64,000 nt of DNA, from NCBI GenBank assembly GCA_003023725.1, contig PXYT01000005.1:3022-67021 (forward strand), written 5' to 3'. Below are positions 1 through 64,000 of the stretch, piece after piece. Origin of the DNA: Sulfobacillus benefaciens. GTDB lineage: Bacteria > Bacillota > Sulfobacillia > Sulfobacillales > Sulfobacillaceae. Numbering within the stretch: the stretch's first letter is position 1; the number at the start of each line of letters is the position of its first letter. A model generated the notes under the pieces. That model saw only the letters and a program-made list of their open reading frames with translations, was not told the origin of the DNA and made no database searches. The translations under genes were made by a program, and so were the position numbers.

Positions 1-235
1 ACCAATGACGTAGACGGCCATTTGCGCCGACAAATCAAACATCAAACGTCTCGCGCATCGTGCGGTACCTCAGATGGTGCAGTGTTCGCGAAATGCGACG
101 AAGGCCGTGCCATTGCACACTGCGGCAACGCGTTCCATGGTTAGTGGCCGAGAGCGATTGAGCAGGGTCTGACTTATCCCCAATTTTATTGTCAGTATTA
201 TCGGCATAGGACAAATTGTCTACGCAAAGGAGAAT

Positions 236-1048
236 GTGTCTCCTCTGCCACCGAAGTCTTTTACCGAAGAGAACCCGGTTCTTCGATTTCCGACAAAGAG
301 GCACATGGATGATTCCAAGCGAGTCGATTATCCACGTTTTTGCTACACATGGGCCACACGGCGCCAGTCTCAACGCACCACGCTGGCCGTATTAGTCTGG
401 TCCGTCTTGTCCCGTCCCCTGTTGGGGGTGAGCAAAATCGGGCATCACTGGGCGATGGCTGGCGGAACGTCCGCCAAACACGCCATCACACGCGTGGATC
501 GGTTTTTGGGGAATGGGCGAATCGATAGGACAGTCGCCCCAGGCAATCTCATTTCCCCTGATCTGGGCGGCATTCGGGAAGCGTTGATCACCCCGGATTG
601 GACGAGTCCGAAGGATGGGGTGCATCAGATTCTGTCCCTGAACGGGCGGACTCCTGGGCGGGCCATCCCCTTATCCGGGGTCACCGTGCACCAGAATGCT
701 CTCAAAGATCCGATGCGTGAGGGGGGAACATCGCGCTCGTGAACCACGTCGCGGGGCTGTAGCCCTGCTCCTGTCATCCGATTCTGTTAGCGGATCGGGG
801 ATTTGCCGCCATTGAGCTCGTTCATGCGTGGAAAAGGGATCACGTGGGCGGGGATGGGATCATTCGTGGCTAAGGGGCGACTGGGGTCGAGATCCGACCT
901 GGGGCGTGGGTTCCCCCCCTGGCCACCCCCTGGCGAAACACCGCCCGGTGTGGCAGGATTTGTTGTCTGTCCGGTATGGCCAATCGTAATGGGGACCAGG
1001 CCTCTCGGTGCCGGATCGTCATCCGGGCGGACACGGGGTATCTTTTAA
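236..1048 (+). pseudogene. Decayed IS4-type (DDE) transposase
   Basis: The first reading frame (236-742) carries the transposase-like N-terminal signature KHAITRVDRFLGN and a TPDWTSPKDGV segment that resembles the first catalytic-Asp region of IS4-type transposases. The gene then breaks: a different frame from about 784 continues with LADRGFAAIELVHAWKRD, a typical IS4 central motif, and soon reaches a stop. No intact C-terminal glutamate region follows. At least one frameshift and a C-terminal truncation make it non-functional. It adjoins another transposase remnant, so this edge has accumulated several insertions. The family assignment rests on motifs read by eye. Confidence 0.6.
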
Positions 1049-1060
1049 GCCGATCATGGA

Positions 1061-1270
1061 GTGACCCGCGGTGACGATCCCGAGGCCGCACATGTGTTCC
1101 GGTGGATCAATGCCACTATCAGCAACGCGAAAGCGATGATTGATGGCCCATTTCACGGGAGCGGACGCGCCCATCAGCAACTCTTCTATCTTGACGAGTT
1201 TGCATACCGACTCAACCGTCGGGGCTATGGCACCCGCATCGCGGGACCGTCTCCTGATGCTTCCCAACCC
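1061..1270 (+). pseudogene. C-terminal fragment of ISXO2/IS1595-type transposase
   Basis: The frame reads a histidine, then SNAKAMIDGPFHGSG, and ends in the family hallmark YLDEFAYRLNRRGYG. That string is the usual C-terminus of ISXO2-like transposases of the IS1595 family. Only about the last 70 residues are present. The zinc-ribbon N-terminus and the first catalytic acids are missing, and homology fades near 1270. It lies directly after the IS4-type remnant, which suggests one element inserted into or recombined with the other. Confidence 0.6.
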
Positions 1271-1866
1271 CTCCACACCCCTACGGCACTTAACCCGGGC
1301 AAGGAGAAAGCCCGTTTTTGCCGACAAATCGTCGGGATAAACACAGGATGACATCTAGTGTCATCCTCATTAAGACAAGTGGGCTAAAAACTTGCAGAAT
1401 TTCCCGCCGGGTCCTTCGGCCTCGGCCTGACAACTAAGCACTAATCCCCGCCATAATTTGGGATGCCCGTTTTAGCCAGATGATGCTATCCCTACAACTT
1501 AACTTGTCTTGGAACTTAACTTGTCTTGGGATGTACGTTGAAAATTGATACTCCTCGGGTAGATCCCCGAGGGGTACTTCGAAAATTCTTGATGTCCTCG
1601 TCCTTTATCGCGAACCGGCCGCGATATCATCCCTCTTGTTTCCGCAAATGCCAGACACGAACCCGTGGAGCATTTTGTGTCAAGAGTTCTCTACAGAAAG
1701 GGGAGGCGTTTTTGCCCTACGAAAATACCTTCCTGTTCCCCCGGAACATACCATCCCAAATTGCGTCACGGGGATTCCGTTCTGCAGGGTGGAGAGGATA
1801 GTTCTTTCCTCCCGTGTTCAGGGCCGGGTGGTTGCCATCTATCAAATGATTGGATCTCAGAAAAAC
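1271..1866. other. Non-coding stretch with a 17-bp tandem repeat
   Basis: I see no gene here. The notable structure is an exact tandem duplication of a 17-base unit (1496-1512 and 1513-1529, core AACTTAACTTGTCTTGG). The rest looks like decayed flank of the insertion sequences. Confidence 0.5.
1345..1367. terminator. Short perfect hairpin
   Basis: AGGATGACA and TGTCATCCT form a 9-bp perfect stem around a TCTAG loop. It follows the IS1595 remnant and may be an element end or an old terminator. No T-tract follows on the plus strand. Confidence 0.35.
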
Positions 1867-1921
1867 GACAATTGTAGAAAGCGCAGGCTCCCTTCCGCCT
1901 GTCCTTTCTGCAATTGTCGCT
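1867..1921 (-). terminator. Long hairpin terminator of the zinc-ribbon gene
   Basis: A stem of about 16 bp with one mismatch (CGACAATTGTAGAAAG against CTTTCTGCAATTGTCG) has an inner GCAGGC/GCCTGT pairing. Read on the minus strand it ends in a TTTTT tract, as in an intrinsic terminator. It sits a few bases after the stop codon of the minus-strand gene at 1929-2144. Confidence 0.7.
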
Positions 1922-1928
1922 CCTGCAA

Positions 1929-2144
1929 TCAGATCTGCAGCCACTCCTGTATAGCTATCCGGGTCAAAGGATCCGGGCTGGATTCTGGCGAGAGCATCGC
2001 CCACAGGTGTTGTTGACATTCCTGTTGGACGCGTTGACGACAGGTCGCGCACCAATAAACCGCTGATCGAGAGGATTTCTGAGCTGCAGAAGCCCATTCG
2101 GGTTCAGCCACTCGCCGTCCACAGTTCACACAACGACGAATCAT
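1929..2144 (-). CDS. Small zinc-ribbon-like protein, 71 aa
   Basis: The start is the ATG at 2144, which has a good AGGAGG site just upstream; a longer reading from 2162 would place that site inside the gene. The protein begins MIRRCVNCGRRVAEPEW and carries a second pair in CATCRQRVQQECQQH. The two CxxC knuckles, with nearby Cys and His, suggest a small zinc-binding fold. I recognise no named family. The gene stands alone and has its own hairpin terminator, which supports it as a real transcription unit between transposon debris and the sigma-factor operon. Function is unknown. Confidence 0.6.
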   Translation of the reverse strand: MIRRCVNCGRRVAEPEWASAAQKSSRSAVYWCATCRQRVQQECQQHLWAMLSPESSPDPLTRIAIQEWLQI

Positions 2145-2859
2145 CGATAGGACCTCCTTCAACTAGTGAATATAACATAGTATGAACGAGTTACCATGGA
2201 ATAACAAGTCTTTTCCCTATCAATAGAAGATTCTGATTATAATTGGAGCAAAATGTGCCCGTCCCCCAAAAGACGCGACACGAGTCTTGTGTTTTCTCGC
2301 AAATTACGAACTGATCTGTCTCATCCGGGGCATCGCACAACCTGAACTACCATGAAAAACTTCTGTTAACATGTATAAAATTGGCACTATCTTTGGCGGG
2401 GCGATTAGAGTGATGGCGTCAGAATAACGAGGCACGATTTTAATATGACCTAAACAAGCGGAAGGTCGTGTTGGGCACCAGTTCGAATTTTCTCTGTGAA
2501 GTGCCTGTCATCATGATCAGTCTAAACCATTAGGCTAATTTCCCGGTAAATTATCACGAGTGGATAATGCACATCGATAATTCCCATTAAGGTCAGGGGC
2601 TGTTTAATCTGTCGAACTTCTCGAAGTCCACTGGTGTCTCGATGGCGATACGGGCTCCGCTTGGTCAAACACACGCACCCACGTGAGGCCGACGTTGACT
2701 TGTGAAAAATGTCCTTATCACCACAAGGTCTTCGCATATTTCTTTTGTCCACGAATGTCTCAGGTGACCCCAAAATTATCCGCACGAAAGATACCGTATC
2801 GCAAACCTTTCCGCCTCTCCTTCCGTTATACACATGAAAGGAAAGAGGAGGATGTCCTG
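2145..2859. other. Intergenic region upstream of the sigma-factor operon
   Basis: About 700 bases with no convincing gene. The ORFs on both strands lack ribosome binding sites and recognisable motifs. The region should hold the divergent promoters of the zinc-ribbon gene and the sigma operon. Confidence 0.5.
2614..2639 (+). promoter_or_regulatory. Candidate ECF-type promoter
   Basis: GAACTT at 2614-2619 and GTCT at 2636-2639 are separated by 16 bases, the pattern expected for promoters read by many ECF sigma factors. It lies about 220 bases upstream of the ECF gene, so it could be autoregulatory. Prediction from two short motifs only. Confidence 0.35.
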
Positions 2860-3378
2860 GTGGCCGATATGAAACGGCAGGATGATGAACTGTGGGCCAG
2901 ACTAATTCATGACTATGGTGATCCCCTCATTCGTTTTGCCCATAGTTATGTTCATGATTTGGACACGGCTCAGGACATTGTTCAAGAGGTCCTCATCCGC
3001 GGATACCGGCAACAGCAAAAATACCCACACAAACCATTCCATGCTGGATGGCTATACCGAGTAGCCAGAAACCTCGCCATCGACGTACTGCGAAAGAGAC
3101 AACGGGAAAAGCCAGTCGCGGATTTACCTGCCAGGCTATTGGCCCGGGAATCCGACATGACACTGGTTACGGATGTGGAAGAGACCCTCAGACAACTCAC
3201 TGCCCGGGAACGAGATACGCTGTGGCTGTTCTATTATCAGGAGTGGTCCATTACGGCTATCGCACAACACCATCACACGACGGATGCCGTCATTAAAGGC
3301 CGTCTCTACCGTGCCCGCAAGCATTTTCTACGTCTATGGAAGGAGGAACCGGATGAATCCCCAGGGACCTTTCAATGA
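2860..3378 (+). CDS. ECF-family RNA polymerase sigma factor, 172 aa
   Basis: I start it at the GTG at 2860, eight bases after an AGGAGG site; an in-frame ATG lies at 2869. Region 2 reads LIRFAHSYVHDLDTAQDIVQEVLIRGY with the usual core-binding pattern. After a variable linker, region 4 (LTARERDTLWLFYYQEWSI to AVIKGRLYRARKHF) has the helix-turn-helix that reads the -35 element. There is no extra C-terminal domain. The next gene starts 26 bases before this one ends, on its own AGGAGG site. It encodes a one-pass membrane protein, the classic arrangement for a sigma factor held by a membrane anti-sigma factor. The inducing signal is not evident. Confidence 0.9.
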   Translation: MADMKRQDDELWARLIHDYGDPLIRFAHSYVHDLDTAQDIVQEVLIRGYRQQQKYPHKPFHAGWLYRVARNLAIDVLRKRQREKPVADLPARLLARESDMTLVTDVEETLRQLTARERDTLWLFYYQEWSITAIAQHHHTTDAVIKGRLYRARKHFLRLWKEEPDESPGTFQ

Positions 3379-4180
3379 AGAGCAGGGCAATGAAGAAGAA
3401 TTGCGTAGATTTTTTATGCAGGCAGGTCTGCCCGCTCCCGATAAGAGCCTTCATCTTGACCGAAGCAAGCTGAAGGGACCTCCCAGCATATCCACCAGGC
3501 GACTCGGCATGCATGTCGAGTGGCTTTGGGTCACCTTGTCGGTGGCGATATTTCTTATTCTGTTCCTCATCATCCCGCCTGTGGCACATATTCTCCCGCA
3601 ATCGGCTACTAGCGGAACCATGGGCGCGGCCACCCATTCGACCACCAAACAGCCGCCCATCTCTCCTCAGCAGCAGCAAGCCGTGAACGTTGTGCGACAA
3701 TATCTCAAGACGCACCATGAGAACCCAGGCCCCATCCTTGCGGTTCGGAAAATACCGGCGACAACAGCCAATCAGATTCTCGGCAGGACATTTGCTGCAT
3801 CAACCCCAATTTGGCGGATCACTGTCAGTGGTCCTCTCAGCGACAATCAAAGAATTGTGTTTCCGGCATTAACGTTCTACGTGAATCAAAGTGATCACCG
3901 GGTAGAGTTCAGCGGCTATGGTCCGATTAATCGTCAAGAGGCTCGCACAATAGCTACTCAGTGGGCTAATCTTCACCGTTTACACACAGCGCCCGTTCAT
4001 CCGGTTGTCATGTCGGTAATCCAAGTCACGAAAACAGCGTTAATCCACAAGGCGGGGTGGCAGCCCGGCATTCCGGCTTGGGTATGGCAAGTGACCTTTC
4101 GGGAGAATCTCCGCAATCCTTCACGTCAAGTCATTTATATTAATCCGGCGACAGGGTCTGTCATGATTTGGAAGTTCTGA
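3353..4180 (+). CDS. Single-pass membrane protein, probable anti-sigma factor, 275 aa
   Basis: The start ATG at 3353 follows AGGAGG and overlaps the sigma gene. About 60 cytoplasmic residues rich in Glu and Lys come first, then one hydrophobic helix (WLWVTLSVAIFLILFLIIPP), then an extracytoplasmic part of about 190 residues. The end (AWVWQVTFRENLRNPSRQ to INPATGSVM) resembles a PepSY-like beta module. The N-terminus shows no clear zinc anti-sigma HxxxCxxC motif, so the anti-sigma role is inferred from position, overlap and topology. The exported domain could sense an envelope or cell-surface signal. Confidence 0.65.
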   Translation: MNPQGPFNEEQGNEEELRRFFMQAGLPAPDKSLHLDRSKLKGPPSISTRRLGMHVEWLWVTLSVAIFLILFLIIPPVAHILPQSATSGTMGAATHSTTKQPPISPQQQQAVNVVRQYLKTHHENPGPILAVRKIPATTANQILGRTFAASTPIWRITVSGPLSDNQRIVFPALTFYVNQSDHRVEFSGYGPINRQEARTIATQWANLHRLHTAPVHPVVMSVIQVTKTALIHKAGWQPGIPAWVWQVTFRENLRNPSRQVIYINPATGSVMIWKF

Positions 4181-4205
4181 TCACGAACAAGAGGAGGTTT
4201 CGCGG

Positions 4206-5075
4206 ATGAAAGCCTTTCGCCCTTTCGCGAAAAAGATGTGGCTGGTGGGGTTGGGCGTGACCGTCGTGTGCCTGGGGGGACTGTGGCTGGCAACCCGCCA
4301 CGTTACACCAACACTGTTCTCGGGAGGGTCTGCCTCCAGTGCGGCAGCCAGTCCCCAAAGCACTTCCCCGACGCACTCTTCCGTTCAGACGTCCCCGAAT
4401 GCGCGGCTGACCGAAGTTAGCGCCACTCTCACACTGGAGGCCATTCGCGTTATGCCTGTGGAGCACACCATTACCCAGGAGATTTCCCATGAACACGGTT
4501 ACATCACACAGTTGCACGTGTTTAGCGTTCCTCATTCTCAGGACCACGTGGCGATGAGCTTTCGCATTCCCGAAACAATTGTATCCCCATTCACCGCGCA
4601 TCTGGAATCATTAGGGCACACAGTGAGTTTTTCGCGCACGGGAGTGGATGTGACACGACAATACAACACACTGAATCTGCAAACCGTCACCCTAACCGAT
4701 GAAGTAAATGCATATCGGCAACTATTCCGCAAGGCGACCAACATGAAGGACATGCTGCAAATACAACAGGCATTAACGAAAGTCGAGACCCAGTTGCAAG
4801 CGACGACTCAACAAAAGACACTGCTGACCCATAATGTGCAATATGCCTCAGTGCAGTTGACGCTAATACCCCACACGTCGGCACCGCCGCATCCAACCCG
4901 CTATGGATTTCTCAAGGCGATGGCCCTCTCTTTGCGCCAAATGGGCCGTTTAGCCAACCTCACCGTAATGGTTCTGGGTTGGATAACGCCCTGGCTGCTG
5001 TTCCTTCTGATTGCGGGTTTGGCGGGACGATATCTGAGGCGGTTCTGGGCGGCACACCAGACAACCAAATCCTAG
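4206..5075 (+). CDS. DUF4349-type membrane protein, 289 aa
   Basis: Start ATG 4206 follows GAGGAGG, 25 bases after the previous gene. An N-terminal membrane anchor and a Ser/Thr/Pro-rich stretch lead to a DUF4349-like domain. Its features include a glycine in ISHEHGYITQ, the MSFRIPETIVSPFTAHLE segment, DVTRQYNTLNLQ, and a heptad-rich region (MLQIQQALTKVETQLQATTQ) that should form a coiled coil. A second membrane helix (WITPWLLFLLIAGLAG) closes the protein with a basic cytoplasmic tail. The domain therefore lies outside, tethered at both ends. DUF4349 proteins are often found beside ECF sigma/anti-sigma pairs, so I place it in the same signalling operon. Confidence 0.75.
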   Translation: MKAFRPFAKKMWLVGLGVTVVCLGGLWLATRHVTPTLFSGGSASSAAASPQSTSPTHSSVQTSPNARLTEVSATLTLEAIRVMPVEHTITQEISHEHGYITQLHVFSVPHSQDHVAMSFRIPETIVSPFTAHLESLGHTVSFSRTGVDVTRQYNTLNLQTVTLTDEVNAYRQLFRKATNMKDMLQIQQALTKVETQLQATTQQKTLLTHNVQYASVQLTLIPHTSAPPHPTRYGFLKAMALSLRQMGRLANLTVMVLGWITPWLLFLLIAGLAGRYLRRFWAAHQTTKS

Positions 5076-5752
5076 ACAGAGGTTGCTCGTCTAATTAAGG
5101 TGGTACTTAATGCCTGCCCAACACGTACAAACCACAAGCCTTGATCGTGACAAGGCTTGTGCGTTAACAGCAAGCACGGCAGAACCCCCGGAAGACGACG
5201 AAGGGGGTCAGACAACTTTACCCCTTCATTCACTCCCCAGGGACTCAGGCAGTCGTCAACCTGGCTCGAATGCGGACCATTCTCATGTAGCCGATGTGGA
5301 TTTGTGAGCATGATGAACCGGTATCGCAAATGGTCGGAAACCTTTACGAATTATTCGGAAAAGAAGGAAAGACCTCGCGTTCGGTGCGTGGATGACCCCA
5401 GGCCTGCGCAGGCTTCGGCCTCACATTGCATAGGTCTAGTCCGGAGCCACCTTACTCCATGCGTGCCTCCATGTTGGGGGGATGTTTCTGAGAGACATCT
5501 TGCGGGTACCGGCTTGCAAGATAAGGAAACCCCTCACACGCCAAGAAGAGGATACTCCCCAAAGTCACGCCCCTCTATGAAGGAAAAAAAAAGACCAGAT
5601 AAACGGCTGTTGTCTATCTTTGAGTTTACGTTTTTAGGCAACTATTGACACCACTATTTAATAATAAGTGCTATTTATCTATTATTGAGATGACACATTC
5701 ATCGAACGAATTAATATCCGAAAGGTAATCCAATAGGAAGGGTCGGGGTACA
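5076..5752. other. Intergenic region before the GH18 gene
   Basis: About 680 bases. The overlapping ORFs at 5110-5648 have no convincing start or family and I do not call them. It holds the 10-bp hairpin at 5134-5160 and, near 5645, a TTGACA hexamer that may be a -35 element for the GH18 gene; no matching -10 is clear. Confidence 0.5.
5134..5160 (+). terminator. Perfect 10-bp hairpin after the sigma operon
   Basis: ACAAGCCTTG and CAAGGCTTGT pair perfectly around a 7-base loop. It sits about 60 bases after the DUF4349 stop. There is no T-tract, so termination is uncertain. Confidence 0.45.
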
Positions 5753-7660
5753 ATGGCATCATATCATGGAAGATTCGGGCGGGTCGCCTTTACTTTGACG
5801 GGGGCTGCCCTTTGGGCTCTGACCGGCATCCCCATCGAGGCAGCTTCAATACCGGTTGCAACCAATTTGGTAGCCCAGGGACCCAATGGCGTTCAAAATC
5901 CAGGCACCTCATTGACTTATTCCGCCACGGCCCAGGGACATGGGGGCACTATCGAATACCAATTTTGGGAACAAACCGCATCCGGCTGGAAAGTCGTTCA
6001 GAACTATTCGCCACAAAACTCCTTCACAATTCACAACGCCGCTGCCGGATCCTATCCCGTGGCGGTTTATGCCCTAACCGCGCAGCAGATTAAGGCAGGG
6101 GACTGGAGTCAAGCCGTACATCAGCAGTTTGTCGCCAATGTAGGCAGTCAGGTGATTCTCACTGCGTCCTCATCGTCCATTTCAACCAACGAACCGCTCA
6201 CGTTAACGGCCCAGGCTCTTCATCTCATTAACCCCGTTTATCAATTCTGGTATAAGACTCCACGTGGCCAATGGGTTGGATCGAACTACGGAACCTCGCC
6301 CACCTTCACCTTTCATCCCAAACAGCCAGGAACCTATGACCTCGTGGTCTACGCGAAAGACCCTGTAGCTCCGGATACCGCAGAGTTTTCCGTCTGGAAT
6401 ACGGCCGAGGTTACGGCGTCGTCACCCAACAGTCCGCCCCTGAGTGTGGGATATGGCAATTTCTCTCTCAGCGGGACAACGCCCGGGTCATCTTGGTACG
6501 ACATGATTCACCACTATAACCAGTTAACGACAATCGCTCCCCTATGGTACAAGGCTCACCGAACGGGATCACTGACGCAAACAGCGTCACAGACGCAAAT
6601 TACTACCGTCGTGAATCAGGCGGCCACCGAACATCTTGCCGTGTGGCCGACCATCCGCATGAATAAACCACTGCCGCAAGGCTGGGCGAACACGGAAGAG
6701 GCGACTCAGCTCATCAAAGAACTTACCCAGACCGCGCAATCAAATCACTACCAAGGTTACACGCTCGATTTTGAAAGTTTGAACACAACCGGGGGATCGA
6801 CACTGGTCACTTTTGTTTCCAATCTGGCACAAGCCTTGCATGCTCAGAACCAAAAGTTGATGGTAGACGTGCTGCCGTTGCCGGATTCGCGCTATCCTTA
6901 TGCAGAATTGGCGCAGTACGCCAATTACTTGAACATCCTGGCCTATCCCGAATACACCACCGGCAGTCCCTCGCTTACCGCACCCAATCCCGGACCCACG
7001 GAAGGACTCCCTTGGGTTAAGGCCGCGATATCCGCGGCATTGAAGGTGGTTCCGGCCCGCCAGTTGCTTTTGGGCATCGCGCCCTATGGTCAAAGCTGGA
7101 CCTACACCAATCAGGGATTTCAATCAGGCCTAGCCATTCCGGATCGGACCATCGAAGAGAATCTAGCTCATCAAGCCGGCCAATGGGTCTTTGATCCTGT
7201 GCAAGGCGAACTGCAAATCTCCACCGGCTCCACGGCCACTGCCCCTTCGGCGCCCCTCAGCGCCAACTCAAGCTCTAATCCAGCCGTACAAAATCTTCAA
7301 AACATCTTGAATGTTGTTCTTCTACGATACGCCCTCAGTCATAACCTCACACCTCCTGCTCTTTTGGCGACCAGTGGCATTGTTGGTCACAACACAACAC
7401 AAGCCATCCAGGCTTTTCAAGAGGACTTTCACGTACCCGGCGCCACATTGGGAGTCTATGGGCCGTCAACCGCCCAAAGCCTCCAACAAGTGATACAGCA
7501 GGAAAACATTGGCGACACCGTATCGTGGGATGAAAACTCCGAAGCCGCAGGCATCTTAATTCAAGCGGCCATAGCGGCACGGTTCCGGGGTATTAGCATC
7601 TGGCGTCTGGGCTATCAAAGTCCGAGCTTGTGGGATGTCTTGAAGGCTAATCTCAATTAG
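5753..7660 (+). CDS. Secreted GH18-type glycoside hydrolase with peptidoglycan-binding insert, 635 aa
   Basis: A signal peptide (hydrophobic ALWALTGIPIEA, cleavage likely near residue 30) shows export. Residues about 35-215 hold two beta modules with the pattern YQFWE...GWKVVQNYS and YQFWYKTPRGQWVGSNYG, like triple-tyrosine domains. A GH18 barrel follows; its catalytic strand reads GYTLDFESLN, with the likely acid/base Glu near residue 341. Family landmarks LNILAYPEY, LLLGIAPYGQSW and the final ISIWRLGYQ are present. Between the last two lies an insert of about 90 residues (SGIVGHNTTQAIQAFQEDF, VYGPSTAQSLQQ) resembling a peptidoglycan-binding domain. The set suggests a cell-wall or spore-cortex lytic enzyme, like YaaH/SleL. 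Substrate is not proven. Confidence 0.8.
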   Translation: MASYHGRFGRVAFTLTGAALWALTGIPIEAASIPVATNLVAQGPNGVQNPGTSLTYSATAQGHGGTIEYQFWEQTASGWKVVQNYSPQNSFTIHNAAAGSYPVAVYALTAQQIKAGDWSQAVHQQFVANVGSQVILTASSSSISTNEPLTLTAQALHLINPVYQFWYKTPRGQWVGSNYGTSPTFTFHPKQPGTYDLVVYAKDPVAPDTAEFSVWNTAEVTASSPNSPPLSVGYGNFSLSGTTPGSSWYDMIHHYNQLTTIAPLWYKAHRTGSLTQTASQTQITTVVNQAATEHLAVWPTIRMNKPLPQGWANTEEATQLIKELTQTAQSNHYQGYTLDFESLNTTGGSTLVTFVSNLAQALHAQNQKLMVDVLPLPDSRYPYAELAQYANYLNILAYPEYTTGSPSLTAPNPGPTEGLPWVKAAISAALKVVPARQLLLGIAPYGQSWTYTNQGFQSGLAIPDRTIEENLAHQAGQWVFDPVQGELQISTGSTATAPSAPLSANSSSNPAVQNLQNILNVVLLRYALSHNLTPPALLATSGIVGHNTTQAIQAFQEDFHVPGATLGVYGPSTAQSLQQVIQQENIGDTVSWDENSEAAGILIQAAIAARFRGISIWRLGYQSPSLWDVLKANLN

Positions 7661-7712
7661 CAAGAAGGGGTATAATTTCATCCCGGATGGCGATAAGGAG
7701 CAATATCGAGAA

Positions 7713-8387
7713 TTAGACCAGATAGCGGACGCAAAATGCCCGGCGATACAACAAACCTCCTTGTGCCAGTACCACTAGATAGAATGATGGCGTTAATGAG
7801 TATTCATTGAAAGAAACATTTGTGTGCTGGACAAATGACGCTTTGCCCTTTGTTCTGGACCTCTTCGGGAGAATAAGGGACAAAATGGGGGGTTTCTTGG
7901 ACCCGCATACCCCATGGAATTCCGCGGCAATTCGTAGGATATGCGTTTTTAATGTGCCATCAAGCCATGAAACAATGTGGTAATCGACGTAATTACTAGA
8001 AAGAGCTTTGCTTAACGAGGTATTGATGATGTAGTACATGGGATTTCCGTTAGCGTCATATCCATAATCGCTGTGATAAGGGGTTTTGAAACCAAAGCTT
8101 CGGTTCCGCTGAGAGCACTTAAACCATGGGTGGTTGTTGTGGATGTGGATATATCCAAGTCGCAAGTTTCCCTCTAAAAGGATTAAGTTTTCTCCGTTGG
8201 GAGCAGTTATCCAGTCAAGCGTAGTATTCCATGAGGTAGACGATGGGATGATCATTGTAGGGTTATTGACGATGTGAGGAGTCGCTGATAATTGATGAGT
8301 GGGACTGGACGCTGCAAATGTTGGCATTTGAAGACTTAATGTAAGTGTTAATGTACCTAATAGACCGATTAACATTTTGGCTTTCAA
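7713..8387 (-). CDS. Secreted protein of unknown function with altered C-terminus, 224 aa
   Basis: A TTG at 8387 with AAGAGA upstream, or the ATG at 8375, can start it. An N-terminal signal peptide (IGLLGTLTLTLSL, then PTFAASS) predicts export. The body is rich in Asn, His and Tyr and matches no family I know. From about residue 159 the reading passes into the 7840-7913 repeat (GVCGSKKPPILSLILPKRS), so the last 60 or so residues may not be native. It begins two bases after the stop of the gene at 8390-8872, so the two form one transcription unit. Both are poorer in G+C than their neighbours. Confidence 0.5.
   Translation of the reverse strand: MKAKMLIGLLGTLTLTLSLQMPTFAASSPTHQLSATPHIVNNPTMIIPSSTSWNTTLDWITAPNGENLILLEGNLRLGYIHIHNNHPWFKCSQRNRSFGFKTPYHSDYGYDANGNPMYYIINTSLSKALSSNYVDYHIVSWLDGTLKTHILRIAAEFHGVCGSKKPPILSLILPKRSRTKGKASFVQHTNVSFNEYSLTPSFYLVVLAQGGLLYRRAFCVRYLV
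7840..7913. repeat. Direct repeat copy A
   Basis: This 74-base block, ending in TGGACCCGCATACCCC, recurs at 8964-9036 in the same orientation with about four in five bases identical by eye. It lies inside the 3' end of the secreted-protein gene. It resembles the end of a mobile element, but I cannot name the element. Confidence 0.65.
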
Positions 8388-8389
8388 AG

Positions 8390-8872
8390 TTATCTCTTGT
8401 CATGGTTTGTTAACGCAATGTGCCAGATCGCTTCATCATCAGTGAAATCTCCCCAAATATCTTGCGGGCAACCCGTTAAGCATTGACGCATGTACCATAA
8501 TAAATTCTTAATTGTTTCTGCATTTGAAATGGGTGTTACTACCAGAGGAACCCACGGAGGAGCAGTAAGCGCATAGAAAAAATACTTTCGTACCGACTCT
8601 ACATCATTGTGCTTCGATTCCAAGGTGGTAACGATATCCCAGTCCCATTCGATAGGAGATTGGTTGCAATGCCAATTCCTTAGGCTTCCCCAGTATTTCG
8701 CATGGATGAACCATCTTCCGTCCATGATGTCTCTTACGCTAATTTTACAAATCCATCCGTACGAAACAGTACCAATCTGCGATTCGTCGATTGGATCGTG
8801 ATATTGTTTCGCGAGGATTTTTGGCGTTAAGGGATGCTTAAGATAATGATAAACCACGTTTAGTTCATTCAT
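8390..8872 (-). CDS. Unknown protein, 160 aa
   Basis: ATG at 8872 follows a GGGAAGGAT ribosome-binding stretch. The protein is rich in Trp, Tyr and His and has no signal peptide or membrane helix. It contains segments such as YGWICKISVRDIMDGRWF and ends KR. I recognise no family. It is the first gene of a two-gene unit with the secreted protein downstream, and the pair is bracketed by the direct repeat at 7840-7913 and 8964-9036. The lower G+C and the repeats hint at acquisition as a unit. A secreted protein with a cytosolic partner is all that can be said. Confidence 0.5.
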   Translation of the reverse strand: MNELNVVYHYLKHPLTPKILAKQYHDPIDESQIGTVSYGWICKISVRDIMDGRWFIHAKYWGSLRNWHCNQSPIEWDWDIVTTLESKHNDVESVRKYFFYALTAPPWVPLVVTPISNAETIKNLLWYMRQCLTGCPQDIWGDFTDDEAIWHIALTNHDKR

Positions 8873-8963
8873 TATGGAGCATCCTTCCCTTCTAAAGTCT
8901 CACCAGGGTTTATCTTAGCAATAGCTTAGAATTTTCGCAAAGCATAAGCCAATTGCCAATGGC

Positions 8964-9036
8964 GCTTTTTCCCTTGTTCTGGAGGTCATTGGAAGAATAA
9001 GGGACAGATGGGGAGGTTAATGGACCCGCATACCCC
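8964..9036. repeat. Direct repeat copy B
   Basis: Second copy of the repeat at 7840-7913, ending in the same 16 bases (TGGACCCGCATACCCC). It lies upstream of the two-gene unit and just before the IS630 remnant. Confidence 0.65.
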
Positions 9037-9057
9037 GGGGCACATCGCACTGATTCG

Positions 9058-9510
9058 ATGGAGCGTCAAACCACAACCAATCTTGGATTCCTGGGCTCGC
9101 GGCCGTCATCGCGCATGACATGTGAAGCATCGCGGCCAGATTCTTTGAGAAACCGCTTCCGGATGATTCAACCGATCGATGATTACCCAAAGGATCCAGC
9201 AGAACCGGGGAACGGTGAAAAAATGGCGCAACCGCTGGGCCCAGGCGGTCCCGGAAATCGACGAGAAGGAAATCGAGAAGCCTTGGGCATCAGCCTGGAC
9301 CCTCACCGTGGTCCTGGAAGATGCCCCCTCGACCCGGGAAACCCTGTCGTTGTACTCCAGAACCCGTGGCGCAAATTATCACGCGATCCTGTCGCACTCC
9401 GGCGGAGTGCGATTTCCTCCTCACGCATTGGGGACTTTATCGCATACTATAACAAACACTTGGCGAAACCCTTCCAATGGACCTTCAACGGAAAATTACT
9501 AAAAGTTTAG
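9058..9510 (+). pseudogene. Remnant of IS630-type transposase
   Basis: Pieces of an IS630-family transposase appear in three frames. An HTH-like RGTVKKWRNRW stretch (from about 9209) is followed by a degraded VLEDAP segment, where the family has D-x-P-R-x-G-x-P. The frame starting 9058 ends with FIAYYNKHLAKPFQWTFNGK, the classical IS630 C-terminus. The catalytic DDE core is deleted; only about 450 bases remain of roughly 1.1 kb. It is not functional. Confidence 0.7.
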
Positions 9511-9703
9511 TGGAGGGAATGATTACGCATTAACGCCATCGTGTGCAAGTCACCGACAGTCATTTGATCCGCTAACTCATTCTTCATGTGATCGGCGCAT
9601 CATACAAAAAACACATAGTTCAGTCTGTATCGCCGTGTTAAAATTATAAAGAAAGTTGAAGGCAAAGAGCCTAGAAAGTCAATTACCAAGAACGAGGTGA
9701 ACC

Positions 9704-10384
9704 GTGAATAAAAAAGGTGAGTACGCTTGGGTTCTAACCAATGACAAGAATAATGTGCCGAAACAGCCAAAACAAAGGAAACCCTCCTCAAAGTCTGCAG
9801 GTCCAGAGAAAAATCCTTCCACAGTATACGAACTGGAAGTCACGCTCCAATACATCAAGCCACGGATATGGCGGCTTTTCACTGTACCCTCCTCCATTAG
9901 CCTGGAACAGCTCCATGAGGCGCTGCTTGCGGTCATGGGATGGGTGGGAGGACATCTGTGGGAATTTGACGTTCAAGGGGTACATTACGCAGATCCCGTT
10001 GCAGTCGGAGACGCCTCGGTGCAAGCGGCGGACAATGTGCATTTGAGCGATGTCATTTCACGCCGCGGCAGTACGTTTGAGTATATTTACGACTGGGGGG
10101 ATGAATGGCGCCATAAAATAAAGGTAAAGAACATTCGCGCCCTCCAAACCGGCGAAAGCGTACCGGCCCTTCTTGACGGTGCTTGCGCATGTCCTCCCGA
10201 AGATGTGGGAGGTGTGCCCGGATATGCCATGTTCTTAGAAGCCATAAACGATCCAAATCATCCCGAACATGAGGAATTGCTAGAGTGGGTGGGCGGCGAT
10301 TTTGATCCGGACGAGTTTGATCGCAAGGCTCATCAGCGCAGTCTGGCTTCAGCGGCTAAACGGGGAAAATGGGCTGTGCCGTAG
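9704..10384 (+). CDS. pRiA4b ORF-3-like protein, 226 aa
   Basis: GTG at 9704 is preceded by a GAGGTGA ribosome site. About 40 Lys-rich residues lead into a PRiA4_ORF3 domain. Its landmarks are YELEVTLQYIKPRIWRLFTV, LEQLHEALLAVMGWVGGHLWEF and EYIYDWGDEWRHKI. The C-terminal part has DGACACPPEDVGG, with cysteines and acids usual in this family, and ends in the family-like FDPDEFD segment. The family is common on plasmids and beside mobile elements, and its biochemical function is unknown. Here it follows an IS630 remnant and has its own terminator. Confidence 0.85.
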   Translation: MNKKGEYAWVLTNDKNNVPKQPKQRKPSSKSAGPEKNPSTVYELEVTLQYIKPRIWRLFTVPSSISLEQLHEALLAVMGWVGGHLWEFDVQGVHYADPVAVGDASVQAADNVHLSDVISRRGSTFEYIYDWGDEWRHKIKVKNIRALQTGESVPALLDGACACPPEDVGGVPGYAMFLEAINDPNHPEHEELLEWVGGDFDPDEFDRKAHQRSLASAAKRGKWAVP

Positions 10385-10421
10385 GACGGGCACAGAACAT
10401 TCTCGCATACGGGCAAAAAAG

Positions 10422-10472
10422 GTACGGGCCACGGATCTGATAACAACAAGACCAGGGCCGTACTATTTTTTT
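10422..10472 (+). terminator. Terminator of the pRiA4b-like gene
   Basis: GTACGGGCC pairs with GGGCCGTAC (8 of 9 positions) over a 24-base loop and is followed by TATTTTTTT, 38 bases after the stop codon. The long loop lowers confidence in the exact fold. Confidence 0.6.
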
Positions 10473-10540
10473 GCTCACGGATAAGAAGACTGCCCCTCTT
10501 TAAGAAGAAAGAGCGTACCCGCCTATGAACACCGGATGAG

Positions 10541-11602
10541 TCAAAGAGCACAACAGGATCCGGTCCATTGGTCACTGTGCCAGGAGACACTAAAGGCCGG
10601 ATTGCCGCATTGAGCGCACCGCATCGGGTCAAACCGCGGGGTGACCACATTGAAATAAACAGTAGCCTGAACCTGCAGCTGCCGGTGCTGAATGTTTAGC
10701 CGCACACGAACACGCGGCACATAGTATAACCGCAAATGGTCGATTCGTTGGTCCGTCGTAATACTGTAGGAGGTCTCCAAATCGGCCAGGCGGCGTTCCC
10801 TATCCATTTGCACCGATTCCCTCCTGGCCTTCAGACGCGCCAACTTGTCTGCCGCTTCTTCCCGGGACAGCCGTTTGTCTATGTCATTCAAAGCCGCTTC
10901 ATAATACTCTTCCATCCGCTGGCGCTCATTCTGATAGGCCGCCGACGATTCCTGCTGCAAGATATGCCGCCTGTGCTCAATGCGGCGCTCCATTTGCAGC
11001 AGAGCCGCAGAATAGAGTGCGGCCAGCTCGATGCATGGTTCCACCGGTGTAGTCATACACGAAGATTCCTCGCGGCGCGGAGTCCATAAGACCTTTTGAT
11101 AAGCATCGCGGACTTCCGGCAAAGGTAGTCCGTCGCCGCGGATTAGAACCGGCATGGCTTCTTCGATGCGTAGATCCGATTCGAATTCGGTGCGAAACAT
11201 AAACAAAGCATCTTTCATCAGCACCAGGTGCTGATCTTGGATTTCGGGTTTCCGGCACTTGATAAAGTGAAACTGTTGCTGCAACATGGTGTCGAAATTC
11301 TCCGGCACACTGACGTTGTCGTGGGGATAGTACAGAACCAAAACCTGATACCGGTCCAGAACAAGGTGAACCAGTTGATCGAGAAATTCACTGCCATAGG
11401 TGGCAAAAATGGCATCTGGTCGTTCCTGAGCGACTTCAGCATCGAAGGTTAGGAGCAGGGGCGAGGTTCGCCTCTGGGTCATCTCTGCCGGCAAGAGTAC
11501 TTCCCACAACGAGTAATCAATCTGTTCCATCACGGCTCCGAGCGCCGCGAGGCTGTCCGCCACAAACTGTTCCAGGCGTGAGTGCTTGTCCTCACTCGTC
11601 AT
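10541..11602 (-). CDS. Coiled-coil partner of the SNF2 helicase, 353 aa
   Basis: The ATG at 11602 overlaps the helicase stop by 11 bases (ATGACGAGTGA), so the two are translationally coupled. Residues 1-170 are globular and carry no motif I can name. A long charged helical stretch follows (residues about 195-290, for example RQRMEEYYEAALNDIDKRL and LARLKARRESVQMDRERRL) and should form a coiled coil. The protein ends with a beta segment and CAQCGN, a single CxxC that may be a cut-down zinc ribbon. The coupling implies a complex with the helicase, possibly as substrate-recognition or dimerisation subunit. Function is otherwise unknown. Confidence 0.7.
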   Translation of the reverse strand: MTSEDKHSRLEQFVADSLAALGAVMEQIDYSLWEVLLPAEMTQRRTSPLLLTFDAEVAQERPDAIFATYGSEFLDQLVHLVLDRYQVLVLYYPHDNVSVPENFDTMLQQQFHFIKCRKPEIQDQHLVLMKDALFMFRTEFESDLRIEEAMPVLIRGDGLPLPEVRDAYQKVLWTPRREESSCMTTPVEPCIELAALYSAALLQMERRIEHRRHILQQESSAAYQNERQRMEEYYEAALNDIDKRLSREEAADKLARLKARRESVQMDRERRLADLETSYSITTDQRIDHLRLYYVPRVRVRLNIQHRQLQVQATVYFNVVTPRFDPMRCAQCGNPAFSVSWHSDQWTGSCCAL

Positions 11603-13689
11603 CCGCCACCAACCTCTCAAATAGATTCTCGTCCAACTGTTTGATCTGATCGTAATGATTTTTGGCCTCACGCAATTCCTCACCTAAAACATCCATCCGC
11701 CGTTTCAAATCATGGCGGTCCTGAGCCGTCATGACAGTTTTCATCACCATGTCTTCAAAATCCGAAGACTTGGTCAGCCGTCCCAAAATCATATCCAATT
11801 CTCCAACAACCAGTTCGAATAAATTGATTTTGGCATCTAATAGGGTCAACACCTCGGCTTCGATGGTCTCTGCAGCAGAAAGATTGTAAATGCGGACGTC
11901 CTCTTCCTGCCCAATGCGGTGAATGCGTCCAATACGCTGTTCGATGCGCAGGGGATTCCAGGGTAAGTCAAAATTGACCATAACATGACAGAACTGGAGA
12001 TTGCGTCCTTCGCCGCCGGATTCCGTCGACACCAGAACCGGCACATTATCCCGAAACTGCCGGATGGCGTCTTCCTTGTCCTGCCGTTTCATGCCTCCAT
12101 GAAAAGACGCGCAGGGTATTCCCCGTTGTTGCAAATAGTCGGCAATAGATCTTTGAGTGTCGCGAAATCCGGTGAAAACCATGTTTTTCCGAGGGTATCC
12201 GTTGGAGCAAATCGGCGAGAATGCCGAACTTGGCACCCGGTCCCACATCTTGCGCCTGTTTGGCGAAGCCAAGCAACTGCTTTCGGACATGGGAAGATAT
12301 GCCATCATGGTCAGCGAGGCTGAGCAAAGTCGGAAAACTGGCCAAGGGACTGGAGCCCAACTCTTTTTGCAGAATCTTAAGAGTGAAGGGAGTCAACACC
12401 CGCGTTCCGCCGGGCCCTTCCTCAAAATGGCCACGATAGCTTTCACGCACAAATTCACTCACATGGTCATAAAATTGACGCTCACTCGGGTTCAACTCAC
12501 ACTCCACCGTAATGGCCGTGCGCCTGGTGTTTATGACTCCAGTGTTGCTGCGTTTATTGCGAATCATCACCCGGCTCAAAAGTCGCCGGAGTGTTTCGGT
12601 ATTTTTGGGCAACAGCCCATCGCGTCCTCCGCCAAATTGTTGGCGAAATGTAGATTGGGTTTGCAACTGCCCGGGAGTCAGCAAAGTAATTAGGTGAAAA
12701 AGATCGTCCAGCCGATTTTCAACAGGCGTCGCGGTCAAAAGCAACAGATATTTTTTACTCAGATTGTTAACGAGCCGGTATGCCATGGTGTTGGGATTGC
12801 GAACGTGATGAGCTTCATCGACGATGATCAAATCATACGATTCGGATAATAGCTTCTCCGACCAGACCGGGCGTTTGGCTGTGTCAATAGAGACGATCAG
12901 GAACGGAATTTCATGAAACGGATTGTCTGTCTGCCGGAAGGCTGCATCTTCATGACTCACAAACGATAAGTTGAACTTCCGCTCCATTTCCTCTTTCCAT
13001 TGCAACACCAAGGAGGGGGGAGTGAGTACCAGAATGCGTTGGACCAACCCCCGCAGAACATATTCCAACGCAATGAGTCCAGCCTCCACAGTCTTGCCTA
13101 GTCCCACTTCGTCGCATAACAGAGCCCGCCCCCGCATTTGTTGCAGTACCTTGGTCACCGTGCGCCTTTGATAGTCAAAAGGTTCCACTCCCCGCACTAC
13201 GTCCGGTGCCAAAAGACGATCGAAACCAGGTCTCAATGCCAGTTCCAGTGCCGTATCCCGCAAACCCGGAGCCTGATAGGGCACAGAGAGCACAGAGTTG
13301 GTCGTGAGAGCTTGTATCAATTTACCCACCGGACTCAGCTCGGCTGACGCGGATGGGGGTGTTTGGATGGGTGGGGAAGGTTCCACAGGAAACAGGCGGC
13401 ACGTCAAGGGATCAAGGTTCACCACGGAAACTCCCAGCCACAGGGCATTCATCTTCCTTATCCATTTCCCGAGACCTTTTCCTACGATCCCACCTTGCTG
13501 GTAGTCTACGGCAAAAGTTCGCGACTTGCCGTGGTCAGAAATAAAGGTGATGGAGACCGGAACACTTTGCCGGAAGGGTTCCAGCACAGTTCGCAACGTC
13601 GCGTCAAATTCCAGAAAATCGACCTCAAGCCATTCCGGATTGACACTAATTTCGTAAATGAATCCTACACTCATTGACACATCGAACAT
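11592..13689 (-). pseudogene. SNF2/RapA-type helicase gene with one frameshift
   Basis: The start is the ATG at 13689 after GGGAGG. The first frame has about 200 N-terminal residues, then Walker A DEVGLGKTVEAG, LTPPSLVLQWKEEM, the DEAH box and LLLTATPVENRLDD. At 12184-12188 a run of five A (minus strand) shifts the frame. Removing one A joins it to the second frame, which holds NMVFTGFRDTQ, SFHGGMKR, STESGGEGRNLQF and WNPLRIEQRIGRIHRIGQ. The corrected protein would have about 698 residues, with all SNF2 motifs in order. The lesion is a single base in a homopolymer, so it may be a sequencing error or phase variation rather than decay. The partner gene downstream is intact. Confidence 0.85.
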
Positions 13690-14321
13690 ACCCGACCTCC
13701 CGTTCAGCAAAATTATAGCAGAGAGTGTCTTTAATGGATGCCAATCTATCGGCAATCCCAAGGACGGTTACGGGCCGCGAAAAATCCGAACCACGGCCCG
13801 CCCCCGTCCCTCATCGCCTTAAGCATAATGTCGACAGCCTGAGAACGTTCGATTCTGTAAGGAGAGATTTACTCGCTTTGGCCTTAGCATGGAAAGCCAG
13901 GTCATAAAGAAGTTTCACTTGGTTTGCGTCTAAAAGCAATGCGCTATCATGAGGCGATCAAACATTTCCTTTCCAACCACGCCATCCTTCTCAAGCTGGG
14001 CATAGATCCCCAACGAGACGAAAATAGGAGTATGTTCCCTTTGGGATCAGATCGTCAAAAGTTTTCCTCGCCGGCGGGTTCTTTCCTCCTCCATCCCCAA
14101 AGCGAGCAAGCACCCCAAAAATAGGTTATGATATCGAAAGAACGTTTTGGCAGTCTCATTAGATCGCGGGCGATGTTCGAATTTTTTAACTCATTAGTTC
14201 CGTCGGGCAGGAACGAGCCGGAGGAAGCGCTGCGGATCGGCCTGAACACATCCCCGTTATGACCGCTGCCTCCGAGTCCAAAGGAATTTGCGAGAAAGAA
14301 GTTCACAGAATCAGGTGACAC
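13690..14321. other. Intergenic region, no gene seen
   Basis: About 630 bases between the divergent helicase and ybaK genes. Short ORFs on both strands lack ribosome sites and known motifs. Confidence 0.5.
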
Positions 14322-14792
14322 ATGGTTAAAACCCAGGCATGCCGTTTGTTGGACACTATCAAAATTTCGTACACGCTGCATGAATACGACTGGGCCGAAG
14401 ACGCATTGGACGCTGAGACAGTTGCCGGCAAACTGGGAATTTCCCCTTCCCGGATTTTCAAGACTTTGGTATTGCGCGGCGATATCACGGGGATCTTTCT
14501 GGTGTGCATCCCCGGTGATAGGGAACTCAATGTAAAGGCTGTCGCCAGTGTCAGCGGCAATAAAAAGGCGAGGATGATTCTGGTAAAGGACCTCGAATCT
14601 GTAACCGGTTATGTCCGAGGCGGAGTTTCGCCTTTGGGAGGCAAGAAAAAATACCCCGTCTACATTGACGCATCAATCCAGGATCTCCACTCGGTCAGTG
14701 TCAGTGCGGGGAAGAGGGGTCTTCAGATTTTCTTGACGTCTCTGGACCTAATCCGAGCCTGTGATGCCAAACTTGTCTCTGTTTGCTGCTGA
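14322..14792 (+). CDS. ybaK: YbaK/EbsC family aminoacyl-tRNA deacylase, 156 aa
   Basis: The protein matches the YbaK pattern throughout: KTQACRLLDT at the start, FKTLVLRGD with the conserved catalytic-pocket lysine, VKAVASVSGNKKARM, then TGYVRGGVSPLGGKKKYPVYID and the SAGKRGLQIFL segment. Enzymes of this group clear Cys-tRNA(Pro) or similar mischarged tRNAs in the cytosol. Length is typical. The start ATG at 14322 has a modest AGGTGA site. No neighbour suggests an operon. Confidence 0.92.
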   Translation: MVKTQACRLLDTIKISYTLHEYDWAEDALDAETVAGKLGISPSRIFKTLVLRGDITGIFLVCIPGDRELNVKAVASVSGNKKARMILVKDLESVTGYVRGGVSPLGGKKKYPVYIDASIQDLHSVSVSAGKRGLQIFLTSLDLIRACDAKLVSVCC

Positions 14793-15031
14793 GATCCCTT
14801 AGCACCCAAGGCGCTGCCTTTGCACGTCGAATGGGTTCCCCGAGAAGAAAGACCGCCCAAAACCCTCGCAGCGAGAAACCGGCGTCATTGGTCAACATGG
14901 GAGAGCATGCCAAGACTCATGTCAAGAATATATTCAACATAACAGATAGCGAGTAACAGAATGCTCTGCATGATCATAAGCATCAAGATCCTCTAAACGC
15001 ATACGAATCGCCTTGAGAGGAGTCTACGCAC

Positions 15032-15829
15032 ATGGAAAATGGATGGATCTCCGTTGAGGGAGGGGAGCTGTATTTTGAAGAGCAGGGGCAGGGAAGACCT
15101 GTGGTCCTGTTGCATGCAGGTGTGGCAGATCGCCGGCAATGGGACCCGCAATTCGATTGGCTGGCCCGATCTTTTCGTGTGATTCGTTATGATGTGCGCG
15201 GATATGGAAACAGCCAGCCATCGAAACACCCTTTCGATTTGACCCAGGATTTGTTCCAGGTAATGGACCACCGAGATATCGAAACCGCGATCTTGGTCGG
15301 GTCTTCTATGGGCGGGAGTACGGCAATCCACGCAGCCGTGACGGCTCCGGAGCGGATCCAACGGCTGGTCTTGGCTGGCAGCGGACTATTTGGTTTTCAA
15401 CCCTCGCGGGAGTTGCCCGAACCCCCGCAATATCGAGCAATGGAAGCCGCTATGGCGACGCGCAACATAGACCGTATTGTCGCCTTGACCGATGCCATTT
15501 GGCTGAGCGGCTTGACTAAAGGAGCCGATGACATCCCGGAAGGTGTCAGGGCGCTTTTTCGGACGATGAACCGCACGCACTGGCTAAAAACGGATCCAGC
15601 AATTTCGTATTTGGAGCCAAACGATGTTCCCCATCTTGACCAGATTATGCAGCCAGTGCTCTTGTTCACCGGAACTTGCGATACCCCTTACACCTTGATG
15701 GTCGCCGAAGTGCTTGCCTCCCGGCTCCCCCGCGTAAGCCGGGTTGACGTCCCCGGGGCCGTGCATTTGCCTAACGTGACGCATCCCGATCTGTTTCGAC
15801 AGAGGTTAGGAAAATGGATCTCCGTCTAG
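15032..15829 (+). CDS. Alpha/beta-hydrolase, 265 aa
   Basis: A compact alpha/beta-hydrolase fold: VVLLHAGVADRRQWDPQ (oxyanion region), VIRYDVRGYGNSQPS, the nucleophile elbow GSSMGG (Ser near residue 92), a short cap region, FTGTCDTPYTLMVAEVL with a likely catalytic Asp, and VPGAVHLPNVTHPD with the catalytic His. No signal peptide. The pattern is close to 3-oxoadipate enol-lactonase and related esterases, but the cap region is too variable to assign a substrate. ATG at 15032 follows GAGAGGAG. The gene stands alone and ends in its own hairpin. Confidence 0.85.
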   Translation: MENGWISVEGGELYFEEQGQGRPVVLLHAGVADRRQWDPQFDWLARSFRVIRYDVRGYGNSQPSKHPFDLTQDLFQVMDHRDIETAILVGSSMGGSTAIHAAVTAPERIQRLVLAGSGLFGFQPSRELPEPPQYRAMEAAMATRNIDRIVALTDAIWLSGLTKGADDIPEGVRALFRTMNRTHWLKTDPAISYLEPNDVPHLDQIMQPVLLFTGTCDTPYTLMVAEVLASRLPRVSRVDVPGAVHLPNVTHPDLFRQRLGKWISV

Positions 15830-15853
15830 TCTCTTATGAGATAAGAGACTAGA
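15825..15853 (+). terminator. Hairpin at the end of the hydrolase gene
   Basis: TCTAGTCTCTTA and TAAGAGACTAGA form a perfect 12-bp stem with a 5-base loop. The stop codon is inside the first arm. No T-tract follows. Confidence 0.5.
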
Positions 15854-16139
15854 CCGGACCCCGGCGCTGAGAAAGCCGACCGATCCAAACGAACACCTCT
15901 GACAAAGTGACCGTTGAACAGTTCTTTCGTGAAGCTGACTCATCCCGTGCCGTGGTTCTCCATATGATCGGAAAACGACGGACGTAAACGTAAACGAGCA
16001 TAAGTCAAGAAGAAGCACCTTTAACCAAGCACAACCCTGACAGCTTTTTGGCCTGATCGACAACAAAGTGTGCCCATCTTCGCCGCCCGGGAATTAAAGG
16101 TCAGCATCACCAGCGAGCGAGCATATGCGAGGTGAAAAC

Positions 16140-16976
16140 ATGCAAACCATCCACCTGAGCCCACAAAAAGACCAGGTCGAGCAATTCATTCAGGCCTGCC
16201 GTGAAGGGCCCTCAACGGCCAGGCAAACTCTATTCACATCTCTGTTGGCTCTTGACGGCGATGAGCCAGCTGATTTGATTGACAACGGCATGCTCCCCTG
16301 GGACGCGCCGTGGGAAGAGATCCAAATCATATGGCAAAGGCTGGCGAAACTGGAAATAGGCTCAAGAATCCGCGAAACCCTTATGTCGCTGTGCCACGAC
16401 TATCCCGCCCCAAGCCAGGACCTCTTTGTCCGGCTCTTTCCCATGGCAGAAAACGACCGGTTTGGACGAGAGAGACTAGGCGGGGTGTCGGCATGGGTTA
16501 ACTGGGAGGGAAACACCATGCACTTTATCGTATATCCTTCCCCGGACACTTTCCGCACATTGAAGTCGACCGTGGTCCATGAATACCATCACCACTACCG
16601 CATAGCGATCACGAATAATAAGAGCGGCCATATCAATCTCCTTGAGTCTTTGGTACGAGAGGGAATGGCCGAACACTTGGTGCAGGCAGTGCTCGGCCCT
16701 CGGTCTCTGGCTCCCTGGGCTACAAGTTTGTCGGAACAAGAAGCTTGGCAGTGGTGGAATAAGGTCTATTCCCAGCATGTGGACGAGAAAGGCAGCCAAG
16801 CGGCAGCCTACATTTTCGGCGGAAAGGACGCGGGAATTCCCCTGTGGGCCGGATATAGCGTGGGGTATTACCTGATCAAGTGGTATCGCCATACGCATCC
16901 CGAGATTACCATCCCCGAATTGACAGCCCTGGACGGCCCGGAATTCATCCCGCTATCCCGACCAGAACATCTCTAG
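16140..16976 (+). CDS. DUF2268-type putative zinc protease, 278 aa
   Basis: I start at the ATG at 16140 because GAGGTG lies seven bases upstream; an in-frame ATG at 16125 has no such site. The zinc motif is VVHEYHHHYR (HExxH), followed about 25 residues later by LVREGMAEHLVQ, which supplies the third ligand Glu. Both are diagnostic of DUF2268 predicted zinc-dependent peptidases. The end (PLWAGYSVGYYLIKWYR) also fits the family. There is no signal peptide, so it should act in the cytosol. Its substrate is unknown. Confidence 0.82.
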   Translation: MQTIHLSPQKDQVEQFIQACREGPSTARQTLFTSLLALDGDEPADLIDNGMLPWDAPWEEIQIIWQRLAKLEIGSRIRETLMSLCHDYPAPSQDLFVRLFPMAENDRFGRERLGGVSAWVNWEGNTMHFIVYPSPDTFRTLKSTVVHEYHHHYRIAITNNKSGHINLLESLVREGMAEHLVQAVLGPRSLAPWATSLSEQEAWQWWNKVYSQHVDEKGSQAAAYIFGGKDAGIPLWAGYSVGYYLIKWYRHTHPEITIPELTALDGPEFIPLSRPEHL

Positions 16977-16994
16977 AACATCTCTAGAACATCT
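16964..16994. repeat. 11-bp tandem repeat over a stop codon
   Basis: AGAACATCTCT occurs twice in tandem and is followed by nine bases of a third copy. The stop codon of the protease lies in the first junction, so slippage would change the C-terminus. Confidence 0.7.
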
Positions 16995-17385
16995 TTCAGG
17001 AATCTTTTATACGAGAAACCTAAACCAGGGGACCTGACATGACACTCCCAAGAGTCAAATCAAGGACTTCCTCGGTTTTCTAACCCCGCATGGCTTGAAA
17101 CATACCGTCTCACCGGATAAAGAACCGAGATGGCAGGGGACCCAGGAATCTGCCAAACGGTTCAGGTTCTTGGCCGCCCACGGGCCGCCGTGATGTCACC
17201 GATATCCGGAACATGAAGCGGCCTTCCTTCCTAGGCAGGTAAGAAAAACACCCGGCAAAACATCCAAGGGAGGAGAGTAAGGACTTTCGCCTGACACCGG
17301 ACGTTACCCGGCCCACCGGGCTATCACGGTGAGTGCACCCGTGATCCTTAAGACGGCATATTGACTCTTTTCAGCCGCACCCCTT
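16995..17385. other. Intergenic region, no gene seen
   Basis: About 390 bases between convergent genes. I see no motif-bearing ORF or clear terminator. Confidence 0.45.
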
Positions 17386-18033
17386 TCATTGGTACTGTTT
17401 AATAATAATGCGTATCAGTAAATTCGCCGCCGTATCCAGTCTGTCGGCCGCGTTACTCAAATGCCGGTAAATCTCACGAAACTTGATCAGTTCATGGATA
17501 TCGTCCAGGTGGCTTAAGTCGGCGATGGCCCGCCGGTAAATGCCCTCCATCTTATTTTCCTGGAATTTGGCGGCCATAGCCTGGGTGCGGCTCCTTGTCC
17601 GGTCACCGGATAAGGATTGGAGCGCCTGGTCAAGCTCGCCCACCCCCTGTCTCATCACCAGCACCATATCGACAATGAAGGCATTGGGGACAATTTCAAA
17701 CAACTGAATTTCCTTGATGGTGTTCTCGCAATAATCCACAATATCGTCGACCGCACGGGACAAGTCATTGATGTCTTCGCGGTCAAACGGCGTAACAAAA
17801 GTTTCCGCCAGTAAATCGACAATCATCTGCCTCCAATGATCTCCGGTGTGTTCCAATTTGTCCGCCTGATCCCGGATATCTGCCAGCTGTTCGGGTGTGG
17901 CGGCCGACATAGTGGCATGTATATACCGCATCAAAAGGTCTGTCATCGATTGCGCCACGCGTCCCTGGGCATTCAACAATTCATAAAATTGATGTATTTG
18001 TTTCGATCCTCCAAACACATTCATCCATCCCAT
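17386..18033 (-). CDS. DUF47/PhoU-like phosphate transport accessory protein, 215 aa
   Basis: ATG at 18033 follows AAAGGAG. The protein is all-helical, with conserved acidic patches typical of DUF47/PhoU-like proteins: RDQADKLEHTGDHWRQMIVDLL, TPFDREDINDLSRAVDDIVDYCENT and LIKFREIYRHLSNAADRLDTAAN. These proteins bind metal ions and are nearly always paired with PiT phosphate transporters. Here it begins 14 bases after the pit stop, so both are one operon. It likely modulates transporter activity at the membrane. Confidence 0.9.
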   Translation of the reverse strand: MGWMNVFGGSKQIHQFYELLNAQGRVAQSMTDLLMRYIHATMSAATPEQLADIRDQADKLEHTGDHWRQMIVDLLAETFVTPFDREDINDLSRAVDDIVDYCENTIKEIQLFEIVPNAFIVDMVLVMRQGVGELDQALQSLSGDRTRSRTQAMAAKFQENKMEGIYRRAIADLSHLDDIHELIKFREIYRHLSNAADRLDTAANLLIRIIIKQYQ

Positions 18034-18047
18034 CGTTACCACTCCTT

Positions 18048-19028
18048 TCACTTCAACCGGCCCAGGCCCATAATCACAAGTCCCATCACCACTCCCAACG
18101 GAAGCGTCACACCCCACACCAGCAGCATGCCGCGAACAACCAGCCACTGCACTTTCAACGGATTTAAGGCCGTTCCCGTCCCGAATAAGGCTCCGTCTGT
18201 CGTTTGCGTCGTGCTGACGGGCACTCCCAAAAGGGCGGCCATACTCACCGTTACCGCCGCCGCACTCTGGGTGCTGAGGGCATTCATGGGATCCAGGCGA
18301 ATGATGTGTCCGCCTACGGTTTTGGCAATTCGCACCCCGCCTGCCCAAAACCCCAAAGCCCAAAACACTAGAGGAATGGCCACGGCGAACCAGGACACGT
18401 GGTAACGGAGGCTGTGCACCCATAACATGGCAGCCAACGCCGTGAGTCCAATGGCCTTTTCCTGGTCATTGGCCCCATAGGCCATTCCTTGCCATAGAGC
18501 ACTCACATATTGTAACCGCTTGAGACGGCGGTAGCCGGAACGCGACGTGGCACTGAGAACACCCCACAACACACGCGTCACGACGAACGCAACAGCAAAA
18601 CCAAGAATCACGGAAGCCACCAGTCCCGCCACCACGGTTAGAATCCCGGTCCAATGGATAAAACGACTGTCACCAGCCGCTAACGCGGCTCCTACCATCC
18701 CGCCGCCCAAGGCCATGGTGGTGCTAGTGGGCATGCGAAGACGCCAGGTGATAAACAGGGTCACAACCGCCGAACCTATGGCCACGGCCAGCACCCAAGG
18801 CCCCGCCAGGCGGAAATTGACGATGGCTACAGCGATAGTCCGGGAGACAGCGGTTCCAAACAACAGCGGACCTAAAGCAATGCTGCCGACCAATACCGGA
18901 AAAATCAAGGTGGGTGCCAATACCCCGCCTCGTAAAAAGGTTGCCATGAGATTCCCGCCATCGTTGAAACCGGACAGCATACTAAACAGGCCAATCAACA
19001 GAAAAATTCCGACATATAGCACATCCAC
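18048..19028 (-). CDS. pit: PiT-family inorganic phosphate transporter, 326 aa
   Basis: A protein with about ten membrane helices. The two family signatures appear as GFNDGGNLMAT near the N-terminus and GMAYGANDQEKAIGL in the middle; the second is the better conserved. TSTTMALGGGMVGAAL and VPVSTTQTTDGALFG are the paired repeat motifs of the PHO4 fold. Start ATG 19028 has GTGAGG upstream. The protein moves phosphate together with a cation. It is shorter than many PiT proteins, lacking a large central loop. The upstream TTAACA repeats suggest PhoP control. Confidence 0.92.
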   Translation of the reverse strand: MDVLYVGIFLLIGLFSMLSGFNDGGNLMATFLRGGVLAPTLIFPVLVGSIALGPLLFGTAVSRTIAVAIVNFRLAGPWVLAVAIGSAVVTLFITWRLRMPTSTTMALGGGMVGAALAAGDSRFIHWTGILTVVAGLVASVILGFAVAFVVTRVLWGVLSATSRSGYRRLKRLQYVSALWQGMAYGANDQEKAIGLTALAAMLWVHSLRYHVSWFAVAIPLVFWALGFWAGGVRIAKTVGGHIIRLDPMNALSTQSAAAVTVSMAALLGVPVSTTQTTDGALFGTGTALNPLKVQWLVVRGMLLVWGVTLPLGVVMGLVIMGLGRLK

Positions 19029-19070
19029 GGGAACCTCACCAACTTTCCTCGTTCCCTTGTTGTTGACATC

Positions 19071-19109
19071 TTAACACAGTATTAACGGAGTCTTAACATG
19101 ATCTTAACA
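19071..19109. promoter_or_regulatory. Four-repeat Pho box upstream of pit
   Basis: TTAACA, TTAACG, TTAACA and TTAACA start at 19071, 19082, 19093 and 19104, exactly 11 bases apart with 5-base spacers. This is the Bacillus-type PhoP-box layout (TT-A/T/C-ACA repeats). The repeats are read on the plus strand while pit is on the minus strand, starting 43 bases away. Confidence 0.75.
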
Positions 19110-19531
19110 AAAATGGCACAAAGAATTCATGCTTTAACCGACAATGGTAGCGAAAACACTCGAAAATCATTGTGGAGCCTACGCTCTGGACCCAAACGTG
19201 TTAAGAACCGATGTTTTGGCCGCTGACATCATTATGACGGCTCAGGTCCTAGGAGCCATCTATAATTTTTGCCAGCCATTGGAATGGTGACAGAGAACAA
19301 CCCGAATCCTTGACTCATGACACCGCTCATCCCCTATGCCCCAAAGGTGAACGCGAGCCGGCCATGTCCTGTAAGCTCTGTCGGGCGCGGGTGATGAATG
19401 CGAGCCCACGTGCTCTCCGCCACGGCTTGTATGGGCCTTCTCTGAACTAATTTTTCCGCCACTGGCTTTTAGCCCGAGCCATTGTAATGAAATATGTTTG
19501 GTCATTGTGTATTGTCACCCGGTTTCTTGGG
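19110..19531. other. Intergenic region between pit and surE
   Basis: About 420 bases. The minus-strand ORF at 19260-19505 lacks a ribosome site and known motifs. Nothing else seen. Confidence 0.45.
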
Positions 19532-20305
19532 CTAGAGAACACCCATTGCACTATTCCATTTTTCAACCCATTCCCTAAGCCTCATTTCGGCACGTTGAGT
19601 TAACCCGGAGGCATGTTGAGAAACTAGCACACTCAACGTAATATAGCCCGCCTTAATGCCCCAGCCATCCGTTCCCTGAGCAAAAGACTCCGAGGAGGCA
19701 TGCTGGACAACTTCCACTTGAGTTCCGTCGGCTGACACAACCGGTACATTATCGTAATATCCGTGGGAAGCCAGTTCCAACACAGCCAATCTGGCCGTGC
19801 TTATGGCAGACACCGCCGGGAAGTTAATGTTGACCACGGTCCCAGGGGTTGTAGCCAAGACAATCCCCGCCTCAATCCAACGATCCGCCAAAAGCCCGCA
19901 TTGTGCGAGAAGGGCGGGGGAGGGATCGAGTGCTGCCAATGACAGGCTGAATGCCGGAATCCCGTGTTTGGCACCTTCGAGGGCGGCGCCGACAGTGCCG
20001 GAATATTCGGTGTCTGCGCCAACGTTTGCCCCATGATTGACTCCGGAGAGAATCACATCAGGGTGGCGATTAAGCTCCAGCGCAAGCATCACGCAATTCG
20101 CCGGTGTGCCCCCGGTCGCGAAGATGTTTGGAGACAACGTCTTCAAGTCATAAGGGAAATGCAGCGTAAATGAACGGCTGGCCGCGCTGCGTTGTGAAGA
20201 AGGGGCAACGATGGTCACTTGATGTTCTCCCTTCAAAAGACTTTGATGGAGTGTTTGAAGACCTTGGGCATGGACCCCGTCGTCGTTGGTCAAAATGATG
20301 TTCAT
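19532..20305 (-). CDS. surE: SurE-type 5'/3'-nucleotidase, 257 aa
   Basis: The start is the ATG at 20305 after AGGAGGGA, giving the canonical N-terminus MNIILTNDDGVHAQGL with the metal-binding DD pair. Further SurE landmarks are APSSQRSAASRSFTL, TGGTPANCVMLAL and LSGVNHGANVGADTEYSGTVGAA. SurE hydrolyses nucleoside monophosphates and helps survival in stationary phase; it acts in the cytosol. The gene is single. Confidence 0.93.
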   Translation of the reverse strand: MNIILTNDDGVHAQGLQTLHQSLLKGEHQVTIVAPSSQRSAASRSFTLHFPYDLKTLSPNIFATGGTPANCVMLALELNRHPDVILSGVNHGANVGADTEYSGTVGAALEGAKHGIPAFSLSLAALDPSPALLAQCGLLADRWIEAGIVLATTPGTVVNINFPAVSAISTARLAVLELASHGYYDNVPVVSADGTQVEVVQHASSESFAQGTDGWGIKAGYITLSVLVSQHASGLTQRAEMRLREWVEKWNSAMGVL

Positions 20306-21251
20306 CGGAAATCCCTCCTGCATTATTCAACACCCGGTTGTGTTTGCCTCCCTCAAAGTCTGTCCTCAGGCTTTACGGGTGAGGGGGCAAGAAATCACAA
20401 TTCGGCGGGCGAACAATAAAACCCCCATGACTATCATGATAGCGGTAGTCGAAAGCGCTGGAACATCTAGGATTGAAATAATCCGATGTACACCCAAGAA
20501 CCCTCGTCAAACCCAATAATTGTCCCATAGTCGACCCTGGGTGTGCTTTCCGCAGACAGCTTCTTGAGTCCCGGTTGGCAACGAGCATTTACGGCCGGGG
20601 TCAGGGGCGTGGAAGGTTTTCGGACGGCGAAATTCTAATCCTTTTTGTCACAGTGAGCCGACATCGTATCCCAGAGGCGCCTTATTCGTTGACACAAGAT
20701 AACCTTCTTGTTTGTGAGAAGGATTTGTCTGACTAATCCATCACGACCCCCGGGAGCCCAGAGCTGTGATGGGTTTGGTCCCTGTCATCGGATCCTTTAA
20801 AAACCTCAACTTCCTCTCGTATTTCCACCATATACCCTGCACGGACTTTCCCATGAGAATCACCCACCGCCATTGGTCCAGGAATTTTCTGGTGGGACGC
20901 ATGTGCATTTGGTCTTTGTCGCACCCGCCAAAGATGGCAATTTCCCGGCTCGTTGATAGTGTGAAAGACCATCCAGCCCCGTCCTTCTGAAACGCTGCCC
21001 CAACGTCCAGCGAGCACTGTGGGATCGTACTCTCTGATCCCCGAGTTAATTTGCCGGTTAACCAGGGGGCGCCCCGCTCTCCACCATTCAACAATCTAGT
21101 GAGCAACAGCAGCCTCCGGAGTAACCGTTTCGCGGCAGCGCCTTATATCTCCCCTGAACGACGGAGTTTTACAGCGTATCTGATAAACATTCGGAGGTAG
21201 GAACTATATCCCTAATATTCCGTATTTTATCAGTAGGAGGGGGTGCTCTTT
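20306..21251. other. Long intergenic region, no gene assigned
   Basis: About 950 bases. ORFs at 20733-21106 (minus) and 20766-20990 (plus) overlap each other and show no known motif or good ribosome site. The stretch may be decayed DNA. Confidence 0.45.
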
Positions 21252-21551
21252 GTGGATCTCAACGACATTACCGGCTACCTGATTCTATCGTACGTGTCTC
21301 ACACTCTGGCCTCTATCACCCGGAGGATGACGGGGCACCGGCTCAAATCGTCCAAGTTGCTGGACGAATGGTTATCCTCGTTGTATGGAGTCAGTCTGGC
21401 CTTTGCCAGCGGTACGGATCTGTTGGCGGAACTGGGAATTACAATGATTTGGGGACCAGCGGGAATGATAGCGACCGGAATTCTTATGGGCCAGGGGGTC
21501 AAATTCGGCATCAACTTTCTTAAAGGAATACCCACCAAACATTCGTCTTGA
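21252..21551 (+). CDS. Small hydrophobic protein, 99 aa
   Basis: GTG at 21252 lies eight bases after AGGAGGGGG, a strong site that supports a real gene. The protein has an amphipathic N-terminal half (ITGYLILSYVSHTLASI) and a more hydrophobic C-terminal half (ITMIWGPAGMIATGILMGQG), so it may be membrane-associated. I recognise no family. It is followed by a non-coding stretch and then the guanidine riboswitch, and is probably not part of that operon. Confidence 0.5.
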   Translation: MDLNDITGYLILSYVSHTLASITRRMTGHRLKSSKLLDEWLSSLYGVSLAFASGTDLLAELGITMIWGPAGMIATGILMGQGVKFGINFLKGIPTKHSS

Positions 21552-21869
21552 CGACTCGTCTTGGAGTTGCAATATTGCTTAGAGCCCGCGAATGGCAGAG
21601 CATTCCCCGGGCAGGATATGCATAGCTTGGCAGAAGATCCTCTTTGTCATGTACAGTCAATCCACGATCTCGAACTCCATAAACCCACGTGTCTCGCGAG
21701 CGGGCTTTCTTTAGCATAAGACCTGTCTTTGTTCTTTCTGATAGTGCATCCGGGGAATTGACCGCATCTCACATCACCAGGAACCGCCACACATCTTGCC
21801 CCCTGAAATCACGATCACTGCCAGCCCTTATTCCCATTTTTTGTTCACATGCCCAAACCCGGTCCATCA
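21552..21869. other. Intergenic region upstream of the riboswitch
   Basis: About 320 bases with no convincing gene; the ORF at 21689-21943 runs into the riboswitch and is rejected. Confidence 0.5.
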
Positions 21870-21900
21870 TTGAGACAATAAGACGGCAAGATGCTAACAT
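21870..21900 (+). promoter_or_regulatory. Candidate promoter of the guanidine operon
   Basis: TTGAGA (21870-21875) and an extended -10 TGCTAACAT (TAACAT at 21895-21900) stand 19 bases apart. Transcription would begin a few bases before the aptamer, as expected for a riboswitch leader. Confidence 0.45.
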
Positions 21901-21920
21901 AGTGTCAAACCTTATCAAAA

Positions 21921-22007
21921 GTTTGCTAGGGTTCCGCCGGTAAACCCGGGTCCGGTCCAAGAGCAAACGGCTCATATGAGCTACACGGAAGGATAAAAGC
22001 CTGGGAG
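21921..22007 (+). promoter_or_regulatory. Guanidine-I (ykkC) riboswitch aptamer
   Basis: The conserved ykkC elements occur in order: GCTAGGGTTCCG, then GGTCCAAGAGC after a variable stem, then ACACGGAAGGATAAAAGCC and TGGGAGA. These bases form the guanidinium pocket of the guanidine-I class. The last aptamer bases (AAAGCCTGGGAGA) are also the 5' arm of an intrinsic terminator. Ligand binding should therefore keep them in the aptamer and let transcription continue. The downstream genes encode guanidine carboxylation and carboxyguanidine deimination. Confidence 0.9.
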
Positions 22008-22050
22008 ATTGCATCAAGACAGAGATCTTGAGAATCTCCCAGGCTTTTTA
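21995..22050 (+). terminator. Riboswitch-controlled intrinsic terminator
   Basis: AAAAGCCTGGGAGATT pairs with AATCTCCCAGGCTTTTT, a stem of about 16 bp that ends in a T-tract. Its 5' arm overlaps the 3' edge of the aptamer, so terminator and aptamer are mutually exclusive. Confidence 0.9.
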
Positions 22051-22098
22051 TATATCACCCCTCCCGAGAACTCCCGGAGGGGAGAAGGAGTGGTTGTA

Positions 22099-22821
22099 TT
22101 GTCGGACATTCTCTGGAGCCATACATTGAGACCCGGAGGTAAATGGTCGGGGGTCATTAGCCGTGGAAAACTGATCAAAGTGACGGCGCTTGATGCTGGA
22201 GCCTGTTTGTCTATGCTGCTGTATAACGCCTGGGACCGAACTGAACGCTATAATATGCCGGATACCCTAAAGGCTCAGCATGTGGTCTTTTTGACTGCCG
22301 GCAACATCCTTATGACGGACAACGGACGGGCTATGGCCAGTATTGTCGACGACACTTTAGGCTGGCACGATACTATTGGCGGCTACAGTTCCCGCCGGCA
22401 TATCGACTCCCACTTTGGAAAGACCCGCTACCAGGACCAACGAAACGAGTGGTTCAGAAGCGCTGAAGAGAACTTTTCGGTGGAATTGGTTCGCAATGCA
22501 CTGGACCGCCGGGATCTCACTGCCCCCGTCAACTTGTTTGCCAAAGTCAGTCCGGACTCCGAGGGCCATCTCACATTCGACGTGAATCACTGTCCACCGG
22601 GAAGCCATGTCACTCTTCGAACGGAAATGGATGTATTGATCATCTTTTCCAATACCCCGCACCCATTGGATCCGAGGCTTCCGTATCCGGCGGCACAAGT
22701 CCGTCTGAACATACAAACCGCGGATCCCATAGATGAGAAAGAAGACCTTTGTGTCGGGCATTGTTCCGAAAATCGGCGCGCCTTCGAAAACACCTGGGCG
22801 TACTGCCAGCTTGGCCGCTGA
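22099..22821 (+). CDS. cgdA: Carboxyguanidine deiminase subunit A (DUF1989), 240 aa
   Basis: I start at the TTG at 22099, eight bases after GAGAAGGAG. The in-frame ATG at 22009 lies in the terminator stem and cannot be used in the full-length reading. Family motifs are [67 protein letters not shown] and [20 protein letters not shown]. These were long called urea carboxylase-associated protein 1. The pair is now known as the heterodimeric CgdAB, which converts carboxyguanidine to allophanate. It is first in the riboswitch-controlled operon. Confidence 0.85.
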
Positions 22822-22870
22822 ACACAGAAATCCAAAAGATCGGCTAAACGAAGAAAGGGTGAGAAATCAC

Positions 22871-23521
22871 ATGATCATCGAAAGCCCCCGGAAAGCTGAA
22901 GAGGCCCAATATGACAAGGTACTTCCGGCTGGAGAGGGATGGATGTATGAACTGAAAGCGGGCAGTGTGTTGCGCATTGTCGATTTGGAGGGCAACCAAG
23001 CCGTGGATACCCTGTTTTATGACGCCCGTAACCTCGAGGATCATTACAGTGCCGTCATCACCTTGGCCCAACAGGCTAATCTGTATTTGACCGCAGGCTC
23101 CATCTTGCGGGCCGAATCGGGAAAAGCGCTCCTTGAAATCGTGGCAGATACCTGCGGACGTCATGACACTTTGGGCGGAGCATGCTCCGCCCAAAGCAAC
23201 GGAGTTCGCTACGACCACTCCCGCGAGTGGATGCACAATTGCCGCGACACCTTTATGCTCCAGCTGGCAACCGCCTCATCTTCTTTAAGCAAGCGGGATT
23301 TAGCGCCCAACATTAACTTCTTTATGAACGTCCCCGTGACCCCGGACGGGAATCTGGAATTTGCCGACGGCATTTCTGCACCCGGACGCTACGTGGAGAT
23401 GGAAGCTCTAACAGACACTCTTGTTCTCATCAGCAACTGTCCCCAGCTCAATAACCCATGCAATGCCTATAATCCCACGCCTGTGCGTTTATTGGTGTGG
23501 GACAATCACGCTGCGAATTGA
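22871..23521 (+). CDS. cgdB: Carboxyguanidine deiminase subunit B (DUF1989), 216 aa
   Basis: ATG 22871 has AGGGTGAG upstream; the longer frame from 22733 overlaps cgdA and is not used. It is a paralogue of CgdA with the same fold: [71 protein letters not shown] and [21 protein letters not shown]. The Cys-rich [11 protein letters not shown] segment is typical of the second subunit and probably binds metal. The carboxylase gene begins eight bases after its stop. Confidence 0.87.
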
Positions 23522-23529
23522 GGGAGACG

Positions 23530-26500
23530 ATGTTTAAAAAGATCCTTATTGCCAACCGGGGTGCCATTGCTGTTCGTATTATCCGGACATTGAAGAGACT
23601 CAATATTGCCTCAGTGGCAATCTATACCACTTATGACGAGAACAGTTTGCACGTGGAACTGGCGGATGAAGCCGTTTGGGTGGGAGAGGGATCCCTTCAA
23701 ACCAGTTATCTGAATGCCGAGTTAATCCTGGAAAAAGCGCAGGAACTGGGTGTGGACGCCATTCACCCCGGTTATGGCTTTTTCAGCGAAAACGCAGACT
23801 TTGCCAGAGCATGCTTTCATCGTGGTATCGTGTTCATTGGCCCCACCCCGGAACAAATTGAGCAGTTTGGGCAAAAACATCAGGCCAGGCAGCTGGCCGA
23901 ACAAGCCGAAGTCCCGGTAGTTCCCGGATCCTTGCTCCTTCACAGTCTGGATGAAGCCGTTCAAGCCGCGGAGTTGCTGAAATACCCGGTGATGCTGAAA
24001 GCCACAGCCGGTGGCGGGGGAATAGGAATGCAAGTCTGCCACGACGTCCGGAGTCTGACCCTGGCTTTCGAAACGGTGCAGCGTACGGCCCTCTCTCACT
24101 TTCATCAGGGCGGGGTATTTGTGGAGAAATACCTTCCCGAGGCACGCCACATTGAAGTTCAAATATTTGGGTGGGCCGACGGCACGGTCGTGACTTTGGG
24201 AGAACGTGACTGTTCACTCCAGCGGCGAAATCAGAAAGTGGTTGAAGAGTCCCCGGCACCCGGATTATCACCGCAGGTCCGTCAGAACATGGCCGATGCG
24301 GCCAGACGACTCGCTAAAAGTGTCGGGTACCGCAATGCGGGCACAGTGGAATTTCTTTACGACGTGTCCTCTTCCCAGTTTTATCTGCTGGAAGTGAACA
24401 CGCGCTTGCAGGTGGAGCACGGCATCACCGAAGAGATATACGGCATAGACCTCGTCGAGTGGATGATTCGGGAAGCCTGGGGCGATACCCAGAATTTCCT
24501 GGTTGGAAACCCCAAAGGCCACAGCTTCGAAGTGCGGCTTTATGCGGAAGATCCGGGAAATCAATTTCGTCCCGGCACCGGTACGATTGACGCCGTTGAA
24601 TTTCCCCACGAGGTGCGGATCGAGACCTGGATTCAGCCGGGAGTTGAAATCAGCCCTTATTACGATCCGATGCTGGCCAAGATCATTGTGCACGGAAACA
24701 GTCGTGATGACGCCATCGACCAAATGCGGCGAGCGTTAAAACGTACGCGAATTTATGGCGTCGTCACCAATCGCTCCTATCTTCTCCGCTTGTTTGAGCA
24801 GTCCCTGTCGAGTCAGAAACTCTCTACCCGATATCTGTTGCATTTCGATCCACCGGAACATGCCATTGAAGTGTTGGATGGAGGTTTTCAGACCACGGTT
24901 CAGAATTGGCCGGGACGTATCGGTTACTGGCAGGTGGGGGTTCCGCCAAGCGGGCCCATGGATGATGTGTCATTCCGCCTCGGCAACAAACTTTTGGGCA
25001 ATGATGAGGGCACGGCGGGATTGGAACTCACCTTACGCGGCGGTTCCTACAGATTTCGCGACGACATCTGGTTTTGTGTGGCGGGGGCTCCCATGCACCC
25101 CTCCCTGGACGGCGTCCCCGTGCCCCTCTATCAACCGGTTTTGGCCAAAAGGGGACAGGTGCTTTCCTTTGGCGAAACGGACGTCGGCATGAGAAGCTAT
25201 CTGCTGGTCTCAGGAGGTTTTGATATCCCTCGAATACTGGGCAGCCAGGCCACGTTCACCCTTGGTGGATTTGGAGGGCACGGAGGAAGGGCGCTGCAAC
25301 CAGGAGACATTGTGGCCATAAATCCACGGTCTAACGCCGTTTCGCCGCATCCCGCCGACGTTTCCATGCCGAAACCTCGGCTCGACCACACCTGGACGAT
25401 TCGTGTTCTTCCGGGCCCCCATTGCACCCCGGAATTTCTTCAACCGGCCTATCTTGAGCAGTTAACCCAAAGTCCCTGGGAGGTCCATTACAACAGTTCC
25501 CGCAGCGGAGTCCGTCTCATTGGGCCCACTCCCCTTTGGGCAAGATCCGACGGGGAAGATGCCGGACTTCATCCCTCAAACATCCATGACACCCCTTATG
25601 CCATCGGCACCCTGGATCTGACCGGAGATATGCCGATATTGCTGGGTCCGGATGGCCCCAGCCTCGGCGGGTTTGTGTGTCCCGTCACCACCATTACTGC
25701 AGACCAGTGGAAGATTGGCCAGCTGCGTCCCGGCGACATCGTCCGCTTTCTGCTGGTCACTCTGGACGAAGCCGAGGATCGTTTCCGTCAGCGCGAGGAA
25801 CAGGCGGAACGGCCGGTGGCCGGGCGTATTCGTAAACGGAAATCCTCCACAAACACCGGTATACAGGATTTGGCCCGGACTCCCGACTATCCCATTATCG
25901 CCAGACAAATGTCCAATCATCAATTCCCACTGACCATACGGCTTGACGGCGACCAGTGTCTGCTAGTGGAATACGGTCCGATGGAACTGGATATCCGGTT
26001 GCGATTTCGAATTCATGCCTTAATGAGTGCGCTGCGTGATCAACCCGACCTTCCGGTTATAAATTTGACACCGGGAATCCGATCATTGCAGGTCCATGTC
26101 GACACCCGGCGCATGCCACTGTCCAAGATGACCGATCTGATAGGGGAACTTGACAGAGCTCTTCCGGCTCTGGAATCGATCCAGGTGCCCTCCCGCATCG
26201 TTCGATTACCCCTGTCGTGGGATGACCCCGCCACACAACTAGCCACCCTTCGTTATCAACAAAATGTCCGGCCAAACGCCCCATGGTGTCCTGATAATTT
26301 GGAGTTTATCCGCCGCATCAACGGACTCGCCACCATTGACGAGGTAAAGGACATAGTTTACCACGCCACATATCTAGTGCTGGGTCTCGGAGATGTCTAT
26401 TTAGGCGCTCCCGTGGCTGTTCCTTTGGATCCCCGCCACCGTTTGATTACCACCAAATATAATCCGGCCAGGACGTGGACCCCCGAAAACGCCGTAGGCA

Positions 26501-27156
26501 TCGGCGGAGCTTATTTATGCATTTACGGCATGGAAGGGCCGGGGGGATATCAATTCGTGGGCCGTACAATCCAAATGTGGAATAAATGGCGGACGACACA
26601 AAGCTTTCCGCCCAATCATCCCTGGCTCCTCAATTTTTTTGACCAAATCCAGTTCTATCCTGTCTCTGCCGACGAGCTGCTAGAATTGCGCAAGGATTTT
26701 CTTCGCGGCCGTTTTGAAGTTGACATGGTCGAAACGTCATTCGATTTAGGGCAATACTTGCGGAGCTTGAACCCGATACAAGACAGCGTGAAACAATTTC
26801 GCAGGCGGCAACAAGAGGCGTTCCGGGCCGAGAGAGAGCGGTGGCAGTCCTTAGGATTGGCCGAATATATGAGCGAAACATCACCGGAGCGTCCCGCACA
26901 GGGTGAATCCCGCAAAGTAGAGGGTTTTTCTGTTCACTCCACCATGCCAGGCAGCGTGTGGAAAGTCTTGGTCGAACCCGGAGCCGCCGTCGATGAAGGC
27001 GACGGGCTCATCGTGCTGGAAAGCATGAAAATGGAAGTCACTGTCCCCGCCCCTTATTCGGGAACGATTTCGCAGATTCTCGTCAAAGCGGGGGATCAGA
27101 TCCGTCCCGGACAACTTTTGATGGGCATTGTGGAGGATGTGTCCAAAAAAGCATAA
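23530..27156 (+). CDS. Biotin-dependent guanidine/urea carboxylase, 1208 aa
   Basis: ATG 23530 follows GAGGGAG. Residues 1-450 are a biotin carboxylase (IANRGAIAVRIIRTLK, ATP-grasp loop ATAGGGGIGMQ near 160, EVNTRLQVEHGITEEIYGID). The middle part has the KipA/KipI-like carboxyltransferase domains (PSGPMDDVSFRLGNKLLGN, DGPSLGGFVCPVTTI, YQQNVRPNAPWCPDN, GDVYLGAPVAVPLDPR). The end is a biotinyl domain with ESMKMEV, the carrier Lys near residue 1167. This is the urea amidolyase carboxylase layout without the allophanate hydrolase. The riboswitch and cgdAB make guanidine, not urea, the likely substrate; in such systems guanidine is the preferred one. ATP and bicarbonate would be consumed in the cytosol. 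Confidence 0.9.
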   Translation: MFKKILIANRGAIAVRIIRTLKRLNIASVAIYTTYDENSLHVELADEAVWVGEGSLQTSYLNAELILEKAQELGVDAIHPGYGFFSENADFARACFHRGIVFIGPTPEQIEQFGQKHQARQLAEQAEVPVVPGSLLLHSLDEAVQAAELLKYPVMLKATAGGGGIGMQVCHDVRSLTLAFETVQRTALSHFHQGGVFVEKYLPEARHIEVQIFGWADGTVVTLGERDCSLQRRNQKVVEESPAPGLSPQVRQNMADAARRLAKSVGYRNAGTVEFLYDVSSSQFYLLEVNTRLQVEHGITEEIYGIDLVEWMIREAWGDTQNFLVGNPKGHSFEVRLYAEDPGNQFRPGTGTIDAVEFPHEVRIETWIQPGVEISPYYDPMLAKIIVHGNSRDDAIDQMRRALKRTRIYGVVTNRSYLLRLFEQSLSSQKLSTRYLLHFDPPEHAIEVLDGGFQTTVQNWPGRIGYWQVGVPPSGPMDDVSFRLGNKLLGNDEGTAGLELTLRGGSYRFRDDIWFCVAGAPMHPSLDGVPVPLYQPVLAKRGQVLSFGETDVGMRSYLLVSGGFDIPRILGSQATFTLGGFGGHGGRALQPGDIVAINPRSNAVSPHPADVSMPKPRLDHTWTIRVLPGPHCTPEFLQPAYLEQLTQSPWEVHYNSSRSGVRLIGPTPLWARSDGEDAGLHPSNIHDTPYAIGTLDLTGDMPILLGPDGPSLGGFVCPVTTITADQWKIGQLRPGDIVRFLLVTLDEAEDRFRQREEQAERPVAGRIRKRKSSTNTGIQDLARTPDYPIIARQMSNHQFPLTIRLDGDQCLLVEYGPMELDIRLRFRIHALMSALRDQPDLPVINLTPGIRSLQVHVDTRRMPLSKMTDLIGELDRALPALESIQVPSRIVRLPLSWDDPATQLATLRYQQNVRPNAPWCPDNLEFIRRINGLATIDEVKDIVYHATYLVLGLGDVYLGAPVAVPLDPRHRLITTKYNPARTWTPENAVGIGGAYLCIYGMEGPGGYQFVGRTIQMWNKWRTTQSFPPNHPWLLNFFDQIQFYPVSADELLELRKDFLRGRFEVDMVETSFDLGQYLRSLNPIQDSVKQFRRRQQEAFRAERERWQSLGLAEYMSETSPERPAQGESRKVEGFSVHSTMPGSVWKVLVEPGAAVDEGDGLIVLESMKMEVTVPAPYSGTISQILVKAGDQIRPGQLLMGIVEDVSKKA

Positions 27157-27180
27157 CATCCTGCCCAGGGTCGACAAACC

Positions 27181-27207
27181 TGTGCCGGCAGGCTTTTCGC
27201 CGGCACA
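27181..27207 (+). other. Hairpin between carboxylase and the next gene
   Basis: TGTGCCGGC and GCCGGCACA pair perfectly (9 bp) around a 9-base loop just before the next ribosome site. It may damp expression of the last gene or stabilise the upstream message. Confidence 0.6.
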
Positions 27208-27225
27208 TCACTCAGGAGGGAACCG

Positions 27226-27609
27226 ATGAAAATATTTGTCAACGGAGAACTGATGCGCGGCTTGTCCATGCATAAACTGCTCACGGATGCCGAGTTCATT
27301 AGGGAGGCTTCTACCGCTCCGATTTATCGCCTATTTTCGATTGACGATCAATACCCGGCCATGGTCATGGCCCTGCCTTTCGAGGACGGTTACTCCATTC
27401 CCGGGGAAATTTATCACATACCCGAGGAGCTGTGGCCTCGCATCGCCGCCAATGAAAGACGCTTGGGCCTGTATCCCGGTCCGATCTGGCTGGCAGACGG
27501 ACAGGCCCTGCGCGGAATCTTGTCGGTGCGGGAATTATGCGAAGGCTATGAGGACATATCCCGCTATGGCGGCTGGCGCATCTATTGCGAAACGAAATCG
27601 TCCTCGTAG
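27226..27609 (+). CDS. Free-standing allophanate-hydrolase C-terminal domain, 127 aa
   Basis: ATG 27226 follows AGGAGGG. The protein matches the C-terminal domain of AtzF/DUR1,2 allophanate hydrolases (a gamma-glutamylcyclotransferase-like fold): KIFVNGELMRGLSMHKLL, STAPIYRLFSIDDQYPAM, GEIYHIPEELWPRI and DISRYGGWRIY. The catalytic amidase domain that normally precedes it is absent here. In full-length AtzF this domain decarboxylates the product of the amidase. As the last gene of the guanidine operon it probably completes allophanate breakdown with an amidase encoded elsewhere. Confidence 0.8.
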   Translation: MKIFVNGELMRGLSMHKLLTDAEFIREASTAPIYRLFSIDDQYPAMVMALPFEDGYSIPGEIYHIPEELWPRIAANERRLGLYPGPIWLADGQALRGILSVRELCEGYEDISRYGGWRIYCETKSSS

Positions 27610-28709
27610 ATCCTGATTCCGCGGTGTCAACGAGAGAGCTTTCGTAGGCGGCAGGCTCAGAGTCTTTTCGCCGTCCGGCAAAACCTTCTGGACTGCCAAA
27701 AGGGGTGCCGTCCGGCTTTTTTCACCGAATTTAGGGCAGTGCTTGGGGGCAGCACAGTGTCCTACGAAATTCGCTACCCGAAGAACCGGCCCGGCCATCA
27801 ATCCGACGATCGTCCAGGATAGCGAGGTTCCTTACCATCTCGCCCCCAATATACGCATCATCACAACTACCGGAGTCCAGCCGGGCCCCGTGTCAATTGG
27901 GGAGCCGTCTTTCAGTCCCGGCCAAATTACCACAGCGAGATAGAAAACACTCATATTGGCCACGGCAAAGAGACTCCCCGTACACAAAGCTGGGCTGGCC
28001 TCGCTCACGAAACCAAATCTTGGGAACACGAAACCTCCCATAACCCCGTTAAGAGATAACCGGGCTCTGCCTTACGCTCAGACACGATTGGAATCCCCAA
28101 TTGTTGGCGACAGAAAGCGCAACAGAGGAGCACAAACGCGGTTTGTGCTGCCATAAGCCGTACGACGGGTACAGACGATACCCCATAGCCTGCCATGCGC
28201 CCTGTTCACAACCCTACTGCCGAGGCCTTGCCGCGCCCAGCCTGACTTGACGTACGATATGCCATCTTTAGGAAAGCCGACTGCAACGAATGAATATTTT
28301 TCCCACTAAGATTTTGCAGGCGAACAATGAAAAGGACAGCAGGTTTCCTTTGACGTTGGAGAAGGCAAAACCGCTCTTTTGGCCATAATATCCGCCTGCG
28401 CTAGAGGGAAAAATGACCAAAAACCTGGTTTTCCAAACGGGCCCAAATGCAGGAAGAGGGGGCAGACTCCTCGTGGCCCGATTGGCCCCAATTTTCACCT
28501 GGCTGCGATCAATGATGGCTAGGAAATGGAACACCATGGGACTTCCCCATAGCGCCGATCAGCTGTTCACCGCGCGTCACATGTCGCATAATGTTTGACA
28601 CTAAAACTAAATAAGCCAAGGCCGCAACCGGTCTTTCGAACCGCCGGTAGGGCTGAGACAACGTTGTGGCTGCTCTTGGCACAACAACACCCAACAAACC
28701 CTGTTTAGA
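27610..28709. other. Long intergenic region, possible gene decay
   Basis: About 1.1 kb without a callable gene. On the minus strand, hydrophobic pieces at 28005-28196 and 27832-28041 (for example SLFAVANMSVFYLAVVIWPG) could be remnants of a membrane protein broken by frameshifts, but I cannot name the family. The rest shows no motif. Confidence 0.35.
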
Positions 28710-29225
28710 TTAGTTGAACTGCCATTTTTGATACGCTGCGTGTTGGAAGGAGAACAAACCGCCAGTTATAAATTCCTGTTTCCACAGAATAGAGTCCTCT
28801 TGATCCCAGCCTTTCATGCCTTCCCCCTCAAAACTGCATTCGATCAGCAACCCATTAGGGTCGTAGAAAAATATCTGAGTAACGGCCGTGCCAAGAATGC
28901 TGTGCACCGTCCATGGAACGGCTTCATGCTCACAGCGGCTTATGAGATCACCCTGCCCAGTCATGAACAGTGAGAGGTGGGCCACAATCCCTGTTGTCCA
29001 GCCCCCGATACGGAGAGGATCTTGCCACGCATGGGGCCTTACAGGACCTTCTCCGTACAAGTGAATAACGGCTTCCCGGTTCTCTCCCGGCGCGAGCCAC
29101 GCCCCGGGAAAGCCAAAGTCGGGGCGTGCCACCTCACGGAAATTCAAGAGTTCCCGGTAAAAAGCCGCGGTTCCACGGACCCATGGCGTGAAAACGGCCA
29201 GATGCGCCAGATTCTCGACCCTCAC
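28710..29225 (-). CDS. VOC-family (glyoxalase/dioxygenase-like) protein, 171 aa
   Basis: GTG 29225 follows AGGGGG. The paired beta-alpha-beta modules of the vicinal-oxygen-chelate fold are visible. The first begins NLAHLAVFTPWVRGTAAFYRELL with the first metal His. The second has VAHLSLFMTGQGDLISRCE, and FFYDPNGLLIECSFEG brings the metal Glu. The His-His-Glu set fits a metal-dependent enzyme such as a ring-cleaving dioxygenase or glyoxalase. The C-terminal 30 residues (DSILWKQEFITGGLFS) are extra. Reaction not assignable. Confidence 0.75.
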   Translation of the reverse strand: MRVENLAHLAVFTPWVRGTAAFYRELLNFREVARPDFGFPGAWLAPGENREAVIHLYGEGPVRPHAWQDPLRIGGWTTGIVAHLSLFMTGQGDLISRCEHEAVPWTVHSILGTAVTQIFFYDPNGLLIECSFEGEGMKGWDQEDSILWKQEFITGGLFSFQHAAYQKWQFN

Positions 29226-29382
29226 ACCGAATGCCCCCTTTTAATGTTTAGCGCGCCGGCGCCTGGGCTCCAGCGTCGCTTTCCCCATTATTTTTCGATT
29301 CAGGCGTCCCTTTCCTGGGATTGAACCTCATCCTGGAAGAAGCTGAATATCTTCGACACTGTTAACGGCAGACTATTCTCCT

Positions 29383-30894
29383 TCACACGCCACTTTCGGG
29401 TGCCGGCGTTTGGTGCTCCAACATCGCCCCTAAATCCTCCTCCGAAGCGCCCGGGCTCTGAAGTGGCCATAACTTGTTCAAACCTAAGTGAAAGAGAAAT
29501 CCCAGCCCGAAACTGAGAAACCACGAATAATTGATCAAGTCTTTGAAGGCGGGAATAATCCAACCAATCCATGCCACCGAAAAACCCAGGGCCGTGGCCG
29601 CGACTCCCCGCCAATTCCATCCCCGGATAAAGCGGTAGCGGCCTTTAGAACGATACAACTCCCACACAGAGTATTGCCGGCGGTGAACGAACCAGTAATC
29701 CGCTATCATAACCCCGGCGATACTGCCCAAACTGCCCCCGAATCCGTTCAACATAATGGCCATAAATCCCGACGCACTGGACAAGAGAGCCCATGGGCGA
29801 AGAATAATTGACAATAGAGCCGTGATCAAAGCGCCTGTGCTAAAGCGGATCATGCGGGGCCACAAATTGGAGAGGTCATTGGCAGGAGCTACCACGTTTG
29901 CGGCAATGTTCACGGACAGCGACAGAATAATCACCGACACCAAACCTATGACAACAATAAAACGATTATGCAGCAAGGCTATCAGTTGCACAGGGTCCCA
30001 GATAAAATGCCCGTAAATCTTTTCGCCCGCCGATGTGATCAAAATACCCATAAAAGCGAAAAACGTCATAGTCGTCGGCAATCCCAAGATCTGGCCCCAT
30101 ACCTGTTGTTTTGGCTTCCGGGCATAACGGGTAAAGTCGGCCATGTTAAGAGACAACGTCGACCACATGCCCATCATAGCCGCTACGCCCGCTAAAAACA
30201 CGGGCCAAAAGCTGTGGTAGTGAGCGGGTTGATGGAAAATGGGGCCCAGGCCGTGCGCCTTATTTACCAACATAATCAAAATGACCACGAATACCAAAAG
30301 AATACTGGGACCTGCCCAGTTTTCAAACCGTTTCAGAGCGTCCATACCTTTGTAGATGATCACCACGTTTAAGAGCCAAAACAGAGCAAAAGCGGCCCAG
30401 GTGCCCAGTGGTTGTCCCCACAGGCGGCCCATATGATTCCAGGCCGGATCGAAGGTTAAGACTAATTGATTAATCGCCGAGCCTCCGAGCCAGGTTTGAA
30501 TGCCAAACCACGCCACAGCCACCATAGCCCGCATCACGGCCGCAACATTGGCTCCATGAACCCCAAAAGCGGGTCTGACCGCAACCGGATAGGGTATCCC
30601 GTACTTCGAGCCCACATGCGAATTCAACAAAATGGGAACCAAAATGAGCAACGATCCGATGGTTACTGCCAGCAATGCTTGCCACCAGTTTAATCCCATA
30701 GCCAACAGACTGCTTCCGGCCATGTACGTGGGAATCTGATGGGTCATGGAAATCCACAGAGCACTGTAACTATACGTCCCCCAACTGCGACTGTGACTCG
30801 GAACGGGAGCCAGGTCGTGATTAAACAGGCGGTGTTCTCGCATTACGTCATGAGGCACAGTGCCATCTTGATATGATGACGGAAGCGTATCCAT
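29383..30894 (-). CDS. NCS1-family nucleobase-type permease, 503 aa
   Basis: ATG 30894 follows GGAGGG. The N-terminus HDLAPVPSHSRSWGTYSYSALWISM is the NCS1 signature, followed by about twelve helices, with YGIPYPVAVRPAFGVHGA, AWFGIQTWLGGSAI and SLNMADFTRYARKPKQQ all typical. The GSIAGVMIADYWFVHRRQY segment near the end is also characteristic. NCS1 proteins import allantoin, hydantoins, cytosine or uracil with a cation. In this neighbourhood a pyrimidine or ureide substrate that feeds the enzymes at 41-51 kb is plausible but unproven. Confidence 0.88.
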   Translation of the reverse strand: MDTLPSSYQDGTVPHDVMREHRLFNHDLAPVPSHSRSWGTYSYSALWISMTHQIPTYMAGSSLLAMGLNWWQALLAVTIGSLLILVPILLNSHVGSKYGIPYPVAVRPAFGVHGANVAAVMRAMVAVAWFGIQTWLGGSAINQLVLTFDPAWNHMGRLWGQPLGTWAAFALFWLLNVVIIYKGMDALKRFENWAGPSILLVFVVILIMLVNKAHGLGPIFHQPAHYHSFWPVFLAGVAAMMGMWSTLSLNMADFTRYARKPKQQVWGQILGLPTTMTFFAFMGILITSAGEKIYGHFIWDPVQLIALLHNRFIVVIGLVSVIILSLSVNIAANVVAPANDLSNLWPRMIRFSTGALITALLSIILRPWALLSSASGFMAIMLNGFGGSLGSIAGVMIADYWFVHRRQYSVWELYRSKGRYRFIRGWNWRGVAATALGFSVAWIGWIIPAFKDLINYSWFLSFGLGFLFHLGLNKLWPLQSPGASEEDLGAMLEHQTPAPESGV

Positions 30895-31022
30895 TTTCAA
30901 TCCCTCCGACTCAATTGTGGTGTGGATGCCTTATATCGGCATCAAGCTAACACAGGTTCACAATGCAATGATAGGAACTTCGCACAAGGCATAGATGAAT
31001 GCCGCATTTTTGCCGGGCCCAT

Positions 31023-32033
31023 TCAAAATACGGTCAGAAAGGACACCCCGACGGCTCCCATGAAATCCTGTTGGCCGCTCGGGCCGTCCTGCCCGGTCGC
31101 CCGCATCACGCGGTAACGGTGATAGCTTATAAGTTGATCTTTTAAGGGCAGGACACTAGATTTCCGGCTTTCTAGGGGATAACAGGATTCGTGGTATTTT
31201 CGCAGGCGGTGCCATGGCATAGACGGCAAAGCATGATGAGCGTTATGGTACACGAAATTAAGGGTGAGCAGATTGCAGACCGGCCATCTAACTGACAATA
31301 AATTAGAATAGGTGTGTTCCTCCTCATAAGCTGCGTTGCGACGAGGAATATCCGGGTCCCCGGACCCAGGTTCCGCTACAAATGCATCGTACGTGTGTTG
31401 AAATGCATCGACAAAACGCAACACACTAATCATAATCAGAAGACTGAGAGCATAGCCCAAAGCTGCCGGCCAATGCCAGTAAAGAAGCCACACCCATAGC
31501 CCGCTTCGAATGATAAAAGTGGTTAATAGACGGTAGCGATGGGGCAAAGAACGGGAAAAAGGCTGAATCACCATCATGACCCGCATCAGAATTTCCACTG
31601 CCGGAAAATATGCCCACTCCAGTATTGCGACTCCTCTGCGGATAACGGGGTGTCCCTTTAACCACTCACGGAAATCGAATGAGATAATGTCGGCCTTCTG
31701 GATATGATGGGCCAGATGCTTTTTTTCCGTCCGTGCCAAACTCGAGAGACAGGCTCCGTTGACCCAGCTGATTGCCGCCAGCACCCGGGCATTCAGAGCC
31801 TTCGACCGGAAGATGGTGTGATGAACCAGCTCATGGAGAAAATACGCGGAAATAATCATACTTTCCGCGAGGATGAGGACGCCTAATGTCCACACCCATA
31901 CCGGCTTCGAAAAGAGCAATAGGAAGCCGCCTGCATACCCGGCGACGATAAACGCCATAGCCATAAGATTGGGCACGATTCCGTCTTCATAACGAAAAAT
32001 GCGCCGCAAACCGCCTTTCACCCTCGTAAACAA
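31023..32033 (-). CDS. Membrane fatty-acid desaturase-type protein, 336 aa
   Basis: I prefer the TTG at 32033, eight bases after AGGAGG; the frame is open up to 32099. The three histidine boxes of membrane di-iron desaturases are HELVHH (about 67-72), HLAHH (106-110) and HNAHH (263-267), set among four or more membrane helices. The protein ends in a weakly conserved tail. Such enzymes use O2 and reduced electron carriers to desaturate or hydroxylate lipids. The gene is not obviously related to the nitrogen genes beside it. Confidence 0.8.
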   Translation of the reverse strand: MFTRVKGGLRRIFRYEDGIVPNLMAMAFIVAGYAGGFLLLFSKPVWVWTLGVLILAESMIISAYFLHELVHHTIFRSKALNARVLAAISWVNGACLSSLARTEKKHLAHHIQKADIISFDFREWLKGHPVIRRGVAILEWAYFPAVEILMRVMMVIQPFSRSLPHRYRLLTTFIIRSGLWVWLLYWHWPAALGYALSLLIMISVLRFVDAFQHTYDAFVAEPGSGDPDIPRRNAAYEEEHTYSNLLSVRWPVCNLLTLNFVYHNAHHALPSMPWHRLRKYHESCYPLESRKSSVLPLKDQLISYHRYRVMRATGQDGPSGQQDFMGAVGVSFLTVF

Positions 32034-32263
32034 CCATGTCTCCTCCTGTCGCGGTGCGCAAGACACACCGGCTCTTCTTGAGTACATCTTGGTGAACACA
32101 AGCTATGTCCGGCAGCCCACCTCACCATGGCAAGGCACATGGTGAGGCTTCTTGACGCTCACCCCATCGGCTCCGGCGTGCAGGTTTCGATGCCCATTCC
32201 TTTTTCCGTCGAGGATAGCGAGGACCGGATCGTAAACAGAAATGGGCTGGGTCCCCGCACTTG

Positions 32264-33730
32264 TTATTCCACTTCCTCTTCTTCGGTCCAACCGCCTGTG
32301 CCAAAAACCTCCTCCTGCTGGTCGCTGCTGAAACGGAGCAACACGGACTCGCTTAGGGGTTGGCTTCGTGTTTTCATATGAAACCCATAATGGAAATAGG
32401 CCAGGATCAAGGCCAAAACCATAGCCAAGGGAGCGTACAGGGCCGGCACAATAGGCGGGTAAAAGGTAAAGAAAACTCCGCACGCAATGAGGACCAAGGA
32501 CACCGAAGGGAGAATGACGAACGCCACCAGCGGATAACCGGTTCTTCGCCCGTCATGGAATTTTATCAACCCCACATTGCCCAGAGCATGCCCGAGGAAC
32601 TCTCCCATGGTGGCAAGCAATATCAGCACCAAGAACGCGTTGGACAAGCCAAAGACCATTTCGGCCAATAATCCCGCTACCACCGCCACAACACCGACCA
32701 TGAGCACGGCGTTCCCGGGGGTATGGCGTCTGGGGTGAATAGCTCCGAGGAATTTCGGCCACAAATCACTATGGGCAAAAGTCAGCGCAATTCGGCTGAC
32801 CACAATTGTGCTGGCGACATTCATGCCGATTAAACTGTTCAGCACAAAAGCGACAAACAGGAGTTCGACTTTCAGACCGAGATAGTGCTGAACAATAAGA
32901 AGTCCCGGAATGCTGGACTGTGCAAACCGGTCCATGTGCAGATATCCCCAACCCACGGTCAGTGAGTAGGAAACCACGATAAACATGAGAACAACGAGCC
33001 CGGACGCGAGATATAAGGCCCAGCGGATGGTGCGGTGCGCGGTTTTGGCTTCCGCTCCCAAGTAGACCGCCGCCGTCGATCCGGACATGCCAAAGGAAGC
33101 TACCAACGCCCCGACCGCCAGTCCGCTTATGCCATGAGCTGCCAAGGACGGGTGGTATACGGCGGCGGTGTTGATGGTGTGAGGCGAGAAAATTATGACA
33201 GCGCTTAAGCTCAATAGCAGCAACATTTCCACCATTGCCGTAATTACCCCGTAATTTAACGAGGACCGTACTCCAAAATAGGTAAGGACGGTCGAGGGCA
33301 CGACAAAAAGCGCAGTGAGAAGATAGGCCATACCATGCGGCAATGAAAATCCGAGCTGAGATCCTACGGACTGAACCAAAAGTGAAAAAAACACAATATT
33401 AGTGGCAAGAAGAGCAGCATAATAGACCACGTAGGCAACGCCAGCCAAATACCCCCATCGTCCACCCATGCTGCGCCCGACGAAATACGCCATGCCGCCG
33501 GCTCCCGCCATCTTTTTCGAAAATTGATAGGGCGTGTTGACCCACAAAAAGACCATTAAACCCCCAAACAGATAGGCTAAGGGGAGGGCACCCAAAGCAT
33601 AACCGGCAGCGGCGGTCAGTGCCGCGACCATCGAGGCTAAAGGGCCATTGGAAATGAGTCCCTGAGCCAAAACATGCCAAAAGTTCACAGCATCGCGGGA
33701 CAAAGACGAAGGGCGAGTTTCTACACGCAT
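32264..33730 (-). CDS. APC-superfamily permease, 488 aa
   Basis: The start is ATG 33730, after a GAGGAGG site; the frame is open further upstream but without a site. About twelve helices are visible. APC landmarks are GLISNGPLASMVAALTAAAGYALG (the first helix break), MAGAGGMAYFVGRSMGGRWGYLAG and GMSGSTAAVYLGAEAKTAHRTIRWAL. The C-terminus is acidic. These proteins take up amino acids, amines or related compounds. Given the guanidine operon nearby, a guanidinium or amine compound is possible, but no residue tells. Confidence 0.85.
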   Translation of the reverse strand: MRVETRPSSLSRDAVNFWHVLAQGLISNGPLASMVAALTAAAGYALGALPLAYLFGGLMVFLWVNTPYQFSKKMAGAGGMAYFVGRSMGGRWGYLAGVAYVVYYAALLATNIVFFSLLVQSVGSQLGFSLPHGMAYLLTALFVVPSTVLTYFGVRSSLNYGVITAMVEMLLLLSLSAVIIFSPHTINTAAVYHPSLAAHGISGLAVGALVASFGMSGSTAAVYLGAEAKTAHRTIRWALYLASGLVVLMFIVVSYSLTVGWGYLHMDRFAQSSIPGLLIVQHYLGLKVELLFVAFVLNSLIGMNVASTIVVSRIALTFAHSDLWPKFLGAIHPRRHTPGNAVLMVGVVAVVAGLLAEMVFGLSNAFLVLILLATMGEFLGHALGNVGLIKFHDGRRTGYPLVAFVILPSVSLVLIACGVFFTFYPPIVPALYAPLAMVLALILAYFHYGFHMKTRSQPLSESVLLRFSSDQQEEVFGTGGWTEEEEVE

Positions 33731-34419
33731 TTTATACAAAACCTCCTCGATAAGACCAAATAGTAAATCCCGGATATCAGTCGACGAAGGCTTCAACATC
33801 TCGACATCTTTACCAGTGTTAAAAGGGGAAGGAGCGGCGTCTGGCATGAAACGTCCCAACCGATCCGCAATACTTCTCGCGGGTTGCCCAAGGGGCCACG
33901 ACCAATCGTGTCAGGTTATGTGTAACATGTCACCAACATCCATTTATTTTGTTTATGTTCCTTACATGACATGGTCAATGTATGTTAGAGAGTATATACA
34001 ATTATTAGATTTGTGCCTTGTTAAAATTCACAAACGTCAGGTTTGTCATCTTGTTCCCACGCTGCCGCCATGAATTCCGCATGTCTTGGCACAGAACCGA
34101 TCCGCTCACTGTGGAAGTTCTGGGGAGAAATTTCTGAATCGGCAGCCCTCACGACCCCCGACCCTATTCTTCTGTGATACGGCCGCACGCCGATAACAGA
34201 GCAGAGCTCGGGACTAGAACGGCTCTTGGGCGAGGGGCAAGCAGAAAGCAGCGGGATGCCGAATGCGCTTCAGTGCGGAACCGTTACGAAAGGACAAAGA
34301 TCCCTATTCAAGAACAAAACAAGACGGAGTTGGAATTTTCTCTGCCATTGTTGGTCCCATCTTCGCACACCTCATGTGCCGAAATTCCTGCCACACCCTC
34401 TCTCGCCTTAAGACTTTTC
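33731..34419. other. Intergenic region between the APC permease and tnpB remnant
   Basis: About 690 bases. The AT-rich part near 33910-34030 probably holds the permease promoter on the minus strand. No gene is supported. Confidence 0.45.
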
Positions 34420-34807
34420 ATAAAGTCTAATGGCCACACTACCAAAGCGGGGATCAATCGGGCCATCTTGTCGTCGGTATGGGGACAGCTCGTCCCGTTT
34501 ACGACCTATAAAATCTGGCGTCAAGGCAGGTTGGCCATCACCGTCCCCTATGCGTATAGTTCGCAGGAATGTGCTGCCTGCACATTCACTTCTGCGGACA
34601 ATCGGCTGACCTGACCCAATCCGAGTTTGTCTCTGTCAACGCTCGGGACATATAGACAACGCGGACCACAATGCTGCGGTGGTCATGCACAACGGGCCAT
34701 CCCAAAATTCTTGTCTGGAGAACCCATCACGAGGTGCCACAAGAAGACGACGCAAATTTTTCGGAATCTGGGACCGGAGCGGTCGGAAGTACGCCTGGGG
34801 AGATGAG
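34420..34807 (+). pseudogene. tnpB: C-terminal fragment of tnpB (IS200/IS605 type)
   Basis: The frame from about 34420 reads AGINRAILSSVWGQL, YKIWRQGRLAITVPYAYSSQECAACT and SADNRLT, the RuvC-like and zinc-finger end of TnpB. Small indels (such as a doubled CTGAC near 34606) shift it. Another frame then gives NADHNAAVVMHN, the last catalytic-acid motif. The N-terminal two thirds are missing. It cannot encode an active nuclease. Confidence 0.75.
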
Positions 34808-34865
34808 TAGAAGACGTCCGGAGCATAGGGTTCCAGCGCAGCCGCCCGCAGAACCAGGAACTTCC

Positions 34866-34913
34866 GGGGGTCATCCTGAACCCCCCCACCTCAACCCGAT
34901 AGGGTGAGGTGGG
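34866..34913 (+). repeat. Paired hairpins at the tnpB 3' end
   Basis: A GGGGG/CCCCC stem (34866-34870 with 34881-34885) is followed by CCCACCTCAACCC paired with GGGTGAGGTGGG around GATA (34885-34913). Such structures mark the right end of IS200/IS605 elements and the scaffold of the omega (reRNA) guide. Confidence 0.5.
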
Positions 34914-34945
34914 AGGAGAATTCATTCAGCCGTTTCGGGTACAGT

Positions 34946-36913
34946 CTATGGAATTAGGCTGATCCAGGTCTTTCCACCATTTTGGGTTTTGAGCAATCGT
35001 CCCCGGAGGGTTACCAGATACACGCTATGGGCGCTGAGCGCATCGATAGAGGCAGGGTGAACATGGGGCAGGGACACGGCTGACCAGGTACGTCCCCCGT
35101 CAGTCGTTTCCAAAAGACTGTTAGCGGTGGCGACCCATCCCTGATTCATCGAGATGAAAGATAGGGACATGGGGTTCTCTAAGAGATGAATACTTCCCGC
35201 TGAAGACCAGTTTTTCCCCCCATCATGAGTCATTACCACGTGGACATTCCATCGTGAGGGAGAAACTCTTGATGATTTTACGCCGGTTAACGCCCACCCG
35301 TCGTGAGTTGAAAGAAAGTCAACGGCCAAAGGCCCGGGGGGAAATTGATGGACGGGACTCCATTTTCGGCCGCCATTTTCAGTGGTTAAGAGTTGATCTG
35401 ACAAGTTCGTTGCCCAACCGTCCCGGGAATTGACAAACTGAATGCCAAGGGCTTGGTTAAGGCCGCTTTTCATGGATTGGGGCCAATTCAGGGGTATCCA
35501 TTGACGGCCGCCGTCTCGGGTTATTCCACTGACTCCCTGCAGAGAAACAACCATGCCCCGGCTGTGATTCCACAAGTCAAGAGAGGCGATTACGCCAAAG
35601 GTGTGAGGAAGTGCCGTCCAAGTTTCACCTCCGTTGTGTGTCACCCAGAGGGTAGACGCTAAGTTTTGGGTCACCATCCATCCGGCCCCGGAGGGCCTCA
35701 TGCTTATACGGGACGCTGTCATCGGAATGTTGGGCCATTGCTGTGCCCAGTGTAAACCCCCATCAACGGTCGCATAGATTCCGGCAGGTGTGCTCAACCA
35801 GCCGACCGTCGGAGATATCATAGCTATGTCGTTCACCGCCTGGCTTGCGGCGAGAGAGAACGGAAGCGGGCTACTGTGTTGCCAAGACTTCCCGGCATTT
35901 GTGGAAACGTCGATACGCGTGAGATCGAAACGCCAAACATCTGCGGGCCCATAGAAGGTTGCCGGATGAAGGCCACCCCCCATGGCATTGCAACCCATGG
36001 CGCACCCTGAATTTCCCCACACATAGTTCCAGGCAGCGCCGCCATCGGTGGTGCGTAACACGGCTTGAGCGAGGTAATTCCCACTAAAGAGGGTCGCCCA
36101 TCCGGTGGTTGGCGAGGTGAAATCGATTTGTCCACCCTGTTTGAACTGAGGCAACGGATTCACCGTGGGAAATGCCATCGCCTTCACGTACTGTTTATAC
36201 GCCCTCGCCAATGGCGACTGACTGACGTTGGCAAAGAGAAGTGTCCAGCTCTTGCCGTCATTGGTGCTCCGATAAAGGCGCGGTCCAGAGGATGAGCCGC
36301 CTAAGGCATAGACGACACTAGTACCGGCCGCCGAAACATCGCTAAAGCTAACGTCCGGAGACGAGAGTCGAACATTCCAGATGTGCCCCCCATCTATCGT
36401 TCCCACCACTTGATGCTGATTCGGAGTGATGGCGAATCCAACATGGGCATTGGCAAAACAGACATGTTCTAGCCCCTGGCGGTTCTGCAGCGTCCAAGAT
36501 TGTCCGCCGTTTCTCGTGGACCAGAGTGTGTGAGGACTGATGGCCAATCCATCCTCGGAGTTCACAAATTCCAATTGTTTGGGAGACGATCCCGGAACAG
36601 TGCCGATTCGGGTCCAATGCTGACCTCCATCTTGGCTCCTTAGCACCTGGGCATTGGAAGAGGTTTGCGCCAAGGCGTAAATCAGGGAAGGCGACAGAGG
36701 GTCTACCGCTGTTGGTATCATTGCCGTGGCTTGTGATGATGGAAGAATGTGAGCCGTCACCGTGTTTACCGGGTGAATCGGGCCTGGGGTCAGCGGGGGA
36801 GGAGCTGCAGTGGGTTTTGGGGATGCATTGCACCCAGCCAGGACTAAACTCAGCGCACCGAGTCCTATCACGCGATATCGCATCTGCATATTCCCCTTTG
36901 GGTATTCCCTCAT
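34946..36913 (-). CDS. Ycf48-like beta-propeller lipoprotein, 655 aa
   Basis: ATG 36913 has GGAAGG upstream; ATG 36889 is a second option. The signal peptide ends in the lipobox LAGC, so the protein is lipid-anchored outside. After a Pro-rich linker come about ten Asp-box repeats of the type S-x-DGG-x-x-W (RSQDGGQHWTRIG, STRNGGQSWTLQN, RSTNDGKSWTLLF, KTQNGGKTWISLIP). This is the seven-bladed sialidase/BNR fold of Ycf48-like proteins. No sialidase catalytic triad is seen. A protein-assembly or binding role is likely; the partner is unknown. It is flanked by tnpB fragments on both sides. Confidence 0.8.
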   Translation of the reverse strand: MREYPKGNMQMRYRVIGLGALSLVLAGCNASPKPTAAPPPLTPGPIHPVNTVTAHILPSSQATAMIPTAVDPLSPSLIYALAQTSSNAQVLRSQDGGQHWTRIGTVPGSSPKQLEFVNSEDGLAISPHTLWSTRNGGQSWTLQNRQGLEHVCFANAHVGFAITPNQHQVVGTIDGGHIWNVRLSSPDVSFSDVSAAGTSVVYALGGSSSGPRLYRSTNDGKSWTLLFANVSQSPLARAYKQYVKAMAFPTVNPLPQFKQGGQIDFTSPTTGWATLFSGNYLAQAVLRTTDGGAAWNYVWGNSGCAMGCNAMGGGLHPATFYGPADVWRFDLTRIDVSTNAGKSWQHSSPLPFSLAASQAVNDIAMISPTVGWLSTPAGIYATVDGGLHWAQQWPNIPMTASRISMRPSGAGWMVTQNLASTLWVTHNGGETWTALPHTFGVIASLDLWNHSRGMVVSLQGVSGITRDGGRQWIPLNWPQSMKSGLNQALGIQFVNSRDGWATNLSDQLLTTENGGRKWSPVHQFPPGPLAVDFLSTHDGWALTGVKSSRVSPSRWNVHVVMTHDGGKNWSSAGSIHLLENPMSLSFISMNQGWVATANSLLETTDGGRTWSAVSLPHVHPASIDALSAHSVYLVTLRGRLLKTQNGGKTWISLIP

Positions 36914-37038
36914 AATCCTTCCCTGTTATTGAAACGCCAGATTGGGAGATAGGGTTACCGGAATTTTTCCAGTCGGACGTCAATGCCGTCCGGGCAGTGT
37001 ATATTTCGGAAATCGTTAACACCGATTTCGGAAAGCCG

Positions 37039-37467
37039 TTATTGCCATGTGTCATCGAACAAGCGCTCCATTCCTTGCAGGGCAAAAGGAATTCGGACGC
37101 CACCTGCGAGCGTATTGAGGAAGAACCACTCCGCCTTCAGGGAGTCGTCGCGGTGCCAGACAAGATCCAGAGCGGGTTGGGGAAACCGCACCCGCGTCCA
37201 GGGATGGCCATTCGCCAACACACTCTTGTAGCGGGCAATCACCGTCTTGATGACCGATTGCGCCATCTGAGAGCGCAAGCCACACTGCGCTCGCAAGAGC
37301 CGGGAAGTTTCCTTGTGCAGCACAGCTTGCCGGAGGCCGTGTGGGGTGTCGACGACCTCCGAGACCGCGTGGCATCCTTAGCGGTAGGCCTCGACGGTTT
37401 GCCGAAGCCACGCTTCCTGCTCCAGGGGTGGATATAACTGGACTTTGGCCGTCAACGTGAGGCCCAT
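37039..37467 (-). pseudogene. tnpB: N-terminal fragment of tnpB with in-frame stop
   Basis: ATG 37467 follows AGGAGG. The reading MGLTLTAKVQLYPPLEQEA continues with WLRQTVEAYR and a TAA stop. The same frame resumes with the TnpB segments CGLRSQMAQSVIKTVIARYK and WTRVRFPQPALDLVWHRDDS and ends at RLFDDTWQ. The catalytic region is missing. It is opposite in strand to the C-terminal fragment at 34420. Confidence 0.75.
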
Positions 37468-37711
37468 CGCATCAGCCTCCTGAGATTCACTGCGAATATC
37501 CTCTTAACAGTATTAGTGAATTCCAAACGTTGCCAGGAGATTTCCGTGTGGCGCGGCTCCTCTGCGGCCTGAATGCCGAGGTATCCGCCGCGCCGTATTT
37601 TGATGAAAAGGGTCCTCGGCCTCACGTGACAACAAGCCACCGCTTAACTGATGGCTTGTGTTTGGGAGCAGGGTTGCTTCGTCGATCCTTTTGACCGAGC
37701 GGGCAGAGAAG

Positions 37712-39010
37712 TCATGAATTCTTGACAGCATCCTCAACTTCCGATAATTCCGAAGAGATGTCTACGTTCCATTTGCGGTGTATCCGCTTTAACACTGTAA
37801 CAGCTAAGACGGCCGTAACGATATCCATCGTCACCACAATCAGGAAAACCGGAGTCCAGCTATTTGCCACAGCGTCCAGGCTCGCCGACAAAGGACCTCC
37901 CAGCAACGCTCCCACCCCCTGGGCCATATAAAGCATTCCATAATTCATCGTGGCATGCTCGCTACCATAAAAGTCGGTTAGGGTGGAAGGAAACAGTGAA
38001 AAAATTTCTCCCCAGCCAAAGAACGCCAATCCGGTTAGAATGACAAACAAAACCGGATTGCCGACAAAGGCTATCAGAAGAAGAATGGAGAGGGCTTCGA
38101 GAGAAAAAGCCAGCAGCATGGTGTTTTCGCGTCCAATGTGATCGGAAACCCAGCCAAAAAATGGTCGGGTCAGACCATTTGTAAACCGGGACAAGGTTAA
38201 GGACAAAGGCAGAGCTGCCACCCCAAGTACCAAGGCATTTTCCACGCCATAGTCCTTCGCAATCGGCCCCACTTCCGACACAATCATCAATCCGCTGGTT
38301 GACATCATGGTCATCATCGCAAACAACCACCAAAAGGGGGCTGTTTTAAGCATCTGCAGCGGCCCATACGACCGCATTGTCCTGATCTCCCGACCCTGGG
38401 AAAATCAGTCGCGGCGGGTGCTTTGATTAGACCTTGTGCCGCAATCAAACCGACCGCCCCTTGGATGAGGCCAAACACACTCAGAGCATGAGCATACCCT
38501 GACGATGCAATCATCGTGGCAATCGGAAAGGTGGTGAAAATCGCCCCGGCGCCATACCCTGCCGCAACCAAACCAGCGGCCAGGCCCCGTCGTCTGGGAA
38601 ACCACCTAACCATTAATCCCACCACACCCACATAAATAATGCCGGATCCAATGCCTCCTAAGACGCCGTAACTCCAATAAAGCGAGAACACATGGTCAAC
38701 TCGGGCGGAGAAAATCCAACTGAGGCCTACCAGGATGGATCCCACTGACATCAAAAGGCGAGGGCCAAAACGTTCAATCAAAAAGGGCTTGAAACGGAGA
38801 GAACCATGTCTGGAGAATGACAAAGAGGGAAAAGGTGACTTGGATAGACGCAAGACTCCCCCCGACATGTTTTTATAATGGGTCAACAAATAAGGTCCAG
38901 ACATACTGAGAACTTGAAATACTCATCATCAAAACGAATCCGCAGATCAACTGAAACCAGCGCGTAAAACCCGTGGGTGAGGATACTCCCTTATTGATCA
39001 CTCTTTCCAT
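37712..39010 (-). pseudogene. Oxalate/formate antiporter-type MFS transporter, multiply disrupted
   Basis: The frame from ATG 39010 gives GFTRWFQLICGFVLMMS and SSSQYVWTLFVDPL, a typical OxlT start, then stops at 38873-38875. It resumes as ASIQVTFSLFVILQTWFSPFQ, then shifts frame in an A/G run near 38780-38787 into FLIERFGPRLLMSVGSIL. A third break near 38380 leads to RSYGPLQMLKTAPFWWLF and the C-terminal six helices. The whole OFA-family sequence is present, so the gene died recently. The C-terminal half alone (37712-38377) still reads open but lacks half the transporter. Confidence 0.82.
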
Positions 39011-39579
39011 GCCTCCTCAACTTGTCAGTCAAACCACCGAATGCCGTGCGGGCGTCAGGTCAAGTAATAACGCGCCCTGGCATCCGGACATCCTCGGCAG
39101 CCATAGCTTGATAACGGGAGGGTCCCGAGCACGGGTGAACATCCGGACGCGGATATTTCTCTTCAGGGCTCCGTGTAACCCATCATAATCACGCCGGCAA
39201 ATCTTTTCGTCGGTAATGGGCACAAAAGTGACGACGAATGGCAGGGCTAACGCGTTTTTCTTCCCGCTATGTCCTGAATACATGCGCATCCCTGACCGGT
39301 AGACAAAGGCTTGCTTTGACATTCGCCTGTTCCCCGTCACACTAGCTAAACCAAGAGGGGTCATCTAATCTCTTCGATTTCATGGCCCCGTCCCGTAGTT
39401 TCCCGGACCATTGTCGGTCCTTGAGCAACCCAAGGCATCCTCTAAGCATCCGGAGCCACAAGTGTCACCCCAAAAATCTCTGTCGAATTATGCCAGATTA
39501 TTGAGAAAAATTCTAAAAGGACATTGAAGAAAATATCTCGAATTAATTAGCCGAATACGTTCCAACAGGGGGCTAGAAC
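39011..39579. other. Intergenic region, no gene seen
   Basis: About 570 bases between divergent genes. The minus-strand ORF at 39029-39364 has no ribosome site or known motif. Confidence 0.45.
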
Positions 39580-40362
39580 ATGCGGCATTTAACACTCCGG
39601 GGCATGACGGCTATGAGCGGTCTACGCGGGATGACCTTGGTCATGACGGGGGTATTTTTGGTGCAGCAGCATCAGCTCTTTTCGCATTGGCCGAATGCCC
39701 TGATGCTCGCAGGGTACCTGGGAGTCGTTGTCGTGGCCACGGTGCTGTGGTGGCAACGTCCGTCGAGGCGCATGGGATGCCAAAGTGTCTTGTGGGTGGC
39801 AGACGCCGTAATCATCACCATTCTCTTTCTTATTTTTTCCACCCCACACTCATCGGCACCAGCCTTATTACCCGTCCTGGCGTACGAGGCCGAATTGTAC
39901 TGGCCCAGGCGAGGAGCATTGCTGGGGGGATGGATGGCGGGCATCATTTTTCTGTTAGTGTGGTGGATCAGGCTCTGGGCTCACCAACCCACCTTTTCTC
40001 CCACGACCTTGCTGTTTTGGATCACTGTTCTCAGTGTTCTGATCATTTTCCCTCTGTATGTGGTGCCGTTGTCATCCATAGACCAATCCGCCGGCCTTCC
40101 TCCGGACGCGTCAGAAAGCGCTACGGCCCTCCAGGTCCCGTCTCTTTCCGTGGACAGTCCTTGGTCCATTCTATCTGCCCGTGAACGCGATATTTGGCCC
40201 TGGCTCCTGTCCAAAGCATCATTCCGTGACATTGCGGCCCAATTAACCATCGACATGGGTACGGTAAAAACACACGCCTCACGCATTTACCACAAACGTC
40301 GGGTTAGAGACCGGGAGGAGTTGAGACAGCGCTACGCCCCACAAAATCCCGAACACGGATAG
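39580..40362 (+). CDS. Membrane-anchored LuxR-type regulator, 260 aa
   Basis: ATG 39580 follows AGGGGG. Residues about 15-175 form five or six membrane helices. After a linker, residues 195-250 hold a LuxR-type helix-turn-helix: SPWSILSARERDIWPWLLSK, SFRDIAAQLTIDMGTVKTHAS and IYHKRRVRDREEL. The protein therefore joins a membrane sensor part directly to DNA binding. It lacks a recognisable receiver or kinase domain. It lies just before the nitrogen-compound genes in the same direction, so it may control them. Confidence 0.75.
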   Translation: MRHLTLRGMTAMSGLRGMTLVMTGVFLVQQHQLFSHWPNALMLAGYLGVVVVATVLWWQRPSRRMGCQSVLWVADAVIITILFLIFSTPHSSAPALLPVLAYEAELYWPRRGALLGGWMAGIIFLLVWWIRLWAHQPTFSPTTLLFWITVLSVLIIFPLYVVPLSSIDQSAGLPPDASESATALQVPSLSVDSPWSILSARERDIWPWLLSKASFRDIAAQLTIDMGTVKTHASRIYHKRRVRDREELRQRYAPQNPEHG

Positions 40363-40748
40363 AATACCATCGAACACAATTTTGAAGTAACCCCGAAGTG
40401 GTATGACGCCAAATCCGCCCCTATCGGTTGCCACCCGACAACAACTCCTGTACGCCATGGGAGTTGGGAAGGGGTGAGAGCTAGATCTGGCGTTATGTTC
40501 AGATTTGGGCCACAGCCCAATGTTCTTGCAAGTCTTGACTGTTACTTTATTATATTGAAAGGTACTGTCCAATAAATCCTCACGCATTCTTGTAACGGCA
40601 TTCATTCAAAAGTTGGGCGACAACGTGCACGTCTCGTGAGCCACTCTACCCATGAAAATGGAGTCAGAATAGGTCGGGACTCCGCTTTTTTGTCCCTGGA
40701 TGCCACATACGACAATGCACATAACATCAAACGTCAGGAGATGACCCA
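40363..40748. other. Intergenic region with structured element
   Basis: No gene. It contains the inverted-repeat element at 40402-40497 and possible weak promoter hexamers around 40525-40555, upstream of ridA. Confidence 0.5.
40402..40497. other. Structured inverted-repeat element
   Basis: ACGCCAAATC (40406-40415) pairs with GATCTGGCGT (40484-40493) at 9 of 10 positions, with looser pairing beyond. An inner stem AACTCC/GGGAGTT lies within. It could be a leader RNA structure, a MITE-like remnant or an operator. Confidence 0.4.
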
Positions 40749-41195
40749 TTGACAACGTCCCGAATCCAAAGAGTGTTTGCCAATAAAGCCCCTCAGCCAA
40801 TCGCCCCGTTTTCCCATGCCACATGGGCCGGCGATTTTCTGTTCGTGACAGGGCAAATGCCCATTGATCCGGTCACCAACCAATATCTAGACGGCGGCAT
40901 CTCAGAACAAACCCATCAGGTTATGTCCAACTTGCATCAGGTATTAGCCGCCGCGGGTCTGTCGTTTCACGACGTCGTATCGGTGAGGGCTTTTCTCGCG
41001 GACATGACAGACTATAATGCCTTTAATCAGGTCTATCAAACGTATTTTTCACCCCAGAATCTGCCGTCCCGAACCTGTGTCGGTGTAAACGGCTTGGCTG
41101 GCGGTGCCAAAGTGGAAGTGGATTTAGTGGCCATGAGAGGGGAAACCGGCGGTATTATGGAATCTCCGTCATTAGGGGAAAGAAGGGGGCAATGA
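40749..41195 (+). CDS. RidA/YjgF-family protein, 148 aa
   Basis: A TTG at 40749 with AGGAG upstream starts it. The RidA pattern is complete: PQPIAPFSHATWAGDFLFVTGQ, QTHQVMSNLHQVLAAAGLSF, VVSVRAFLADMTDYNAFNQVY and SRTCVGVNGLAGGAKVEVDLVAM with the conserved Arg. RidA-type proteins hydrolyse reactive enamines/imines, and the Rut pathway of pyrimidine breakdown includes a relative. The amidase gene starts one base after its stop, so it belongs to this operon. An extra 15 residues end it. Confidence 0.88.
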   Translation: MTTSRIQRVFANKAPQPIAPFSHATWAGDFLFVTGQMPIDPVTNQYLDGGISEQTHQVMSNLHQVLAAAGLSFHDVVSVRAFLADMTDYNAFNQVYQTYFSPQNLPSRTCVGVNGLAGGAKVEVDLVAMRGETGGIMESPSLGERRGQ

Positions 41196-41196
41196 T

Positions 41197-42207
41197 ATGT
41201 TCCACAAGCTCAAAGCCAAACCAGACACCGTGCATTGGGGATATTTCGACAATTCTTTGCCGGCGGTACTGCGAGCCACATCGGGGGACATCATAGAGGT
41301 AGAGACGATTACCCATCAGGCCGGGGATGCCCCGGATCTGCTAATGGATGAAGAGATTCGGGACATTTACCAGACCATTCCCTTAAAAGACCGTGCCCCA
41401 GGCGTCCACATCATGACCGGCCCCATTTATGTCGAGGAGGCAGAACCGGGAGACACTTTGGAGGTTCGGTACCTGGATCTTCGTCCCCGCTTATTGTTCG
41501 GCAGTAATGCGGCCGCACCCTGGGGCTATCTTCACACCGAATTAGGAAGCAAAGCACGTGTCACCATCTTCGAAATTGATGCCCAGCTAGGCTTTGCTCA
41601 GGCTCTTTATGCCTTTGACTATCCAGGCGCTTATGATAAGCCCGGGCAGATCGTCTCGGATGACATTCGCAAAGAATCCAGTTTACAGGGCATCCGGATT
41701 CCTTTGAATGCGCATATTGGAACGGCGGGTGTTGCTTTGAACACGCCGGGGCGCATCAGCACCATTCCTCCCGGAGAGCACGGCGGCAATATTGACAATT
41801 GGCGCATCGGCCAGGGCTCCAGCATGTTTTATCCCGTCCTGGTACCTGGAGCCCTATTTTCGTTGGGAGACCCTCATCTCGCCCAGGGCGATTCCGAATT
41901 AGACGGGACGGCCATCGAAGCATCTTTACACGCCACCATCGAAATCATTCTCCATAAGCACATGACATTGCCCGCGCCTCTGCTGGAACTCCGTGACGCC
42001 TGGTATCTTCACGGCTTCGGCGACACCTTGGATGAGGCTATGAAAGACGCCGCACTGGCCATGCTGGATTACCTGACACAATACCGGAACCTAAGCCGCA
42101 ACGATGCGTACGCGTTGCTGAGTGTCGCCGGCCATTTCGGCATTACACAAGTAGTGGATAGACGTATCGGTGTGCATGTGTCATTGGCCAAATCCCTTTT
42201 CCCCTAA
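41197..42207 (+). CDS. Acetamidase/formamidase-family hydrolase, 336 aa
   Basis: ATG 41197 overlaps nothing and is coupled to ridA. FmdA/AmdA-family signs are HWGYFDNSLPAVLRATSGDII, the GVHIMTGPIYVEEAEPGDTLEV beta segment, NAHIGTAGVALNTPGR, PPGEHGGNIDNWRIGQGSSM and the SLGDPHLAQGDSELDGTAIE region. Family members release ammonia from formamide or short amides. In this operon it would release nitrogen from an amide product or from formamide. Confidence 0.88.
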   Translation: MFHKLKAKPDTVHWGYFDNSLPAVLRATSGDIIEVETITHQAGDAPDLLMDEEIRDIYQTIPLKDRAPGVHIMTGPIYVEEAEPGDTLEVRYLDLRPRLLFGSNAAAPWGYLHTELGSKARVTIFEIDAQLGFAQALYAFDYPGAYDKPGQIVSDDIRKESSLQGIRIPLNAHIGTAGVALNTPGRISTIPPGEHGGNIDNWRIGQGSSMFYPVLVPGALFSLGDPHLAQGDSELDGTAIEASLHATIEIILHKHMTLPAPLLELRDAWYLHGFGDTLDEAMKDAALAMLDYLTQYRNLSRNDAYALLSVAGHFGITQVVDRRIGVHVSLAKSLFP

Positions 42208-42434
42208 GTGCTGCCGAGTCGACGAGGGCTGTTCGATTCCGAACATAGTAATCTCGAGCAATCTCTATTGTTTTGGTTAAATACCCAAAACTCTGTCGGA
42301 GGGATTACACGCGGCGACACAACTGTGTAATATTCTGACCAAGTCGATGACTGCCTTGGCTGATATAGACTGTCGCGGTTCTATCAAGCGCCATCGATGA
42401 TCTGCACGTATCCACGCTAAGAGGTGAAGCCTGA
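42208..42434. promoter_or_regulatory. Intergenic region with a possible operator
   Basis: ATTACAC (42304-42310) and GTGTAAT (42325-42331) form a 7-bp inverted repeat ahead of the molybdenum hydroxylase genes. It could be a binding site or weak terminator. Confidence 0.3.
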
Positions 42435-42926
42435 ATGCCCCGCTTGCTGAAAACACACTACAGCGCCGTCGTTACCGTCAACGGCCATGTTCACCGGCTT
42501 ACGGTGCCGGGCCATGAACGGCTCCTGACCACATTGCGGGAGAGGCTCCATCTCTTTTCCGCGCGTTACGGGTGCGGCACGGGACATTGTGGCGCCTGTG
42601 TTGTGTTGGTTAACGAAGAACCGGTTCCCAGTTGTCTCTTACTCACCGTACGGCAACAAAAGAACCGCATTCAAACGCTGGAAGGACTGAAAAAGGATAG
42701 CCTGTTGGCACAACTGATGACATCGTTTGCCGAAGAACATGCGGCCCAGTGCGGCTATTGCACACCAGGTCTTCTTCTCAGTGCACGGCATCTGTTAAAA
42801 ACCTGCCCCTCGGCTACGGAGTCCCAGTTGCGCGAAGAATTGTCTTCACACATCTGCCGGTGCACGGGATATTATGCGCCTCTCCGCGCCATAGCCAAAG
42901 TGAGAGATTCGTATGCGGTGGATTGA
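42435..42926 (+). CDS. Molybdenum hydroxylase, [2Fe-2S] subunit, 163 aa
   Basis: The two-domain ferredoxin small subunit of the xanthine dehydrogenase family. The plant-type cluster uses C47, C52, C55 and C67 (ARYGCGTGHCGACVV). The second cluster uses C106, C109, C141 and C143 (AAQCGYCTPG, HICRCTGYY). All eight cysteines are present. It passes electrons between the molybdenum centre and FAD. Its stop overlaps the next start by 14 bases. Confidence 0.93.
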   Translation: MPRLLKTHYSAVVTVNGHVHRLTVPGHERLLTTLRERLHLFSARYGCGTGHCGACVVLVNEEPVPSCLLLTVRQQKNRIQTLEGLKKDSLLAQLMTSFAEEHAAQCGYCTPGLLLSARHLLKTCPSATESQLREELSSHICRCTGYYAPLRAIAKVRDSYAVD

Positions 42927-43686
42927 AGCCCACACTATTCGGCAAGTACAGCGGTGTTTGAGCGCGAATGTTCCCATTGTTGGGGGAGGGAGCTGGCTTC
43001 TGAGTGACGGATCGGTTCCGGAAGCGGTCTGCGACTTGAGAGAATATCCATGGGCTCAGGGGATAACGGGGAATGAAAGCGGCTGGATGATAGGTCCCGA
43101 CGTCACGCTCAGTCAGTGGCTTCAAGCCTTGGACTCCGAGAACGTGATCGCGGAAGTCATCCGTAAAATGGGAACGCCAATTTTCCGCCGGGTGGCCACC
43201 GTCATTGGGGCGGTCGCAAATCCGCAGCCGGTGGCGGATTTGTATCCTGTTATGCGGCTTTTGGGGGCGGACATTTTTTACATCGATCTCCACCACGACA
43301 GCATTCAACACGAAAAACTGATGTGGCCCTTCCGAGCGAACCCCCGGGCCCTCGTGGGCCTATGGGTTCCCGCGTCCACGCCTTACCGCTTTATTGCCTT
43401 CCGCAAATACACCAAAGGCCGGTTGACCCGGGTGTTGTTGAATCTGGGAACAGGACTAGCCCAACAAGGAGACATTATGACCGCTGATTTTGTGATAGGC
43501 GGATTGTCACAATGGCCGTACGAGGACAGGGTAGCCGGAGCGTCTCATAGCATATCGCACCAAATATCTCAAAGACTCCGGAACCAGGGAAACATTACCC
43601 CCTTTTACCAGGCCCTGATCATGGAAATGTGTGACGATGTCCTGAACCAATGGGAACACCGAGCAGACAGGAGAAGCGAATTATGA
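42913..43686 (+). CDS. Molybdenum hydroxylase, FAD-binding subunit, 257 aa
   Basis: A short FAD-binding (CoxM/XdhB-type) subunit. The flavin-phosphate loop reads VPIVGGGSWLL, and FRRVATVIGAVANPQPVADLYPVM resembles the second FAD motif. The sequence is more divergent than most, and the C-terminal domain is small. Start ATG overlaps the previous gene and its end overlaps the large subunit, so the three are made together. Confidence 0.82.
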   Translation: MRWIEAHTIRQVQRCLSANVPIVGGGSWLLSDGSVPEAVCDLREYPWAQGITGNESGWMIGPDVTLSQWLQALDSENVIAEVIRKMGTPIFRRVATVIGAVANPQPVADLYPVMRLLGADIFYIDLHHDSIQHEKLMWPFRANPRALVGLWVPASTPYRFIAFRKYTKGRLTRVLLNLGTGLAQQGDIMTADFVIGGLSQWPYEDRVAGASHSISHQISQRLRNQGNITPFYQALIMEMCDDVLNQWEHRADRRSEL

Positions 43687-45839
43687 GAATGTGGCCCTTA
43701 AGCACATATCCCCGCTACGCGCCGGACTGGCTCGATCTTCACCCGGAAGCGTTGATTGGGGGGATTCTCGAGGCTCCGGCAGCTCCCGCCCGCTGTGCGA
43801 TTGACAATCTGGAAGAATTGCGAGGGCTGCCGGGAGTAGAAACCATTTTGACGGCAAGTGAGGTGCCGTGCTATCCCTTTACCACGGCCGGGCAACCGGA
43901 ACCCGAGCCTTCGCCGTACGATACCTTGATTCTAAATCCCCTCTCCCGCTATCCGGGAGAACCCGTCGCCCTCATGGCCGCCTCATCCCTGGACGCACTC
44001 TACCACATCCGGCAACGCGCAAAAATCACGTACGAACCTTGGTATGGTCCTTTGCATGACCAACATCCTAACAATGTTGCCGAAGCCGTGCACTATTCCA
44101 GCGGACCCGCTGCGCCTTCCGAGGCCGACAGCGAGCGCTTTAAGACCACGATTCACGTGGGACGGGTTAGCCACATGCAATTGGAGCCGCACGCAGCAAT
44201 GTGTTCTTTCGACGAAGAGAACAGGCTCGTCATCATCACCACGACCCAGGTTCCTTACCACGTGAGACGTATCGTGGCCCGGGCATTGAACTGTCCGGTT
44301 TCCCGAATTCTCGTCAAGGCGACGGACGTCGGCGGTGGGTTTGGCGGCAAACAGGAAGTGATTGTCGAACCCTGGGTAGCCATACTCGCTGTCAAGACAG
44401 GCAAGCCGGTGAAAATGATGTTAAGCCGCCGTCAGGAATTCATTTTGACCCGAACACGCCATGCGGCCACATTGACCGTAGAAAGCCAATGGCACGGACG
44501 ACAAATCCGGGAAATCGCCATGAGTGCCGACGTTGAAACCGGACCTTATGCGTCCCACGGTTCGACAGTCGCTCATAATATGGGGTTGAAATCCCTGCCG
44601 CTGTATCGTGCTGAAGCGTACCACTTTAATGCTAGCGTTCGCTATACCCCAGGTCCCGTTGCCGGTGCCATGCGCGGGTACGGAGGGCCCCAAGGAGCCA
44701 TGGCCGTGGAAACGCATCTCAATCAAGTTGCCGCGAGAAAAGGGCTCTCGCCCTGGTGTCTTCGCCACAAGGTGTTGGCCCAAACAGGCGATGCTCTTGA
44801 CATTTTTACGGCCGCGTCAAGCTTCAAACGCATCCATCACACCAATCTCCGAAACCTTCTCTCACGAACCCGCGATGCCATTGGGGAAGGCTCACCCATG
44901 GCCACTGGAGAAGGAATAGGTCTCGCCATGAGCATGCAGGCCAGTGGTGTCCCCGGCAGCGAATTGGCTGAGGTCTCGATTGGCGTGGATGAAGACGGAA
45001 GCCTGTTTGTCAAGACTGGAGCCATCGACATCGGGCAAGGAGCCCGCGAAACCCTTTCCAACATTATCTATGACGCCTTACAATTGCCGCGGGGCCATGT
45101 GCCCATTTCCTTTTCCATGGGACAAACCCAGGACTTTGGCTTTGACTACGGAACCTATGCGTCGTCCACGACCTATGTGAGTGGTCTGGCTGCTTATAAG
45201 GCGGCTGGGATCGTACGCCGCAAAATGGAATCCTTGGCCCGCAGCATGATGCGTCATTCCGAACTTAAGGACACACCGTTGAGTGAGTGTTGGACTGCCC
45301 TCGCCCATAGCAGTTTTTACGGTCCCCGCCGCCACCCCGTAATGGGGCACGCGGTGGCAAGACCCTCGGATTCGCCTGCGCCCTATGCAATCGCGGCTGT
45401 CCGCTTGACCGTTCATGACAACGGAGAGTTGGTTATTCACCACATCGTCATTGGTGTCGATGCCGGCAAACCTATTAACCCCAGGGGGTTCCGCGGACAA
45501 ATTGAAGGAGCCGTCATTCAGGGCCTGGGCTATGCCTTGTGGGAAGAATTGGAGCTGGATCACAGCGACACCCATGTTCTCAATCCTTCCTTGTTCGACT
45601 ATGCCTTGCCGGCCCCCCAGGACATTCCTCCACTGGACATTATCATGGCCCAGACTGAGGATCCAACCACACCCCTCGGAGCTAAATCCGTGGGGGAAGT
45701 TGCATTGGCTCCTATAGCTCCGGCCATTGTGGGCGCCATTTTTCGGGCCAGGGGGATCTGGATGAGAACACTCCCAATCACACGGGAGAAATTATGGAAC
45801 GCCCTGATGGCACAAAGAGAAACCGTGACGCCCTCATAA
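43683..45839 (+). CDS. Molybdenum hydroxylase, Mo-cofactor subunit, 718 aa
   Basis: ATG 43683 follows AGGAGAAG; the frame from 43650 overlaps too far. Xanthine dehydrogenase-family landmarks are HMQLEPHAAMCSF, VKATDVGGGFGGKQEV (first Mo-cofactor segment), GPVAGAMRGYGGPQGAMAVE, the IDIGQGARETLSNI segment and, at the end, TTPLGAKSVGEVALAPIAPAI with the conserved catalytic Glu (GE). It should hydroxylate an N-heterocycle such as a purine or pyrimidine; substrate not readable. It is about 50-60 residues shorter than common XdhA subunits. Confidence 0.92.
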   Translation: MRMWPLSTYPRYAPDWLDLHPEALIGGILEAPAAPARCAIDNLEELRGLPGVETILTASEVPCYPFTTAGQPEPEPSPYDTLILNPLSRYPGEPVALMAASSLDALYHIRQRAKITYEPWYGPLHDQHPNNVAEAVHYSSGPAAPSEADSERFKTTIHVGRVSHMQLEPHAAMCSFDEENRLVIITTTQVPYHVRRIVARALNCPVSRILVKATDVGGGFGGKQEVIVEPWVAILAVKTGKPVKMMLSRRQEFILTRTRHAATLTVESQWHGRQIREIAMSADVETGPYASHGSTVAHNMGLKSLPLYRAEAYHFNASVRYTPGPVAGAMRGYGGPQGAMAVETHLNQVAARKGLSPWCLRHKVLAQTGDALDIFTAASSFKRIHHTNLRNLLSRTRDAIGEGSPMATGEGIGLAMSMQASGVPGSELAEVSIGVDEDGSLFVKTGAIDIGQGARETLSNIIYDALQLPRGHVPISFSMGQTQDFGFDYGTYASSTTYVSGLAAYKAAGIVRRKMESLARSMMRHSELKDTPLSECWTALAHSSFYGPRRHPVMGHAVARPSDSPAPYAIAAVRLTVHDNGELVIHHIVIGVDAGKPINPRGFRGQIEGAVIQGLGYALWEELELDHSDTHVLNPSLFDYALPAPQDIPPLDIIMAQTEDPTTPLGAKSVGEVALAPIAPAIVGAIFRARGIWMRTLPITREKLWNALMAQRETVTPS

Positions 45840-45949
45840 CAAGAGAAAACAAGATCAGAAATGGCGGAAACATAACGAAAAGAGACAGGAACAAAGGTGT
45901 AAGCGGACAAAATTAGCCGTATGCGGCGAGAGGATGGGGAGGAACACAC

Positions 45950-46513
45950 ATGCAGGAAATCAATGAAGTCGTAAGCATCCCGGTAAAAGAGGCGTCGGAA
46001 GACTTGCTGGCTCCCTATGGCATTTTTCTGGGAGAAAGCGTGCACCGTCCGGGGCTGTCTATTCCTTTCTATCAAGGCGCGGTAGAAGAGGGCGCCAATT
46101 TGGACTTCGTCTGCTCGGGGCAATCCGTTATTCGCACGGCACGAATTTCCCCCCGGAACACTGAAGTCATCTGGCTGGAATATCATGCAATTTTGACCCA
46201 AGTCTTTATCGGACTGGGAACCCAGCCTTTTGTAATGGTTTTAGGGCGTCCCCAAAAAGAGGCGAGGATCCCTGATTTAAATCAGGTCGAGGCCTTCCTT
46301 TTCCCGCCCGGGCACGGAGTCCTGTTAGGGCAGCGCGTATGGCACGATTTTCCTATGGCTGTTTCGGAACCGGTCACGATCTTTACCATCAATTCCGAAG
46401 AGGTCGTCCAGGCTCTGGCGTCTCAACCCCATCCTGCCGACATGAACCGTGGGGACGTGTATAAAATTCATGTCAAAACCCACACCGGAAAGCATTTGCG
46501 GGTGGAAATGTGA
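45950..46513 (+). CDS. Ureidoglycolate lyase-like (AllA-type) protein, 187 aa
   Basis: ATG 45950 follows GGGGAGG. A cupin-like AllA fold is suggested by IPFYQGAVEEGANLDFV, ISPRNTEVIWLEYHAILTQVFIGLG, PFVMVLGR and FLFPPGHGVLLGQRVWHDFPMAV with the likely His metal ligands. AllA splits ureidoglycolate to glyoxylate and urea. Here it is coupled (TGATG) to the ring-opening hydrolase, so it may act on the ureido product of that enzyme or on a ureidoglycolate-like intermediate. Confidence 0.72.
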   Translation: MQEINEVVSIPVKEASEDLLAPYGIFLGESVHRPGLSIPFYQGAVEEGANLDFVCSGQSVIRTARISPRNTEVIWLEYHAILTQVFIGLGTQPFVMVLGRPQKEARIPDLNQVEAFLFPPGHGVLLGQRVWHDFPMAVSEPVTIFTINSEEVVQALASQPHPADMNRGDVYKIHVKTHTGKHLRVEM

Positions 46514-47598
46514 TGGAAACCCGTATTTTTACCGGCACGATGCAACATCCCGGCGACTTTTCGCAGCTGCACGAAGCCATCGATCGCCGCCAAGTAGATC
46601 CCCAGGGAATCATTGCGATTTTAGGGAAAACCGAAGGAAATGGAGGCCGCAACGATTTTAGCCGCGATTTAGCCGTCGAAATCAGTGGCCGTCTTTTGCA
46701 TGACTACCGCAAGACAGAAGGATCGCCCATTGATGATTCCGTTCTGTTGTCGTTTTCCGGCGGAACCGAAGGAATCGTTACCCCACACTACCGGGTGTTT
46801 GAAATTGGCGCCGGGCAGTCCGCTAGGACGGCACATAAGCGCCTAGCCGCGGGACGAGGGCGAACGCGAAACTTCCTGCCGCAAGAAGTCGGGACCACAG
46901 CCATGGTGTATGAAACCGGACGGGTCGTCACCGACATTATTGGCAAGGCGGGAATAGACCCTGACGATGTTCACTTCGTCCATATTAAAGGGGCGTTGCC
47001 GCGGGAAAATCCGCCGACTTCGGAGCGCAACACCATGGCCTACTCGCGGGGAGCCTCGGCTCTTGGGGTTGCACTGGCCTTGGGAGAAGTCGGCAAAGGG
47101 GCGATAGCCGACGATATTATTTTGAAGGACTGGACGCTATATAGTGAACGGGCCAGCACTTCAGCCAAACCGGGACTCCCCTACTCGGATATCCTGGTCC
47201 TGGGCAATTCTCCCCTGTGGGATTCTCCGTTCGTGATTGACCACACGGTAATGCAAGATATTCTTGACACCGAAAGCGTCCTGGCATTAATCAAGAGATT
47301 GGGCCAGGGTTCTCTCAATGGGACAGCATCTCAAATCGCCCCCAGATGGCACGGCATTTTTGCCAAGGCCGAAGCCGACCCTCGTCAAATGGTTCGCGGG
47401 TTTCGGCACACCATGCTCTCGGATGACGACATTGGAGATACCCGTTATGCCCGCTGCGTTGTGAGTTCGATTTTGGCCGCCCTCACCGGCACCTCCACCG
47501 TATATGTTTCCACCCGTGCCGAGCATCATGGGCCGCTCGGCGGGGGACCCGTCGCCATGATCGCTGCCATAGATGCTGACGCCTCGTCATCATCCTAA
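46513..47598 (+). CDS. Barbiturase/cyanuric acid hydrolase-family enzyme, 361 aa
   Basis: The start ATG overlaps the previous stop. The three repeat units of this family are visible. Unit one has SFSGGTEGIVTPH. Unit two has SRGASALGVALALGE. Unit three has STRAEHHGPLGGGPVAMIAAID. Each repeat contributes Ser and Lys to the active site. Family members open the ring of barbiturate or cyanuric acid. A molybdenum hydroxylase that could make barbiturate from uracil lies just upstream, so barbiturase is favoured; a cyanuric acid hydrolase (AtzD/TrzD) is the alternative. Confidence 0.88.
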   Translation: METRIFTGTMQHPGDFSQLHEAIDRRQVDPQGIIAILGKTEGNGGRNDFSRDLAVEISGRLLHDYRKTEGSPIDDSVLLSFSGGTEGIVTPHYRVFEIGAGQSARTAHKRLAAGRGRTRNFLPQEVGTTAMVYETGRVVTDIIGKAGIDPDDVHFVHIKGALPRENPPTSERNTMAYSRGASALGVALALGEVGKGAIADDIILKDWTLYSERASTSAKPGLPYSDILVLGNSPLWDSPFVIDHTVMQDILDTESVLALIKRLGQGSLNGTASQIAPRWHGIFAKAEADPRQMVRGFRHTMLSDDDIGDTRYARCVVSSILAALTGTSTVYVSTRAEHHGPLGGGPVAMIAAIDADASSSS

Positions 47599-47658
47599 GG
47601 CCATCGCTCGCCTCCCGGTCAATATGACAAGGGGTATCTTATACGAGGGGGAATCGCC

Positions 47659-48531
47659 ATGAAATTATGCCAGTTTACACGAGATGGCATACCGGGAACC
47701 GGACTGTACCATAACGAACACAGTCTGTGGGACGTTTCCAGCATGCTTCCTCCGGGAATATCACTCGTCGATTGCCTGATGGAAAGCTACTGGAGACAGC
47801 AGCTGGAACACATTGTCACCTCAGAAGCGGCGAAACTAATCGCCTTGAGTGATATCCGCTGGATGTTGCCTTGTGCTCACCCCGGCAAAATTATTGGGTT
47901 GGGCTTAAACTATCACAGACACGTCCATGAAACACCATACCAACCTCCGAAATATCCCGTATATTTTCTGCGGTTACCTCATACCCTGGTAGCCCACAGT
48001 GAACCGCTTAAGATCCCGGCAGGGGAGAACACACTGGATTTTGAGGGGGAACTGGCTATCGTTATCGGTCGTCACCTGTACCAAGAGACGGGTGACGGTC
48101 TTGTGACCGCCATAGCCGGATACAGCATCTTCAATGACGCATCGGTCCGCAGTCTTCAGTTTCGCGGCCCCGAATGGACCTTAGGCAAAAACTGCCGGGC
48201 AACCGGCGCCTTCGGCCCCTGGCTAGTCAGCAGAGATGAATTGGTTATGAGCGAGCACGGAATCTGCGCCTTGAACCTGACAACCCGGGTGAATGGGGTC
48301 ATCTTGCAACAAGCTTCTACAGAAGACTTAATATTTTCGATTTTGGACATTCTTCGTGACCTCAATCAATTTATACCGCTTGACCCCGGAGACATCATTT
48401 TAACCGGTACGCCGGAGGGTGTGGGCTTCACCCGAATCCCTCCCCTCTATTTGAAACCGGGCGATGTCGTGGAAATATCTCTGCAAAATGCGGGCACCTT
48501 AGTCAATCCGGTAGAAGGGACGAATTTATAA
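47659..48531 (+). CDS. Fumarylacetoacetate hydrolase-family protein, 290 aa
   Basis: The FAH fold shows GKIIGLGLNYHRHVHET, the metal-binding LDFEGELAIVIGR, YSIFNDASVRSLQFRGPEWTLGKN and ILTGTPEGVGFTRIPP. Metal ligands are the Glu/Asp in DFEGE and the Asp in NDAS. The family cleaves C-C bonds or decarboxylates 1,3-diketo acids. The malonyl-ureide made by barbiturase is a beta-keto-type acid, so a role on it or on its product is possible. It overlaps the amidase gene by one base. Confidence 0.86.
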   Translation: MKLCQFTRDGIPGTGLYHNEHSLWDVSSMLPPGISLVDCLMESYWRQQLEHIVTSEAAKLIALSDIRWMLPCAHPGKIIGLGLNYHRHVHETPYQPPKYPVYFLRLPHTLVAHSEPLKIPAGENTLDFEGELAIVIGRHLYQETGDGLVTAIAGYSIFNDASVRSLQFRGPEWTLGKNCRATGAFGPWLVSRDELVMSEHGICALNLTTRVNGVILQQASTEDLIFSILDILRDLNQFIPLDPGDIILTGTPEGVGFTRIPPLYLKPGDVVEISLQNAGTLVNPVEGTNL

Positions 48532-49718
48532 TGTTGCATGATCCTTGGCACGCCTTTATCGATTCCTCATGCCAAAAATCTCCTCAGCTCGAGGGTCCTT
48601 TAAACGACACGACTTTTGCGGTCAAGGACGTCTTTGACGTCGAAGGCTGCATCACTTCCGGCGGCAATCCGGACTGGCGCCGTACTCACACCCATGCCAC
48701 CCAGAGTGCCCATGTTATTGGACAATTGCTTGCATCGGGTGCCACGCTTCGGGGAAAGACCCATACCGACGAACTGATGTATGGGCTTAATGGGGAGAAT
48801 GCGCATTATGGGACTCCAATCAATCCCAGGGCACCGGAAAGGATTCCCGGCGGATCATCCAGTGGCTCGGCCGCTGCCGTCGCAGGAGAATTGGTTGATT
48901 TCGCGCTCGGCACTGACACAGGAGGCTCGGTGCGGATACCTGCCAGTTACACCGGAATATTCGGCTACCGTCCAACAATCGGTCGCATTTCCCTGCAAGG
49001 AGTGATTCCTCTCTCCCAAACGTTTGACACGGTAGGATGCATGGCCCGCTCCCCAGCCCTTCTGGAAAAGGTATCTTCGGTGTTATTGAATGAGCCGGTC
49101 TATTCTTCCACTCAGCCGTTTTCCCGCGCCATTATTGCCCAGGACGCATTAGCCCAACTGGATCAGGAGCTGGCTGCCACGGCTGACTCGCAAATTCGCC
49201 GGATCACCGCCTCATTTTCGTCCGTGACCCGTGAAATCATTGCCGCAGACGGATTGGATGATTGGAGCCAGGCCTTCCGGATTATTCAAGGATATGATAT
49301 CTGGAGAAATTTCGGAAAATGGATTCTGGAAAACCAACCCCAATTTGGACCCGGATTCCACGAACGCTTTTACTGGACCAGGACCATCCGGGTGGAAGAC
49401 CGCAATGCCTGGTCTCAAAAGTGGCTGAGTTGGCGGGAAGAGTTGTGGGATCGTCTCAGAGATGATACCATCATTGTTCTTCCCACGGCACCCGGCCTGC
49501 CGCCCAAGAAGAACACCCCGCCTCATCTCCTTAACCCTTTTCGCGACCGAGTACTCCAATTGACGTGCATTGCAGGTCTAGGCGGACTGCCCCAAATTTC
49601 CATACCAGTGACAGCTGTAGACGGTGTGCCTTTCGGACTGTCGGTGATAGCCGGTCCGGGGCTGGACGAGGCTTTATTGTCCTGGGTCAGGATCCACATG
49701 GGGGAGGGCAAAGAGTGA
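48531..49718 (+). CDS. Amidase-signature hydrolase, 395 aa
   Basis: The Ser-cisSer-Lys triad is present: Lys32 in FAVKDVFDVEG, the Gly/Ser-rich GGSSSGSAAAVAG near residues 106-118, and nucleophile Ser near 132 in GTDTGGSVRIPASYTGI. GKTHTDELMYGLNGENAHYG is typical of AMI1-like amidases, shorter than AtzF. Start and stop are coupled to both neighbours. Two roles fit: hydrolysis of the ureido acid released by the ring-opening enzyme (ureidomalonase-like), or the missing amidase half of allophanate breakdown. The first is favoured by context. Confidence 0.87.
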   Translation: MLHDPWHAFIDSSCQKSPQLEGPLNDTTFAVKDVFDVEGCITSGGNPDWRRTHTHATQSAHVIGQLLASGATLRGKTHTDELMYGLNGENAHYGTPINPRAPERIPGGSSSGSAAAVAGELVDFALGTDTGGSVRIPASYTGIFGYRPTIGRISLQGVIPLSQTFDTVGCMARSPALLEKVSSVLLNEPVYSSTQPFSRAIIAQDALAQLDQELAATADSQIRRITASFSSVTREIIAADGLDDWSQAFRIIQGYDIWRNFGKWILENQPQFGPGFHERFYWTRTIRVEDRNAWSQKWLSWREELWDRLRDDTIIVLPTAPGLPPKKNTPPHLLNPFRDRVLQLTCIAGLGGLPQISIPVTAVDGVPFGLSVIAGPGLDEALLSWVRIHMGEGKE

Positions 49719-51034
49719 TTACACGGATCCGTCATGCTACGGTGGTCACCATGAATCCCGAACGGGAAATACTCGAAAACACGGACATCTGGATCGATGA
49801 GCGAACCATTGTCGCTATCGGACACCGTGACGCTACCCCGGATCGAACCATCGATGCCGACACCATGATCGCGATTCCCGGCCTGATTCAGCCGCATATC
49901 CATTTATGTCAGACTTTGTTTCGGGGACTGGCGGACGATCTGTCATTGCTCGAATGGCTTTCCGGGCGTATCTGGCCCATGGAAGCCGCGCTCGATGCCA
50001 AAGCTATGCGCATATCTTGCCTGTCGGGAATCGCCGAACTGATAGCCGGCGGCACCACCACCATCTTGGATATGGGTTCGTTGCGTCATACCGAAACTAT
50101 TCTTCAAACCTTATTGGATACAGGAATGAGAGGGTACACGGGAAAATGTCTGATGGACCGTCCCAACCGGTTTTTGATGGAAGGCAGGGAAGAGGCATTA
50201 CAGGAAAGTTACGGCTTGGCTCGCCGGTGGCATAACCGGGACCGGGGCAGGATCCGTTACGCACCAGCGCCCCGTTTCACCCTGTCCGCAAGTGATGAAA
50301 TGTTTGCAGGTGCACGGATCTTGGCCGATACCTTTCGGACGGTGCTTCATACCCATGCGGCGGAAACCCAGGACGAGATTTCGGAAGCGTTAAAACTCCA
50401 TAACAGACCGCCGGTATCCCATCTTCATCATCTCAACGTTTTAGGACCTAATACGGTCATAGCCCACGGGGTGTGGATGAATCCGGATGAAGAGGGTATG
50501 GTCGCCGACACTCGCGCTAAAGTGGTCCATTGCCCCTCCTCCAATCTCAAACTGGCCTCGGGTGTGGCTCCCACCGCCAGGTGGGAACAACACGGAGTAA
50601 CTTTTGGAATTGCTGCCGATGGCGCCGCATGTAACAACTTTCTCGACGGATTTCAGGAGATGCGAACGGCCGCCCTGTTGGCCAAACCATTCTTTGGAGC
50701 CTCGACACTACCCGCTTCCAATATATTCGCCCATGCCACAATAGAGGGCGCCCGGGTCTTGGGATTGGAACAGGAAGTAGGATCTTTAGAAGTCGGCAAG
50801 GAAGCCGACATTGTATTGCTCGATTTCACCGGCCCGCATCATCAGTTGTGGGAATGGACCCCTATTTACAGTCAGCTTGTCTATCAGACGCGTGCAAGCG
50901 ATGTCAGCTTAACCATGGTCGGGGGACAAGTCCTGTACGAAAAGGGGCAGTACCACACTGTAGAGCTGGACGAGATCCGTCACCAGGCTCCTGAAGCTTT
51001 GGCAGGGGTGCTGCGCCGCATGGACAACGGTTAA
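49715..51034 (+). CDS. Amidohydrolase-family deaminase (TrzA/AtzA/guanine-deaminase type), 439 aa
   Basis: GTG 49715 overlaps the amidase stop (GTGA). Metal-binding motifs of the metallo-dependent hydrolases are IQPHIHLCQTLFRGLADDL, TVLHTHAAETQDE, AHGVWMNPDE and GIAADGAACNN. VVHCPSSNLKLASG is the substrate-loop signature of the TrzA/MtaD/guanine-deaminase group. It should deaminate an amino-heterocycle, such as an aminopyrimidine, aminopurine or aminotriazine. In this operon it would act first, making the substrate for the molybdenum hydroxylase. Confidence 0.87.
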   Translation: MITRIRHATVVTMNPEREILENTDIWIDERTIVAIGHRDATPDRTIDADTMIAIPGLIQPHIHLCQTLFRGLADDLSLLEWLSGRIWPMEAALDAKAMRISCLSGIAELIAGGTTTILDMGSLRHTETILQTLLDTGMRGYTGKCLMDRPNRFLMEGREEALQESYGLARRWHNRDRGRIRYAPAPRFTLSASDEMFAGARILADTFRTVLHTHAAETQDEISEALKLHNRPPVSHLHHLNVLGPNTVIAHGVWMNPDEEGMVADTRAKVVHCPSSNLKLASGVAPTARWEQHGVTFGIAADGAACNNFLDGFQEMRTAALLAKPFFGASTLPASNIFAHATIEGARVLGLEQEVGSLEVGKEADIVLLDFTGPHHQLWEWTPIYSQLVYQTRASDVSLTMVGGQVLYEKGQYHTVELDEIRHQAPEALAGVLRRMDNG

Positions 51035-52534
51035 TATTCCCAACGAAAGAGACACAATTTAAGATGGCTTTCAGTAAAAATGGGTGCACCCAAAGCGTTC
51101 AACACAACGTGTGAACAGTGCGTCAGCCCACACTCATTGATTCGCGCCTCGACCGCTCCGGCGCCCCAGACTTCCGTTAGTGGTCTAGATCCTCGGTCCA
51201 TGCGCAGGGACTCGGGATATTACCCACCGGTCAAGAGCCAATATTGTAATTCCTGGCAAACATCAGGGTCAGGAAGAGCTCCGTTCACGACAGAGGCAAC
51301 CGCCAATTCTCATACTGTCTGAGCTTGCCAGTCCAAACGCCGTAGGGGCCAGTCCCCATCCGGTTGGGTTCACTCTCAGCGTTTCCGCATGCTTTCCGGT
51401 GGCGGCGAAATGACACAACACCAATAACCATAATGGTTTCCTCTCGGCACCAAGGGCGACGCCTGAGCCCTTGATGCCACAAACAGGGGCCGGTGTGGGT
51501 CACCCTCCCATCCAGATGCCGCAGAACTAACCAAAATCCTGTCGAACAGTCCCCGCCCACTGCTGCCGTATAATAAAGTCTTCCGCAATCAGGAAACGCT
51601 AATCCCGCGTCATATCTCCTCCCCTGAACGAGGGAGGCTGGCATATGTCCAATTACCATTTATCGCCATTCCCTTCCGTTCATTCGAACAGACATGAAAG
51701 ACAAAAATACCGCTACAATCAGCACATTTCGTCTCAGGATTCTGGGGGATAGGCAAGTGGCCCCGGCGCCTCACAATCATTTGTTTACTTTACTAGACAG
51801 AATGTAGAGATATTACGATCTCGTTGGACAATTTGTAGAGTATCGCTTCACGGAGAATTTAGTAGACTGGCACAAAGGTCACCATTTAATCTGAGCCCTA
51901 TTAGCTAGTACAATAGAATAGTGATGGCGTCCATCTATAGCCGATATCATCACCAACAGAGCTCAAGGTGTTGGCATATCGGATTGGGTATGCAGCGAAT
52001 GCCTGGAGCACCAGCAGCAATTCGGAGCGCAGCCATCCCATGCGAAGAGACCTTGAGCGAGTTATGAAGAGGTGACCCTGATACCCAAAACCGTCCGGGG
52101 CGAAAGGGGAGCCGCCGGCGGCAAAACGCTAAGCGGGGGATTCAGCGGGAACAATGACTTCCGCGAAATGTTTTCATTCGCGCACTGAACAATGAATCGC
52201 GTTGGCCGATGCGGTGTCGATACTCGGAAGGGAAAAGCCACCCCTGAGCATCCTCTTCTTTAAACAATTCCTGTGGGATCGGCCTTTATCCTAGCGGGGA
52301 TGCAAACGCAGTGAACAAGCGCGAACACAGAACGCCAGCAAGTAAAGAAAGTATTGCAGCAACATGTAACAGGCAAAAGCCAGTCGTAAAACAGACACAA
52401 TATTCTGCATATTATGGGAGGGATTCGCCTCACTGTTCCGGCACAGGCTGTTTTGATCGTCAAGTCTTTTTCACGGGTCTGTCCCATATGCCATCTGTCG
52501 TCTCAAACTCTTTGGGTGTTAAAGGAGGTTGCCT
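51035..52534. other. Long intergenic region, no gene assigned
   Basis: About 1.5 kb. None of the ORFs (51080-51322, 51285-51659 minus, 52311-52598) has a ribosome site with a known motif. At 51790-51880 three loosely repeated AT-rich segments with the core TAGA (GACAGAATGTAGAGA, GGACAATTTGTAGAGT, GAATTTAGTAGACT) look like an array of transposase-binding sites. Confidence 0.4.
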
Positions 52535-54628
52535 ATGGACCACAAGATATCGGGCGGGTTCCGACACTGGCTCCCAAAAACCCTGGCCGCGGGATTAGCG
52601 GTGGTGCTCCCGGTTTTTGGCTCCGGATTTTGGGGGCCGCATGCCGCCGATGCGAGCCACCCTCTGGTTCTGGACCAAAATCAAAAACTCCCGGCAGCCC
52701 CCGCCAAAAGCGGGCCACCGTCGTTAGTCCGTTCTTCTTCGCTTCCCGATTTCCGCCACGTCTTTATCATTATGCTTGAGAATCATAGTTATGCGGATAC
52801 CTGGTATGAACACGACATGCCCTATTTGCATCAGTTAGCGAGAACCTACGGGTTACCGACCCAAATGTATGGCATTACCAATCCGACGGTTCCTAACCGG
52901 GTTGGCATCCTGAGTGGCCGGGGGCGGACCATTGGGGACAATGTCAAAGAAGGGCAACTGTCCTACCCGAATCTCATCGACCAGTTGCAACAACACCACT
53001 TCACCTGGGGTGCCTACTACCAGCACACGGAAACGTCTACGGACCAGCACCCCGTGTATAATTTTAATCAAAGTACGCTGTTGCGGTTTCGGGACATCGC
53101 CGACAATTCCTCACGGCGGGCTCACTTACAGACATTTCCCGAACTGAAAACGGCGTTGGCGAATAATACCGTTCCTAATTTCGTGTGGGTAGCGCCGAAT
53201 TTCCTCACCAACTCACATGGGACAGGCCGTCCCGGCCCGTATCAATACACCTATCAGGGGGCCGGGCTAGGGGGAGCCACGGCCCATGATACCCGTCTGG
53301 AAAATTTGGCCAACGGGTTTCTTCAGCGCTGGATTCCCCGTATTATTCACTCCGCGGCTTGGAAATCCGGACCGTCTGCCATCTTTATAACCGAAGATGA
53401 AACCAGTTATGATGCCAGCATGCCCCAAAACGGCAACTGGGCTTCGAATCTCGGCACAGCCGGCAGCCCGTTCGTTTCGAAGGGCACAATTCTCGGGGGG
53501 AATGCTCATTTTCCTTTCCCCGGCGGGATCAACGGAGGCGGCCGCATTCCGGCCGTAGTCATCACCAACGTCGCCGGCCATGTGGTATCCGCTGAACCGT
53601 TTAACCAGTTCTCCATTCTAAAAACCATAGAAGAGGCGTGGCATCTAGGATATCTGGGTCAGGCCGCGAATCCCCAGGTGCACACCATGCAAGTCTTTTT
53701 CCATGGTGGATCGCCACCGGCCCCGGCCGGTTCCACCCCATGGGCGACGGGATCCGGCCCCATTCCGACGAACCGGGACGGGGTAGGCACGACCCCGGCA
53801 ATGCCGGCATTGCCGCCTCAAGCGGTCAATACCCCGGACGCGACCCTCCTGCCGTCATCCGATCCCCATCTAAGTGTGGGAGCCCAGGGACAAGCGGCCA
53901 CGAGTCTCGCCTTATTCCTCACCAATCCTAAAGACTCGGCTGCCGTCACCGGAAACCTCACCCTGACTCTCCAGGGACCCACGGGGGTGAGTTTTGCCCG
54001 GCGATCATCCCCCGTGGGCACCACCCGGGTTTCCAACGCCGATGAGGCAGCGACACAATTCGGTCCCAGTAAGGTGAGTTCCCAGAGCGTGATCGTCCCT
54101 GTGGCTGCCACCGGGACGGTGTCGGAGACCCTTTTCATCACCGGTTTGATGCTCAATGTGACCCCCAATGCCCCTGGGGGTCCGGTGCGGGCCCGTTTGT
54201 CCTCTGGGTCGGTTCAGCTGGGAACCGTCGTCTTAGGCACAATCGGCAAACCCACCGTCCGCCAAGCTCCTAACCTCTTAGCCCCCGTTATCCGTCCCGG
54301 CACGGTTCAGATCCGTTTTATGCCTCCTAACTGCTCCGCGAGTGATTGTTCATCCTCACGACCACGCTACGAAATTGAAATCGCGGGACAAAACCCGCTC
54401 ACCGCCATCGGTCCCAACCTCAACGAACATTACACCGCCTATACCCGCTCGAATTCCGTCCTTATCAGCAACACCGCGGCAGAACTGACGCCGTTAGCCG
54501 GCAAGACCTACTGGGTCCGGGTGCGCATGGTCCCGGGACCGGGGCATAAGACAGCAGTTCCCGGGGCCTGGAGCCTTCCTTTACCCTTTACGGCATTACC
54601 GGGTCCGTTGCCGGCCGGAGTATCCTGA
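52535..54628 (+). CDS. Secreted phosphoesterase (phospholipase C/acid phosphatase family), copy 1, 697 aa
   Basis: ATG 52535 follows AAGGAGG. A signal peptide (LAAGLAVVLPVFGSGFWG, then ADASH) precedes a PF04185-type phosphoesterase domain. Metal and catalytic motifs are HVFIIMLENHSYADTWYEHD, GITNPTVPNRVGILSG, FITEDETSYDASM, INGGGRIPAVVITNVAGH and FSILKTIEEAWHLGYLG. From about residue 400 a Pro/Ala-rich linker and a beta-rich C-terminal region follow. Such enzymes hydrolyse phospholipid head groups or phosphomonoesters outside the cell. It could supply phosphate. A paralogue follows 40 bases later. Confidence 0.85.
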   Translation: MDHKISGGFRHWLPKTLAAGLAVVLPVFGSGFWGPHAADASHPLVLDQNQKLPAAPAKSGPPSLVRSSSLPDFRHVFIIMLENHSYADTWYEHDMPYLHQLARTYGLPTQMYGITNPTVPNRVGILSGRGRTIGDNVKEGQLSYPNLIDQLQQHHFTWGAYYQHTETSTDQHPVYNFNQSTLLRFRDIADNSSRRAHLQTFPELKTALANNTVPNFVWVAPNFLTNSHGTGRPGPYQYTYQGAGLGGATAHDTRLENLANGFLQRWIPRIIHSAAWKSGPSAIFITEDETSYDASMPQNGNWASNLGTAGSPFVSKGTILGGNAHFPFPGGINGGGRIPAVVITNVAGHVVSAEPFNQFSILKTIEEAWHLGYLGQAANPQVHTMQVFFHGGSPPAPAGSTPWATGSGPIPTNRDGVGTTPAMPALPPQAVNTPDATLLPSSDPHLSVGAQGQAATSLALFLTNPKDSAAVTGNLTLTLQGPTGVSFARRSSPVGTTRVSNADEAATQFGPSKVSSQSVIVPVAATGTVSETLFITGLMLNVTPNAPGGPVRARLSSGSVQLGTVVLGTIGKPTVRQAPNLLAPVIRPGTVQIRFMPPNCSASDCSSSRPRYEIEIAGQNPLTAIGPNLNEHYTAYTRSNSVLISNTAAELTPLAGKTYWVRVRMVPGPGHKTAVPGAWSLPLPFTALPGPLPAGVS

Positions 54629-54667
54629 TTAGTTGAAGCAGATTTCATCAAGAAGAGGAGGTTCACA

Positions 54668-56605
54668 ATGCAAGCATCAACCCAGACACTAGCGGCTTTG
54701 GGCACCACACTGGGAATGGCAGGATTTCTGAGTTTGTCCCCCTTAGCGCACGCCGCTTCTCTCAAGTCGCATTCGACCCCGATTCCGAGCTTTCATCACG
54801 TGTTCGTCATCGTCATGGAAAATCACAGCTACAACGACCTCATGGATGAAAATGACGTGCCGTATCTTCATCAGCTCGCCAGGCGCTATGGCCTGGCCAC
54901 CCGTTACTACGGAGTCACCAACCCGAGCGTTGGCGACCGAGTCGCTCTGCTCAGCGGAACAACGGCCGGGACCGAGCTTCCCCACAGCAAAACGACCGGA
55001 CTCCCCCAGACGAACCTCATTGATCAATTATCGGCTCACCGTCTCTCGTGGGGCGCATTTTATCAGCATTCCCGGCTCTCTAGCAGCCAACATCCTGTCT
55101 ACCGTTACAAAGAAGGACACAGTACGTTTTTGCGCTTCCAGGATATTGCGGACAATCGCGCCCGTATTGCCCATCTCCATCCCTTGCGGGATCTGAGCAC
55201 GGCTTTGTCCTCCAATAACGTACCTAACTTTGTCTGGATCTCGCCCAATAGCATCGGCAATATGGAAGGCGGATACCGATCGCCCGGCCAGTTTACTTTC
55301 CAAGGAGCGGGACCGGGAGGAGCGACACCAGCCGATTCGGCGCTGGAACAGGGAGGCAACACATTCCTTAAAACCTGGATTCCCCGGATTATGCATTCCA
55401 AAGCTTGGCATCAAGGTCACAATGCCATATTTATCGCCTTCGACGAAACCAGTTATGATGCCAGCATGCCCGCCGACGGGTACTGGCTCTCTCACTCCGG
55501 CGTGGCCGGAAGTCCCGTAGTTCCCGCCGGCACCAACCTCTCAGGGAATTCTCGTTTCTTGTTTCCTGGGGGAGTCGACGGAGGTGGCCACACCTTGGCG
55601 ATCGTTCTCACCAATCATCCCCATCATGTCGTATCCGCGACACCGTATAACGAGTACTCCATTCTGAAAACGATCGAGACGAGTTGGCACCTGGGATATC
55701 TGGGTCATGCCGCAAGTCCCGGCGTTCAGCCCATGTCGGCGTTCTTCGGTGGTGGTGCTAAACCCTATTCGACACCACCTATTCAGGTGGGCACGCTGTC
55801 CGGTTACGACACCTTCTTGAAGAATACCCCCGTACTGACCAACGCTGCCACACCGCAATTCCATTCGTCGTCATCGGCTGCGGGCGTCTCGACGACTAGC
55901 AATCCTTACTTTGCACGAGGGGTCTCGCATCAAGTAGGGTCCACGGTTATAATCCGTGAATCCCGTCCAGGTGTGCTAAGCGGATCCCTGAGCTTAACCT
56001 TGGCACCGGCATCAGCATCGGATGCTAGCTTTGCTGCATCCTCAAATCCGGTAGGCAGCACGCAAATCGCCAATCCCAGCAATCAAGGAGTACAATTTGC
56101 GCCGTCATCCGTATCTCCCGGCACAGTGAGCTTTCCCGTGGTAACGCCGAGCAAGGTGCCCTCAACCGCAATTATCACGGGACTGACATTAAATATTGGT
56201 CCCAAAGCGCAGCTTGGCCCTGTCACCGCCACGGTGACGTCACACGGCCAGGTATTGGGCACGGTGAGCTTAGGCACGGTAGGAAAACCCAGAGCTGGTT
56301 TGATGCCGGAAATGATGGCTCCGGTGGTATTAAATCATCACATGGCTTTTCCTTTTGTGGAACCTCTTTCTCACCAAAACGATCAGCCTGTGATGCTACG
56401 TATCGAAGGTCGGTATCCGACCGCCAAAAAGGATGACCTCAATCAGTACATGGCGTTTAACACCCGGACTAATGTTCCGGTGATATCCGATTCCTCTGCC
56501 ATGCTGACGCCACAAGCCGGAAAACAGTACTGGGTTGACGCCAAGCTACATCAAAGCAAGAGTTGGTCGTTACCGGCCACGTTTAGTGTCAGCCGTAAAA
56601 GCTGA
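54668..56605 (+). CDS. Secreted phosphoesterase, copy 2, 645 aa
   Basis: ATG 54668 follows GAGGAGG. It is a tandem paralogue of copy 1 with the same order: signal peptide (MAGFLSLSPLAHAAS), HVFVIVMENHSYNDLMDEND, GVTNPSVGDRVALLSG, IAFDETSYDASM, VDGGGHTLAIVLTNHPHH and YSILKTIETSWHLGYLG. The C-terminal region shares ITGLTLNIGPKAQLGPV and LGTVGKP with copy 1. It lacks the first copy's extended linker. The two probably arose by duplication and could differ in substrate. Confidence 0.87.
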   Translation: MQASTQTLAALGTTLGMAGFLSLSPLAHAASLKSHSTPIPSFHHVFVIVMENHSYNDLMDENDVPYLHQLARRYGLATRYYGVTNPSVGDRVALLSGTTAGTELPHSKTTGLPQTNLIDQLSAHRLSWGAFYQHSRLSSSQHPVYRYKEGHSTFLRFQDIADNRARIAHLHPLRDLSTALSSNNVPNFVWISPNSIGNMEGGYRSPGQFTFQGAGPGGATPADSALEQGGNTFLKTWIPRIMHSKAWHQGHNAIFIAFDETSYDASMPADGYWLSHSGVAGSPVVPAGTNLSGNSRFLFPGGVDGGGHTLAIVLTNHPHHVVSATPYNEYSILKTIETSWHLGYLGHAASPGVQPMSAFFGGGAKPYSTPPIQVGTLSGYDTFLKNTPVLTNAATPQFHSSSSAAGVSTTSNPYFARGVSHQVGSTVIIRESRPGVLSGSLSLTLAPASASDASFAASSNPVGSTQIANPSNQGVQFAPSSVSPGTVSFPVVTPSKVPSTAIITGLTLNIGPKAQLGPVTATVTSHGQVLGTVSLGTVGKPRAGLMPEMMAPVVLNHHMAFPFVEPLSHQNDQPVMLRIEGRYPTAKKDDLNQYMAFNTRTNVPVISDSSAMLTPQAGKQYWVDAKLHQSKSWSLPATFSVSRKS

Positions 56606-56917
56606 CACTAAACAAACCGCATTACGGCACGATTCAGCCTTGAACACGAAAGGGGGCCTTGCCCCTGGCTGGATCAAGAAAAAACAATACGGGCAGCAAA
56701 TTGCCGGGTTCATGAGCACAAAACGGCATGGCGTCCGAGGAACAAAGGCGCCCGCACCGAGACAGCACCCGGAGGAATGAACCAGTCTTTGGCGTCAGAC
56801 AGCACAAACGCTTCCCAAAGAACGGGAAGCGTTTGTGCTAGGTTCTTGAAGACATTTCTATCGCCTAACCGACTCTATTCCGGACCCGTTCACACGTGGA
56901 GGCGATGGAGGCATATC
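56606..56917. other. Intergenic region between convergent genes
   Basis: No gene seen. It holds the perfect 16-bp hairpin at 56801-56839. Confidence 0.55.
56801..56839. terminator. Perfect 16-bp hairpin between convergent genes
   Basis: AGCACAAACGCTTCCC and GGGAAGCGTTTGTGCT pair without mismatch around a 7-base loop. A bidirectional terminator or transcript barrier is likely, though neither strand has a T-tract. Confidence 0.6.
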
Positions 56918-57697
56918 TTACGACCGATCACTCCATCTGGGTGTGCGTTTTTCGAAAAAGGCACTCATCCCTTCCACGGCATCAGGAGTCGAACTCTGGC
57001 GAGTCATAAACTCGACTCCGTACTGGGCGGCGCCATCCTCGCTCATCTCAATCTGCTGATACAAAAATTCTTTTCCGGCCGCGATGACCGGCAGACTCCA
57101 TCGGGAAATTTCCCGTGCAAATTGCCAGGATGCGTCGCGTAACGATTCATTGTCTACCACCCGGTTGATCAACCCGGACGCCTTGGCCTCCTCCGCACTG
57201 ATGAAATCGCCGGTAAAGAGCATTTCGGCAGCCTTTTTGACCGGGACATTACGGGCCAGCTGAACCGACGGACTTGCACAGAAATACCCAATCTTGACCC
57301 CGGGTGTCGCAAAACGAGCCGTATCGGCAGCAATAGCCAAATCGCACGCCGCCACTAGCTGACAGCCTGCAGCGGTGGCAATCCCCGACACTTCGGCCAA
57401 CACCACCTGGGGCAAGCGGCGAATTACCGCCATTGTTTGCGCACACTGCTGAAACAGAGTCCGAACTTCTTGGAGATTCTGATCCAATATCTCATGTAAA
57501 TCGTGCCCGGCACTGAACACAGGCCCTTCACTGCGAATAATCACAACATTGACGGACTGTGATTTACCCAGACTTTCAAGATTGTCTTCCAAAGCCGCCA
57601 ACACCGCCCGCGACAGTGCATTGCGGCGAGCAGGGTTGTTCAGTGTAATTACGGCAATGCGTTCCTCCGCAAATTCCTCAACCAGGGTTAATGCCAT
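56918..57697 (-). CDS. Enoyl-CoA hydratase/isomerase-family protein, 259 aa
   Basis: ATG 57697 follows AAGGAGAG, inside the longer frame. Crotonase-fold motifs are ITLNNPARRNALSRAVL, IIRSEGPVFSAGHDL (CoA-binding, oxyanion hole) and VSGIATAAGCQLVAACDLAIA, then ATPGVKIGYFCASPSVQL. The usual second catalytic Glu position in the last segment is not clear, so isomerase or related activity is possible. It is divergently arranged with the acyl-CoA synthetase, together suggesting fatty-acid use. Confidence 0.9.
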   Translation of the reverse strand: MALTLVEEFAEERIAVITLNNPARRNALSRAVLAALEDNLESLGKSQSVNVVIIRSEGPVFSAGHDLHEILDQNLQEVRTLFQQCAQTMAVIRRLPQVVLAEVSGIATAAGCQLVAACDLAIAADTARFATPGVKIGYFCASPSVQLARNVPVKKAAEMLFTGDFISAEEAKASGLINRVVDNESLRDASWQFAREISRWSLPVIAAGKEFLYQQIEMSEDGAAQYGVEFMTRQSSTPDAVEGMSAFFEKRTPRWSDRS

Positions 57698-58122
57698 GCT
57701 TTTCTCTCCTTCCATTTCATCTCGTCTACGCTCATGCTCCAGGGATTCCTCACCATCATCTCACGAATCGCCCCCTGGGTGGCGGAACAAACCGAATGAA
57801 GACACCCGCAAAATGTTCCTCGTTTGCCGGCGCCAAAATTTGCAAGGGGATTCAGAGCCTAAACCCTCTGCTGCCGGATCTTTGAACGGCCCTGAAACTT
57901 GTGTGGTCCTCGAATGAAGAGACGGGCAACAGGGCACCATGACACACCTGACCCGGAATTTTTGCCCAGGAACTCTGGCGGCACAGCACCTGAAACGGGG
58001 GCAAAATCGTCCATTTGCATCCCAACCTATACAGTATAATATAATCAGAAAACATGAATTATTGGGATTTGGCCAAATTGGTTTCGTCATTTCACCATTT
58101 TAATGCGAAGGAGAGACACGCC
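57698..58122. other. Divergent intergenic region
   Basis: About 425 bases between the hydratase and synthetase genes. TATAAT at 58035 and an overlapping TATAAT at 58040 lie downstream of TTGCAT (58015); one may be the synthetase promoter, with non-standard spacing. No gene seen. Confidence 0.45.
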
Positions 58123-59733
58123 ATGATGCCCACCCCGCTTAATCTTTTCAACATCTTTGACTACTCACAAAAAATGTGGCCTGAAAAGTGGATTATCACC
58201 CGGACCCATGAAGGCACGCACCGTTACCGGTACCGTGATTTCGGGGAGCGCGTTCGCAGACTGTCATCGGCATTGAAAACGCTGGGAGTCGAACCGGGGG
58301 ACCGGGTCGCTACGCTGGCGTGGAACAACTACCGCCATTTAGAGGCTTACTTTGCCATACCCCTTATGGGAGCCGTGTTGCACACCGTAAATCTGCGACT
58401 GCCGTCCGAACATCTTCGCTACATTATCAATCATGCCGAAGACCGAATTTTACTGGTGGATGAAGAGCTGCTGCCGCTTTTGGATCCGATTCGTGATCAA
58501 CTGCCAACGGTGCAACATCTCATTGTGTTAGGCGATCAGCCGGACTTGTCGAAAAGTCCTATAGTCCCCGTGTCGTCGTACGAGGTTCTTCTCGGCGGGG
58601 CTGTGCCCACCGGGGACTTCGATCCCGATCTTCCGGAAGACAGCCCTTTGGGGATGTGTTATACCTCAGCCACCACCGGCAACCCCAAGGGCGTCGTTTA
58701 TTCCCACCGGGGTATCGTCCTGCATAGTCTCGCCATGGGCTTGGCGAACACCTCAGCCATCGCCGAAAACGACACTGTAATGCCCGTGGTTCCCATGTTT
58801 CATGCCAATGCTTGGGGCATTCCGTTCTCTTCCATCTGGTTTGGCGCCAACATTGTCCTGCCTGGCCCCGCGCCGACGCCGGCGGACTTGGTTCGCCTGA
58901 TGTCCGAAGAGCGGGTGAGCGTGTCGGCCGGAGTTCCCACGGTATGGTTGGGCGTGGCCAAGGCGCTGGAAAAAGATCCGACACCTTTGTCTCTGCGGAT
59001 GGTGCTCTGTGGTGGTTCTGCGGCCCCACCGGCTTTGATACGAACGTTCGAAGAAACTTTCGATGTCCCTTTCGCTCATGCCTATGGCATGACCGAAACC
59101 AGCCCCTTAGCGACGTTTGCCCGTCTGAAGAGCACCCTGTTCGACCTCCCGAAAAACGAACAATTAGCCATTCGCTCCACCCAGGGACTTTTGGTTCCCG
59201 GACTGTTTATGCGACTGGTACGGGAACACGAAGACGCTCCTTGGGACGGCAAATCCATGGGGGAACTATGGCTCAAAGGGCCTTGGGTGGCAGACGAGTA
59301 TTACCATGATCCCCGGACCGAAGACAGTTTCGAAGATGGCTGGCTAAAGACCGGAGACGTGGCGACGATTAGCCCTGAGGGCTATGTTCGTCTCGTTGAT
59401 CGAACCAAGGATCTCGTCAAGAGCGGTGGCGAATGGATTTCATCGGTCGATCTCGAAAACGCCATTATGGCGCACCCCGATGTCTTTGAAGCCGCCGTAG
59501 TGGGAGTGCCCCATCCCAAATGGGACGAAAGGCCCCTGGCCTTTGTTGTGCCGAAAGAAGACCGGGAAGTTCGCAAGGAAGACGTTATGGCCCTTTTGTC
59601 CGAGAATTTTCCCAAATGGTGGCTGCCGGATGACGTCATCTTTCTTCCCGAAATTCCCAAGACCTCGGTGGGCAAATTTATGAAACGGGCCCTGCGTGAT
59701 CAATACCACCAGTATTTATCCAGCTCCCAATAA
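58123..59733 (+). CDS. Acyl-CoA synthetase (AMP-forming), 536 aa
   Basis: I start at ATG 58123, behind AAGGAG; the frame is open to 58054. Adenylate-forming motifs are present: YTSATTGNPKGVVYSHRG (P-loop), FHANAWGIPFSSIWFGA, CGGSAAPPALIRTFEE, HAYGMTETSPLATF, WLKTGDVATISPEGYVRLVDRTKDLVKSGGEWIS and KTSVGKFMKRALR with the C-terminal catalytic Lys. This fits the medium/long-chain fatty-acid CoA ligase group. It probably works with the enoyl-CoA hydratase. Confidence 0.93.
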   Translation: MMPTPLNLFNIFDYSQKMWPEKWIITRTHEGTHRYRYRDFGERVRRLSSALKTLGVEPGDRVATLAWNNYRHLEAYFAIPLMGAVLHTVNLRLPSEHLRYIINHAEDRILLVDEELLPLLDPIRDQLPTVQHLIVLGDQPDLSKSPIVPVSSYEVLLGGAVPTGDFDPDLPEDSPLGMCYTSATTGNPKGVVYSHRGIVLHSLAMGLANTSAIAENDTVMPVVPMFHANAWGIPFSSIWFGANIVLPGPAPTPADLVRLMSEERVSVSAGVPTVWLGVAKALEKDPTPLSLRMVLCGGSAAPPALIRTFEETFDVPFAHAYGMTETSPLATFARLKSTLFDLPKNEQLAIRSTQGLLVPGLFMRLVREHEDAPWDGKSMGELWLKGPWVADEYYHDPRTEDSFEDGWLKTGDVATISPEGYVRLVDRTKDLVKSGGEWISSVDLENAIMAHPDVFEAAVVGVPHPKWDERPLAFVVPKEDREVRKEDVMALLSENFPKWWLPDDVIFLPEIPKTSVGKFMKRALRDQYHQYLSSSQ

Positions 59734-60484
59734 TGACAAGGGGAGAAATACCGGAACGGCAGGCAGGAAGAGCACCCAAACGTCCGGCATGAAAGAACAC
59801 GGAGAAGCACGACACTTGCCGTGAACTCAACGTCACCGTCAACATCGTGGCCCGTCATTTTTTAAGCCTATTATGCGCGTCTGGGGGCCATCGCTGTTCT
59901 CGTCTGTCTGCTTGGCTCCGCCGGAACCAGAAAATCAGCTGTAAACACCGGGACCGGGAAGCCAAGTAATTCTCTATGATTGGGTCCTGAAGGTGTCAGC
60001 GGCACCCGGATTATTTTTGGGAAACTCAAGTGATACACTGAACGATCTTTCGCTTGCCGCGGGCAAAAAAAGACACAATTCAGCTCGCTTTCCGTTTCCA
60101 TCATCGAAATCGACAACGCCCGAATTCTCGATACACCCGGCACGACCGGCCGGTCCAAAGGGGATGCGAAAAGAGGATACGAATCGGCCATGACTCAAGG
60201 ATTCCTGAAAGACTAACCTGTAATTAATAATCGTTGGTCTGGACTCCTCGGTATGCATCCGGTATCCATAGGGCGATTCCTGTCGGTCCTAAGCACCCAT
60301 GCGTGGGCCTGGCCCCGTTCCGCCACGGGACACGGCTTTTGGAGTCCACTGTCTCGCATCCGTGTCGTCATGTGACGATGGAAGAATAGCGGACTGAACA
60401 TGCGAAAGCAAGCATAAGAATTTTTCTCAAATTTCTATACTATAGGAATATCCTATAGTATAATAGGAATTGAGGTGAACAGCC
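59734..60484. other. Intergenic region upstream of the MerR-like gene
   Basis: About 750 bases. ORFs such as 59871-60191 (minus) lack ribosome sites and known motifs. The last 60 bases hold the palindromic operator. Confidence 0.5.
60436..60464 (+). promoter_or_regulatory. 27-bp palindrome overlapping a -10 element
   Basis: TATACTATAGGA and TCCTATAGTATA form perfect 12-bp arms around ATA (60436-60462). TATAAT (60459-60464) overlaps the second arm; no good -35 exists at normal spacing. This looks like an autoregulatory operator for the gene at 60485. Confidence 0.7.
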
Positions 60485-61117
60485 ATGGTAGGACATTATG
60501 TGCGCGTTCAAGATGCTGCCAATCTTCTAGGAGTGTCGCCGGTCACCATAAGATGGTATTCTCAGCAGGGCTGGCTACCGTCCTACCGGGTCGGCCGAGG
60601 CCGCGTTCACCATCGCCGCTTCAAATATGCGGATGTTCAGGCCCTAGCCCAGCGAACCGGCCGGTTTATTCCGGAGGAACCCGAATGGGATAAGTCCCGG
60701 AACGTCTCCACGGAGATGGCGGCTCAGTATCTGGGCCTATCCTCCCGCTACTTGCTTGAGGCTGGCTGGCTAAAAACCGGCGAAAATCTGAGCTGGCAAG
60801 AACTGAAAGACGTGGAGAATCGTATCTACCCAGATCCCGAAAACAGTCTGGCAAATGGGCACGAAGAGGGGGGATTAACGATGCTGGATAACAGGGAAGG
60901 ACACCCCGGAGGCTGCGGATGGCACGGAGGTTTTGGTTCCCGCGGCCGCGGTCCCGGACGCCCAAAATGGGAGTCCGCCGACATTCCGGGACACGAGGCC
61001 AGTTTGCTGGCTCTGCGGCGAGCCAAACGCCACTTGGAAGCACGAAAAGCTGATCTGGAAGACCAAATTCAAGAGTTGGAGAAACGGATCGCCAAACATC
61101 CCGACAATAACCGGTAA
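60485..61117 (+). CDS. MerR/excisionase-like regulator with glycine-rich and coiled-coil tail, 210 aa
   Basis: ATG 60485 follows GAGGTGA. The first 60 residues are a MerR-type winged helix (VRVQDAANLLGVSPVTIRWY, QQGWLPSYRVGRG). A second similar helix-turn-helix follows at about 75-110 (VSTEMAAQYLGLSSRYLLEAGWL). Next comes a Gly/Arg/His/Cys-rich segment (GGCGWHGGFGSRGRGPGRP) like DUF5320 proteins, then a coiled coil (ARKADLEDQIQELEKRI). Dimerisation through the coiled coil fits the palindrome just upstream. The fused Gly-rich part may bind metal or sense a ligand. Confidence 0.75.
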   Translation: MVGHYVRVQDAANLLGVSPVTIRWYSQQGWLPSYRVGRGRVHHRRFKYADVQALAQRTGRFIPEEPEWDKSRNVSTEMAAQYLGLSSRYLLEAGWLKTGENLSWQELKDVENRIYPDPENSLANGHEEGGLTMLDNREGHPGGCGWHGGFGSRGRGPGRPKWESADIPGHEASLLALRRAKRHLEARKADLEDQIQELEKRIAKHPDNNR

Positions 61118-61823
61118 GCGAGAAGGGCCAGTTGTGGCACTCGGATTTCGACTGGCCCGTTTGTTATTCCGCCTTTATCACCCCGGCAAGGGAGACGGTT
61201 GTCCAGGGCTGTTCAGGATGGGGTCAATGCAGATTATCTTAGATTGGCGCCACCTGGAGGAACAGTGCCAAATCGAATGGACCCGTGAACTTCAAGGGAC
61301 CCAAATTCGAATTGTGTCGTTGATCCTGGGGAATTGTCGTCAGTTGGAGACGCGGGACGGACAGGTTGTCGTGGCTTGGAATCACATCGGGAGAAATCCG
61401 GTACATGCTGACGTGACAGACCATCGTTTGATAATCCGGCAAGCTTGTTCTTGCAGGCACTGCGTTAGATCCTCGGACCCATGAGATAATGACTTACGAC
61501 CCTTTTCATAGAAGAACGACGTCTCGTAACGCCTCTTCGCATCCGAATTGTCAACACGGCTGCAAAAGCGGCGTCTTATAGGAGAGCGGGCCGCCCAATA
61601 TTTATATCGCCCATTTTTCGCCCTACGTAATCACCGAAATACTCTACTGTTGTAAACATCATTCCGCGCACTACGACAGTGAATGATACGGTTCGAAAAA
61701 ATTCCCTCGTAGCCTTGACCTGGGCCAGTTAATCGGCTTTTTGGTAATCGACTTGCCACGGCAGCAAGAAGCGGGCACCCCCTTGTGAGCAGTACCCGCT
61801 TTAGCTTTCGTACAGACCACGTA
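61118..61823. other. Intergenic region; a small ORF at 61218-61484 is unproven
   Basis: About 700 bases between convergent genes. A plus-strand ORF (ATG 61218, 88 codons) reads a plausible beta-rich protein with a CSCRHC motif. It lacks a good ribosome site and I do not recognise it, so I leave it as a possibility only. Confidence 0.4.
61769..61801 (-). terminator. Hairpin after the MFS gene
   Basis: AAGCGGGCAC and GTACCCGCTT form a 10-bp stem (one G-U pair) just downstream of the transporter stop on the minus strand. The T-tract is weak. Confidence 0.5.
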
Positions 61824-63155
61824 TCAGGCTTCTCCCGAGGCCACCTGGATGCTCAGTCCACGGCCGGTCTCCCGACCCCAGATGATCCATGCTCCTGCGG
61901 CCAGCGTTCCTACAAACCACACGCCAGCATTGAACAAAATGTAATGCGCGGGAGACATTCTGGCCGTGATATAGATGGTCGGGATGTAAAGCCCGATAGA
62001 GATGAATCGCGCCACGGCGGTCAGCGTGCCACGGTGTAAGGTCGGCCAGACCTCCGCCTTCACAGTATCTTCGGTCAAATAGCACAGCGAATTGGCCCCC
62101 GCCAAAACCACCAGCAGGATCCAGAACAGCGTCATGTCGTGCTGCCAGACCTTTGTGGTGAGTCCCACGATGACCGTCATGGCGAAGGTCCCCACAAAGC
62201 TCCAGAAGAGGAACTTCTTGCGAGACACCACGTCGGCAATGAGGCCCAAGAAGCCGATAACGAATCCCGCTCCTTCGAAGACGGCCAGGATGACAGGCTG
62301 AAGATGTGGGAAGAAGGCGAAAGCCAGAGCGTACGCCATCAACCCGAATCCGATGGTGTTGGCCGCCGCAATAACGATCATGATGATCATCGTGAACCAT
62401 ACGTAGCCGAGACTCGGCTTCGGACCCACTGGTGCTGCCGGTTTGGCCGACTCGATGGCTTCTTTTGCCACAGCTTCCGCAATCACCTCGGGGCCGAAGT
62501 ACGACTTGATGGTCTTTTCAAGGTCCGCGTTGCGGCCCTTTTTCTGCAGCCACAAGAACGACTCCGGCATGCTAACACGGGTCGCAAACAGAATGGCCAC
62601 CACAACCAGCACCGCAATCGCCACGACATCCCGTTGAACGGATGTCGCCGCCTGACCGCTAAGCGCCGCACTGGTCAGCGCTATGACGGCCAAGACCGTA
62701 CCACCGAAGTTTATGCCGTTGATAATCATCATGGTGGCCTTGCCGCGGTGCTTCCTCGGCATAAGTTCATGGCTTGCCACCATGATGGAATTCATCTCGC
62801 CGCCGCCTGCAATGAGCATGATGGCAAGCGAGATCAGGATGACGATGTAAGTCGTGGCGAAGAACAATACAATACCTCCGACAGCGTACAGAGCCAACGT
62901 CGCGTACAACGTGACCTTCCTCCCGTATTTGTCCGAGAACGGACCCGCCACAATGATACCAATGATAAGCCAGATAGGTGCCCAGGCCAGGAGCAATTCG
63001 CCGAGGGCCTTTGGCATGGACACCCAGTAGATTGCAATGGAGGCCAACGCGAACACATAGGACTCGAGGGCCAACCCTAGAACAAAAGAGATGAACATCC
63101 AGGTGGTTTTCCGGGTCCAATGGGCTTCGCCAAGCCGGTTTACATTCATGTTCAT
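61824..63155 (-). CDS. MFS transporter, 443 aa
   Basis: ATG 63155 follows AAGGAGGG. The protein has twelve helices. MFS signatures are GPFSDKYGRKVTLYAT (loop 2-3), PRKHRGKATMMIINGINFGG and RVSMPESFLWLQKKGR before the central loop; GLIADVVSRKKFLFW is the second half's equivalent. This is closest to the sugar/metabolite:H+ symporter group (sugar_tr-like). The substrate is not readable. No neighbouring enzyme hints at one. Confidence 0.88.
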   Translation of the reverse strand: MNMNVNRLGEAHWTRKTTWMFISFVLGLALESYVFALASIAIYWVSMPKALGELLLAWAPIWLIIGIIVAGPFSDKYGRKVTLYATLALYAVGGIVLFFATTYIVILISLAIMLIAGGGEMNSIMVASHELMPRKHRGKATMMIINGINFGGTVLAVIALTSAALSGQAATSVQRDVVAIAVLVVVAILFATRVSMPESFLWLQKKGRNADLEKTIKSYFGPEVIAEAVAKEAIESAKPAAPVGPKPSLGYVWFTMIIMIVIAAANTIGFGLMAYALAFAFFPHLQPVILAVFEGAGFVIGFLGLIADVVSRKKFLFWSFVGTFAMTVIVGLTTKVWQHDMTLFWILLVVLAGANSLCYLTEDTVKAEVWPTLHRGTLTAVARFISIGLYIPTIYITARMSPAHYILFNAGVWFVGTLAAGAWIIWGRETGRGLSIQVASGEA

Positions 63156-63970
63156 CAAAACGCGATCCCTCCTTGCAACTTATGGACGTATGAATATAAC
63201 TCATGAGAGGCCAGAGAAACAGTAAGAGAAGGATTTGCGCCGACATTCGCTCAGCACCTCGAGCTCCAATCCACTGCACCCGGCGCATATTTTGCGTCCT
63301 ATTGTTTGTTATTACTACAAAGTTCCTCGAATTCCTGCACCGTTCGGGCTATAACCCAGAAATATCTTTAACTATTTTCGTACGGGTCACAGTGCAAAAG
63401 TGTTAGGAGCAAAAACCAAATTTTCTGCATTACTCCCGGGACATTTCCAATCCAAATTCTCACAACGACCATGTGTCGGTGCGAATGCACAGTTCTTCTC
63501 CCGCCAGCGATGCGTTGTTCATCATTCTCACGCCGTTTGTAACAAATCTTTGTTTCTCAATGGGTCAAGCGGATATTGCGTTAAATTAAGACATTAATTA
63601 TGATGGCCCGTCGTTTAACCCAACAAGGAGACGGGGGTCTCGCCGCCCCAATATGGGATTGACACTCCCCACGCCTAGAAGCAAATAGGGGCTGTAACTA
63701 TCGGGACAAATTTTCTCTTGTTCAAGACTTTTCCGTTCACTGTGCGTTGACGGAATTGACGGAAGAATGATAGCGTGAAGGTACTAATCGGGTCGGGCGC
63801 TCAAAATGCGGGGGAGAGAAGATTTCATGGCGGGTTCAGAGAGACGCGACGAATCCTCGGTCAACAACCGGTTACATAAAGGCTGATGGCGCTCGACGGG
63901 AGGGTCAACCTGGCGCTTGCGGTCTCGACGGGCAGATACAGGAAAACCCCTCCACAAGGAGGAACACTCG
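63156..63970. other. Intergenic region at the right edge
   Basis: About 810 bases. No supported gene. GACACTCCCCACGCCT near 63661 resembles the end structure of IS200/IS605-type elements, but no tnpB is seen here. Confidence 0.4.
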
Positions 63971-64000
63971 ATGACAGCGTCGGTGATCGATCAACACAGA
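63971..64000 (+). CDS. Start of a gene leaving the window (partial)
   Basis: ATG 63971 follows AAGGAGG with an eight-base spacer. The ten visible codons (MTASVIDQHR) run off the end. Too short to identify. Confidence 0.5.
   Translation, partial: MTASVIDQHR

Follow-up and report, generated by a model that had tools for sequence, protein, structure and literature searches.

Which ring is degraded by the ten genes that lie one behind the other at positions 40749-51034 of the 64,000-nucleotide stretch of Sulfobacillus benefaciens DNA analysed here (the window)? The first-pass annotation proposed a composite operon for N-heterocycle catabolism, in which a pyrimidine is oxidised to barbiturate and broken to a malonyl-ureide. 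All ten open reading frames are on the forward strand, and domain profiles confirm the families named for them; the composite catabolic character of the operon is supported as well. The operon probably breaks a nitrogen-rich ring into urea-like pieces by an undescribed route, and the ring is most likely a purine base rather than the pyrimidine first suggested. The genes, together with a possible importer elsewhere in the window, are as follows.

40749..41195, + strand: ridA, RidA/YjgF-family enamine/imine deaminase, TTG start (Pfam 124.6 bits; TIGR00004 129, cut-off 106)
41197..42207, + strand: fmdA, FmdA/AmdA-family amidase (Pfam 108.8 bits)
42435..42926, + strand: xdhS, Mo hydroxylase small [2Fe-2S] subunit (Fer2_2, Fer2)
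42913..43686, + strand: xdhM, Mo hydroxylase FAD subunit (FAD_binding_5)
43650..45839, + strand: xdhL, Mo hydroxylase molybdopterin subunit (MoCoBD_1/2; motifs; alternative start candidates at 43683 or 43689)
45950..46513, + strand: AllA-like cupin with altered active-site segment (Ureidogly_lyase PF04115, 46 bits, cut-off 23)
46510..47598, + strand: Group IV Toblerone-fold ring-opening amidohydrolase, GTG start (Amido_AtzD_TrzD PF09663, 385 bits; signature; tree; fold)
47659..48531, + strand: FAH-family hydrolase, FAA_hydrolase (PF01557, 189 bits)
48531..49718, + strand: amidase-signature hydrolase, PRK08310, Amidase (466 bits, cut-off 391)
49715..51034, + strand: metal-dependent amidohydrolase of the MTA/SAH/5'-deoxyadenosine deaminase type, Amidohydro_1 (PRK07228 491 bits, cut-off 522)
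29383..30900, - strand: NCS1 nucleobase:cation symporter, possible importer (TIGR00800 377, cut-off 353)

The overlapping stops and starts described at first are found at most junctions: xdhS and xdhM share 14 nt, xdhM and xdhL up to 37 nt, the AllA-like gene and the ring opener 4 nt, the FAH and amidase genes 1 nt, and the amidase and deaminase genes 4 nt, provided that the deaminase starts at 49715 (GTGA) and not at the raw-ORF GTG at 49565. The distance from ridA to fmdA is 1 nt, from xdhL to the AllA-like gene 110 nt, and from the ring opener to the FAH gene 60 nt. The description does not extend to fmdA and xdhS, which are separated by a gap of 227 nt, and RidA and FmdA may form a unit separate from the rest. 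The RidA gene, which was not seen at any of the other loci compared, is peripheral to the module; FmdA homologues occur near the operon of relative G008 (44%), as fragments in G002 and in a Skermanella ring-opener cluster (35%). A promoter and terminator scan gave 11 promoter-like sites against 7.6 expected, and fewer terminators than expected.

The ring opener is, by its sequence, a member of Group IV of the cyanuric acid hydrolase/barbiturase (Toblerone) family, a group left without a substrate by Peat et al. 2013 (PMC3758960). Group IV is defined by Arg195, Met/Thr321, Arg325, Thr345 and Arg346 in AtzD numbering (PMC3758960); the window protein has R, T, R, T and R at these positions, and the signature is present in all 12 clade members. 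The group forms a single clade (support 100/100) in which Sulfobacillus and Acidithiobacillus sequences, A. caldus among them, fall together. The three Ser-Lys dyads and the domain arginines of the family are present in the window protein: K40, S83, K160, S218, K286 and S334, together with R52, are invariant across 14 sequences, and R180 is present. An extra arginine adjoins the active-site serine in the Group IV enzyme. None of the five residues of the barbiturase (Group VI) signature, Asn195, His321, Lys325, Val345 and Ser/Ala346, is found, while the barbiturase-type sequence L024 has N, H, K, V and A in these places; the barbiturate route is thereby left unsupported. The Gly345-Gly346 pair and the motif SGGxExQGPxGGGP of the cyanuric acid hydrolases (Groups I-III) are also missing, the window sequence being STRAEHHGPLGGGP, and the score against NF052395 (353.6) is below the cut-off of 360. 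The protein was thus rejected as a plain cyanuric acid hydrolase on its signature, with cyanurate hydrolysis still a possible function. In the contigs of closer relatives, a search for the ring opener returned only genes of the cyanuric acid hydrolase (CAH) type, at 40-43%.

The AllA-like protein has the fold of its namesake (Z 18.0, rmsd 2.5 to 2bdr). It fails the curated AllA equivalog cut-offs, with a best score of 30 bits against cut-offs of at least 160, and alignments show that the NYH...WHH segment of the AllA structures is not kept. The gene was found in 7 of 34 genomes in the family search; a phylum-wide search of 299 genomes returned it only from the window's own genome.

The molybdopterin subunit of the Mo hydroxylase retains the Arg880 equivalent, in the motif AMRGYGGPQ. 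The Glu802 equivalent is Gln in Sulfobacillus and Glu in the gamma clusters, and the xanthine dehydrogenase NCBIfam equivalog scores 394 bits, below its cut-off of 780; on these two counts the enzyme is not firmly a xanthine dehydrogenase by substrate. The large subunits of the Sulfobacillus and gamma enzymes share only 26-28% identity, and the [2Fe-2S] subunit has 55-74% identity in six relatives. The amidase (55-74% identity in relatives; 44% to AtzE over 152 aa) is related to AtzE and allophanate hydrolase. The FAH-family hydrolase has 42-54% identity in G006, G008 and G011, and was not found at the corresponding place in G003 and G004. The deaminase had been called TrzA-type. It does belong to the Amidohydro_1 family, but is nearest to the 5'-deoxyadenosine/MTA/SAH deaminases, with 215 bits in the comparison with PDB against 134 to AtzA and about 93 to triazine hydrolase. 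Identity to it in relatives is 48-76%, and the deaminases of this superfamily are promiscuous.

The same gene order (xdhS-M-L, AllA-like, ring opener, FAH in some, amidase, deaminase) was looked for in related genomes and is repeated in G003, G004, G006, G008 and G011, mostly at 42-76% protein identity (32-45% for the FAD subunit); because it recurs, the arrangement is not due to chance. In G002 the order is kept without the ring opener. Five further genomes of the family retain the block formed by the three-subunit Mo hydroxylase, the AllA-like cupin, the Group IV enzyme and the AtzE-related amidase. Among the family genomes searched for both, the AllA-like and Group IV genes occur in the same seven; they stand together in 5 of 5 gamma loci, and no genome examined, Gammaproteobacteria and Acidithiobacillus caldus included, has one without the other.

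In most of these distant relatives the pair lies beside a xanthine-dehydrogenase-type enzyme (XDH) and a purine-nucleoside protein (NUP). Adenosine deaminase is near the pair in two of these lineages, allophanate hydrolase and triuret hydrolase in one, and the ureide hydrolases AtzG/E/H are also present. The island of genome G609 reads, from XDH-L, XDH-L, NUP, XDH-S, XDH-M, AllA-like, Group IV, XdhC, TrtA, AtzG, AtzE, AtzH, MobA-like, with AtzF, adenosine deaminase and a nucleoside-type substrate-binding protein (SBP) on one side, divergent from XDH-L. A. caldus has XDH, AllA-like, Group IV, XdhC, AtzG, AtzE, AtzH, MobA-like and GGT; 13-15 kb upstream of its XDH lie a guanine-deaminase-like gene, an adenosine deaminase and a NUP. 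In G011 the operon is adjoined by an adenine deaminase (521 against a cut-off of 472.5) and by a permease of the NCS1 family. The TrtA of G609, with a near-identical protein in G715, has all 12 of the catalytic and diagnostic residues of PMC7948467 (D24, F29, F35, N41, K129, K132, A134, E160, C162, Y187, Q202 and I205) and its score is 281 bits to 6xix but 209 bits to 6xjm, a biuret hydrolase. Beside the block of G002, a congener, lies a biuret hydrolase, BiuH (350 bits to 6azo). AtzF, the allophanate hydrolase, exceeds its cut-off in relatives, and allantoinase does so in the carriers G006 and G008 and in G005, which is without the module; only matches over cut-off were counted for these two, because their models match nearly all control genomes. 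The flanking triuret, biuret and allophanate hydrolases and AtzG/E/H act on ureides of the biuret type and not on ureidomalonate, and purine genes accompany them, so that malonyl-ureide products are not borne out.

The reading that we favour, at a probability of about 0.45, is that the operon serves uricase-independent purine (urate-level) catabolism for nitrogen, the AllA-like and Group IV proteins opening the rings. We infer both the substrate and the urate-to-ureide chemistry. A base would be imported by an NCS1 or nucleoside-type importer, its amino groups removed by the aminohydrolase (elsewhere by an adenosine, guanine or adenine deaminase), and oxygen added by the Mo hydroxylase to give xanthine/urate or a urate-level trioxo ring. 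Group IV would hydrolyse a cyclic amide through the Ser-Lys dyad of the family, its site adapted by Thr345/Arg346. Before or after it, the AllA-like cupin would split a neighbouring C-N or C-C bond; the nitrogens would end in biuret-level ureides and C5/C6 would leave as a two-carbon acid. Ammonia and CO2 would be released from the ureides, by way of carboxybiuret and then allophanate, through the AtzE-type amidase, perhaps assisted by FAH and FmdA in some lineages and by TrtA, BiuH, AtzG/E/H and AtzF in others.

Purine catabolism is favoured by the Group IV signature and clade, by the constant pairing of Group IV with the AllA-like protein, by the purine genes linked in distant relatives and G011, by the biuret, triuret and allophanate hydrolases linked in other relatives, and by the lack of any uricase, HIUase or OHCU decarboxylase family member in 13 genomes searched. 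According to PMC7948467 the natural source of triuret is not known, with purine/urate oxidation as the hypothesis. A wider proposal, possible but doubtful, is that urate or urate-level rings are opened by Group IV and the AllA-derived cupin with the nitrogens collected as triuret/carboxybiuret. Triuret would then be a genuine intermediate of an enzymatic pathway, and the atz cyanurate operon might have been put together from purine clusters of this kind. If true, a ring-opener group without a substrate since 2013 would have a job, and a conserved module in acidophiles of two phyla (Mo hydroxylase, purine genes, AllA-like cupin, Group IV, TrtA/BiuH, allophanate hydrolase) would connect the Group IV substrate, the source of triuret and the triuret pathways without upstream purine genes; a few purified proteins would be enough to put these links to the test. 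Against the purine reading stand the Gln/Glu mismatch at the Glu802 equivalent and the low large-subunit identity between Sulfobacillus and gamma enzymes, as well as the window itself, in whose 64 kb no adenosine deaminase, PNP/NUP, TrtA or BiuH lies near the operon. In Pseudomonas ADP the gene of the true cyanurate hydrolase is likewise surrounded by AtzG/E/H, AtzF and a BMP-type transporter, the protein of the latter being 51% identical to the SBP of G609, and these genes therefore do not separate a purine from a triazine.

A triazine substrate is rather unlikely. The Mo hydroxylase would add the third oxygen to a dihydroxytriazine (e.g. 5-azauracil from oxonate) to give cyanurate, Group IV would be a variant cyanuric acid hydrolase, and carboxybiuret would go to the AtzE-type amidase, BiuH or AtzF. 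Xanthine oxidase is known to convert oxonate to cyanurate. In favour of this route, the known enzymes downstream of cyanurate are AtzG/E/H/F and BiuH, and the ring opener retains Arg195, Thr321 and Arg325 and has cyanuric acid hydrolases as its nearest structures (TM 0.86 in the fold comparison). However, Thr-Arg replaces the glycine pair kept in Groups I-III, the CAH-defining S-G-G-X-E motif is lacking, a CAH-signature paralogue (L010) is already encoded in the same genome, and the adenosine deaminase, NUP and adenine deaminase of the relatives are unaccounted for. These last, with the triuret genes, are equally unexplained if Group IV has as its substrate a carboxylated pyrimidine, for instance orotate, or a different cyclic amide acid, prepared by the Mo hydroxylase and deaminase, with Arg346 binding the carboxylate. 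The extra arginine beside the active-site serine would suit such a ring, and 5hy0, a Toblerone enzyme deposited as orotic acid hydrolase, indicates that the fold accepts other rings; with only about 30% identity between 5hy0 and the window protein, we consider this improbable.

Oxidation of cytosine or uracil to barbiturate, opening by barbiturase and release of malonate and urea is a quite improbable course. Barbiturase belongs to the Toblerone family, a Mo hydroxylase and deaminase are compatible with it, and the NCS1 permeases near the relatives' operons score cytosine-permease-like, but all five signature positions differ and the relatives' linked enzymes act on biuret, triuret and allophanate; barbiturate was rejected as substrate on signature and genomic context. 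Least credible is ordinary allantoin breakdown, in which the AllA-like protein would be a genuine ureidoglycolate lyase and the ring opener would contribute a side activity. PF04115 membership, the fold and the allantoinases of two carriers speak for it, set against the wide failure of every AllA equivalog cut-off, the loss of the NYH and WHH residues and the allantoinase of module-less G005. A search with positive controls for three families, those of uricase (PF01014), of HIUase (PF00576) and of OHCU decarboxylase (PF09349), found each in 0 of 13 genomes; the absence of HIUase and OHCU decarboxylase and the altered AllA segment led to rejection of this pathway.

The hpx/all pathways of urate, allantoin and oxalurate have XDH, the AllA fold and AtzE/HpxY-, HpxZ- and GGT-type genes. 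The operon and its relatives resemble them in all of these, but lack uricase (PF01014), HIUase and OHCU decarboxylase and have a Toblerone hydrolase in addition. With the atzDGEHF operon of Pseudomonas sp. ADP (PMC6219798; L056) they share a Toblerone ring opener and an AtzE-type amidase and, in gamma relatives, AtzG, AtzH, AtzF and a BMP-type transporter as well. They differ in the added Mo hydroxylase, AllA-like cupin and purine genes and in having Thr345-Arg346 for Gly-Gly, and the window has no AtzG/AtzH and a different amidase. The oxidative pyrimidine pathway with barbiturase (PMC3758960) likewise places a Toblerone hydrolase after an oxidation step, but here the barbiturase signature is missing and the ureide hydrolases are of another kind. 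The Group IV homologues of PMC3758960 have the identical signature and also come from Sulfobacillus and Acidithiobacillus; Peat et al. dealt with sequences only, the genomic context and functional proposal being new here. TrtA, BiuH, AtzF and nucleoside-type transporters of the triuret pathway trtA-(trtB)-biuH-atzF (PMC7948467) recur in the operon's relatives. In archaeal ammonia oxidisers biuH is reported to have an FAH gene and a gatA-like amidase nearby (PMC12625717); the nitrifier triuret contigs of that study are without upstream purine genes, whereas the relatives here link XDH, adenosine deaminase, NUP, AllA-like and Group IV. In the literature searched, no description of the gene combination was found, in agreement with its first being judged foreign to described pathways, and on cyanuric acid in Sulfobacillus or Acidithiobacillus PMC3758960 was the only source found that deals with the operon genes. 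The NCS1 symporter of the window is 46% identical to the one encoded downstream of the operon in G011, and may be tied to the function of the operon.

All ten ORFs of the operon proved, in profile searches, to be genuine members of the families named in the first-pass annotation. The overlapping stops and starts described there hold for ridA-fmdA, xdhS-xdhM-xdhL, allA-ring opener and FAH-amidase-deaminase, which overlap or nearly touch, but three gaps stay: fmdA-xdhS (227 nt), xdhL-allA (110 nt) and ring opener-FAH (60 nt). The deaminase probably starts at 49715, via a GTGA overlap. The loci of the window discussed here are:

40749-51034, plus strand: the ten-gene operon
52529-56605, 3' of the operon: two tandem large ORFs, both PF04185 phosphoesterases
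22009-27609, plus strand: UAAP1, UAAP2, urea carboxylase (1688 bits), then a stand-alone allophanate hydrolase C-terminal domain (127 aa, lacking the amidase half)

The urea carboxylase is possibly a guanidine carboxylase. Two tandem large ORFs likewise follow the operon of G002, a genome of the same family (L036 12041-16140), the first being PF04185.

Of the six groups into which Peat et al. 2013 sorted the AtzD/Bar proteins, Group IV, with hosts Sulfobacillus and Acidithiobacillus and the signature Arg195, Met/Thr321, Arg325, Thr345 and Arg346, was given no substrate (PMC3758960). Judging by that paper and by the related genomes, the window probably comes from a Sulfobacillus. By its sequence the window ring opener is a Group IV protein: together with eleven relatives it carries the exact signature, and in the tree these form a single clade (support 100/100), separate from the CAH-type sequences, including AtzD, and from one barbiturase-type sequence. 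In the alignment the window protein retains the catalytic Ser-Lys dyads and the arginines of the domains; compared with Moorella CAH, it lacks about 12 residues in the Lys160-Met176 segment. Its predicted structure matches 6dhj with a TM of 0.86 and adopts the Toblerone fold, which is not restricted to cyanurate and barbiturate, since the family member 5hy0 is deposited as an orotic acid hydrolase. The second PF09663 gene of the genome (L010) has the CAH Gly-Gly signature.

In fold the AllA-like protein matches AllA (2bdr: Z 18.0, rmsd 2.5, 138 aligned), but it passes none of the AllA equivalog cut-offs. Where AllA of E. coli and P. putida reads GVNYHR.VWHH in the alignment, all 11 AllA-like proteins read GHG(V/I)......WHD, and their reaction may be an altered one.

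The first-pass annotation had suggested looking for the same gene order in related genomes, and xdhS-xdhM-xdhL-allA-ring opener-(FAH)-amidase-deaminase is indeed found in G003, G004, G006, G008 and G011. The interval from ring opener to amidase showed no FAH gene in G003 and G004; G002 has the whole order except the ring opener, which lies on a separate contig. Among the operons compared, only that of the window has ridA. An FmdA homologue lies near the G008 operon; in G002 only fragments of it are left, spread over two frames upstream of the operon (L036 1092-1548), consistent with a decaying accessory gene. The most conserved member is the AllA-like protein, whose gene occurs in 7 of 34 genomes of the family; in a first search, the ring opener of this family was in exactly those seven. 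A phylum-wide search for AllA-like genes (299 genomes) gave no further carrier. Three carriers were found among 369 genomes in the class of a Burkholderiales genome, an order-level search added a fourth, and the A. caldus plasmids come on top.

The gammaproteobacterial clusters use another xanthine-dehydrogenase subfamily (large subunit 26-28% identical; Glu802/Arg880-type motifs), so the Mo hydroxylase was probably joined to the AllA-like/Group IV pair twice independently. Within the stretch read, the gammaproteobacterial genome G359 has the pair without these neighbours. One strand of the G609 island carries AtzF, adenosine deaminase, a nucleoside-type SBP and ABC genes; the opposite strand carries XDH-L, NUP, XDH-S, XDH-M, AllA-like, Group IV, XdhC, TrtA, AtzG, AtzE, AtzH and MobA-like. 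G715 agrees across the portion read, and G704 keeps the order without TrtA and with an added NCS1 permease. The A. caldus megaplasmid reads XDH, AllA-like, Group IV, XdhC, AtzG, AtzE, HpxZ, MobA-like, gamma-glutamyltransferase, with guanine-deaminase-like, adenosine deaminase and NUP genes 13-15 kb upstream of XDH. In the window's own family, the G011 operon is adjoined by adenine deaminase and an NCS1-family permease, and G002 has BiuH and an NCS1-family permease. Just downstream of the G011 operon (L014 15402-19771) lie a second NCS1 permease and a second XDH-type enzyme (GGKED, AFRGFGAMQ motifs).

Twelve residues are catalytic or discriminate triuret from biuret hydrolases (PMC7948467), and the G609 cysteine hydrolase has all 12. 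Identity to the Pseudomonas ADP enzymes is 51-56% for the gammaproteobacterial AtzE, 68-71% for AtzH and 50% for the G609 AtzF. Enzymes of the TrtA, AtzE, AtzH and AtzF types process triuret, carboxybiuret and allophanate rather than ureidomalonate; the hydrolases linked in the relatives thus do not fit the pyrimidine-barbiturate-malonyl-ureide route proposed at first.

The best explanation of the operon is uricase-independent purine breakdown, at a probability of roughly 0.45. It is preferred because three lineages distinct from one another, A. caldus, the G609 order and G011, have purine genes, several have ureide hydrolases, and a classical urate route appears to be missing: uricase (PF01014), HIU hydrolase (PF00576) and OHCU decarboxylase (PF09349) were found in 0 of 13 genomes, with controls matching as expected. 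Allantoinase is above cut-off only in G005, G006 and G008, of which G005 lacks the module. Loss of C5 and C6 from urate would leave N1-C2-N3-C4-N9-C8-N7, the triuret chain, a match that we infer from atom order and regard as suggestive. No purine-specific genes adjoin the window operon, and its assignment to purines rests on comparison with the other genomes.

The main caution concerns a rival triazine route, held to be less likely than purine breakdown. The cyanurate operon of Pseudomonas ADP likewise contains AtzG/E/H/F and a BMP-type transporter, and the two readings are therefore told apart solely by adenosine deaminase, NUP and the purine deaminases. The neighbour of atzD in Pseudomonas ADPe, a BMP substrate-binding protein (L056 2603-3685), is 51% identical to its counterpart next to the purine-type G609 island, a hint from sequence that the two clusters share an origin. 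That Toblerone enzymes have a place in purine breakdown is hinted at independently by a urate cluster on a Pseudanabaena plasmid (L059 3278-8081: hpxO, uraD, puuE, ring opener, stand-alone allophanate hydrolase C-domain, uraH), whose ring opener has the CAH signature. Every family is already known; the literature searched holds no description of the combination, which the first-pass annotation had not recognised from any described pathway, of the Group IV context or of the route proposed.

Many enterobacterial plasmids carry a ring opener with about 42% identity to the window protein. On a Serratia plasmid (L023 8909-16550) a ring opener accompanies genes for an NCS2 permease, DUF2877, FdrA, DUF1116 and carbamate kinase, a set of the oxamate carbamoyltransferase type. 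In G006 (L011, G006:C82, 5620-11101) an ABC ATPase, CbiQ-type transporter genes, FAH, an atypical ring opener (SGGTEHQAPLDHAP) and an arylmalonate-decarboxylase-family protein lie in one row.
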